The notes beneath the pieces were generated by a model. It searched no databases. It was not told the DNA's origin and saw only the letters and a list, made by a program, of their open reading frames with translations. The position numbers and the translations under genes were made by a program. Positions 1 to 25,973 of a stretch of DNA of 25,973 bases are shown here, in pieces. Source of the stretch: a virus; the IMG/VR virus record IMGVR_UViG_3300047277_000166, positions 1 to 25,973 of that record; one strand, 5' to 3'. Numbering within the stretch: the stretch's first letter is position 1; each line of letters begins with the position of its first letter.

Positions 1-103
1 TCTCATACTCACCACCCCCAGTATGTTCCAGTGATATATCCACACCATACTTAACAATCAATGCTCTAAGTTCTTTTTTAAATTCTTCTTCTATAGTAGT
101 CAT
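1..103 (-). CDS. Small acidic early protein, 3' end outside window
   Basis: Only the first 34 codons are visible; the reading frame is open at the left edge. It begins MTTIEEEFKKELRALIVKYG and continues with a Gly-rich HTGGGEYE stretch. The N-terminus looks like a charged helix. I do not recognise the family. It follows an early promoter at 153-180. The start is uncertain: the best ribosome binding site (AAAGAGGATAA, around 131-141) lies about 30 nt upstream of this ATG and is closer to an out-of-frame ATG at 116 that would give only an 11-residue peptide. The leader between them is a run of TTAA repeats. Confidence 0.55.
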   Translation of the reverse strand, partial: MTTIEEEFKKELRALIVKYGVDISLEHTGGGEYE

Positions 104-152
104 CTTTATACACCATTAATTAATTAATTATTATCCTCTTTAACTTACAACC

Positions 153-180
153 ATTATAACACTATTACACAAAATGGCAA
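153..180 (-). promoter_or_regulatory. Early sigma70-type promoter 1
   Basis: On the minus strand TTGCCA (175-180) is followed after 16 bp by TATAAT (153-158). The spacer ends in TAATAGTGT, as in the promoters at 1583, 2514 and 2733. It would drive the partial gene ending at the left edge. The leader differs from the other copies (TTAA repeats instead of the AACAAAAGAGAG type). Confidence 0.8.
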
Positions 181-189
181 GTAATATTT

Positions 190-258
190 TCATTTATCTC
201 CATATAACAACCATCTTAATACCAAACACACAACCAATACCAATACAAATATCACCAT
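190..258 (-). CDS. Possible 22-aa single-pass membrane peptide
   Basis: A 22-codon frame starting MVIFVLVLVVCLVLRWLLYG and ending in GDK. Residues 2-14 are almost entirely V/L/I/F, followed by a basic and aromatic boundary, so it would be one membrane segment. AGGA lies 7 nt upstream of the ATG, a good ribosome binding site. It sits just upstream of promoter 1, as the last frame of the preceding early transcript. The small size means it could be chance; support comes from the good ribosome binding site and from five similar peptides in this block. Confidence 0.35.
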   Translation of the reverse strand: MVIFVLVLVVCLVLRWLLYGDK

Positions 259-533
259 TACACTATCCTAATAGAGAACAAAAAGAGAACCGCGCAAACC
301 TTGTCGCATCAATACTCCATGAACGTATAACCATCGCAAACCATCATAATCACCAGAATTATAAGGCTCTTAGTCTGAGTATGAGATGCCGAAATTCCTG
401 AGCATTATCTGAAAATTCCTGAGCAATCCTTTGGACACAGCGGAAACCAATCAAATCTTATCACCTCAGAGTTACCTCACGGTTTCCGTAGGCTCCTGCT
501 TTCCTCGACTCAGAACCACCTCCATCCAATCCT
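259..533. other. Probable non-coding or degenerate stretch with short repeats and hairpins
   Basis: No convincing gene is seen here. On the minus strand there is a 31-codon TTG-started frame (359-454) with GAGG upstream and a repeated heptad (AQEFSDN, AQEFRHL). There is also an 8-bp stem (441-448 with 481-488) whose loop holds that GAGG, and another 8-bp stem (520-527 with 536-543). Composition is richer in G+C than the neighbours. Very short overlapping frames (12 and 13 codons) occur at about 309-345. It could be a leader or small RNA, or the remains of a deleted gene. Confidence 0.4.
392..425. repeat. 13-bp tandem-type direct repeat, period 21
   Basis: AAATTCCTGAGCA occurs at 392-404 and 413-425. 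The 21-bp period keeps the reading frame and gives a repeated AQEF motif on the minus strand. A related ATTCCTGAGCATCA lies in the small gene at 3395-3553, where it encodes part of NDAQECR, hinting at shared ancestry. Confidence 0.6.
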
Positions 534-558
534 CTGGATGGAGAGCAAACCGTATAGA
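534..558. repeat. 25-bp direct repeat, copy 2 (3' of the 565-744 gene)
   Basis: An exact 25-bp match to 752-776. On the plus strand it begins CTGGATGGAGAGCAAACC. With the other copy it brackets the small gene at 565-744. This copy also forms part of an 8-bp hairpin (520-527 with 536-543). Confidence 0.85.
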
Positions 559-564
559 TTTGTC

Positions 565-744
565 TTATTTGAGCTGTTTAAAGGTTCTTCCTCGGGTATT
601 GAACCTGAGGGGTTTATCATAGGTTACCACATCACTGCCACCACACGCTTGGAACGCTAACAGCTTTTCTTTTGTTTCATTCACAAAATATATGTGGTTT
701 TCTTGATTGCATTTCCACTGGGTGGTTTCTAATAACTTCAACAT
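565..744 (-). CDS. Small early protein, 59 aa, function unknown
   Basis: A 59-residue frame beginning MLKLLETTQWKCNQENHIYF and ending RGRTFKQLK. It has two Cys (11 and 34), an aromatic beta-like stretch (NHIYFVN) and a GGSD turn; overall it looks like a small folded alpha/beta protein, with no family I recognise. AGGA lies 7-10 nt before the ATG. A second ATG 5 nt upstream leads to an immediate stop, so 744 is chosen as start. It is flanked on both sides by exact 25-bp direct repeats, which suggests it moved or was duplicated as a unit, or that the repeats are regulatory. It follows the 24-aa membrane peptide at 779-853 in the same transcript. Confidence 0.65.
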   Translation of the reverse strand: MLKLLETTQWKCNQENHIYFVNETKEKLLAFQACGGSDVVTYDKPLRFNTRGRTFKQLK

Positions 745-751
745 AACATTC

Positions 752-776
752 CTGGATGGAGAGCAAACCGTATAGA
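752..776. repeat. 25-bp direct repeat, copy 1 (5' of the 565-744 gene)
   Basis: Exact partner of 534-558, 218 bp away. It ends directly before the ribosome binding site of the 565-744 gene. Its minus-strand RNA contains UUUGCUCUC, the complement of the GAGAGCAAA leader motif found before other early start codons in this block. Confidence 0.85.
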
Positions 777-778
777 AT

Positions 779-853
779 TCACTTATTAATGGTTAGTGGT
801 AGCAATATCAACAGCACCACATTGATAAAGATAAGGGTGGTTAAGATAATCAT
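779..853 (-). CDS. 24-aa single-pass membrane peptide
   Basis: A 24-codon frame, MIILTTLIFINVVLLILLPL then TINK. Nearly all residues are hydrophobic, so it would be one transmembrane helix. Its ATG overlaps the stop codon of the 853-1179 gene as TAATG, typical of translational coupling. No function can be assigned. The coupling, and similar peptides at 2950, 3303 and 4626, make it more believable than its length alone would. Confidence 0.5.
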   Translation of the reverse strand: MIILTTLIFINVVLLILLPLTINK

Positions 854-1179
854 TAAGCACCAGTCCAAGATATACTTTCAAAGAATGATGCGGGTACCAA
901 TACATTACCTCTAGCAAAGTTTTTAGCGGGTGCTTTCCAACTTGCTGCTTTAAGGATATCTCCTTGTTTAAACTTAGGACCATCCTGTAACACTATAAAG
1001 GAGTGGACTGAACCATTGCTTATTACTTTGGCATATACCTTACCGATATCAATTCTCAAACCATTTTTAAAATTGGTGTTGGATTCTTCCCACCATTCAT
1101 CGGATGGCACATTGCCGCGGTATCGGGTGTTGAATGCATTGCTGATTGCTTCCAGATATACTTTAAATTCTTCATTCAT
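853..1179 (-). CDS. Conserved phage protein with KAASWKAPAKNFARGN motif, 108 aa
   Basis: A 108-residue protein. The N-terminal half is helical (MNEEFKVYLEAISNAFNTRY). The second half has a beta-rich segment (VYAKVISNGSVHSFIVLQDG) and then KAASWKAPAKNFARGN (about residues 76-91). From memory, the last motif is widespread in small uncharacterised phage proteins; no function is established. It is the first gene behind promoter 2 (1212-1239), with leader GAGAGCAAATAAAATG. Its stop overlaps the start of the membrane peptide at 779-853. Confidence 0.85.
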   Translation of the reverse strand: MNEEFKVYLEAISNAFNTRYRGNVPSDEWWEESNTNFKNGLRIDIGKVYAKVISNGSVHSFIVLQDGPKFKQGDILKAASWKAPAKNFARGNVLVPASFFESISWTGA

Positions 1180-1211
1180 TTTATTTGCTCTCTTTTGTTA
1201 TTTGTAGGACC

Positions 1212-1239
1212 ATTATATCATTATAACCACTTTTGGCAA
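1212..1239 (-). promoter_or_regulatory. Early promoter 2
   Basis: Minus strand TTGCCA (1234-1239), 16 bp, TATAAT (1212-1217). The spacer contains GTGGTTATAATGA, so two TATAAT hexamers lie almost in tandem, as in promoter 4. The leader ends AACAAAAGAGAGCAAATAA before the ATG at 1179. Confidence 0.85.
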
Positions 1240-1242
1240 GCA

Positions 1243-1551
1243 TTAAATAGTTTTTTGATAAAAATATTCTGCTTGGCATTTAATGATATCAGCATCAACA
1301 CTGGTATGCTGATCAGCTACTAATTTACTGGTTACCCGTTTAGGGAAGCTTTCTCTTACCAATATGTTAAAATCTTGATACATGCGGTGGGTTAGGAAAG
1401 GACCTTCTCTTACTGCCACACTAGCATAGGTTGTTAGTACACCGCGTAGGTTTTTTGAGGTTGAAATGGTAAGGACTTTATCGTCAGCTAAATCAATATC
1501 AGTTTTAGCTATCCATTTTTTGTAGTGGTCTTGCTTAAGTATCATAGTCAT
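1243..1551 (-). CDS. Conserved small phage/plasmid-type protein, 102 aa
   Basis: Begins MTMILKQDHYKKW. The centre reads KVLTISTSKNLRGVLTTYAS followed by VAVREGPFLTHRMYQDFN and then FPKRVTSKLV..QHTSVDAD. This arrangement (TSK, a beta strand, THRMYQDF, PKRVT, QH) resembles, from memory, uncharacterised proteins in phages and plasmids; no role is known. A longer frame starts at 1614, but its first 21 codons are the promoter and leader themselves, so the ATG at 1551 behind AAAAGAGAGCAATAAA is chosen. Single gene behind promoter 3. Confidence 0.8.
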   Translation of the reverse strand: MTMILKQDHYKKWIAKTDIDLADDKVLTISTSKNLRGVLTTYASVAVREGPFLTHRMYQDFNILVRESFPKRVTSKLVADQHTSVDADIIKCQAEYFYQKTI

Positions 1552-1582
1552 TTTATTGCTCTCTTTTGTTATTTGATGGTTT

Positions 1583-1610
1583 ATTATAACACTATTACCG
1601 ATTTTGGCAA
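1583..1610 (-). promoter_or_regulatory. Early promoter 3
   Basis: Minus strand TTGCCA (1605-1610), 16 bp, TATAAT (1583-1588). More than 40 bp around it are identical to the promoter at 2514-2541. It overlaps the end of the gene upstream (stop at 1617). Confidence 0.85.
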
Positions 1611-1616
1611 GCATTA

Positions 1617-1886
1617 TCAGCTATATTTTCTGCGGTATTCGTTGGTGTAAGTGAATTGAGCCTCCGGATGGTCATAGCTCTTGGTGCTTCTAATACCTGG
1701 TTGGCATCCAGCTGGTACTTCTGATTTGTTAAGATATCTAAAGCCACCATAATTGCCGGTTTCATGTAGGACATTCTCAAGGGTAAGACATAACTGCGCC
1801 AGCTCTCGCTCTGAAATGAAGGAGGTTGCCAGTCTATCATTAATGGAGCATTTAAATGCTTCAACGCTAAAGGTTTTCTTTTTCAT
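1617..1886 (-). CDS. Small early protein, 89 aa, function unknown
   Basis: Starts MKKKTFSVEAFKCS, with helical stretches (ISERELAQLCLTLENVLHET) and a Gly/Tyr-rich middle (GNYGGFRYLN), ending in a basic and aromatic tail (TNEYRRKYS). GAGGAAG precedes the ATG. The ATG overlaps the stop of the 1883-2035 gene as ATGA, so the two are probably translated together. No family is recognised. A second open frame over the same bases (1595-1864) is a shadow without a ribosome binding site. Confidence 0.8.
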   Translation of the reverse strand: MKKKTFSVEAFKCSINDRLATSFISERELAQLCLTLENVLHETGNYGGFRYLNKSEVPAGCQPGIRSTKSYDHPEAQFTYTNEYRRKYS

Positions 1887-2035
1887 GCTACTTCCTCGAT
1901 ATAGGTTATGCTAGTATCACCATAACCGGTTGGAGTATAATCGCCAATTGCTAATGCTTCTAGTGCTAGTGCTTCGCTTTCTGCTTCGATGGTGTAGACT
2001 TCTTGGACTTCTTGGAATATTTTAAAGGTTTTCAT
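1883..2035 (-). CDS. Small acidic early protein, 50 aa
   Basis: MKTFKIFQEVQEVYTIEAES followed by EALALEALAIGDYTPTGYGD and an acidic end (TSITYIEEVA). The layout of a beta strand, an Ala/Glu-rich helix, GDY and a final strand resembles in outline the small DpnD/PcfM-type proteins of phages and mobile elements; this is a weak resemblance only. First gene behind promoter 4, with leader AAAAGAGAGCAGAAA. It overlaps the following gene by 4 bases (ATGA). Confidence 0.75.
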   Translation of the reverse strand: MKTFKIFQEVQEVYTIEAESEALALEALAIGDYTPTGYGDTSITYIEEVA

Positions 2036-2065
2036 TTTCTGCTCTCTTTTGTTATTTGATGGTTT

Positions 2066-2093
2066 ATTATATCATTATAACCACTTTTGTCAA
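2066..2093 (-). promoter_or_regulatory. Early promoter 4, full consensus
   Basis: Minus strand TTGACA (2088-2093), 16 bp, TATAAT (2066-2071), with a second TATAAT inside the spacer. Its core lies inside one arm of a 19-bp perfect inverted repeat (2068-2086 with 2103-2121). Confidence 0.9.
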
Positions 2094-2121
2094 GCATTAT
2101 TTAAGTGGTTATAATGATATA
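2068..2121. repeat. 19-bp perfect inverted repeat over an early promoter
   Basis: TATATCATTATAACCACTT (2068-2086) is repeated inverted at 2103-2121, with a 16-nt centre that holds the -35 hexamer of promoter 4. The other arm is therefore an inverted copy of that promoter's spacer and most of its -10, without a matching -35 (the plus strand has no TTGNCA at the right distance). It could be an operator, a cruciform, or the relic of a recombination between two promoter cassettes. Confidence 0.85.
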
Positions 2122-2143
2122 GACTGGCAACAACCAGTCTATA
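2118..2143 (-). terminator. Hairpin after the 2152-2481 gene, possible terminator
   Basis: A 10-bp stem (2118-2127 with 2134-2143, arm TATAGACTGG) and a 6-nt loop, 9 bases past the stop codon. There is no T-run behind it on the minus strand, so it may be a weak or factor-dependent terminator, or protect the mRNA 3' end. It partly shares bases with the 19-bp inverted repeat, so the two structures exclude each other. Confidence 0.5.
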
Positions 2144-2151
2144 ATCAGGTG

Positions 2152-2481
2152 TTAGGTTCTACCTGCTAACACATCTTCAGCAGCATCTGGAATTCCTTTC
2201 TTCCAATCGGCAAGGTTTAACTCGAGGATTAAGGTTTCAATACTATCCAACAAAGCAGTGGTATTATAAGATTGGAAGACAATACCGCCACCATATTGTT
2301 TATTATGATATCTTTTACCACCCAATTGCTTAGCACGTTTAACAGCAATATCATACAAGTTGGTGGTGCTGTAATTAAATTCCGTACGGTTCTTTTCTGC
2401 TCTGGTGTTAAGGTTTAGGAAGTGGATGGCATATCGTGGATTGCCATTTACGTCATTATTTAATCTGGTTAAATCACTCAT
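2152..2481 (-). CDS. Conserved phage protein with GGKRYHNKQYGGGIVFQSYN motif, 109 aa
   Basis: Residues 13-24 read NGNPRYAIHFLN, followed by a helix (YDIAVKRAKQLG) and the motif GGKRYHNKQYGGGIVFQSYN (about residues 54-73), then an acidic C-terminal helix. The combination NPRY.IHFL ... AK.LGG..Y....GGGIVFQSY is, from memory, a widespread small family in phages and conjugative elements with no assigned function. Single gene between promoter 5 (2514-2541) and the hairpin at 2118-2143. Leader GAGAGCAAATAAA precedes the ATG. Confidence 0.85.
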   Translation of the reverse strand: MSDLTRLNNDVNGNPRYAIHFLNLNTRAEKNRTEFNYSTTNLYDIAVKRAKQLGGKRYHNKQYGGGIVFQSYNTTALLDSIETLILELNLADWKKGIPDAAEDVLAGRT

Positions 2482-2513
2482 TTTATTTGCTCTCTTTTGT
2501 TATTTGATGGTTT

Positions 2514-2541
2514 ATTATAACACTATTACCGATTTTGGCAA
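2514..2541 (-). promoter_or_regulatory. Early promoter 5
   Basis: Minus strand TTGCCA (2536-2541), 16 bp, TATAAT (2514-2519). Identical over more than 40 bp to promoter 3. Confidence 0.85.
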
Positions 2542-2544
2542 GCA

Positions 2545-2703
2545 TTATTTGCTATACATATAAAATAATAATAATATTGCTTCGATTTCCCTTTGTTGAA
2601 ATAGTGGATAATCTGATAACTCCACTTCATCTAGTGAACAGGTTATTCCCCTATCTAAGCAATATTGTTCTGCTATTGCTTGAATTGCTTTGCTAGTATC
2701 CAT
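2545..2703 (-). CDS. Small early protein, 52 aa
   Basis: MDTSKAIQAIAEQYCLDRGI then TCSLDEVELSDYPLFQQREI and a hydrophobic end (EAILLLFYMYSK). The N-terminal two thirds look helical and acidic; the last 12 residues could insert in a membrane or pack against a partner. No family is recognised. AAAAGGAAAG lies directly before the ATG. Its stop codon lies 3 bp from the -35 box of promoter 5, so the genes are packed head to tail with no spare DNA. Confidence 0.7.
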   Translation of the reverse strand: MDTSKAIQAIAEQYCLDRGITCSLDEVELSDYPLFQQREIEAILLLFYMYSK

Positions 2704-2732
2704 TTTCTTTCCTTTTGTTAGTTTATGGTATT

Positions 2733-2760
2733 ATTATAACACTATTACCGATTTTGGCAA
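2733..2760 (-). promoter_or_regulatory. Early promoter 6
   Basis: Minus strand TTGCCA (2755-2760), 16 bp, TATAAT (2733-2738). Core identical to promoters 3 and 5, but the leader is of the second type (AACAAAAGGAAAGAAA). Confidence 0.85.
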
Positions 2761-2768
2761 GCATTATT

Positions 2769-2948
2769 TTAAAAATCTTCTGTAAATTCATAAGTACCAT
2801 TTAAGACTTGCTCAAGGTCTGATTTTACAACCTCATACCCATAACCTACCCGTTTATCCTCATGGTTACCTTGATATCTGATATCAATCCTTTCCTGTAA
2901 CTCGGCAAGGTACTTTTCAATCAATTCTAATTTTTGGCTATCAGTCAT
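2769..2948 (-). CDS. Small charged early protein, 59 aa
   Basis: MTDSQKLELIEKYLAELQER is a clear amphipathic helix, followed by RVGYGYEVVKSDLEQVLNGT and an acidic end. It is predicted to be a small helical cytosolic protein; no family is recognised. It is the last gene of a three-gene unit behind promoter 7, starting one base after the stop of the 30-aa membrane peptide (TAAC then ATG), so it probably depends on re-initiation. Confidence 0.7.
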   Translation of the reverse strand: MTDSQKLELIEKYLAELQERIDIRYQGNHEDKRVGYGYEVVKSDLEQVLNGTYEFTEDF

Positions 2949-2949
2949 G

Positions 2950-3042
2950 TTATGCTACCAAGTCATACAGATATAAAATGCTATAGGTCAATGCTGAACC
3001 TAAGCCGGCTATCACTACAAAATATTGGATAAAGACTAACAT
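2950..3042 (-). CDS. 30-aa single-pass membrane peptide
   Basis: MLVFIQYFVVIAGLGSALTY then SILYLYDLVA. Two hydrophobic halves joined by GLGS suggest one membrane helix or a short hairpin. Its ATG overlaps the stop of the 3042-3221 gene (TAATG), and the next gene starts one base after its own stop, so it is tightly coupled on both sides. This is the best argument that it is a real gene. Function unknown. Confidence 0.6.
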   Translation of the reverse strand: MLVFIQYFVVIAGLGSALTYSILYLYDLVA

Positions 3043-3221
3043 TATACAGAACCTCGGACGGTATACTTCATTCCATAATACTTCTTTTCTCCAGCACTCA
3101 AGCAACCATTTAAACCTTTTGCTTTCTTTTTTGCTTCTTCTCTAGTATTGAAGGTTGCAACCACAATGGACTCAGAACGTCCAATATAACCGCCGTGGGA
3201 TATTACAGTAAATTTATTCAT
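3042..3221 (-). CDS. Small basic early protein, 59 aa
   Basis: MNKFTVISHGGYIGRSESIV, VATFNTREEAKKKAKGLNGC, LSAGEKKYYGMKYTVRGSV. The pattern strand-strand-helix (EEAKKKAKGLN)-strand (YYGMKYTV) is typical of very small alpha/beta phage proteins. Rich in Lys. First gene behind promoter 7 with leader GAGAGCAAAGAAA. No family assigned. Confidence 0.75.
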   Translation of the reverse strand: MNKFTVISHGGYIGRSESIVVATFNTREEAKKKAKGLNGCLSAGEKKYYGMKYTVRGSV

Positions 3222-3253
3222 TTTCTTTGCTCTCTTTTGTTATTGTATAGGTT

Positions 3254-3283
3254 ATTATATCATGATGAACACTAAAAAGGCAA
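3254..3283 (-). promoter_or_regulatory. Early promoter 7
   Basis: Minus strand TTGCCT (3278-3283), 18 bp, TATAAT (3254-3259). It is the most divergent copy: the spacer is longer and contains the palindrome ATCATGAT. The leader is again of the AACAAAAGAGAGCAAA type. Confidence 0.75.
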
Positions 3284-3302
3284 ATGCTCATTATTGATAT
3301 AC

Positions 3303-3398
3303 TTACAGCACTATATCTAACAATACGATAATCATTGGAATGGTTACAAAATACATTACCGGCACGCTGATTATCATATCAAGGGTTAACTTCTTCAT
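3303..3398 (-). CDS. 31-aa single-pass membrane peptide
   Basis: MKKLTLDMIISVPVMYFVTI then PMIIVLLDIVL. A short basic start followed by a long hydrophobic run: one membrane helix with the N-terminus probably inside. Its ATG overlaps the stop of the 3395-3553 gene as ATGA. Last gene of the five-gene unit behind promoter 8. Function unknown. Confidence 0.6.
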   Translation of the reverse strand: MKKLTLDMIISVPVMYFVTIPMIIVLLDIVL

Positions 3399-3553
3399 TC
3401 TGCTATTTCCTCTATAGTTACGCTATCCCATGTGCCGCATCTTTCCTCAATATCGCGACATTCCTGAGCATCATTTATGTTATTAAATATAAATGATTGA
3501 GCACATATTATATCATCAAAGTTATTATTCCAACAATCTACTCTAAAATTCAT
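3395..3553 (-). CDS. Small acidic Cys-containing early protein, 52 aa
   Basis: MNFRVDCWNNNFDDIICAQS, FIFNNINDAQECRDIEERCG, TWDSVTIEEIAE. Four Cys (7, 17, 32, 39) in 52 residues is unusual here and could bind a metal, although the spacing does not match a standard zinc finger. Overlaps its neighbours by 4 bases on both sides (ATGA each time), so translation is coupled. A DNA segment of it (ATTCCTGAGCAT) resembles the repeat at 392-425. No family recognised. Confidence 0.7.
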   Translation of the reverse strand: MNFRVDCWNNNFDDIICAQSFIFNNINDAQECRDIEERCGTWDSVTIEEIAE

Positions 3554-3693
3554 TCCGCTACCTTCCACACTATCATTAAAGCACCTATTAAGGCATACAT
3601 GCTACCCATTATCAGTTGGAAGGCATCAATACTAACCTCCACCATTCCAACACCACCCATTGCTAATATCAATCCTAATGCTATTCTTATCAT
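3550..3693 (-). CDS. 47-aa membrane protein with two hydrophobic segments
   Basis: MIRIALGLILAMGGVGMVEV, SIDAFQLIMGSMYALIGALM, IVWKVAE. Residues 3-18 and about 25-43 are hydrophobic and Gly-rich, which fits a two-helix hairpin in the membrane. Glycine patterns such as GLILAMGGVG favour tight helix packing. Starts one base after the stop of the upstream gene and overlaps the downstream start as ATGA. Function unknown; holin-like or host-membrane-modifying roles are only guesses. Confidence 0.65.
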   Translation of the reverse strand: MIRIALGLILAMGGVGMVEVSIDAFQLIMGSMYALIGALMIVWKVAE

Positions 3694-3694
3694 T

Positions 3695-3844
3695 TCACTT
3701 AATAATTTTTTTGGTTTTATCAACTACTATCGCTTTATAGCCCCTTGAAATTATTAGCTCGGCATATTCATTTGCTCCAGCCAAGGTTTCAAATTTAGTA
3801 TGACTTGTCATGGTACCTCTATTATAGACATATACAATAAACAT
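3695..3844 (-). CDS. Small early protein, 49 aa
   Basis: MFIVYVYNRGTMTSHTKFET, LAGANEYAELIISRGYKAIV, VDKTKKIIK. The strand (FIVYVYN), helix (LAGANEYAELIISRG) and strand (KAIVVD) order gives a compact beta-alpha-beta fold. The ATG at 3844 is preferred over an internal ATG at codon 12 because the first strand is part of the pattern, although its ribosome binding site is weak and the gene begins 4 bases after the upstream stop. No known function. Confidence 0.65.
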   Translation of the reverse strand: MFIVYVYNRGTMTSHTKFETLAGANEYAELIISRGYKAIVVDKTKKIIK

Positions 3845-3848
3845 AAGC

Positions 3849-4067
3849 TTATGCCGCCATTCTGGTTATGAATTGTCTTGCCATCAATCTTACCTTTAAG
3901 AAGGACTCAAAGGACAATGTTGGACGTTCAGCATCTAAACGCTCTATCTGAGCCTCCATATAATCATCATAATAAGCGCTGAATTGCGCTTCAATGATGC
4001 CAAGACTGCTAACTAGCGCTTGTGCTTCAGGACTAACGTTTTTTAACTTCATTTTATCTTTATACAT
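3849..4067 (-). CDS. Small helical early protein, 72 aa
   Basis: MYKDKMKLKNVSPEAQALVS begins it; the rest (IIEAQFSAYYDDYMEAQIER and a basic end KVRLMARQFITRMAA) is predicted to be largely helical. AAGGAAAG sits immediately upstream of the first ATG, deciding the start at 4067. First gene of the five-gene unit behind promoter 8. The basic C-terminal helix could bind nucleic acid or a host protein; no family is recognised. Confidence 0.75.
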   Translation of the reverse strand: MYKDKMKLKNVSPEAQALVSSLGIIEAQFSAYYDDYMEAQIERLDAERPTLSFESFLKVRLMARQFITRMAA

Positions 4068-4096
4068 TTTCTTTCCTTTTTTGAGTTTATGTGATT

Positions 4097-4125
4097 ATTA
4101 TACAGACTTTTTTAGAAAATGGCAA
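4097..4125 (-). promoter_or_regulatory. Early promoter 8
   Basis: Minus strand TTGCCA (4120-4125), 17 bp, TATAAT (4097-4102), spacer TTTTCTAAAAAAGTCTG. This second promoter type recurs at 4326-4354 almost unchanged, with leader AAAAAAGGAAAGAAA. Confidence 0.85.
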
Positions 4126-4128
4126 GCA

Positions 4129-4296
4129 TTATTTTATCTTTATATCTCCATATGCTTCCTGATACAACAGCTGTATAGTCTGCTCATCCATCTTCTCATA
4201 GAATGCTTCCAATACATCGTACATGTAATTGCTATCCTTCAAACACGAAGCAAACACATCATCCACTACCGCCATTCTTTTATCTGCAATGTGCAT
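4129..4296 (-). CDS. Small acidic early protein, 55 aa
   Basis: MHIADKRMAVVDDVFASCLK, DSNYMYDVLEAFYEKMDEQT, IQLLYQEAYGDIKIK. Predicted all-helical and acidic; the spacing of hydrophobic residues fits two antiparallel helices. Single gene behind promoter 9, with AAGGAAAG before the ATG. Its stop lies 3 bp from the -35 box of promoter 8. No family recognised. Confidence 0.7.
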   Translation of the reverse strand: MHIADKRMAVVDDVFASCLKDSNYMYDVLEAFYEKMDEQTIQLLYQEAYGDIKIK

Positions 4297-4325
4297 TTTC
4301 TTTCCTTTTTTGAGTTTATATGATT

Positions 4326-4354
4326 ATTATACAGACTTTTTTAGAAAATGGCAA
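4326..4354 (-). promoter_or_regulatory. Early promoter 9
   Basis: Minus strand TTGCCA (4349-4354), 17 bp, TATAAT (4326-4331). Near-identical to promoter 8, including the leader. Confidence 0.85.
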
Positions 4355-4393
4355 GCATTATAATTGCCACTTTATGAAATAGACTGCTAACTA

Positions 4394-4615
4394 TTAAGAT
4401 ACAATAAAATGCTTATTAGCATACGTTTTTTGTAGTATCAGCAATTGCTCCTCGGTCAAGTCTAATTTGATCAAAAGGCTTTCAAATGCTGCCAAGGTAT
4501 ACCCAAAGCGGAAAGGAAATGAGTTTGGTTCCTCTAGTCTGTAACCGCTATCAACAGCGCTTTGAGCGCTTTCAGATTGTATAAGGTTACAAGCGTTTTT
4601 AATGATGGTTTTCAT
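4394..4615 (-). CDS. Small early protein, 73 aa
   Basis: Starts MKTIIKNACNLIQSESAQSA, then DSGYRLEEPNSFPFRFGYTL, and a helical C-terminal half (LLIKLDLTEEQLLILQKTYA). A longer frame from 4645 runs through the upstream gene's end and the ribosome binding site AAAGGAAA, so the ATG at 4615 is chosen. Second gene behind promoter 10, after a 30-aa membrane peptide. The middle segment with Pro and aromatic residues could be a binding surface. No family recognised. Confidence 0.75.
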   Translation of the reverse strand: MKTIIKNACNLIQSESAQSAVDSGYRLEEPNSFPFRFGYTLAAFESLLIKLDLTEEQLLILQKTYANKHFIVS

Positions 4616-4625
4616 AGTGTTTCCT

Positions 4626-4718
4626 TTAAGCAAGTATAGTAGCATCGATTATAGTATAAAGCAACCCAAAAGACAAGGAGGCTACAATTAGGATGGTTGT
4701 GTCAATTAGCGTTTTCAT
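4626..4718 (-). CDS. 30-aa single-pass membrane peptide
   Basis: MKTLIDTTILIVASLSFGLL then YTIIDATILA: one hydrophobic helix after a short polar start. It is the first frame behind the strong promoter 10, preceded by AAAAGAGAAAAGAAAA. The next gene's ribosome binding site lies in the 10 bases after its stop. It belongs with the other tiny membrane peptides of this block. Function unknown. Confidence 0.6.
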   Translation of the reverse strand: MKTLIDTTILIVASLSFGLLYTIIDATILA

Positions 4719-4750
4719 TTTTCTTTTCTCTTTTGTGATTGTATGGGTAA

Positions 4751-4779
4751 ATTATACAGTCTTTTTTGAAAAATGTCAA
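4751..4779 (-). promoter_or_regulatory. Early promoter 10, full consensus
   Basis: Minus strand TTGACA (4774-4779), 17 bp, TATAAT (4751-4756). The spacer (TTTTTCAAAAAAGACTG) is a variant of those of promoters 8 and 9. Confidence 0.9.
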
Positions 4780-5001
4780 GCTTTATTTTCGCTCATTTTG
4801 TTGTTAGTGTGTCAACAAATAAGAAACAATGGGCGCTGTTTGGGCATAACCAGGGCGCTCCACGGGGAGGCAAATGAGAATTGTTTGTATTACTGTTATC
4901 AACTATGCAAAAAAAGCTGTGTGGTGGTCAACTTGATTGAACGGTAACTTCCGTTTTCGGTGATTTTTTGAGGATATACTTTTTTTCGGACAGGAATTTT
5001 T
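4780..5001. other. Non-coding gap between early block and next operon
   Basis: No gene with a usable start is seen on either strand; the open plus-strand frame over it runs through promoter 10 and is a shadow. It contains two copies of ATTTTTTGAGGA, each preceded by TTTTCGG (4954-4974 and 4983-5007), a 7-bp direct repeat GGGCGCT around 4830-4855, and a small stem (AACGG/CCGTT) near 4941-4956. It could hold a regulatory site, terminator or replication-related element, but nothing is diagnostic. Confidence 0.45.
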
Positions 5002-5007
5002 TGAGGA
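4954..5007. repeat. Direct repeat TTTTCGG ... ATTTTTTGAGGA, two copies
   Basis: Copy b at 4954-4974 and copy a at 4983-5007 share TTTTCGG and ATTTTTTGAGGA with different spacing between them. Copy a runs into the hairpin at 5002-5024. Confidence 0.6.
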
Positions 5008-5024
5008 GGCTTAGAACCTCCTCA
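5002..5024 (-). terminator. Hairpin after the 5033-5230 gene, possible terminator
   Basis: An 8-bp GC-rich stem (TGAGGAGG/CCTCCTCA) with a 7-nt loop, 9 bases past the last stop of the upstream operon. On the minus strand it is followed by A residues, not T, so it is not a textbook intrinsic terminator. Position, as with the hairpin at 2118-2143, suggests a transcript 3' end. Confidence 0.5.
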
Positions 5025-5032
5025 GAGCAATA

Positions 5033-5230
5033 TTAGTGTTTATTTAGCAGGTAGAAGTATGTAACTAGGCAGAGCAGGTAAGTAATGACCCAGTTCATAG
5101 CTTTGACTCTCCACATCATATTGGATGCGAAGAACACTCCGGTCATGAAAGAGAACAGGTTCAGTGATTCGAGAGAGATTTCGAAAAACTTAACATATTT
5201 GAGTATGGATAATGTATCGTGGTTAATCAT
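5033..5230 (-). CDS. Small membrane protein, 65 aa
   Basis: Residues 1-22 are mixed (MINHDTLSILKYVKFFEISL). Two hydrophobic segments follow: about 23-40 (LNLFSFMTGVFFASNMMW) and 45-62 (NWVITYLLCLVTYFYLL), with a basic VKAM loop between. It is predicted to be a two-pass inner membrane protein. The ATG overlaps the stop of the GroES-like gene by 8 bases, so it is the last gene of that operon, followed by a hairpin. Function unknown. Confidence 0.7.
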   Translation of the reverse strand: MINHDTLSILKYVKFFEISLESLNLFSFMTGVFFASNMMWRVKAMNWVITYLLCLVTYFYLLNKH

Positions 5231-5492
5231 CGAAAATCATAATAATTTCACTTTCGGAGATCACGAAGAATGTTTCGTTTTCCATATCATTTTTTCGTGC
5301 GGAGTTCCAGTTAGGTAGGATTATGTCACCTTCTTGGACATCTTTGCAATTAGGACCGACAGCTAGTACACGGCCTTTGGTAATTTCTTTAGGATCGTTT
5401 CGGGTAAGGACTATGCCACCTGCGGAAATTTTCTCTTTTTCAAGCATTTCAACGATACAGGTGTTGTTTAGGGGTTTAATGTGATGAGCCAT
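5223..5492 (-). CDS. GroES-like (Cpn10) co-chaperonin
   Basis: An 89-residue protein with the Cpn10 layout: IKPLNNTCIVEML (strand 1), a mobile-loop region with SAGGIVLTRND (about 23-33), the core GRVLAVGPNCKDVQEGDIIL (about 40-59), and the C-terminal FFVISESEIIMIFDD. It is close to bacterial GroES in length (about 95-97 residues). In T4 and relatives, gp31 and similar proteins replace host GroES on GroEL to fold the major capsid protein. The hydrophobic GIVL after the loop matches the GroEL-binding tripeptide position. The start overlaps the MazG-like gene by 17 bases. No GroEL is seen here, so it would work with the host chaperonin. Confidence 0.88.
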   Translation of the reverse strand: MAHHIKPLNNTCIVEMLEKEKISAGGIVLTRNDPKEITKGRVLAVGPNCKDVQEGDIILPNWNSARKNDMENETFFVISESEIIMIFDD

Positions 5493-5772
5493 GAGTATCC
5501 TTTTTGTATATGTTAGAGAATTTTACCAGTTTAGTTTCTTTTGCAATTTGTGCTTTAACGATATGACCATAATTGCACAGGTCAAATCCTGATTCACATG
5601 TTAGGTGTAGCATACATTTCAGGTCACCGAGTTCTTCTTCGAGGTGTAGACGGTTGGTTTCGCCATTCCATTCTGTATCGATACCGAAGCGGAAGATTTT
5701 GGAGACTGCTTGGATGACTTCAGCACATTCTTCTTGTAGTATAAGCAGTATTTCTCTTTCTTGATCGGTCAT
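5476..5772 (-). CDS. MazG-like nucleotide pyrophosphohydrolase (short)
   Basis: 98 residues. The helix LLILQEECAEVIQAVSKIFR carries EExxE (E14, E15, E18), and EEELGDLKCMLHL carries ExxD (E47, D50), the magnesium-binding pattern of all-alpha NTP pyrophosphatases. Such enzymes hydrolyse (d)NTPs to monophosphates and pyrophosphate, or act on related nucleotides. Phage versions are thought to adjust nucleotide pools or alarmones; the substrate cannot be told from sequence. It lies between a 65-aa protein and the GroES-like gene in the operon that starts at 8045. A second, different MazG-like protein is at 13174-13551. Confidence 0.8.
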   Translation of the reverse strand: MTDQEREILLILQEECAEVIQAVSKIFRFGIDTEWNGETNRLHLEEELGDLKCMLHLTCESGFDLCNYGHIVKAQIAKETKLVKFSNIYKKDTHGSSH

Positions 5773-5773
5773 A

Positions 5774-5971
5774 TTAATCTATTAGTAATTTAGGTGAATT
5801 GGTTCCATTATGTACAAAATCTTCTGCGATGATGTATGGATTTTCTTTATAATCTAGGTGTTGTTTATGAATTAGGTTATCATTGATATAGAAGTTAATA
5901 ATGAAACCTCGGTCGGTTTCGAAGATTTCAGATTTCTTATCATTGTTATGGAATTTGGATATTGGTGACAT
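5774..5971 (-). CDS. Conserved-looking small protein, 65 aa, unknown function
   Basis: MSPISKFHNNDKKSEIFETD then RGFIINFYINDNLIHKQHLD, YKENPYIIAEDFVHNGTNSP. The pattern GFIINFYINDNLIHKQHL..(K)EN..YIAEDFV is a beta hairpin followed by a helix with a conserved-looking AEDFVHNG. Similar small proteins occur, as far as I recall, in aquatic T4-like phages. GAGGAAATT precedes the ATG and the start lies 7 bases after the stop of the VWA gene. No function can be assigned. Confidence 0.7.
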   Translation of the reverse strand: MSPISKFHNNDKKSEIFETDRGFIINFYINDNLIHKQHLDYKENPYIIAEDFVHNGTNSPKLLID

Positions 5972-5978
5972 AATTTCC

Positions 5979-8045
5979 TCAGGCTATCATAGAAATAAAA
6001 CGGTTTAATATAACTCTATTGGTTGTTCGTTTTGCAGCGAATTTAGCAAAGGAGCTAGCTATACCACGGGGTGTTGCTGTTTTCTTAAATGTAAAGTCTG
6101 TATCATTATTGGTATCTAGACTTTCGGATCGTAATAGGTAATATTCATCATAACCAGCATTATCAACAATTTTATAATTATTAACTCTAAATTCGGATTT
6201 AATCTTATCGAAGTTAATGGTGTCTTTAAACAGGTTGGTTAATTCTTGTTGTAGTTCACGTTTATTAATGATATAGAATCCCACGATATTACAATTGGTT
6301 ATTGATTTAAGCAATTTAAGATATGCTGCTGTAACTTCTCGCAAATCATAAATGTCTTTAATTTCTTCTTGGTGTTTTGATTTAGGATCACGGACAATCA
6401 AAGATTTGGATATACTTTTATAACTGCAATCATATTCCCGGTCGCCTGTTCCTAATCTGTCATTTAATCCATCTTTATAATATATTTGATTTGTTGTATC
6501 GGAAGAACCATCGGTAAGGAAGACAACATTAACATTTTGTAATTTATAATCACTTTTGAATTTAGGTAACAATTTCATAGCGACCATAATAGCAGCATTC
6601 AATGGAGTTGAACCTAAACGGAATGACCGAGGAGTTTCAAACTTATTGGTCGAAATTGACAGAAGTGATGTAGCTGCATAATTAAACTGTTTGGTTGTCA
6701 TTTTATTGGACAACAGATTAAGCATACTAACAAAATCAAATGCTTTTAGGTCCTGTTCTTTAAATGGTTGTTGATAACTTTTACTATACCTACTATACAT
6801 TGAAGTAAATGCATAGACTTCAAATGGTATATTAATTTGTTTACAGAACAGTACAAGGTTCAATAATTGTTTAACTGTATTATGTAGGTTATTTCTCATA
6901 GAACCGGACCAATCAAGGAACATAACAAGACCATGTGATTTACCACCAGGAATAACAGTAATTTTTCTAAATATATCTTCATTAAATTTATAGGAGAAAA
7001 TTGAATTCATATCAATTTCACCTGTTTTGGCTATTGAAGATCGTTTTAGTTGTTCAGCATTTTTCTTCAATTCAAATTCTTTAACGAGGTAATTAACTAC
7101 TTTTTTTGAATCGGTTCTAAAATTTTGAAACTCGGTTTTTTGTATGTCGGTGTTATAATCATAGCTATGAGGCCAAAAAGTTTTTGTCCATTCAGAATAT
7201 TCATCCCAAATTATATCATGGGGTACAATAATATCATTCAAATTGATATCAGGAATATTGCCGTAGAAATATTCTCTTTTATCATCCGCAAACAATTTAC
7301 TTTGATTTTTTTGAAATGTCTGGTCTGTTAATGATTCAACTTCATCATTCCCATCTTCACCATCCTTATCTCCACCTTCATCTTCCTCCCCAGATTCATC
7401 TTCTTCATATTCATCTTCTTCATATTCAAAATCGTCATCGAAATCTCCCCGACCTTCTTCGGAATCAGCATATTCTTGTTTTTCGTGCCGTTCCGCTTTA
7501 AGATATTCCATAACCTTTTTGGTGATCAATAACACATCATCAACGGTTTCGGAAACAGCAATTTCGTCTATGAGTTTTATTTCTATAGGATTGGTGAATG
7601 TTATTTTGCTATTAACACCTAATTTGAAGTATAAATTAGTTCTGTCGATAAAGTTAAGATCATTTAAATTTGTATCATTGGTACCAAAGAAATTCTTTTC
7701 AATAAGTTCCTTATAACCTTTGATGAATGGTTGTTTTAGACCAGGATATTTGGATTTAATTTTGCGTTCAATTCTAACATCTTCAATTGCATTTAGAACG
7801 GAATGTGTTAATTTTTGTTCATGTGCTTGTGATAACAATTCTTCGGGTGTAAATAATGCATGACCCACTTCATGACCCATAAACAGGTCATAAAGTTCGG
7901 GTGAAATAGCATTATCTAGTATTGGAAGTGTTAAAACTCTTGAGGTGACATCAAAGGAAGCAGTTCTTACTTTCCTTTGTTCTACGGTAATATTTTCTGT
8001 GGCCATAAGTTTGGCCAGTATTGATTTTGATTGTAATATTTCCAC
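5979..8045 (-). CDS. Zincin plus VWA-domain protein, CobT-like, 688 aa
   Basis: The N-terminus carries a zinc-peptidase motif GHEVGHALF (H58-E59-x-x-H62), with a downstream acidic helix NAIEDVRIERK (E88/D89) that could give a third ligand. Residues about 197-240 are an acidic low-complexity linker. The C-terminal half is a von Willebrand A domain: MIDAS D378-W-S380-G-S382, T480 in GSTPLN, and TDG at 511-513. Cobaltochelatase CobT and related chelatase/AAA+ adaptor proteins share the acidic linker plus C-terminal VWA plan, and T4-like phages often carry cobS/cobT-like genes of unclear role. No AAA+ partner lies in this window. The start is GTG at 8045, chosen because AAGAGGTG sits 5 bases upstream. 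First gene behind a consensus promoter. Confidence 0.8.
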   Translation of the reverse strand: MEILQSKSILAKLMATENITVEQRKVRTASFDVTSRVLTLPILDNAISPELYDLFMGHEVGHALFTPEELLSQAHEQKLTHSVLNAIEDVRIERKIKSKYPGLKQPFIKGYKELIEKNFFGTNDTNLNDLNFIDRTNLYFKLGVNSKITFTNPIEIKLIDEIAVSETVDDVLLITKKVMEYLKAERHEKQEYADSEEGRGDFDDDFEYEEDEYEEDESGEEDEGGDKDGEDGNDEVESLTDQTFQKNQSKLFADDKREYFYGNIPDINLNDIIVPHDIIWDEYSEWTKTFWPHSYDYNTDIQKTEFQNFRTDSKKVVNYLVKEFELKKNAEQLKRSSIAKTGEIDMNSIFSYKFNEDIFRKITVIPGGKSHGLVMFLDWSGSMRNNLHNTVKQLLNLVLFCKQINIPFEVYAFTSMYSRYSKSYQQPFKEQDLKAFDFVSMLNLLSNKMTTKQFNYAATSLLSISTNKFETPRSFRLGSTPLNAAIMVAMKLLPKFKSDYKLQNVNVVFLTDGSSDTTNQIYYKDGLNDRLGTGDREYDCSYKSISKSLIVRDPKSKHQEEIKDIYDLREVTAAYLKLLKSITNCNIVGFYIINKRELQQELTNLFKDTINFDKIKSEFRVNNYKIVDNAGYDEYYLLRSESLDTNNDTDFTFKKTATPRGIASSFAKFAAKRTTNRVILNRFISMIA

Positions 8046-8076
8046 GTTTTCACCTCTTAAGTCATAATATAGGTAT

Positions 8077-8104
8077 ATTATATCACCTTCCTTGGTGGTG
8101 TCAA
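8077..8104 (-). promoter_or_regulatory. Consensus sigma70 promoter for the VWA-MazG-GroES operon
   Basis: Minus strand TTGACA (8099-8104), 16 bp, TATAAT (8077-8082). The spacer carries the short inverted repeat CACC/GGTG. The 32-nt stretch between -10 and GTG start ends in AAGAGGTG. Confidence 0.85.
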
Positions 8105-8109
8105 GTTAT

Positions 8110-8532
8110 TTAAGGTAATAAATTTGGAAATGCTTCTTTGATGAATTTATAATCCAAACCTTCAACACCTAGGTCTTTATTGAAGATACCCATAACAACT
8201 TCTGCTTCTCTTGGTTCGATAGCTTCAAGGAAACGAACCAACAATTCTTCTCTTTTTTCAGGAGTAAGATTTTCTGCATTTGCATCACCTTTCCTAAAGA
8301 GGTATAATCTTCTCATTTCTGTGGAGAGTTGTGTTGGTGCCATTCCAGGAATTGTATCTTTTGGTAGATAACTATCAGGAACTTCACTGATCAACCATTC
8401 ATAATCTGGATGGTAAGCTAACAAGAAAACATCGGTTAATGTTTTTGATAGATTACGTTCAATAGCATTCATTTTGGTTCTTTTTGTTGGTGCTGCATCT
8501 ATTTCATCTAATACTTCATATATGTTCTTCAT
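8110..8532 (-). CDS. DUF6433-like protein resembling the DNA-binding domain of DNA ligase, 140 aa
   Basis: An all-helical protein: IYEVLDEIDAAPTKRTKMNA, a segment with LAYHPDYEWLI, a RRLYLFRKGD segment, and a C-terminus FNKDLGVEGLDYKFIKEAFP ending NLLP. From memory it matches phage family DUF6433. Its plan also follows the N-terminal DNA-binding domain of T4 DNA ligase (EI....TKQKQAIL, Y, then RDLECG......VWPGLIP). The catalytic nucleotidyltransferase part is absent, so it cannot be a ligase itself. It overlaps rnh by TAATG and is co-transcribed with it, which suggests a role at nicks or Okazaki fragments. That role is inference. Confidence 0.72.
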   Translation of the reverse strand: MKNIYEVLDEIDAAPTKRTKMNAIERNLSKTLTDVFLLAYHPDYEWLISEVPDSYLPKDTIPGMAPTQLSTEMRRLYLFRKGDANAENLTPEKREELLVRFLEAIEPREAEVVMGIFNKDLGVEGLDYKFIKEAFPNLLP

Positions 8533-9377
8533 TAAAATTCATCCATTACGTCAATTAAGTTTTTTAGTTTATATTGAATAAAGTAATTCAATAGTTTTTG
8601 TCGTGAAGCTGGTTTAGTTTCTTCATAACAGGTTATAATATTTTGTTTAATATCAACTGGTATGTATGCTAGGTCAATCAGCTTTTGGTTTCTTTCAAAA
8701 TTAAATCGATTATATTCATCTGTCCAATCTTTGGAATCTTCATTTAACAATTTATCTAATATACCTTTGGTAATAGATTTTTGTTTAATACCCCGAACAA
8801 ATGAGTCGGAAGGAGAAAGCACATTAGGAATGCCATCACCAGAATCACCACGGATGATTTTCTCTTTCAGTTCTAGTATTGGATTTTCTGATTTCAGAAA
8901 CTTCTTTTGACTAGGTGCATATTGTTTTACATTTTCATATTTTTGTAATTGTAGAAAATCACCATCACCGGACAGAATTAGTATTTTTTCGGATGATGAA
9001 TATCTTGGTACTAGTGTTCCAATAATATCATCGGCTTCAGCCATATCAACATCTATGACTTTATATGGGAAGTTATCTTTAAGTTCTTGTTTGAATTTAG
9101 CTAAAACCTCGAAGATCAATTTCCAATCCAATTCAGACTTATCACGATTTTTCTTTCTATTGGCTTTATAGAACGGGAATTGTTCTTTTCTCCAATAGTT
9201 TTTATTATCACAACAAATAACGACTTCACCATATTCTTTTTTATGGTTTTTAACATGGCCACGGATCATATTAAGAACCAGATGTCGAACTAGGTCTTCA
9301 TTTAATTTAGTATTTTTTGAGGATATTTGTGGTATGATACCAGCTAATAATACCTGATTTAGGTCAATCAATAACAT
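8532..9377 (-). CDS. rnh: RNase H / 5'-3' exonuclease of the T4 Rnh (FEN) family
   Basis: 281 residues against about 305 for T4 Rnh. Metal-binding acidic motifs are present in order: LLIDLN (D5), CDNKNYWRKEQFPFYKANRK (about 55-74), DMAEADDIIGTL (about 110-121), LSGDGDFLQLQ (about 135-145), and RGDSGDGIPNV (about 176-186). The helix-3-turn region is followed by a C-terminal helical part. T4 Rnh removes RNA primers and adjacent DNA from lagging-strand fragments with the help of gp32. It has its own consensus promoter and is coupled to the ligase-domain-like gene downstream. The primase lies in the same window at 13601-14617. Confidence 0.9.
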   Translation of the reverse strand: MLLIDLNQVLLAGIIPQISSKNTKLNEDLVRHLVLNMIRGHVKNHKKEYGEVVICCDNKNYWRKEQFPFYKANRKKNRDKSELDWKLIFEVLAKFKQELKDNFPYKVIDVDMAEADDIIGTLVPRYSSSEKILILSGDGDFLQLQKYENVKQYAPSQKKFLKSENPILELKEKIIRGDSGDGIPNVLSPSDSFVRGIKQKSITKGILDKLLNEDSKDWTDEYNRFNFERNQKLIDLAYIPVDIKQNIITCYEETKPASRQKLLNYFIQYKLKNLIDVMDEF

Positions 9378-9409
9378 ATGTTCAATCCAAAGATTAATAT
9401 AGAAATTAC

Positions 9410-9438
9410 ATTATAACATATAAATCAGGTATTGTCAA
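9410..9438 (-). promoter_or_regulatory. Consensus sigma70 promoter for rnh
   Basis: Minus strand TTGACA (9433-9438), 17 bp, TATAAT (9410-9415), about 32 bp upstream of the rnh ATG at 9377. Confidence 0.88.
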
Positions 9439-9441
9439 GTT

Positions 9442-9789
9442 TTAAACAGCTTCTTCCATCACCGAGTCGAAAAATAAATCTGAAGTTGTTGTTTTTTTAC
9501 CTATGATACCAAAGAATCCACTGGTAACAAGATGGTGTAGATATATTACTGGATCGCTTAATATCGCAATAAATCTATCTTCCAACACCATATCATCAGA
9601 TTCTTCGGACGGTTCTAAGAATAGAATTTCGTATTTGGAACCCATATCGGAACTTTTTACAGCTTCTCCTGGAGTAACATATGAAAATGATTCTATATGG
9701 GTGTGGTTTTCTTTTTCGGGATGGGGTGAAAATATGAATCCATCATATGGAGTTTCTGCTAATTTTCTTATTTGGTTTAGTAAACACAT
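9442..9789 (-). CDS. Unknown protein, 115 aa
   Basis: Begins MCLLNQIRKLAETPYDGFIF, followed by SPHPEKENHTH, a beta-rich middle (SKYEILFLEPSEESDDMVLE) and helical C-terminus (IYLHHLVTSGFFGIIGKK). It ends acidic (FFDSVMEEAV). No motif is recognised. AAGGATTC lies before the ATG at 9789, which is 8 bases after the stop of the GIY-YIG-type gene. It is the last gene of the mazG-nrd operon, just before the rnh promoter. Confidence 0.7.
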   Translation of the reverse strand: MCLLNQIRKLAETPYDGFIFSPHPEKENHTHIESFSYVTPGEAVKSSDMGSKYEILFLEPSEESDDMVLEDRFIAILSDPVIYLHHLVTSGFFGIIGKKTTTSDLFFDSVMEEAV

Positions 9790-9797
9790 ATGAATCC

Positions 9798-10217
9798 TTA
9801 TAATTTGACATGGTTTCTGTGTATTTTACAACTAATGATACCGTTATACCATAAATCGGGAAATTCAAGAACTTTATGTGCGAATTGTTCTCTAGCTTCG
9901 ATATATGACAAGTTACCTTTAGATGTACAATAGTATAAAATTTCACGAGAGAAGTTACCTTCACCCAATAATGTAACGTCATTTTGTAATTCTAGAGAGG
10001 AAGACCAATAAGTCTTCCAATCAGATTCTACTAGTTTCTTTACTTTCTTTTTCTTTTTGATTCCAGACTTTAATGTAATTGTTTTAATGGAGGTCTTAGT
10101 AAAATGTGATAGTTTTTTACCGATGTATCTTCGATTATTGGTTTTGTTTGTTATTAGGTAAACAAAACCAACACATACAGGAAGTTCTTCAACGACCAAA
10201 CCATTAAAAGTCCACAT
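9798..10217 (-). CDS. GIY-YIG-type nuclease-like protein, 139 aa
   Basis: The N-terminal region has GFVYLITNKTNNRRYIGKKL (about residues 17-36), matching the GIY...YIG core: VY for the first motif and YIG for the second. A basic stretch (IKKKKKVKKLVESDW) follows, then WKTYWSSS and LGEGNFSREILYYCTSKGNL, and IEAREQFAHKVLEFPDLWYN, where the Glu may be the metal ligand. Similar proteins are annotated in T4-like phages as Seg-like or putative homing endonucleases. It sits downstream of nrdA in the operon, as many phage GIY-YIG enzymes do. Either a homing enzyme or a domesticated DNA-processing nuclease is possible. Confidence 0.75.
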   Translation of the reverse strand: MWTFNGLVVEELPVCVGFVYLITNKTNNRRYIGKKLSHFTKTSIKTITLKSGIKKKKKVKKLVESDWKTYWSSSLELQNDVTLLGEGNFSREILYYCTSKGNLSYIEAREQFAHKVLEFPDLWYNGIISCKIHRNHVKL

Positions 10218-10221
10218 GGGA

Positions 10222-10404
10222 CTAGTCCCAATCTTCTTCTTCTATTTCATCATCTTCGACAAATTCTTCGGAGATTTCTTCAATGAGCTCTCCACAGAAA
10301 GGACAATGTTCAGGCATTTCTTTAGAAACCATTTCTACTTTATACTCCACACTAAAATAAGACTCACAATTACTGCATTCCCCTATTACATTTTTTGTTA
10401 TCAT
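10222..10404 (-). CDS. Zinc-ribbon protein, 60 aa
   Basis: Two CxxC pairs, C10-x-x-C13 and C34-x-x-C37 (ECSNCESYF and EHCPFCGEL), about 20 residues apart with beta strands between, form a classic zinc ribbon. The last 20 residues are a run of Asp/Glu. Small zinc-ribbon proteins with an acidic tail occur next to nrd or replication genes in T4-like phages; the acidic tail may mimic DNA or bind a basic partner. Lies between nrdA and the GIY-YIG-type gene with 4-17 bp gaps. Confidence 0.8.
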   Translation of the reverse strand: MITKNVIGECSNCESYFSVEYKVEMVSKEMPEHCPFCGELIEEISEEFVEDDEIEEEDWD

Positions 10405-10420
10405 TTCTCTACCAATGTTA

Positions 10421-12127
10421 TTATCCGTGGCAAGCTATACATTCTCCTTTACTAACATTTACACCGGACTCTGAACGAATATAGTATAAAGATTTGATGT
10501 ATGGGTCTTTGAAAGCCAATTTATGAACCTCACTAATATAAGATTCATCTTCATCAGCACTAAAGAACAAATTGATACTTTGGGCTTGGTCAATGTATCT
10601 CTGTCTTGCTGATGCTAATCTAATAATTTGTTTCTGGTCAATTTCAAATGCGGTTTTAAATACATCCTTTTCATGGTCATCTAACCAATCCACATGTTGA
10701 ACAGAACCGTTATTATTTATAATATTTTTAACCGTTTCATCATTGTATATATCTTTCTTTTTCATGAGGTTTAACAATGTGGGATTAACTCTATCCATCT
10801 TACCAGCAGCAGTATTTTGCACATAAGCATTTTTATAGATAGGTTCAATTCCTTGAGAAACAGAACCACAAATTAACGCAGAAGATAGATTAGGTGCGAT
10901 AGCAATTCTATGGGTATTTCTAACACCATAACCCTTACACCAAATTGGTTCACCAAATTCAGAAGCCATCCAACGACTTGCCCTTAAAGTTTCATTATTA
11001 AGGTGTTGGAATATTTCAATGTTTTTATAATATGCATCCATTGATTCAAATGGTATCATATGTTCTTGTAAATAAGTATGAAAGCCTAACATACCCAAAC
11101 CAAGAGCTCTACTTTTGGAAGCAAATCTTACTACTTTTTCCATACCTTGAGTTTTCTTACCAATTTCTATTAGATCAGAATTAACACAATCAAGGAATAC
11201 AGTAGCATCAAATACAGCATCAGTATCTTTCCATTCATCATATAATGAAGCGTTCATTGATGACAATACACAACTAAATGTATGGTCTTCATCGGAGAAC
11301 AATTGTATTTCCGAACAAAGATTACTAGCCTTTACTGTTAAATTTCTGTCCTTATACATTTTTGGGTTTTGGTCATTAACCTTATCAATGAATTCAAAAT
11401 ATCCTTTACCTGAAATCATCTTCAATTTCAATGCTTTTTGGTATCGTTCAATGGCATCTTTATCACCAGCATCCAATCTTTCGATAAATTTGTTAGATAT
11501 ATTCCAACCAATATTGGCATCGTCTGGATTTTTGCTGATGTAATTTACCAATTCATAGAAGTCTGGATGATCTATTTCGATATAGCCCGCCCAAGCACCT
11601 CGTCTTTGAGAACCTTGTGAGATATCTCTGGACATTTGAACAAAGTCTTTAAATACAGGAAGTACACCAGAAGCAGCACCTTTAATACCAACAATTTTTG
11701 AACCGCGGGGTCTAATTGCGCCAAGATAACCTGATGTACCAAAACCATTTTTGGAAAGGATAGCTGCTTCTTTTTGTGCATCATAAAAAGCATAAACAGA
11801 ATCACTAATAAAACCACCAGAACATGATACTGGACATCCAATACCTGTTCCCATGTTAGATAATACTGGTGTGGATGCAGCTAGATAACCATTCCATAAC
11901 AAATTAAAGAACTTATTTTCCCAATGGACCTGGTTGGAGGTATAACGTGCAGCATGTGATGCTATACGACCATATACCGATTTTAAATCTGGATATTCTT
12001 TTGTTAGATAGTTTTCCTTTAACATTTGCCAAGCAACAGTAGTTACCCAAGCAGGCAATTTACCTTCTTCTTGAAGTCGTTTTCGTTCTTCACCCAATTC
12101 ATCATATATTGAGACATCTTTCACCAT
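10421..12127 (-). CDS. nrdA: Ribonucleotide reductase class I, large (alpha) subunit, short form
   Basis: Reduces ribonucleoside diphosphates to deoxy forms together with NrdB. The substrate loop STPVLSNMG (85-93), the N-C-E catalytic triad in SNLCSE (N269, C271, E273), the redox-pair Cys (C102 in SCSGG with C286 in FSCVLSSMN), the radical-transfer Tyr pair (Y548-Y549 in SLYYIRS) and a C-terminal CxxC (C563, C566) for reduction by glutaredoxin or thioredoxin are all visible. At 568 residues it is much shorter than E. coli NrdA (761) or T4 NrdA (about 754): the N-terminal ATP cone is missing, so the overall activity switch by dATP is probably lost. The start overlaps the nrdB stop by 7 bases. 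No intron interrupts the frame. Confidence 0.92.
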   Translation of the reverse strand: MVKDVSIYDELGEERKRLQEEGKLPAWVTTVAWQMLKENYLTKEYPDLKSVYGRIASHAARYTSNQVHWENKFFNLLWNGYLAASTPVLSNMGTGIGCPVSCSGGFISDSVYAFYDAQKEAAILSKNGFGTSGYLGAIRPRGSKIVGIKGAASGVLPVFKDFVQMSRDISQGSQRRGAWAGYIEIDHPDFYELVNYISKNPDDANIGWNISNKFIERLDAGDKDAIERYQKALKLKMISGKGYFEFIDKVNDQNPKMYKDRNLTVKASNLCSEIQLFSDEDHTFSCVLSSMNASLYDEWKDTDAVFDATVFLDCVNSDLIEIGKKTQGMEKVVRFASKSRALGLGMLGFHTYLQEHMIPFESMDAYYKNIEIFQHLNNETLRASRWMASEFGEPIWCKGYGVRNTHRIAIAPNLSSALICGSVSQGIEPIYKNAYVQNTAAGKMDRVNPTLLNLMKKKDIYNDETVKNIINNNGSVQHVDWLDDHEKDVFKTAFEIDQKQIIRLASARQRYIDQAQSINLFFSADEDESYISEVHKLAFKDPYIKSLYYIRSESGVNVSKGECIACHG

Positions 12128-13113
12128 TGAAATTTCCCTTCAATCCAATTTCTATTATAATCATTTCCAGTTGAACTGAAAAAATCGTGTAATGTACTGC
12201 TTTCTAAATCTTTATAAAACCATTTTGCGATTGGGTTATATGATGGTTTGAAGATACTTTTAAATCCTAAATTTTCCATACAAATATCTAGTCTTGATTC
12301 CACAAAATGTTTTAATTGATTTTCGGTAATACCTTTCACAACACCCTTTTCAAATATTTTATCGATAATAATAGACTCATGCTCTAGAATTACTTTTGCG
12401 GTGTCTTCCAATTCTCTAATCAATTCTTCTAGGAATATGGGTGTTACTTGACCATCCGATTCTGCTTCTTGCAATAATGTTCTAAACAACCAAGCACCAG
12501 CTTGAGAATGTAAGGTTTCATCTATAGCACTAAAGTTAATGCCCGCATTGATATTGATTAACTTATTCTTTCCAGCAGAATTGAAATGCTTTAGAAATGC
12601 GAATGAACTGTACAATACAGCACCTTCGATCATGGAGAATACACCAACAGATTTTAGTATATTGTATAAGGTATCTTTCTTTTCTGTTCTTTTTCCAATC
12701 CACGCCATACGGTTTGCAAGAACATCATCTTCTTTGTAACTATTGTAGAATTCATCGGTATCTAAACCCAACACCTCATTAATCTTATTATAGAATGGTG
12801 CATGAACACCTATTTCCATAAAAGCAAATGTTGTGGCCATTCTTTGAATATCTGGTCTAGGAAATACTTTTGTTACATAATTTTGCCAATAATCATTACC
12901 TACAGATAATTCATATATGGTAAACAATTTTAGTGTGGATATGACACCGTGATATTCAGATTCACTAAAGTTAGTTTTTAAATCATGTAAGTCTTTTTCA
13001 ACTTCAATTTCATCTGGTAACCAGAAGATTTCTGCTTGTTGTTTAGCAAACTCTATTGCTATTGGATAATCAACGGTGTATTCTGATTTCGGTGTCAAAA
13101 TCCTTATTGTCAT
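12121..13113 (-). CDS. nrdB: Ribonucleotide reductase class I, small (beta) subunit
   Basis: 330 residues, ferritin-like. Candidate metal ligands: E68 (IYELSVGNDYW), E100 and H104 (FMEIGVHAPFY), E163 (MIEGAVLYSSF), E199 and H202 (DETLHSQ). Y108 is four residues after H104, the usual position of the radical tyrosine. The second pair is ExxxH instead of the usual ExxH, and the first ligand is Glu instead of Asp; both are worth checking. The C-terminus ends GKFQW, which fits the tail that docks into NrdA. GTAGGATTATACT precedes the ATG. Downstream of the MazG-like gene and upstream of nrdA in one operon. Confidence 0.9.
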   Translation of the reverse strand: MTIRILTPKSEYTVDYPIAIEFAKQQAEIFWLPDEIEVEKDLHDLKTNFSESEYHGVISTLKLFTIYELSVGNDYWQNYVTKVFPRPDIQRMATTFAFMEIGVHAPFYNKINEVLGLDTDEFYNSYKEDDVLANRMAWIGKRTEKKDTLYNILKSVGVFSMIEGAVLYSSFAFLKHFNSAGKNKLININAGINFSAIDETLHSQAGAWLFRTLLQEAESDGQVTPIFLEELIRELEDTAKVILEHESIIIDKIFEKGVVKGITENQLKHFVESRLDICMENLGFKSIFKPSYNPIAKWFYKDLESSTLHDFFSSTGNDYNRNWIEGKFQW

Positions 13114-13173
13114 AGTATAATCCTACTGTGGTGTTTGATAATTGTTATTATTGTCTCATATATAGTCGTTCTA

Positions 13174-13551
13174 TTATTCTGAAACTTCTTGTTGTTGTGC
13201 TAATATTCCAGCAATATTAGGTTCAGTCCAACCTTCAGGTTTAAGAATTTTACCATCTTCTCGTCTTAATACAGTTCCATTTTCAGAAATTTTGGCAAGA
13301 TTACTTCTAGCAACTTCGTCCCAGATTTGTTGTTGTGGTAAATCTAATGTGTGTTCCAAACCCTCAATAACCCACTTTAAATCCGCACAAGCATCAGCAA
13401 TTTCAACAATATCTCTATGTTCAAAGGCATAAAGCAACTCTAAATATTCTTCCGTAATCAAATTCAAATACAAATCAGCTTGATCTCCATAACCCGTTTC
13501 GGTTTGTCCTGAAGCTGTCATAAATTTTCTAACATCATTTCTACTAAACAT
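13174..13551 (-). CDS. MazG-like nucleotide pyrophosphohydrolase (second)
   Basis: 125 residues. LITEEYLELLYAFEHRD carries EExxE (E34, E35, E38) and EIADACADLKWVIEG carries ExxD (E50, D53, with D57 next), the magnesium sites of the all-alpha NTP pyrophosphatase fold. The C-terminal part (EVARSNLAKISENGTVLRRE then GKILKPEGWTEPNI) is typical of the phosphoribosyl-ATP pyrophosphohydrolase-like subgroup found in phages. Its place as first gene before nrdB and nrdA fits a role in nucleotide pools, for example removing non-canonical or surplus (d)NTPs. AAGGAGATG gives a strong ribosome binding site. Confidence 0.82.
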   Translation of the reverse strand: MFSRNDVRKFMTASGQTETGYGDQADLYLNLITEEYLELLYAFEHRDIVEIADACADLKWVIEGLEHTLDLPQQQIWDEVARSNLAKISENGTVLRREDGKILKPEGWTEPNIAGILAQQQEVSE

Positions 13552-13583
13552 TTCACATCTCCTTAATTAATATACAATCTTAT

Positions 13584-13611
13584 ATTTTACACTACTTTTT
13601 CTATATGTCAA
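13584..13611 (-). promoter_or_regulatory. Promoter of the MazG-nrdB-nrdA operon
   Basis: Minus strand TTGACA (13606-13611), 16 bp, TAAAAT (13584-13589). The -35 lies inside the last codons of the primase gene. It would start a six-gene unit down to about 9442. Confidence 0.78.
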
Positions 13612-14617
13612 GTTTTTTCCAATTAATAAACTCCATCTTTGCTCTAAGGTTAACGAAAGTATGTTTTTCTATAATATCCTGAATATCCTCAGGTGTAAAT
13701 CCCGACAATATCATATCATTAATGTCTTTTTCCACAATCATTTCTGGCCAAATACAAATACTAAAATGATTATCGATAGCGTGATTCATCAATCTTAATA
13801 TTTCTTTATTTCTTGGTTCATTATCAAATACCAGAACAATTTTATGTATATCAAACAATTCTTCGGCATATTCCAGATTTGATCCTGAAACGGCTATTGC
13901 ATTTTTAAGAAACAACGAATCTATTGGTCCTTCCACAACATATATTGTTTCATTTTCATCAATTTTATTTAGACCAAATGCTTTAGGCGAATCTTCGGCC
14001 ATTTTTATTGTGATATATTTCAATTTGGAATCACCCAAAGTTCTTCCTTGAAATCCTATAAGTGTATTATCTTTATCGTAAAAAGGAATGACCAATCTTT
14101 TATCATTATCATATAGTTTTTTCTCAATATCCATATCAACATTGACAAATTGCTTATAATCTTCACAATAATAGAGTTCCGACCAATCGGATTCTGGTAT
14201 TTTTCTATTTTGAACGTAAATTTTAGCAAAATGCTCATCGGGGAGTGATGAAATCTTAGGTATTGGTAAAGATTTCTTAAACACCGGAACTGTAAATTTT
14301 ACATCTATTTTGGGTTCGGAAGTTTCGATTGTTTGTGGATTTTTGTCTTTATATCGTTCTAAAGCATATTCCTGAACAAGATTTTCATCTACTTGTTTTA
14401 GAAAATTATAAAATGTGGTACTAACACCACAATTATGACACATATAGAAGTAATCATTTTCTTTTCGATATACGAAACCACGACACTTGGTTTTATCTTT
14501 AAATGAATCTCCACACAAGGGGCATCGGAATTGATAAAGGTCGTCTTTTTTGCGGGTAAATCTTGTTAATTTAGGGGAAAGTCTAAGCAGGAAAGTTCTA
14601 TCAATAAAAACACTCAT
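13601..14617 (-). CDS. 61: DNA primase, T4 gp61-like
   Basis: 338 residues, near the 342 of T4 gp61. An N-terminal zinc ribbon has C32-x-x-C35 (FRCPLCGD) and C60-x-x-C63 (YMCHNCGV), for template recognition. A central region has RLVIPFYDKDNTLIGFQGRT (173-192), as in DnaG-type primases, followed by the Toprim fold: VVEGPIDSLFL (E229, D233) and VLVFDNEPRNKEI (D265). Primase makes RNA primers for lagging-strand synthesis together with the gp41 helicase, which is not in this window. It has its own consensus promoter, and its 3' end contains the -35 of the next operon. Confidence 0.9.
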   Translation of the reverse strand: MSVFIDRTFLLRLSPKLTRFTRKKDDLYQFRCPLCGDSFKDKTKCRGFVYRKENDYFYMCHNCGVSTTFYNFLKQVDENLVQEYALERYKDKNPQTIETSEPKIDVKFTVPVFKKSLPIPKISSLPDEHFAKIYVQNRKIPESDWSELYYCEDYKQFVNVDMDIEKKLYDNDKRLVIPFYDKDNTLIGFQGRTLGDSKLKYITIKMAEDSPKAFGLNKIDENETIYVVEGPIDSLFLKNAIAVSGSNLEYAEELFDIHKIVLVFDNEPRNKEILRLMNHAIDNHFSICIWPEMIVEKDINDMILSGFTPEDIQDIIEKHTFVNLRAKMEFINWKKLDI

Positions 14618-14644
14618 AACACACCAATTAATTTATATAATCAT

Positions 14645-14673
14645 ATTATATCTCTATAATCGTTTTTTGTCAA
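14645..14673 (-). promoter_or_regulatory. Consensus sigma70 promoter for primase
   Basis: Minus strand TTGACA (14668-14673), 17 bp, TATAAT (14645-14650), 28 bp before the ATG at 14617. The same short leader contains TATAAATT, one base off the T4-type late octamer, so late expression as well is conceivable. Confidence 0.85.
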
Positions 14674-14676
14674 GTT

Positions 14677-15078
14677 TTATTTGAATATATCTAAATGATT
14701 CAATAAGAAACCAAAAGCGATACAACCACCAGCAATCAGCCAGCGCCAATTCTCTAAAACGGTTAATCGATCTGATATTGATTTATGCTGTGTCATAGAT
14801 TTGTCCGCATGTTCTTTTAGTTTTAAGTCTATGCGTTCTTCCATATCTTCCAGTTTTTCAACAATTTCCTTAGTGTCTTCATTCATCTTCTTATATAAAT
14901 CCCTAACATCTGTTATAGTTTCTTTACTACCAGTTTCGAGATTAAGGATTCTGGCATCATGCACAGATAATAACCTAGTTATGTCTGTTGACGCTTTTGC
15001 TATTTCAGCAACGGTGTTGTCTATTTTGTATACAACTGCTTGGAGCACTGCAACATCAGTATTTAAACCATTAATCAT
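14677..15078 (-). CDS. Coiled-coil protein with C-terminal membrane anchor, XhlA-like, 133 aa
   Basis: Residues about 10-105 are strongly heptad-patterned (VLQAVVYKIDNTVAEIAKAS; YKKMNEDTKEIVEKLEDMEE; ISDRLTVLENW). The C-terminus WRWLIAGGCIAFGFLLNHLD is a single membrane segment. This plan matches the haemolysin XhlA-type proteins often found in phage lysis cassettes. It starts inside the end of the inner-membrane spanin gene (8-base overlap), supporting a lysis or envelope role. It could alternatively be a superinfection or structural anchor. Confidence 0.7.
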   Translation of the reverse strand: MINGLNTDVAVLQAVVYKIDNTVAEIAKASTDITRLLSVHDARILNLETGSKETITDVRDLYKKMNEDTKEIVEKLEDMEERIDLKLKEHADKSMTQHKSISDRLTVLENWRWLIAGGCIAFGFLLNHLDIFK

Positions 15079-15658
15079 TATTTAGTTCCTGTTGTTTGTT
15101 GATCCAAGATTGTAAGGATTTTAATTGTTCGACTACTTGATAATAGGTTCCGTAGTTTTGACTAACGGTTTCTGCAACGGTAGAGAGTTTAACATCGGAG
15201 GAGTCTTCATTAACAGTTCCGGTGGATTCGGGAACTTCATTTTTTGCTGCATTGTCGTGCAGGATGACAAACCCATTATTAATAGTACACTTATCATCAG
15301 ATTCTTTGGTAATGTATATAGGCACTTTCTTAATGATTTCATGGGTTTTACCTTCAACTATCTTAACACGGTCAACATATTGTGTTACAACTTCTTGAGT
15401 TATTTCGGAAGCTGCAAGTTCTTGTTTTGCTATAATGGTTTCCAATTCTTTAACTTTCAATTGCCAAACATTATCATTACTAATAGCACCAACCATAAAC
15501 AAACCAAAAGCACAAGCACTAATTGATATAAGTTTCAGCAATAATTGATATTTCATTGGCAACAATTTACCAATAGTAAATGAGATTACTAACCCCGTTA
15601 CACCTGAAGGAATAAGTATATAAAATATCCATTGTGGTAACCAAGTTAGTAAAAACAT
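15071..15658 (-). CDS. Inner-membrane spanin-like (Rz-like) protein, 195 aa
   Basis: Two hydrophobic segments near the N-terminus (about 8-29, WIFYILIPSGVTGLVISFTI; about 38-58, LLLKLISISACAFGLFMVGA), followed by a long periplasmic helical part (VWQLKVKELETIIAKQELAA; ITQEVVTQYVDRVKIVEG) and a C-terminal helix (YYQVVEQLKSLQSWINKQQE). The membrane anchor plus coiled coil fits an i-spanin, which links inner and outer membranes in the last step of lysis. A lipoprotein frame that fits the o-spanin is nested inside it (15133-15342), a hallmark of Rz/Rz1 pairs. Two membrane segments instead of one is unusual. Confidence 0.78.
   Translation of the reverse strand: MFLLTWLPQWIFYILIPSGVTGLVISFTIGKLLPMKYQLLLKLISISACAFGLFMVGAISNDNVWQLKVKELETIIAKQELAASEITQEVVTQYVDRVKIVEGKTHEIIKKVPIYITKESDDKCTINNGFVILHDNAAKNEVPESTGTVNEDSSDVKLSTVAETVSQNYGTYYQVVEQLKSLQSWINKQQELNND
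15133..15342 (-). CDS. Nested outer-membrane spanin lipoprotein (Rz1-like), 69 aa
   Basis: Lies wholly inside the i-spanin gene in another frame. It starts MKSLRKCLYTLPKNLMISVL with a basic n-region, a hydrophobic core (LMISVLLIMG) and a lipobox LSSC with the lipidated Cys at residue 28. The mature part of 42 residues is Pro-rich (KFPNPPELLMKTPPML, LPLQKP), exactly the character of Rz1 proteins. GAAGG lies 8 bases before the ATG at 15342; the frame extends to a TTG at 15357, which is less likely. The product would go to the inner face of the outer membrane and bind the i-spanin. Confidence 0.8.
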   Translation of the reverse strand: MKSLRKCLYTLPKNLMISVLLIMGLSSCTTMQQKMKFPNPPELLMKTPPMLNSLPLQKPLVKTTEPIIK

Positions 15659-15666
15659 AGTAATCT

Positions 15667-15674
15667 TATTTATA
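15667..15674 (-). promoter_or_regulatory. Possible late promoter octamer TATAAATA
   Basis: An exact T4-type late octamer on the minus strand, at the stop codon of the beta-helix gene and only 9 bp before the spanin ATG. If used, transcription would begin almost at the start codon, so the transcript would be leaderless or start downstream; it could also serve the nested lipoprotein and the XhlA-like gene. Confidence 0.4.
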
Positions 15675-17157
15675 TTCTAGTTATAGTAACATCAGCAAAA
15701 CCACCAACTGAACCGACCAACTTAAGACTTGATGTGGTTTTAGTTGTAATGTATGTAGTTATTGCTGAAGTTGGTGTTGCAACAGCAGAATATGTTGCAC
15801 CAGTTGGTAATGGTGGTGAAATTGTTAAAGTTGTTCCTGGTGTGGTTGTTACTGTAGCATTAACAAAGGTAATAACATTCCTATCAACAAAACCCGTTCC
15901 AGATAAAGCTGCTTGTGCATATGTAGCACCTTTTAAATCCAACGAGACAAACCCATTAACAGATATTGATGATGCCGTTCCTTTATCATATTGCGCTTGA
16001 CCTAGAACTGCGGCATATCCCCTTGCGGTTGCTGGTAGAAAATTGGTTTTTAGTAACGTTACTGTTCCTTGTATATGTGCATTACTTAAATCTACAGCAT
16101 TAAACGCAGAACCTGATGTTTGTGGGTCTGGGAATGTAATTGTAATATTGCCTTGACCACCACCAGCTAAACCAACCTGACCATATATTGAGAATAACGG
16201 ACAATAATCACGACCAGAAGCGTAGAAACTTGTTAATGATGTTGCAACAATGTTACCTATAATAACAGAAGATGTGTCGAGTTGTACAACAGGATGACCA
16301 AAGATATTCAAATTACCAAAAATTACTGTACTGACACCAAATGAGTAATCAGTTCTACCCATTAAATTGTGTATATCAGTTGCCCCTTCATATGTCGTTT
16401 TAACATTCATCGGTGCCGCTAATGTACCGAGTTCAACATTTCTTGTTCTAAATGTTGAACATGTGTCTATAAATAAATCACCACCAACACAATCACCATG
16501 GTTCCAATAAACTGTTCCGGTATTACGGAAATACATATTAGCATTTCCAGCGCCTTGGACACCATCAAAATCAACTTCAGTGATATCAAACTCGTCAGCA
16601 CAGAAGTTGTTTGGATACAACACAGCTGCAGCATCAACATGTAACGCTTTATATGATGCTAATGTATTTGTTACTGTGAAAAACTTAAGAGCAAATGTGT
16701 TCACTAGAGCACCAGTTGTTGCACCAGGAACCCAAGTAATTGTATGGCTATTACCGTTATTGATGATGTTGGTATTCATTTCTGATGAACCAATGATCGC
16801 TAATCCATCTAAATCTGGTATTGTGATATTTTCTTGATATGTTCCAGGGGCAACCGATATTGTTGTTCCTGCTATTGCAACATTAAGTGCTGATTGAATT
16901 GATGTAAATGGTGTTAATATACTTCCGGTTTCTAGATAATCATCAGTTCTAGACCCGTCAACATGAAGAAGTTTTGTTACTTGAATTCCTGCTGAAGCTT
17001 CAGCTAATTCTACAGCAATACCACCAGCGGTTACTCCATCAGAAACACGTAAAGCTCCTGTTGTTGGATTATAAAAGATGTCACCTAAAGTACCAACAAA
17101 GGTACTTGGATTGCTTCCACCGAGTTTTTCATTAAAAAGTCTATAAGTTGATGACAT
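15670..17157 (-). CDS. Beta-helix virion protein, tail-fibre or tailspike-like, 495 aa
   Basis: The N-terminus has the tail-fibre-type segment GTLGDIFYNPTTGALRVSDG (about 23-42). Then SIQSALNVAIAGTTISVAPG (about 87-106) plus TYQENITIPDLDGLAIIGSS starts a right-handed parallel beta-helix of the pectate-lyase-like type, continuing as short repeated strands to about residue 390 (for example IHNLMGRTDYSFGVSTVIFG). The C-terminal 90 residues are Thr-rich beta (NATVTTTPGTTLTISPPLPT). Such proteins bind or cleave cell-surface glycans. No catalytic residues are evident, so binding is more likely than enzyme activity. Low in Lys and rich in Thr, Gly, Ala and Asn, unlike the charged proteins upstream. 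Confidence 0.75.
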   Translation of the reverse strand: MSSTYRLFNEKLGGSNPSTFVGTLGDIFYNPTTGALRVSDGVTAGGIAVELAEASAGIQVTKLLHVDGSRTDDYLETGSILTPFTSIQSALNVAIAGTTISVAPGTYQENITIPDLDGLAIIGSSEMNTNIINNGNSHTITWVPGATTGALVNTFALKFFTVTNTLASYKALHVDAAAVLYPNNFCADEFDITEVDFDGVQGAGNANMYFRNTGTVYWNHGDCVGGDLFIDTCSTFRTRNVELGTLAAPMNVKTTYEGATDIHNLMGRTDYSFGVSTVIFGNLNIFGHPVVQLDTSSVIIGNIVATSLTSFYASGRDYCPLFSIYGQVGLAGGGQGNITITFPDPQTSGSAFNAVDLSNAHIQGTVTLLKTNFLPATARGYAAVLGQAQYDKGTASSISVNGFVSLDLKGATYAQAALSGTGFVDRNVITFVNATVTTTPGTTLTISPPLPTGATYSAVATPTSAITTYITTKTTSSLKLVGSVGGFADVTITRI

Positions 17158-17165
17158 TAATATTC

Positions 17166-17354
17166 CTAGTTTGGTTTACGGGTTAAAATTGGTGTGAGTA
17201 TTGGATTTCTTTTTTTCTTATTACCTATGCTGACTCCAGGCTCACCTTCTGGACCAACACCAAGACCCGCAACAACACCAGATCCAGCAGTATTACCGCC
17301 ATCTGCGGACATTGCTCCACCAATATCTTCAAAAAATTGTTTGAATGTTTTCAT
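17166..17354 (-). CDS. Small predicted internal head protein, 62 aa
   Basis: Begins MKTFKQFFEDIGG, which matches the T4 capsid targeting sequence type (MKTYQEFIAE) with Glu at residue 9. After a Gly/Ala-rich stretch (GAMSADGGNTAGSGVVAGLG) comes GPEGEPGVSIGNKKKRNPIL and a basic tail TPILTRKPN. The rest is disordered and basic at the end, as in packaged internal proteins that contact DNA. It resembles the last 54 residues of the 20768-22279 protein. The stop of the upstream 17351-17737 gene overlaps its ATG by 4 bases. Confidence 0.65.
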   Translation of the reverse strand: MKTFKQFFEDIGGAMSADGGNTAGSGVVAGLGVGPEGEPGVSIGNKKKRNPILTPILTRKPN

Positions 17355-17737
17355 AATTCTCTTAATTTATTAGCGACATTCATATCAATTAATATGTCAT
17401 CAGAATGTATGTTTTTACCATTAATGCCTGTAATAATATCAGGCATCATATTTAAGTATATTAAAAATGTTTTAAGTATACCATAATCATCAACATCAAA
17501 TTTAAAAAATAATATCTTTGTCGTTGGTTCTGGACCAAAAACATTACTTAGAAGAATTATATGGTTTAATATTAACCTTTCTTTTAAATCTTGTGTAATA
17601 TTATATTTACGAATTAATTTCTTAATGTATTTAGTTCGTCTAATATCTGCTTCAAATTCTGACATTATGCACCTAGGTGCTGAATAACACTTCAATGCAT
17701 AGACAAGAAAATTATCCTCAGTTAAATTAGAGATCAT
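17351..17737 (-). CDS. DUF7207-like conserved phage protein, 128 aa
   Basis: Starts MISNLTEDNFLVYALKCYSA, then PRCIMSEFEADIRRTKYIKK, LKERLILNHIILLSNVFGPE, and TKILFFKFDVDDYGILKTFL. The order FLxYAxKxY..P.C, FxxDxxRxKYIKKL, RLILNHIVLLxNVFGP and LFFK...LKTFLIYLN is, from memory, that of a conserved T4-like phage family (DUF7207) with no established function. The start codon lies in the loop of a 12-bp inverted repeat (17714-17760), and no normal ribosome binding site is visible. Confidence 0.8.
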   Translation of the reverse strand: MISNLTEDNFLVYALKCYSAPRCIMSEFEADIRRTKYIKKLIRKYNITQDLKERLILNHIILLSNVFGPEPTTKILFFKFDVDDYGILKTFLIYLNMMPDIITGINGKNIHSDDILIDMNVANKLREL

Positions 17738-17760
17738 ATTATATTATATTAACTGAGGAT
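17714..17760 (-). promoter_or_regulatory. 12-bp stem-loop presenting a start codon in its loop
   Basis: ATCCTCAGTTAA at 17714-17725 pairs with 17749-17760. The 23-nt AU-rich loop of the minus-strand RNA contains the AUG at 17737. The downstream arm encodes codons 5-8 of the gene, so the stem is kept under coding constraint. No Shine-Dalgarno is seen in the loop. Confidence 0.65.
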
Positions 17761-17766
17761 TTATTT

Positions 17767-18396
17767 TTAAGAAATTGTAATATTTGCGTTGGCAGAAGTT
17801 ACTGCAGCTGCACCAGTACCATTAGCATTAACAACAACACGCACTTTGTAAGTGTTGGCGGTTGTTGTTAGAGCATTAGCTGTTAATGTTGAACTAGTAT
17901 TACCCGTAAATAATGTACCGCCAGTTGACGTATTAGCCCAAACAGAACCGTTATTAAACTGCCAGTAATAATTTAATGGAGCCGAACCAGTTCCAGAAGC
18001 AACCACCGAATATGTGATTGTATTGCCGGTGCCGGAAATAGCAGAACCATTAGATGGTTGTGTTGTGATAGTGATTAAAGTATCTTTGTAGATAACATCT
18101 TCAGAATCAAGTGACATTGATGTGCTGGTAGATAAAATCTCTTGAGTAATACGACCAGCTCTGCCACCAGAACCAACAACTCTTTTAATCCAACCAGAAC
18201 CTGTGTGATTGGTTGAAGCTTCACTATCATCAACACCAAACACACCTATGGTTTGACCAGTTATAAAAGCATCGGCTGTGGTGTTGTTGAATAGTGAAAC
18301 AGCATTAGCGCTGTCTGGTGTTCTGTTTACTGTTGCAGCTGCCCATAAAGGTACATTTGCAGAATTATCATAATTTCTAGGTGAAGTACGTGACAT
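17767..18396 (-). CDS. Virion structural protein with Ig-like C-terminal domain, 209 aa
   Basis: The N-terminal part (VPLWAAATVNRTPDSANAVS; GQTIGVFGVDDSEA; GSGWIKRVVGSGGRAGRITQ) resembles a repeated structural module in virion proteins of aquatic myoviruses. From residue about 108 a domain reads ITITTQPSNGSAISGTGNTI, YSVVASGTGSAPLNYYWQFN and TYKVRVVVNANGTG, the beta-sandwich pattern of Ig-like/PKD-type domains (with the YYWQ core Trp), which phages display on capsids and tails to hold cells or mucus. AAGAGGTTC precedes the ATG. Confidence 0.75.
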   Translation of the reverse strand: MSRTSPRNYDNSANVPLWAAATVNRTPDSANAVSLFNNTTADAFITGQTIGVFGVDDSEASTNHTGSGWIKRVVGSGGRAGRITQEILSTSTSMSLDSEDVIYKDTLITITTQPSNGSAISGTGNTITYSVVASGTGSAPLNYYWQFNNGSVWANTSTGGTLFTGNTSSTLTANALTTTANTYKVRVVVNANGTGAAAVTSANANITIS

Positions 18397-18431
18397 GTTT
18401 TTGAACCTCTTATTAAATTTTAATTATATAA

Positions 18432-19010
18432 CTATTTAGTTATTTTCTGTTTTTGGTTTAGTGTAGGAGTTAATCCATTTGTAACTTGCATATTAGGATT
18501 AAACTCCACATCATCTCTTTTTTCGCCGGTTAATGTAGTTCCCCCCTTTAAAACGGAACCAACATTAGGCTTATTATCACCGAAACTAGATTTTTCTGAG
18601 GTATTTACCAATTTAGGTTTTTTACCATAAACAGTAACATCCTTATCTTCAGCAACACCATGGTGTTTATAAATTGATTTGATTATTCTAGCTGATTTGG
18701 ATAATTGTTTTCCTCTAGAATTGGATTCAACTTCCATACCTACTGTTTGTGTTGCTGCTTTAGGGTCTTGAAATTTATCTTCCTCAAGAACATCCAAATC
18801 TTCAAGTTCAACGGATTCCATACCATGTGTCATTCTAGCTTTATCATAATGATCCCGTTTCCATTTGCTGAAATCACCAGTTTTTGAATGTGAAATCATT
18901 TGATTGCGAGAAACATATCTTGGATCCAGACCTTTTGACTTAAGATACTTCTGTAATGCTGGATGCATCACATTAGACCATTCTACCAAATCTTTAAATG
19001 TTTTTGACAT
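18432..19010 (-). CDS. Predicted internal head protein, 192 aa
   Basis: Begins MSKTFKDLVEWSNV: MSKTFKDLVE fits the capsid targeting type with L-V-E at residues 8-10, the T4 prohead protease pattern. A helical segment (HPALQKYLKSKGLDPRYVSR) and basic stretch (KWKRDHYDKARM) follow, then ESVELEDLDVLEED (about 66-79) with further Glu-containing cleavage-like sites. The C-terminal half is basic and disordered (KSARIIKSIYKHHGVAEDKD; KKPKLVNTSEKSS). Domain content and position between the Ig-like protein and the large internal protein fit a packaged DNA-associated protein. No enzyme motif is seen. The ribosome binding site is weak. Confidence 0.68.
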   Translation of the reverse strand: MSKTFKDLVEWSNVMHPALQKYLKSKGLDPRYVSRNQMISHSKTGDFSKWKRDHYDKARMTHGMESVELEDLDVLEEDKFQDPKAATQTVGMEVESNSRGKQLSKSARIIKSIYKHHGVAEDKDVTVYGKKPKLVNTSEKSSFGDNKPNVGSVLKGGTTLTGEKRDDVEFNPNMQVTNGLTPTLNQKQKITK

Positions 19011-19026
19011 ATTATTCTCAATATTC

Positions 19027-20766
19027 TTAGTTATGGTACATATTTAGTTCGTGATTATTTGCCAAATCATTACCACGATTATACACTTGGATATGTGCTA
19101 CTTTTTTAGAAGGCACACCATCTTTATGTAAAGGTATATGTAATGAAACAGTTTTGCCCTCAGATGGTTTTGATGGTCCAGCATTTACATGATGAAACCA
19201 ATCATCCGGATGAATGTCAAAACCTTGTTTATTCAAATGTTTCTCTGCATGCTGGACAGCTGAAGAATATGATGGATGATAAATTTGATAAGAATCTTTC
19301 TTAGCTTCATCTAATTCTTTTTTGGGTAATTTAGGAGATATCTTTCGGTTTTGTTCAAGTTTTGTATTTTCAGAAGCTTTCTTATAAATTCTATCCAAAA
19401 CAGCCATTGTAGATTTCTTACGATCAGAACGAACACTTTCACCCAATTCAAATTCTTCTTTGTGTGTAAGGTCTTTATCTAATTCATCATCATCTTCTTT
19501 AGGAGCTCTCTTTGATAATTTAGACATTTCTTTACTTGGGTCAGTTTTTCGGTCTGCTTTAATTGGCTTTGCTTTCATTCTAGCAAGTTCACGATCAGCA
19601 CGAGCAACATCAGGATCTTCATCATCATAAGACTCTTTAACTTTACCTCTGTTTTTTACTTCATGGGAAATAATTCTATCTTGAACTTTTTTAGTTTTAG
19701 TGTCAAAAATACTTTTAGGGTTTTTTGACCAATTTTTTAATTGATCATCACCCAAACCTCTAACTTGTTTTTTCAACTCTGTAGTAGTTCTACCATCTGA
19801 ATCCCAAACCTTTTCATCCAATTCAACTTCCTCTTTGCGATATTTGTCTAATATACCATCAGCAGCATCAGAATGTTGTTGAATCATATCTTGATGATGA
19901 CCTTTTATAATTGGACTTTTTGCTTTTTTATATTGATTAATATGATTTTGTTCCATTTTTTTATGGCCCAGATACGATTGCCGGTCTTTAGTATCCGCAA
20001 TGAGATTTTCAGGATTAGAGTCTTCTTCTAATTCAACTTCCTCATGAGCTTTGAGTTTCTTGAAAGTATGTTTGGCGATCTTCTTAATATTATCAACATG
20101 GTCAGAAAGACCATCTTCGTTGGTAACAAAAGGAACACTATCATCTTCTGGACGTTTACCTTCAGTAATTCCACCAACTATTTCAGTATAACAATCCATA
20201 GATAATGTTTTACCTGAAGCACTCAATTCAGTTAATTTTTCAGCAACTTTATGTAAATCCATATCTGATTTAGCATCTTCTTTTGAATATTCCATTATTC
20301 TAATTAACAGAGGAATGTCCATAGTTACTTTATCGACAGCATTTTCTTCATCTAGTTCAACCGATTCTGATGTTGAACGAGTTCTATTAATTGTATTCCA
20401 TTTGTTTATGGCTTTATCACTACCACCAAAACTTTTTCTAATTTTGTTAGATGTTTTATCATAGTCGGGATGTGATATTTTGTTTTCGATAGAATTGCGT
20501 AAAGCATCACGTTTCACAGCACTTCTATCGAGATATGATTTGATTGCGGGAGAGGTATCTAATATTTCATCAACTCTTTCAAGTTCTTCAGCATTTAATT
20601 CCACTTTGTATGCTGTATGTTCATTATCACCCGCAGCTGCTGGAATTTTAACACGACCAGCTAATGTATCAGTTGTTCTTTTTTTAACATTAAGTTTTTC
20701 ATCCAATTGAAGCACATTAGATACAGCATCAATAATTGACTGTGAGATAATATCTTTTGAAAACAT
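19027..20766 (-). CDS. Large predicted internal head protein with multiple protease-like sites, 579 aa
   Basis: Starts MFSKDIISQSIIDAVSNVLQ, chosen because GGTTAAATAAA precedes this ATG; a longer frame to 20814 overlaps the upstream gene without a ribosome binding site. Charged and mostly disordered. Six Glu-rich sites recur: LQLDE (19-23), SVELDEE (135-141), EVELEED (243-249), EVELDEK (313-319), EFELGES (438-444), KELDEAK (493-499). These fit [L/I]-x-E cleavage by a T4-type prohead protease and divide the chain into segments of about 50-120 residues. The last 80 residues (YSSAVQHAEKHLNKQGFDIH; SLHIPLHKDG; NHELNMYHN) look like a folded domain shared, as I recall, by other phage head-associated proteins. 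Confidence 0.7.
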   Translation of the reverse strand: MFSKDIISQSIIDAVSNVLQLDEKLNVKKRTTDTLAGRVKIPAAAGDNEHTAYKVELNAEELERVDEILDTSPAIKSYLDRSAVKRDALRNSIENKISHPDYDKTSNKIRKSFGGSDKAINKWNTINRTRSTSESVELDEENAVDKVTMDIPLLIRIMEYSKEDAKSDMDLHKVAEKLTELSASGKTLSMDCYTEIVGGITEGKRPEDDSVPFVTNEDGLSDHVDNIKKIAKHTFKKLKAHEEVELEEDSNPENLIADTKDRQSYLGHKKMEQNHINQYKKAKSPIIKGHHQDMIQQHSDAADGILDKYRKEEVELDEKVWDSDGRTTTELKKQVRGLGDDQLKNWSKNPKSIFDTKTKKVQDRIISHEVKNRGKVKESYDDEDPDVARADRELARMKAKPIKADRKTDPSKEMSKLSKRAPKEDDDELDKDLTHKEEFELGESVRSDRKKSTMAVLDRIYKKASENTKLEQNRKISPKLPKKELDEAKKDSYQIYHPSYSSAVQHAEKHLNKQGFDIHPDDWFHHVNAGPSKPSEGKTVSLHIPLHKDGVPSKKVAHIQVYNRGNDLANNHELNMYHN

Positions 20767-20767
20767 T

Positions 20768-22279
20768 TTATTTAACCTTTTTCTTTTTGTTGATTGTGAT
20801 ACCTGAAGTTCCAAATTTATCCATTGGAGTTACAAGTGGTTCCTTATTGGATGCTCCACCACATCCGCCAGATATTCCCATTTCATTATCATTGTCGTTG
20901 ATATCTTCTTTAAATGATCTAAATGATTTAAGTGTTGGTCGTTTTATTTCTCGTTCTTCAGAATATGATACATTACCCAAACCAGACATAGGATAAACAG
21001 TACCAGAACCTCTAGTTTCCAATTCAGGACCAACACCAGGAGTTTTTATTCTTCTTGACGGACTACTGATTGGTGTTAATTTATCATCATCAAACAACAA
21101 TTTTTTAGATTTGTTTAATGTTGGTTTAGAAACACTTTTAGCTATAGATTGTTCCAAGAACAATGTTGTGTGTTTATAGACATCATCAACACCTTCTTCT
21201 ATATATTCAACGACATCCGAATTATGGAACGATATATAATTATCAAACATTTCATAAAAAGCGTCAACATTCTTTAAAGAAGTATTCCATTTATCATATC
21301 GAACAGATTCAGCAACCATGCGTTTTAATGTTGAATTTCTTTGTTGACTAAATTCATTGGATGTTTCAACAAACACCATCATAGTCTCATATCCCAATTC
21401 TTCTAGTTCTTCTTTGATATATGATATGGTATCCAAATCAGTAGCAGAACCATTGATTATAATTGGTTGATGTGTACGAATTGATTCCATACGCAAATTA
21501 TTAGATTTGATAGATAATTTTTGTTTATCACCTAAAATATTAAGTATTTGTGTATAATTATGTTCAACAATTTTGGATTCAGCAATAGCTTCACGAATTA
21601 TCAAATCTTTGCCAGAACCAGGTCCACCAGTTACAAATATTGCTTTATATGAACCTCGATTATACTGTTCATTAATGCCCATTCCTTTACGAACATCGTG
21701 CATCAATGCTTTAGTTTGATGTTCTGACACGTGGCCCGGAACACCTTTTTTAAATGAGTTTATATCATTGTTTTTCGCATGTTCTCTCATTTTGGTACCA
21801 GACATACCTTCTGTACCCTCAGCGTCAGGATCACGTTGACCGGCACTATGTACTGTTATCTTCTTGAAATTGTATAAAGCACCTTCATGTGTACCATTAT
21901 ATTGATGTAATTTATCATGCATTTCTTTAACACGATCAGAACCAACAACCATATGTAAATGATCATGACCAGCTTTATGTAATTTTGCAGCTTGGTGCAA
22001 GAACGTTGGATGTTCTTTATTGGAAGCTTCTATATTAACACCAGGAGAATATTTCTTTATATGGTGAATTTTTTGATCAGCCGATAATGGATTCTTCTTA
22101 CTATCTTGTGAATGTGAAGTAACAACCACATGAGGAGCATTCAACTTTTCCGCTGTTGAACGAACCTTATCAATAAGTTTCAAATGACCCGTGGTTGGAG
22201 GATTCATCCTACCATAGGTCATAACTACTGGTTTGTGTGTTTCGTCTTTTTCTTTAACTGATTCTAAAAACGTTTTCAT
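20768..22279 (-). CDS. NMN-adenylyltransferase-like plus P-loop kinase-like fusion with capsid targeting leader, 503 aa
   Basis: Residues 1-10 (MKTFLESVKE) fit a capsid targeting leader. Residues 17-195 form a nucleotidyltransferase of the HxGH family: TYGRMNPPTTGH (G23 to H32), MVVGSDR (110-116) and GMSGTKMR (158-165), the ISGTxxR motif of NMN adenylyltransferases. A P-loop follows, VTGGPGSGKDLI (216-227), with a kinase-like region ending near 400. The order adenylyltransferase then kinase is that of NadR (NMN adenylyltransferase and nicotinamide riboside kinase). The last 54 residues are Gly-rich and basic and resemble the small protein at 17166-17354. Substrates are not proven: FAD synthetase or cytidylyltransferase activity is possible. 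Confidence 0.78.
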   Translation of the reverse strand: MKTFLESVKEKDETHKPVVMTYGRMNPPTTGHLKLIDKVRSTAEKLNAPHVVVTSHSQDSKKNPLSADQKIHHIKKYSPGVNIEASNKEHPTFLHQAAKLHKAGHDHLHMVVGSDRVKEMHDKLHQYNGTHEGALYNFKKITVHSAGQRDPDAEGTEGMSGTKMREHAKNNDINSFKKGVPGHVSEHQTKALMHDVRKGMGINEQYNRGSYKAIFVTGGPGSGKDLIIREAIAESKIVEHNYTQILNILGDKQKLSIKSNNLRMESIRTHQPIIINGSATDLDTISYIKEELEELGYETMMVFVETSNEFSQQRNSTLKRMVAESVRYDKWNTSLKNVDAFYEMFDNYISFHNSDVVEYIEEGVDDVYKHTTLFLEQSIAKSVSKPTLNKSKKLLFDDDKLTPISSPSRRIKTPGVGPELETRGSGTVYPMSGLGNVSYSEEREIKRPTLKSFRSFKEDINDNDNEMGISGGCGGASNKEPLVTPMDKFGTSGITINKKKKVK

Positions 22280-23247
22280 TAATCGCTATGTCCCAAAGTC
22301 TTCTTAAAAGCATGTAAGTGTTCATCTTTATCTAAATCGACAGAACTTTTATCTAATCCTTTAACACCATCTGGATGAAAAGCAACTGTTCTAGCACTTT
22401 TTTGTCCTTTTGCTTTTTCTCTGATTCTCCACTTACCCTTACCTGAAATTGCAGGTAAACCATGGCCAGTTTCATCTTTATCACCAACTCTATAAGTACC
22501 ATGGCCACCAACCTGTAATACATGTACATGGTGGTCTTTCAAATATGCGTGAGCTGGTTCTAGGTTTGGATGTTTTATCTCAAGTGTTTTTGCACGACCA
22601 GAAGCTGTAGCAGGTTCGGTTGTAGGATCAGGATGATGTTTATTCATGTGATCTAAAATACCGGACTTTTCAATGTGTTTAGCATATTCTGGTCTTTTTG
22701 ATCTTAGTGCATCTTTAATATGCCATCCTTTCTCATGCGTATGATGTATTGTTAATTGACCCATCGCAGCAGTAACACCATTTTTCGTTTCACCATTCAA
22801 TAGGTGTCCGGAAACGGTACCAGCATGAAAAACACCTTTCTTTTTATTTTCTACAGCAAAATCCGTACCACCCGTTGAACCCGCACCAGATAAATGTTTT
22901 GGCATGACACCATGTTTTTTTAATCTATCGACAAAGTTTGTTTCATATTCATGACCTTTGTTTTTAGGTTCGTCACCAGGTTTATGCAATTTTGAAATAG
23001 GAATTACATGATGGTTTCCAGTTTCATCTTCAGCATGAACATGTATTTTACCTTTAACGTTTTCGGTTTTGTGTATTTTTATAGCAGAACCTTTAGGTAA
23101 ATCATCATGTTCTTTAGCTAAAATGTGTGTTGGTTTATCAGAACCAACATGAGGATCAATATATTTTCTCTGATGTTCCTCACCCGTAGCACCAGACGCA
23201 GTTAATGTTCCTCGACCCTCAACAATATATGTACTAAACGTTTTCAT
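22279..23247 (-). CDS. Putative PD-(D/E)XK-type nuclease with capsid targeting leader, 322 aa
   Basis: Begins MKTFSTYIVE, with I-V-E at 8-10, then GRGTLTASGATGEEHQRKYI. Residues about 50-90 look like a small beta-barrel (GSAIKIHKTE; GKIHVHAEDETGNHHVIPIS). The middle part has the order GHEYE (E100/E102), GSTGGTDFAVENK (D129), LNGETKNG (E153-x-K155) and AAMGQLTI (Q164), matching the D...ExK...Q pattern of restriction-like nucleases and Holliday junction resolvases. The C-terminal half is His- and Lys-rich. His makes up about 10% of the protein. A 60-nt in-frame extension to 23307 runs back into the upstream gene; the ATG at 23247, one base after that gene's stop and behind AAAGGG, is preferred. 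Confidence 0.6.
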   Translation of the reverse strand: MKTFSTYIVEGRGTLTASGATGEEHQRKYIDPHVGSDKPTHILAKEHDDLPKGSAIKIHKTENVKGKIHVHAEDETGNHHVIPISKLHKPGDEPKNKGHEYETNFVDRLKKHGVMPKHLSGAGSTGGTDFAVENKKKGVFHAGTVSGHLLNGETKNGVTAAMGQLTIHHTHEKGWHIKDALRSKRPEYAKHIEKSGILDHMNKHHPDPTTEPATASGRAKTLEIKHPNLEPAHAYLKDHHVHVLQVGGHGTYRVGDKDETGHGLPAISGKGKWRIREKAKGQKSARTVAFHPDGVKGLDKSSVDLDKDEHLHAFKKTLGHSD

Positions 23248-23248
23248 T

Positions 23249-24397
23249 TTAACCCTTTCCAAATCTAGGATTGTTGAGGATAGCATTTGAAACTTTAACA
23301 GGTACAAGTTTAGTTGCTGGTCTCATGTGGCCAGTCTTCTCGTCTTTCTTCTGTAGTACAATACCTTCACCTTGTGACTTCTTTCCATCAATACTAGTTT
23401 CCATGTCAGGATGTTCTACACCCTTTAATACATGTTCTGTAGCTTGACCAAGGTGATGACGTATATCCAATGATCTTTGGAAATGATGTTGGTTTTTATC
23501 AACATGGTCGCTTAATGCTTTAAACTTTTCAATATGTTTAGCTTTTGCTGCATCAGTCTTCACTTTTGATGCTGATTTTTCACCTTCATCTTTCAGGTGT
23601 TGTTTATATCCCTCAACAGATGCTGTTTCACCACGTCTGGTAGTTCTATTATTGTAGATATTGAAGTGGCCACCTTTCTTAGCTTCAATATGTTCTGGTG
23701 TAAGGTGATCAGTTGTATGTCCTTTCATTAATGCTTTTGCTGCATTTATATGATGTTCGGTACCTGCCCTATCTTCTTTTGAGTATGTTGATGGTTTTGG
23801 TTTATATTCGTGTTCAGGCACAAAAACATTTGGACTATGTTTCAATGCATGTTTAGTTACACCATGAGCAACACCATGAGTAACTTCGGTATGAACTGCG
23901 ATACCAATTGGTGCTTTTGTTTTTGCTTTATATGTTATTCTATTAGGTGTTGTTGTGATATGTTCACCCGATTGGTGACCCGGTTCTTGAGGTGTGTGAA
24001 GCAAATCACCCTGAACATGATGACCTTTATTGACAAATTCGTGACCGTGTTTTAATAGATGTTTAAGTGCTTTTGCATATTCTGGTTGATGTCCGAAATG
24101 ATGATCAACTTCTTCAGGAGATCGTGCGACAACACCTCTAGCTATACGATGTTTATCAGATACACCAACACCATGTTCGTCATGTATAACATGTACAGAT
24201 GATCCACCGTCAGACTTTAATGAAGCTCCAACAGGACTAGATTGACCCATTCGTTTCTTGTGGAATTGATGTAATAGATCAACTGCTAAATGGGCATGTT
24301 TAGGGTCTTCATGGGGCACATCTTTTGTATGTGTTAAGTGACCTAGTTGATCTTCTTCGACCGAAGATTCTCGTAAAAATGTAGCAAATGTTTTCAT
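23249..24397 (-). CDS. DUF6267-like protein with DNA/RNA-ligase-type nucleotidyltransferase motifs and capsid targeting leader, 382 aa
   Basis: Begins MKTFATFLRE (L-R-E at 8-10), the capsid targeting pattern. Then GASLKSDGGSSVHV (K61-x-D63-G64) fits motif I of ATP-dependent ligases and capping enzymes, HHVQGDLLHT (127-136) fits motif III, GIAVHTEVTHG (165-175) follows as in DUF6267, GEGIVLQKKD (343-352) fits motif IV (EGxV), and ATKLVPVKV (K363) motif V. The set suggests covalent nucleotidyl transfer on Lys61, but the Arg of the usual KxDGxR is Ser here. About 11.5% His (44 of 382 by count). First gene behind the late promoter at 24443. Confidence 0.72.
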   Translation of the reverse strand: MKTFATFLRESSVEEDQLGHLTHTKDVPHEDPKHAHLAVDLLHQFHKKRMGQSSPVGASLKSDGGSSVHVIHDEHGVGVSDKHRIARGVVARSPEEVDHHFGHQPEYAKALKHLLKHGHEFVNKGHHVQGDLLHTPQEPGHQSGEHITTTPNRITYKAKTKAPIGIAVHTEVTHGVAHGVTKHALKHSPNVFVPEHEYKPKPSTYSKEDRAGTEHHINAAKALMKGHTTDHLTPEHIEAKKGGHFNIYNNRTTRRGETASVEGYKQHLKDEGEKSASKVKTDAAKAKHIEKFKALSDHVDKNQHHFQRSLDIRHHLGQATEHVLKGVEHPDMETSIDGKKSQGEGIVLQKKDEKTGHMRPATKLVPVKVSNAILNNPRFGKG

Positions 24398-24442
24398 GTA
24401 TTATCCTTTGATTTTCAACACACTATGGTTGATATTATTACT

Positions 24443-24450
24443 TATTTATA
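24443..24450 (-). promoter_or_regulatory. Late promoter, T4-type TATAAATA
   Basis: Exact TATAAATA on the minus strand, 46 bp before the ATG at 24397 and outside any gene. In T4 this octamer is read by gp55-bound polymerase. It would drive the packaged-protein genes from 24397 downward. Confidence 0.75.
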
Positions 24451-24462
24451 TGTTTTTAAATA

Positions 24463-24948
24463 TTAAGATTTTTCACCTACAATCATGAAAGAATCATTTA
24501 AATCTCTATCGGAATTGAATATATTGATGTATCCGCGAGCCACCATGTAATCTTTTATAATTTCCGAAGTGAATATATGTAGATGTTTTCTATTATTCCA
24601 TGGTCTCCAATATTCTTGATTATAATGTGGTAGATATAAGAATAATACACCACCAACTTTTAATTTACTTGTCCAATAATCCAAAGCTGTAATCCAATCA
24701 GTTAGATGTTCTAAACAATGACTTGAATAGATATAATCAACAGCACCATACGCTAAGTTATATGCATCATATCCATCATTGAAATTTAAATCTATTGGTA
24801 TTGAATCTGGAAGTGACCAAGATAATCTATTACATCCAATATCATATCCTACACCTTTACAGAACTTCTTAGCAAAAGGTATTGCGAATTGTGATGCATT
24901 ACCTTCTGCTTGAAAATCAGGATATTGTTTGCCATTATATTCTATCAC
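24463..24948 (-). CDS. SAM-dependent methyltransferase, 161 aa
   Basis: Class I fold: VGYDIGCNR (about 33-41) is motif I (D-x-G-C-x), IPIDLN is the acidic end of strand 2, DYIYSSHCLEHLTDWITALD (about 71-90) is the strand 4/helix region typical of Methyltransf_11, and LKVGGVLFLYLPH (about 96-108) follows strand 5. Short for the family, with a C-terminal YINIFNSDRDLNDSFMIVGE strand pair. It overlaps the GT9-like gene by 4 bases (ATGA), so it may methylate a sugar or glycan in the same pathway; DNA or protein targets cannot be excluded. Confidence 0.8.
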   Translation of the reverse strand: MIEYNGKQYPDFQAEGNASQFAIPFAKKFCKGVGYDIGCNRLSWSLPDSIPIDLNFNDGYDAYNLAYGAVDYIYSSHCLEHLTDWITALDYWTSKLKVGGVLFLYLPHYNQEYWRPWNNRKHLHIFTSEIIKDYMVARGYINIFNSDRDLNDSFMIVGEKS

Positions 24949-25658
24949 ACTAGATCCTCAACAGAAAAATCATCAATATACATCAATGTAGATTTACGAT
25001 TACCATAATAATGTTTTTCAAATGAATATTCTATAGGTTTATTATCCCAATTTCTTAATTCATCAGACCACAATACAACCTGATCTTTGTTCAATAAATC
25101 AGCAATACCAGAAATACCAGTAAATGTTGATATAAATGGTGGTTTACAATTCTTGATGATATAAGCATTTTCTATTATATCATCATTGTAATCTAAATAT
25201 CGAACATTTCCAATATCAGATAATGTATTAGATTTTCTGCGAGTATCAATATCAGGACCAGACCATCTATCTCCACAATAATATTCATCACCAAATTGCA
25301 TATTCAATTCAGGAACTTGTAATATAAAATCATCATCAACATCAAATTCCATACCATAATTGTCTTTTAACCAGTTCTCATACCGGCAAGTTTCAATTGG
25401 CCTGTTATTATTGTTTTTATCTTCTCTTGTCCATGAGCTTAATACTTTTACACCAGAAGTATATACATCATCTTCAAACACCACATCTTCAAATATATCC
25501 TGATACATAAGAAGTTCTTTAATACCTTTGAACTTACGCATTTCTTTGCGTATAATCAAATATACTTTTTCACCGGTGGATTTATAGATGCCGGATAATA
25601 CAGGTAGTGCGTTTAAAAAATCACCAAGATTTGCTGTACTACTAAGATGTAATTTCAT
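24945..25658 (-). CDS. Glycosyltransferase-like protein (GT9-like fold), 237 aa
   Basis: The N-terminus MKLHLSSTANLGDFLNALPV matches the start of heptosyltransferase-like (GT9/GT-B) proteins: a first strand then a GD-x-hhh-hP-hh helix. KVYLIIRKEMRKFKGIKELL and IFEDVVFEDD follow the same fold, and a second half with FISTFTGISGIADLLNKDQV resembles the sugar-nucleotide-binding Ser/Thr-Gly loop. AGGAATTTTA lies before the ATG at 25658, 17 bases inside the upstream gene; a longer frame to 25694 has no ribosome binding site. Function is inferred from fold only. Confidence 0.6.
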   Translation of the reverse strand: MKLHLSSTANLGDFLNALPVLSGIYKSTGEKVYLIIRKEMRKFKGIKELLMYQDIFEDVVFEDDVYTSGVKVLSSWTREDKNNNNRPIETCRYENWLKDNYGMEFDVDDDFILQVPELNMQFGDEYYCGDRWSGPDIDTRRKSNTLSDIGNVRYLDYNDDIIENAYIIKNCKPPFISTFTGISGIADLLNKDQVVLWSDELRNWDNKPIEYSFEKHYYGNRKSTLMYIDDFSVEDLV

Positions 25659-25973
25659 TAAAATTCCTAAACATAACAAAAGGGTCAGATTCATCTATGC
25701 GATGAAGTTCAAATATCTCAGGATTATATAGGTAGGCCAATAACATTAATGTTTGGTCATCATCTACTAGATTTGCCATTGTTAAGTTATTAAATGCACC
25801 AAATATCAATTCTTGTAGACTTTCCCATTTAGCCTTACTGGCAACAATCTTTGCACCAAACATATGTACAAGATTATTTGCAATGATATATTGTATTGGT
25901 TGACCTTGATAATCTCTAAAATCGAAGAAATGTATCTTATTAGGATTAAATGGATAAGACCAAGATGTAATAC
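25642..25973 (-). CDS. Glycosyltransferase-like protein (possibly HtrL/YibB-type), N-terminus outside window
   Basis: The frame is open at the right edge; about 110 codons are visible. The reading WSYPFNPNKIHFFDFRD, QYIIANNLVHMFGAKIVASK, AKWESLQELIFGAFNNL and ANLVDDDQTLMLLAYLYNPE is present. The pattern of a Gly-Ala-Lys segment, Trp-containing helix and then DDDQTLxLLxYxxNP fits, from memory, glycosyltransferases of the WlaTC/HtrL/YibB type, where the Asp-Gln region recurs. The ATG at 25863 is internal to this longer frame. It ends in the start of the GT9-like gene (17-base overlap). Confidence 0.5.
   Translation of the reverse strand, partial: ITSWSYPFNPNKIHFFDFRDYQGQPIQYIIANNLVHMFGAKIVASKAKWESLQELIFGAFNNLTMANLVDDDQTLMLLAYLYNPEIFELHRIDESDPFVMFRNFNEITS

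Follow-up and report, generated by a model that had tools for sequence, protein, structure and literature searches.

The closest described systems are the internal head proteins of bacteriophage T4. As described in PMC9026906 and PMC3012670, IPI, IPII, IPIII and Alt have an N-terminal leader of 10 to 19 residues and are packaged as cargo, and the prohead protease gp21 cuts at an L/I-x-E site. The amber-suppressor tests on IPIII described in PMC9026906 assign leader residues 4 and 7 to targeting and residues 8 and 10 to processing. In the phiKZ group (phiKZ, 201phi2-1 and SPN3US), head proteins are also cut after a Glu by a gp21-like protease, and some of them are thought to be ejected (PMC9026906). 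The DarA/Hdf proteins of phage P1 are linked to head morphogenesis (PMC12810830). The giant phage and P1 proteins differ from those described below in being unrelated to them and in having other cut motifs (S/A-X-E in phiKZ).

The window, which is the whole stretch of DNA analysed here, is a 25,973-base fragment of an uncultured T4-like water phage. The cluster at 17166-24450 on its minus strand (Table 1) has leaders of one type on unrelated bodies: a DUF6267 ligase-like protein, a PD-(D/E)xK-like nuclease, an NMNAT-kinase fusion and a gp61.1-like protein, with the protein at 18432-19010 as a weaker case. Taken together, the evidence from sequence and from relatives suggests, with a probability of roughly 0.8, a late operon in a T4-like (Kyanoviridae-like) phage, the products of which are meant for carriage inside the head. 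Because their tags resemble those that send T4 proteins to the head, the ligase-like, DNA-cutting and NAD-making enzymes and two other proteins probably travel with the phage DNA to the next host. Unlike the T4 internal proteins and Alt, the cargo includes ligase-like, nuclease and NMNAT proteins encoded at another locus, and the leaders in the window have F at position 4, where T4 presumably has Y. Searches of the open-licence PubMed Central literature on the targeting sequence, virion proteomes, gp61.1 and NAD brought up no description of this leader for phages of this kind, and word searches of PMC10665884 and PMC9602691 returned nothing on a leader.

Table 1. Features of the cluster in coordinates of the window; a slash marks the end of a leader or leader-like start.
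Feature	Position	Strand	Remarks
Putative late-promoter motif TATAAATA	24443..24450	-	5' end 53 bp ahead of the first leader-bearing gene
DUF6267 ligase-like protein, 382 aa	23249..24397	-	leader MKTFATFLRE/SS at 24368-24397
SH3/Tudor-like domain + PD-(D/E)xK-like nuclease, 322 aa	22279..23247	-	leader MKTFSTYIVE/GR at 23218-23247
NMNAT/cytidylyltransferase-like + P-loop kinase-like protein, 503 aa	20768..22279	-	leader MKTFLESVKE/KD at 22250-22279
Repeat-rich protein, 579 aa, ATG at 20766	19027..20766	-	VELDE/VELEE/FELGE/ELDE junctions (here the slashes separate variants)
192-aa protein	18432..19010	-	weak leader-like start MSKTFKDLVE/WS at 18981-19010
Ig/S-layer-like protein	17767..18396	-	block place of cyanophage virion structural protein T4-GC_537
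DUF7207 protein (T4-GC_198)	17351..17737	-	block marker, no leader; PF23837, 113 bits
gp61.1-like protein, 62 aa	17166..17354	-	leader MKTFKQFFE(D) at 17325-17354; Gly-rich middle, basic tail

The five leaders noticed in the sequence-only reading all exist; they are read on the minus strand from starts at 24397, 23247, 22279, 19010 and 17354, with Glu at residue 10 or 9. Those of the DUF6267 protein (F4, F7, L8, E10) and of the nuclease (F4, Y7, I8, E10) agree with T4 IPIII at each of its four mapped residues and contain the processing motifs L8-R-E10 and I8-V-E10, while the other three match partly. In the NMNAT-kinase leader S7 and V8 are off-pattern, and V8-K-E10 departs from L/I-x-E. The 192-aa protein has Thr at residue 4 (F is at 5) and an off-pattern D7, together with a regular L8-V-E10. 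The 62-aa protein keeps F4 and F7, but E9 is followed by D10, so that L/I-x-E does not end at residue 10.

A profile trained on DUF6267 leaders from other contigs, with a threshold of 6, passes only the DUF6267 (21.9) and nuclease (13.1) leaders, since the other three score below 6 (NMNAT 2.5, 62-aa protein -6.2, 192-aa protein -15.2). The profile is narrow, because T4-type leaders score only 5.4 (IPI-type) and -21.3 (Alt-type). It matches more starts than chance would give, 357 of 17,877 start-like ATGs versus 10 of 34,139 internal ATGs. Loci overlap with whole records in these figures, so that they include some ATGs twice, and the 357 contain the training family. At 2035 lies a sixth MKTF start, MKTFKIFQEVQEV, which with a score of 0.3 was not accepted as a leader. 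By eye, it apparently belongs to an unrelated small domain, and MKTF alone is thus insufficient to identify a leader.

The deviations S7/V8, F5/D7 and E9-D10 and the low profile scores are consistent with only part of the set being packaged by the window's virus: the DUF6267 protein and the nuclease would enter the head, and the NMNAT-kinase, 192-aa and 62-aa proteins would do so poorly or not at all. Asp at residue 10 of T4 IPIII prevents processing yet permits targeting (PMC9026906). Several observations speak against such partial packaging. Among NMNAT-family sequences whose alignment reaches residue 1, residue 7 is often I, L, V or K; the 62-aa protein has relatives with E10 in their leaders; and NMNAT has been found in four virions, though all four of these proteins carry F at the corresponding place. 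Partial packaging is a possibility to be taken seriously, if a rather doubtful one.

The expectation that relatives would keep the MKTF start needs correcting: the letters vary, and it is positions 4, 7, 8 and 10, the ones shown to matter in T4 IPIII, that are kept. F4, F/Y7, L/I8 and E10 occur together in 65 of 76 distinct DUF6267 N-termini, and each of the remaining 11 belongs to the second half of a split or broken gene. F4, L/I/V/M8 and E10 are kept in 62 of 74 distinct N-termini of the NMNAT family (12 are without) and in 8 of 19 of the nuclease family; the leaderless nucleases include a clade with a longer start ending in ILSE/GRG or ILTE/GRG. These three counts were made regardless of whether the alignment reached residue 1, a restriction that favours leaders; the unrestricted recount exposed the leaderless nucleases and NMNATs. 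Residues 2, 3, 5, 6 and 9 stand at 2.1-3.1 bits in the sequences whose alignment did reach residue 1. In S-PM2 and ACG-2014h the enzymes of the block have no leader, and HTVC008M has the block and no profile match. The proposal of T4-type targeting stands in part: the leaders of the DUF6267, nuclease and NMNAT families fit the pattern, but three of the five in the window are off-pattern, and the leader is absent from 11 of 19 nuclease N-termini and from the S-PM2 and ACG-2014h block enzymes.

Three of the bodies behind the leaders appear to be enzymes. The DUF6267 protein scores 89.4 bits with PF19782 (cut-off 27), and K61-x-D63-G64, E344, G345 and V347 are invariant in 35 of 35 DUF6267 sequences; we take K-x-D-G to be motif I, and E-G-x-V a late motif, of the covalent nucleotidyltransferase/ligase superfamily. 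A predicted model (pLDDT 87.8, residues 3-18 below 50) has a fold that may be that of a nucleic-acid ligase: the best 50 of 162 Foldseek matches are all nucleic-acid ligases (best E 8.6e-3), as are the matches listed by VIA (best Z 8.3, rmsd 3.9, 183 residues aligned). A sequence search of solved structures with the DUF6267 profile gave nothing credible.

The start of the nuclease is placed at ATG 23247, from which relatives align and which lies one base beyond the preceding stop; TTG 23307, the start of the longest reading frame, was rejected. Residues 13-93 are SH3/Tudor-like. E102, D129, E153, K155 and Q164 are invariant in 17 of 17 sequences and include the D...ExK motif. Residues 96-320 align with HhaI endonuclease, presumably of the PD-(D/E)xK class (Z 10.3, rmsd 3.7, 176 residues aligned, the only row above 8), and the predicted fold fits an HhaI-like nuclease. 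Other searches with the nuclease were negative: Pfam gave no match to the family above cut-off, Foldseek alone none under E 0.001, tblastn none in the phage collection, and a profile search of solved-structure sequences nothing credible. The motifs and predicted folds thus bear out the earlier calls of a ligase-like protein and a restriction-fold nuclease.

The candidate NMNAT domain of the fusion matches PF01467 (28.9 bits, cut-off 21) and contains TTGH, in agreement with the H/T-x-G-H motif; the kinase-like domain matches PF06414 (26.5 bits, cut-off 22.3). The protein matches phrog_3041 and phrog_395 and has relatives in 528 phage records; a sequence search of solved structures yielded nothing beyond weak matches to adenylate kinase (E 0.004). 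Pfam searches with ten further proteins gave no match above cut-off.

The 62-aa protein shares its place and layout with T4 gp61.1 (MKTFKEFIKE/D), which also lies near gp61 and has a leader ahead of a short, partly Gly-rich and partly basic body; the 62-aa protein differs in having Glu at 9 and Asp at 10. T4 gp61.1 resembles the N-arm of the T4 major capsid protein, and the gp61.1-like protein is the best capsid N-arm match genome-wide in four of six records (T4, S-CREM2, S-SCSM1 and the related record G001), second in Melnitz-2 and outside the top four in HTVC008M. DUF7207 orthologues are present in all seven blocks compared. The Ig/S-layer-like protein is weakly similar to SSCSM1_95 (33%, E 0.017), with Pfam Ig_3 below cut-off. 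The 192-aa protein has a leader-like start in one close relative (MSKTFKSLME in L007), and others align downstream. In the repeat-rich protein, a Glu lies near the start of one module in 11 of 11 distinct contexts, and depending on the relative this Glu either ends a leader or is internal. From its sequence the protein is possibly a prohead polyprotein. As [LIM]-x-E is not enriched in it (9 versus 7.5 in shuffles, 33% of which reach 9), it is the module junctions that carry this idea.

The protease that would process such leaders is found among relatives and not in the window. A gp21-type protease matched in 9 of 14 related records, the five misses being 35-118 kb long, and the family is present in T4, S-PM2, ACG-2014h, S-CREM2, S-SZBM1 and S-SCSM1; the 25,973-base record gave no gp21 match, and a capsid-protein gene is likewise absent from it. 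Capsid proteins of the long relatives have the L-x-E sites AFLSE/A and ALNE/T, compared with SFLTE/A, where T4 gp23 is cut.

The motif TATAAATA, which we take to be the T4-type late promoter motif, is notable only for its placement, since its count in the window (4, with 4.84 expected by chance) is not significant. It is found upstream of the DUF6267 gene in 38 of 73 distinct regions, 40-68 bp before the start, as against about 2% of random places. Among the matches listed in a motif-to-next-gene search, it precedes the gp22 scaffold gene in the related records G001, G002 and G004. A search of the 200 bp ahead of gp21, gp22 and gp23 in 12 records found it in 4 of 36 cases, a count for which the choice of gp22 start is poor, since gp22 alignments begin inside the gene.

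The leaders might also target the prohead for another purpose, with proteins that help to assemble the head or to package the DNA and that do not reach the host as enzymes. This would agree with the early L-x-E or I-x-E of gp21, gp22 and a 164-aa protein near gp21 (G001), with the capsid N-arm resembled by gp61.1-like proteins and with a repeat-rich protein that could be a core polyprotein. The invariance of catalytic-type residues (KxDG in 35/35, D129 and ExK in 17/17) and the presence of the same leader on a SAM hydrolase and a kinase in S-CREM2 argue against it. Furthermore, some relatives lack the enzymes or have them without a leader, so that assembly does not need them. An assembly role is accordingly judged unlikely.

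Carriage of the products inside the head is also favoured by virion composition, for which the data are published mass spectrometry of isolated relatives of the window's virus. The sequence-only reading had proposed packaged enzymes; in these data this holds for NMNAT orthologues with a leader, which are reported from the purified virions of four phage isolates. All four virion-detected NMNATs checked have the leader: S-SM1 T4-GC190 (MKKFSAFLNE/A), S-SCSM1_91 (MKSFLQFLKE/A), S-SZBM1_140 (MRFRQFIIE/A) and that of S-CREM2. They share a related domain and a related block with the NMNAT-kinase of the window, which differs in its fusion to a P-loop kinase and its off-pattern residues 7 and 8. The sections of the T4-GC190 virion reports consulted do not mention a leader, nor do they report cleavage after residue 10. 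S-CBWM1 virions, outside the four phages checked, are also said to contain NMNAT. For S-CREM1 the available part of PMC9964418 reports only 14 virion proteins and does not name NMNAT among them, and the S-PM2 NMNAT, which has no leader, was not detected in the S-PM2 virion (PMC3037559).

In S-CREM2 all five leader-bearing gene models, unrelated enzymes such as the SAM hydrolase and the kinase among the bearers of the leader, are virion proteins (p = 7e-4, with 52 virion proteins among 215 models in the list from PMC10665884). Support is weaker in S-SCSM1, where two of three leader-bearing products are in the virion (_30 is not reported there in the data available) and seven block genes are flagged as virion proteins, and in S-SZBM1, where one of three is (_191 and _192 are not reported there).

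The authors of PMC9602691 and PMC10665884 keep open that the enzymes are abundant proteins left over after purification. The enzymes could then be lysate contaminants, and their common N-terminus could result from translation start or shared N-terminal ancestry, as the apparently unrelated MKTF start at 2035 might suggest. Abundance alone would not predict that the leader tracks virion membership 5/5 in S-CREM2. It is also positions 4, 7, 8 and 10 with the Glu, not MKTF, that are conserved, and the profile-matched leaders sit on bodies in 31 clusters, the largest over-merged by repeats. Contamination, with a common N-terminus of other origin, is thus very improbable.

If the proteins are carried in the head, the process may be pictured as follows. 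The leaders would bind the prohead core, gp21 would then cut after Glu10, and the enzymes would be ejected together with the DNA. Enzymes made this late are better placed to act early in the next infection than in the one that produces them. The most likely use of the NMNAT and kinase would be immediate NAD synthesis or rescue from NAD-depleting host defences, and that of the nuclease and ligase the cutting and sealing of nucleic acid.

A broader and more tentative proposal, to which we give somewhat less than an even chance, is a modular head delivery in Kyanoviridae-like phages, in which the ten-residue tag loads any enzyme, gp21 matures it and injection follows. The cargo here would be a coordinated kit for NAD synthesis and nucleic-acid cutting and sealing, together with a polyprotein that is split into peptides where tag-like sites lie inside it, and a gp61.1-type protein that mimics the capsid N-arm; in S-CREM2 the tag would carry a SAM hydrolase, a kinase and a Cas9-like nuclease. 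On this view gp61.1 would be an internal protein that has been overlooked in T4, and the finding may indicate an unrecognised internal protein of T4 itself. The leader would explain how NMNAT, SAM hydrolase and a Cas9-like protein came to be among the proteins detected in virions of T4-like phages. Being recognisable in the sequence, it would allow one to predict which proteins uncultured phages inject, and a direct test is possible of which proteins enter the host ahead of any reading of phage genes. The leader may also reveal the way in which these phages deal with restriction and with defences that deplete NAD.

T4-type packaging directed by N-terminal leaders has good support in the case of the DUF6267 protein, the nuclease of the window and the NMNAT family, is probable for the gp61.1-like protein and is weakly indicated for the 192-aa protein. 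The sequence-only reading had proposed a packaged and injected enzyme set with five T4-like leaders, and all five are found in the window, which also carries T4-like replication genes. Repeat-rich, Ig/S-layer-like and DUF7207 proteins are interspersed among them on the minus strand. In what follows, a slash marks the place after the Glu.

Features of the window and of related records
Feature	Record	Position	Strand	Remark
Late promoter-like motif TATAAATA	window	24443-24450	minus	5' end 53 bp before first leader gene
Five leader proteins	window	24397 down to 17166	minus	
DUF6267 protein	window	start 24397	minus	MKTFATFLRE
Nuclease	window	start 23247	minus	MKTFSTYIVE; true start, ATG within a longer mechanical ORF
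NMNAT-kinase	window	start 22279	minus	MKTFLESVKE
Repeat-rich protein	window	19027-20766	minus	579 aa
192-aa protein	window	start 19010	minus	MSKTFKDLVE
62-aa gp61.1-like protein	window	start 17354	minus	MKTFKQFFED
Membrane protein	window	15071-15658		
Lipoprotein-like ORF (LSSC)	window	15133-15357		nested, other frame
Primase-like gene	window	13601-14617		by eye
DUF6267-NMNAT fusion	L006 (S-PM2 deletion mutant)	7983-9758		leaderless
N-arm-like protein	T4 (L161)	18966-19130		
N-arm-like protein	S-CREM2 (L267)			gp160
N-arm-like protein	S-SCSM1			S-SCSM1_97
N-arm-like protein	G001 (related virus record)	131825		

The location of the block is conserved. In Pelagibacter phage HTVC008M, Methylophilales phage Melnitz-2 and the cyanophages ACG-2014h, S-PM2, S-SZBM1 and S-SCSM1, a similar block lies between the helicase (gp41) and primase (gp61)/NrdA genes; the window ends before the helicase side. 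Its content, DUF6267 (T4-GC_71), NMNAT/cytidylyltransferase (T4-GC190), repeat-rich proteins, a structural protein (T4-GC_537) and DUF7207 (T4-GC_198), varies among phages, and S-SCSM1_90, for example, is not a DUF6267 protein. The S-CREM2 block sits between gp55 and the primase, and no DUF6267 was found in the part of it that was read. By eye, the nested membrane protein and lipoprotein-like ORF of the window resemble an Rz/Rz1 spanin pair.

Conservation of the leader was followed in 125 distinct IMG/VR loci (L007-L131), 47 for DUF6267 and 80 for NMNAT (best 80 of 143). F4, F/Y7, L/I8 and E10 are present in 65 of 76 distinct DUF6267 N-termini, and the remaining 11, aligned only from query residue 142 or later, come from split or broken genes, of which they represent the second half. 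In the subset of 57 distinct N-termini whose alignment starts at residue 1, positions 1, 4 and 10 are invariant and positions 2, 3, 5, 6 and 9 carry 2.1-3.1 bits; M1, F4 and E10 are likewise invariant across 35 sequences aligned from residue 1, down to 23% identity. Amber-suppressor tests of T4 IPIII (PMC9026906) assign targeting chiefly to residues 4 and 7 and processing to residues 8 and 10; it is at these same four residues that the DUF6267 leader is constrained. The 74 distinct NMNAT N-termini divide into 16 with the full pattern, 46 with F4, L/I/V/M8 and E10 (no aromatic residue at 7, or V/M at 8) and 12 with neither. For the nuclease (19 distinct N-termini) the counts are 7 full, 1 partial and 11 neither; in these 11, the pattern of L113 is shifted one residue later, L026 reflects a late start choice, and L031 and L036 are other proteins aligning only from residue 98. 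L059, L074, L083 and L102 have a longer N-terminus ending ILSE/GR or ILTE/GR at the same junction. These four form one clade, in which F4 and F7 are missing, yet ILSE or ILTE directly precedes the conserved GRG, as if the cut site alone had been kept. AlphaFold pLDDT is below 50 at DUF6267 residues 3-18 and nuclease residues 1-11, the bodies being more confident, as would be expected of a removable tag; disorder by itself is no proof.

A 12-column profile trained on 56 DUF6267 leaders from outside the window matched, at a threshold score of 6, 357 of 17,877 start-like ATGs vs 10 of 34,139 internal ATGs in the records and loci. Some of the internal matches, such as MKSFKAYISEAE in G001, are probably genuine starts. 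Such a start-enriched pattern is not chance; the matches form 31 body clusters, the largest over-merged through repeats. The profile is narrow, as just two of the five window leaders pass it (DUF6267 21.9, nuclease 13.1), the NMNAT (2.5), 62-aa (-6.2) and MSKTF (-15.2) proteins failing. A T4 IPI-type leader scores 5.4. HTVC008M, S-PM2 and ACG-2014h have no match at score 6, and the sole start-like match in T4 is gp61.1 (MKTFKEFIKE/D).

Virion proteomes of relatives link the leader to the particle. Sullivan and co-workers report T4-GC190 as detected in purified S-SM1 virions and as not detected in S-PM2 (PMC3037559). The S-SM1 protein starts MKKFSAFLNE/A; in S-PM2 (record LN828717, deletion mutant) DUF6267 is followed by the NMNAT domain within one fused protein, which has no leader. 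Virion detection is likewise reported for the S-SCSM1 NMNAT (MKSFLQFLKE/A; PMC9602691), for S-SZBM1_140 (MRFRQFIIE/A) with its neighbours _139 and _136 (PMC9146016), and for S-CREM2 gp154 (MKNFSSFLTE/A; PMC10665884). A leader is thus present on all four virion-detected NMNATs checked (S-SM1, S-SCSM1, S-SZBM1 and S-CREM2; S-CBWM1 is outside this set). Seven genes of the S-SCSM1 block (_89 to _93, _95 and _97) are flagged as virion proteins in GenBank.

When the same profile was applied to S-CREM2 at score >=0, with one-residue-shorter leaders allowed, five of 215 gene models matched, and all five are among the 52 virion proteins (hypergeometric p 7.1e-4; virion models had precedence in overlap resolution). 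They are the NMNAT, an APH-like kinase (GTG start), a SAM hydrolase, gp13 and gp136. By eye, the Cas9-like gp12 has FASFMAE/A at residues 19-25. A leader-like stretch thus occurs in all four virion enzymes classed by the authors as non-structural, two endolysins without it being left out. S-CREM2 has a second cluster far from the NMNAT block, virion-detected gp6, gp12, gp13, gp14 and gp15 (SAM hydrolase, Cas9-like nuclease, APH-like kinase and small proteins), with leader-like starts on most. S-SCSM1 has three matches in annotated genes, of which _91 and _31 encode virion proteins and _30 lacks that flag; two more fall within the polymerase and ssDNA-binding protein genes but are read in other frames. 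Of the three S-SZBM1 matches, the list of 30 virion proteins includes _140 and omits _191 and _192.

The 62-aa protein lies between DUF7207 and the primase-like gene, the place of gp61.1 in T4. In T4, S-CREM2, S-SCSM1 and G001, no ORF of the genome matches the mature N-arm of the phage's own capsid protein better than the one located here (BLOSUM62 local scores 81 vs 46, 90 vs 43, 81 vs 44 and 54 vs 36 for the next ORF). This protein is second in Melnitz-2 (41 vs 42) and outside the top four in HTVC008M; S-PM2, ACG-2014h and HTVC008M give low scores. Across ten records, the cognate N-arm is top-ranked in four, takes second rank in three and falls below that in three; the summed cognate scores exceed those of all 20,000 permutations. 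The window holds no capsid gene, so the likeness is known from relatives alone. Consistent with it, two GenBank entries name a T4 61.1 relative "major capsid protein". The T4 match takes in the leader itself. The T4 gp61.1 leader also resembles the end of the capsid propeptide.

The sequence-only reading named, as a check, a gp21-type protease gene elsewhere in the genome. PF03420 (gp21) is present in nine of 14 related records and in T4, S-PM2, ACG-2014h, S-CREM2, S-SZBM1 and S-SCSM1, and has no match in the 25,973-base window. The five related records without it are contigs of 35-118 kb, and G005, the one of them examined for gp22 and gp23, has no match to these either, so it is incomplete. 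The relatives' major capsid proteins have, at the T4 cut place (SFLTE/A), AFLSE/A, AFLGE/I, ALNE/T, LLSE/V and MLNE/V by alignment. These are close to the L/I-x-E rule stated for gp21-type processing in PMC9026906.

In the repeat-rich protein, a Glu stands shortly before the module IPLLIR in each of the 11 distinct contexts, the module following a leader in loci L009 and L057 and an internal junction elsewhere, such as VELDE/E in the window. This pattern suggests that gp21 may cut the protein within the head, a reading for which simple motif counts give no support. Junctions of EEVELDE or EEVEQIDE type occur in this protein and its relatives. In some phages one module stands alone as a leader-bearing protein; in others it lies within a larger protein.

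The DUF6267 protein (Pfam 89 bits) has invariant KxDG and EG motifs; the 50 Foldseek matches listed are all nucleic-acid ligases (E 8.6e-3 or worse), and the best VIA match is a Naegleria RNA ligase (Z 8.3). In at least nine distinct cases (L054, L059-L064, L070 and L073) the gene is broken into two ORFs at one common point, the ATG of the second overlapping the stop of the first (CATGACTAA). Only the first half has a leader, so the second may ride along. The nuclease consists of an SH3/Tudor-like domain (residues 13-93) and a region (96-320) matching HhaI endonuclease (Z 10.3, rmsd 3.7, 176 residues; next match 6.9), with D129 and E153-x-K155 invariant. Both Pfam domains of the NMNAT-kinase exceed the cut-off. 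Since phage NAD pathways are present in the literature, one may guess at a role in NAD rescue against NAD-depleting defences.

The T4-type late promoter motif TATAAATA is present in 38 of the 73 distinct DUF6267 upstream regions (that of the window among them), 40-68 bp ahead of the start; at random places its frequency is about 2%. It was found upstream of none of 92 NMNAT and none of eight nuclease genes, both of which would be operon-internal. In G001, G002 and G004 it precedes the scaffold gene gp22 (3/3) and, by eye, other structural genes, at 10-11 copies per genome vs 30-35 expected from base composition. Across the AT-rich genomes G001-G004 its frequency is about one third of that predicted from base composition, as would be seen if copies outside late promoters were under negative selection. 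Late synthesis fits head-carried proteins delivered to the next cell.

Follow-up and report, generated by a model that had tools for sequence, protein, structure and literature searches.

A modular chain with predicted prohead-protease joints as a candidate internal-head precursor of a T4-type phage

Capsid-targeting sequences of phage T4, and their removal, have been described (PMC9026906). The T4 internal proteins IPI, IPII, IPIII and Alt (PMC9026906, PMC3012670) are proteins of a T4-type head in which a short N-terminal peptide ending in (L/I)xE is kept while the mature part differs from phage to phage; each gives one mature product upon removal of one targeting peptide, with an additional C-terminal cut in the case of Alt. 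For T4 gp67 and gp22 (3.9-kDa and 2.5-kDa fragments; PMC9026906, Table 1), one precursor receives several LxE cuts and the peptides are kept in the head. The ejection proteins of SPN3US/phiKZ-type phages (PMC10052503) are cut after Glu, several times per precursor, by a protease of a related family, which thereby strips off long N-terminal propeptides. Polyvalent proteins of phages and conjugative elements (PMC5512222) consist of many shuffling modules, including recognised enzyme domains and often a metallopeptidase domain of their own, and are thought to be delivered with the DNA.

Here we describe a gene that shares features with each of these systems. The window (the whole stretch of DNA analysed, 25,973 nucleotides of the IMG/VR virus record IMGVR_UViG_3300047277_000166) includes, at 19027..20766 on the minus strand, a gene for a 579-residue chain of small modules (beads) separated by [L/I/V]xE joints. 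As in internal head proteins, its N-terminal peptide (MFxKxxxSQSxIDAV...) is kept in positional orthologues while different beads follow behind it. In contrast to a T4 internal protein with its single mature product, the chain has nine joints and is predicted to yield about nine mature pieces. It resembles gp67 and gp22 in that relatives of the chain are located at the gp67/68 position, bead F occurs behind gp67-like domains, and EEVELDE is found in gp22; unlike them, the window gene lies beside a cytidylyltransferase gene, outside the head cluster, and its beads differ from one another, can be exchanged and are in part folded. Whereas the SPN3US/phiKZ cuts remove a propeptide, the predicted sites occur along the full length of the chain, between conserved beads. 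Compared with polyvalent proteins, the beads are small and mostly unknown, and the joints are of prohead-protease type; no polyvalent-type effector or MPTase domain was found in the 579-aa chain by Pfam or PHROG. The chain varies a known theme, that of the T4 internal proteins and peptides. The literature searched contained no account of such chains, but subscription papers were mostly outside its coverage, so this is a weak sign of novelty.

The sequence-only reading of this DNA had proposed a prohead-protease precursor of several packaged peptides, and the comparisons below support this reading at the level of sequence. In our judgement a T4-type phage probably uses the chain as a modular internal-head precursor, which would be targeted to the core and cut by a gp21-type protease, the pieces being released in the head.

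The 579-residue chain and its candidate cut sites

The coordinates 19027-20766 given by the sequence-only reading were correct, but the strand is minus: the plus-strand frame across this interval is full of stops, while the minus strand is open for 579 aa, with the start ATG at 20766-20764 and the stop at 19027. A TTG located 16 codons further upstream could also serve as start, but two syntenic relatives, L165 and L291, begin with the ATG form of the peptide (MFxK..SQSxIDAV) common to all three chains, which makes this unlikely. The chain gave no match against PHROG and Pfam, and no close DNA relative of the window was detected in the phage collection searched.

All six motifs listed by that reading, LQLDE, SVELDEE, EVELEED, EVELDEK, EFELGES and KELDEAK, are present, with P1 Glu at residues 23, 140, 248, 318, 443 and 487; the intervals are 117, 108, 70, 125 and 44 residues, where that reading had given about 55-125. 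The plain [L/I]xE count was dropped as evidence, as the chain has 9 against 6.4 in shuffled sequences (P 0.18), not above chance. The extended forms behave differently: E[LI]xE occurs 5 times against 0.55 expected and [VF]E[LI]xE 4 times against 0.03, neither number being reached in any of 5000 shuffles, and E[VF]ELxE occurs 3 times against 0.0016 (5000 shuffles). An origin by chance, from the composition of an E- and L-rich disordered protein, agrees with the bare count, but the extended context, the conservation of sites at bead borders across phages and the linker in gp22 speak against it, and the bead H junction counts and the comparison with L291 (below) contradict it; we give this explanation practically no weight.

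Three more sites, VDE67, ITE202 and VKE378, are backed by relatives. In contrast, IME159, VAE176 and LTE180 are probably not cut sites, because they fall within predicted helices of the folded bead B at pLDDT above 90. By sequence, one chain thus carries several sites of prohead-protease type. The window linkers share the theme GAAGTTGAATTRGATGAA but differ in DNA, and the P1' residues at the joints (K, I, E, G, D, K, S, S and A) are less uniform than in marine chains.

The sites divide the chain as follows, all coordinates being on the minus strand. The targeting-like N-terminal peptide MFSKDIISQSIIDAVSNVLQLDE| (20698..20766) ends at the site E23. Bead A1 (residues 24-67; 20566..20697) ends in VDE67|I, the same joint being EVELDE|V in L291 and GLDE|V in L165, and the helical bead A2 (residues 68-140; 20347..20565) ends in ESVELDE140|E, exactly where L165 has an extra bead. 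The folded, helical bead B (residues 141-202; 20161..20346) ends in ITE202|G, for which L165 has IKE. Bead C (residues 203-248; 20023..20160) starts with GKRPEDDSVPFVTNE and ends in EEVELEE248|D; the same start stands behind a different bead in L165, and the end is followed by bead G in L291. Bead D (residues 249-318; 19813..20022), with a long helix, ends in EEVELDE318|K and has no relative among the fetched loci. Bead E (residues 319-378; 19633..19812), for which a close relative was sought and none found, ends in VKE378|S; its borders follow the sites and the position of bead F in L291, which places the E/F boundary at VKE378|S. Bead F (residues 379-443; 19438..19632) begins with the acidic stretch SYDDEDPDVARADREL... 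and ends in EEFELGE443|S; it is also found behind gp67-like N-terminal domains in three loci (L166-L168). Bead G (residues 444-487; 19306..19437) ends in KKELDE487|A and also occurs in L087, and the C-terminal bead H (residues 488-579; 19030..19305) is an alpha-alpha-beta-beta-beta domain.

The structure of the whole 579-aa chain was predicted with AlphaFold2. The chain had been described as disordered, which fits only a part of it: 245 of the 579 residues reached a pLDDT of at least 70, and the remainder stayed below 70. The model shows a helix at residues 4-19, helical segments in A2, a confidently predicted bead B (pLDDT 91-98 over residues 141-200), one long helix within D, and helices and strands in H, with low confidence at residues 26-53 and over most of F. 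Two or more beads are thus predicted to fold; bead H modelled alone gave a pLDDT of 75. Most sites lie in loops, at the ends of structural elements or in low-confidence stretches, and those at residues 443 and 487 fall within low-confidence helices. A search for solved structures resembling bead H or the whole-chain model gave nothing significant.

Exchange of beads between chains

L165 and L291 are syntenic with the window; identity between L291 and the window is 71% for the enzyme fusion upstream and 69% for the gene downstream. The chains nevertheless differ by whole beads lost, gained or reordered at E| positions: the window order is targeting peptide-A1-A2-B-C-D-E-F-G-H, while that of L291 is targeting peptide-A1-A2-F-(others)-C-G. 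Bead F is preceded by VKE| in the window and by DLDE| in L291, bead G by EFELGE| and EVELDE|, respectively. In L165 there are two additional beads, one separating A2 from B and the other separating B from C; each has Glu at its borders, although the entry to C in this chain, LKVE|G, is only half a match to [LIVM]xE. In L211, a similar targeting peptide is followed by extra beads and then by A1 behind QIDE|K. Thus [LIVM]xE persists at homologous joints while the flanks and the adjoining bead change. The sequence-only reading would have been contradicted by conserved flanks around unconserved sites; the comparison of the window with L165, L291 and L211 gave the opposite.

Beads are also distributed far beyond this lineage. 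Residues 482-577 match the cultured Methylophilales phage Melnitz, in which bead H belongs to a chain (locus tag Melnitz3EXVC039M_20), and residues 129-197 match a 735-kb uncultured phage; in IMG/VR, at least 212 relatives of bead H and at least 391 of bead B were found. Counts of relatives are lower bounds or the best 80, after simple dereplication, and the relatives are mostly metagenomic contigs. Proteins carrying bead H range from 97 aa (L152, nearly the bead alone) to 1342 aa (L113), and the bead may take any position. Directly upstream of it, [LIVM]xE was found in 46 of 48 distinct instances, compared with 20% at random positions, and P1' is Ala or Gly in 38 of these 46; both exceptions belong to proteins with a different N-terminus. 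Another site follows within 14 residues downstream in 35 of the 40 internal instances. In a clustering of the segments, bead H has 16 distinct neighbours to its left and 12 to its right. When 93 non-redundant chains, each with at least three sites, were surveyed, they yielded 515 segments (median 86 aa) and 21 bead families present in at least three proteins; of these families, 16 have more than one kind of neighbour on either side. As judged from these sequences, the chains are modular and the sites are conserved at the joints.

The comparison of alignment (HSP) borders with masked sites was dropped, since masking itself breaks alignments. With random masks as the control, the ratio of edges to read-through was 6801:2682 at real sites and about 2200-2970:4140-4470 at random masks. 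Unmasked, 0.43 of the HSP borders lie near a site, compared with 0.31.

Several further observations concern individual beads. In the 735-kb phage (LR756501; L004 7338-8219), a 293-aa ORF ends in bead B, which directly follows ILNE|S, and the same phage has a weak gp21 relative, so that bead B and the LxE joint reach very large phages. Free-standing genes for bead B, of 77-86 aa, occur in L035, L061, L068, L081 and others, and are candidates for a small protein family without a name. DUF5824 is found as a bead of a chain, and likewise within the C-terminal half of the Melnitz cytidylyltransferase (L139 4149-6173, L003 8830-10782). A recurrent bead of the chains in L127, L139 and L181, DxDNDGDxDxSDxYLHKRRKAISKA, is suggestive of a calcium-binding motif of dockerin or EF-hand-like type.

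Neighbouring genes, head genes and the protease

The chain gene is flanked upstream by a cytidylyltransferase-kinase fusion gene (20768..22279, minus strand), in which the two enzymes meet at GMGINE204|Q (P1 codon 21668-21670); the kinase part is a P-loop kinase-like domain. This joint is [LIM]xE in 32 of 34 distinct loci, the two exceptions being without the cytidylyltransferase part. L165 has the kinase as a separate protein, preceded by a short peptide of its own, MRTYKELVQVLE|. The fused enzymes also seem to behave as beads. The syntenic gene downstream (18432..19010, minus strand) starts with the targeting-peptide-like MSKTFKDLVE|W. Beyond the fusion, the gene at 22279..23247 (minus strand) starts with MKTFSTYIVE|G, like a T4 internal-protein targeting peptide, and the DUF6267 gene opening the cluster (23249..24397, minus strand) with the targeting-peptide-like MKTFATFLRE|S. 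By eye, these starts, MKTF..xE and MSKTF..VE, resemble T4 targeting peptides; the chain's own peptide, MFSKDIISQS..., is a different sequence. A T4 late-promoter-like TATAAATA (24443-24450, minus strand) lies 46 bases ahead of the DUF6267 gene, the motif being present in the window at chance level (4 against 4.8 expected). Elsewhere in the window, a 688-aa protein with an acidic stretch (5979-8045) is similar to the PHROG 'peptidase' family phrog_459 and to a cobalamin biosynthesis family, with no match in Pfam.

A comparable arrangement is found in the T4-like cyanophage S-CREM2, for which Table 3 of PMC10665884 lists the cytidylyltransferase gp154 and its neighbours gp155, gp156 and gp160 among the proteins detected by mass spectrometry in purified virions. 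In the public record, gp154 starts with MKNFSSFLTE| and gp155 with MSRFEEL...INLRE|, and gp160 is itself an LxE-jointed chain. As in the window, these genes are beside the cytidylyltransferase and have N-termini ending in LxE; gp160 has no bead directly in common with the window chain, however, and is not called a polyprotein by its authors. The last two beads of gp160 are 72% and 58% identical to beads of L185, where they are joined by EEVELDE in the opposite order, and one of the two is fused to bead B in L022 and L023. The adjoining gp159 is homologous to window 17351-17737 (34%, E 4e-22). The kinship in design with a virion-detected protein is apparent from the sequences, and since gp160 is on that table's list, a protein of bead-chain design occurs in virions. 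This is indirect support for the window chain, bearing on presence and not on cutting.

The 21-nt linker GAAGAAGTTGAACTTGATGAA was found in at least 120 IMG/VR stretches, and all 134 of the matches listed are in frame, reading EEVELDE. Four carriers among these listed matches are the gp22 scaffold (PHROG head scaffolding; Pfam T4_CASP for the one scanned); at the other linker loci listed, gp20 or gp21 is nearby about 20 times and cytidylyltransferase 41 times. In two loci (L120 and L124) the gene order is gp20, bead-H chain, gp21, gp22 and gp23, and in L002 a 222-aa ORF with bead H is likewise placed, its N-terminus matching the prohead family phrog_1064. The gp20-gp21 interval in T4 is that of gp67 and gp68. 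The window gene adjoins the cytidylyltransferase gene and lies outside this interval, but relatives sharing bead H do sit there, so that beads are shared, by sequence comparison, with proteins at the gp67 position.

This position raises the alternative of a disposable scaffold, that is, a prohead-core protein like gp67, gp68 or gp22 that gp21 would chop so as to let the core exit the head, leaving pieces without a later job. Bead F is also present in gp67-like proteins, and in T4 most of the gp22 and gp68 disappears during maturation (PMC9026906, Table 1), both in line with such a role. Several beads, however, are conserved domains for which free-standing genes (77 aa and 97 aa) and fusions to enzymes occur as well, a bead-sharing chain is retained in the S-CREM2 virions according to the table cited above (PMC10665884), and a scaffold alone leaves the swapping of unrelated beads unexplained. 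We consider the scaffold unlikely, though the best placed of the alternatives.

The genes for gp20, gp21, gp22 and gp23 are absent from the 26-kb window, and the protease of this phage was inferred from relatives because the window is a fragment without gp21. Of 11 large chain-bearing contigs, 10 encode a homologue of gp21 (E below 1e-90), as does Melnitz. In the gp22 of L176, EEVELDE| stands ahead of the last 25 residues, and in T4 gp22, FVTE|A stands ahead of the last 24; by this comparison, EEVELDE is at the position of the last cut of T4 gp22. A 2.5-kDa gp22 fragment is found in T4 heads (PMC9026906, Table 1), and may be the C-terminal peptide after FVTE|. In the chain-bearing contigs, nearly all gp23 maturation sites have the form LxE|A/S/T (LLAE|S, LLGE|A, LTE|A and the like), and one would therefore expect their protease to cleave behind LxE when a small residue follows. 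The link of the chain to the head and its protease is therefore independent of the motif count, as it comes from gene position, the linker in gp22, the gp23 sites and the virion-detected relative.

Cleavage at the joints is a prediction from sequence, and the conserved EEVELDE is longer than the LxE that a T4-type protease needs; both are compatible with an uncut multidomain head protein in which EEVELDE is a docking motif (for example, for scaffold binding) or a flexible linker. It is the LxE core, however, that divergent joints keep, and the joint between the two enzymes described above keeps only [LIM]xE. Moreover, EEVELDE replaces a gp21-type cut position in gp22 of phages whose gp23 sites are LxE followed by a small residue. 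An uncut protein is accordingly rated as improbable, somewhat below the scaffold.

In the linker, codon agreement between loci is 0.84 against 0.53 expected from codon usage (ratio 1.57), compared with 1.09-1.26 times expectation for peptides inside beads, and comparison within chains gives the same pattern. This excess fits exchange through the linker, but common descent of the linkers can mimic it. Were the linkers mainly recombination seams at the DNA level, or scars of gene shuffling, with an incidental protease role, the codon excess would be accounted for; such a seam alone, however, would require neither P1 Glu nor a small P1' residue, and linkers of the window lineage differ in DNA while LxE is kept. 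We regard this last alternative as very unlikely.

Proposed course of events and its meaning

For the internal-head precursor, the following course may be proposed. The N-terminal helix would act like a T4 capsid-targeting sequence, by analogy with T4 (PMC9026906), bringing the chain into the prohead core. A gp21-type protease would then cut after [L/I/V]-x-E at the joints, as the identity of the sites suggests, and about nine to ten pieces, small proteins or peptides, would be released inside the head. At least some of these may stay with the DNA, as suggested by S-CREM2 gp160 and the T4 analogy, and might enter the host; packaging of the window protein, its ejection and the functions of the beads are inferred. 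Gain, loss and reordering of beads by recombination would leave targeting and processing undisturbed. The beads appear to be exchangeable in this way because all joints carry one protein motif, and almost identical DNA in related marine phages. As relatives carry, lose and reorder beads at the predicted sites, the data suggest that a single gene supplies the head with small proteins, and that this set is exchangeable.

A wider generalisation, which we hold tentatively and at slightly less than an even chance, is an open-ended cassette system in T4-like phages, in which the linker would be both a prohead-protease site and a recombination seam. Small internal-head proteins, some fused to enzymes or to gp22, could then be arranged in any order behind one targeting peptide, co-packaged at a fixed ratio, cut in the head and injected, and the set would be retooled by bead exchange. 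For the precursor proposed above, the advantages would be the use of one targeting peptide for many cargoes, a fixed ratio between them and easy exchange.

Phages of this kind are common among environmental viral contigs, and most of the proteins that may be injected from their heads lack annotation. Provided that the chains are cut, the rule of [L/I/V]xE joints behind a targeting peptide would turn hundreds of 'hypothetical proteins' into defined and testable head or injection proteins. The exact new protein ends are then predicted, and can be searched for in existing mass-spectrometry data. Cutting would also provide a mechanism for the fast evolution of the set of head and injection proteins.
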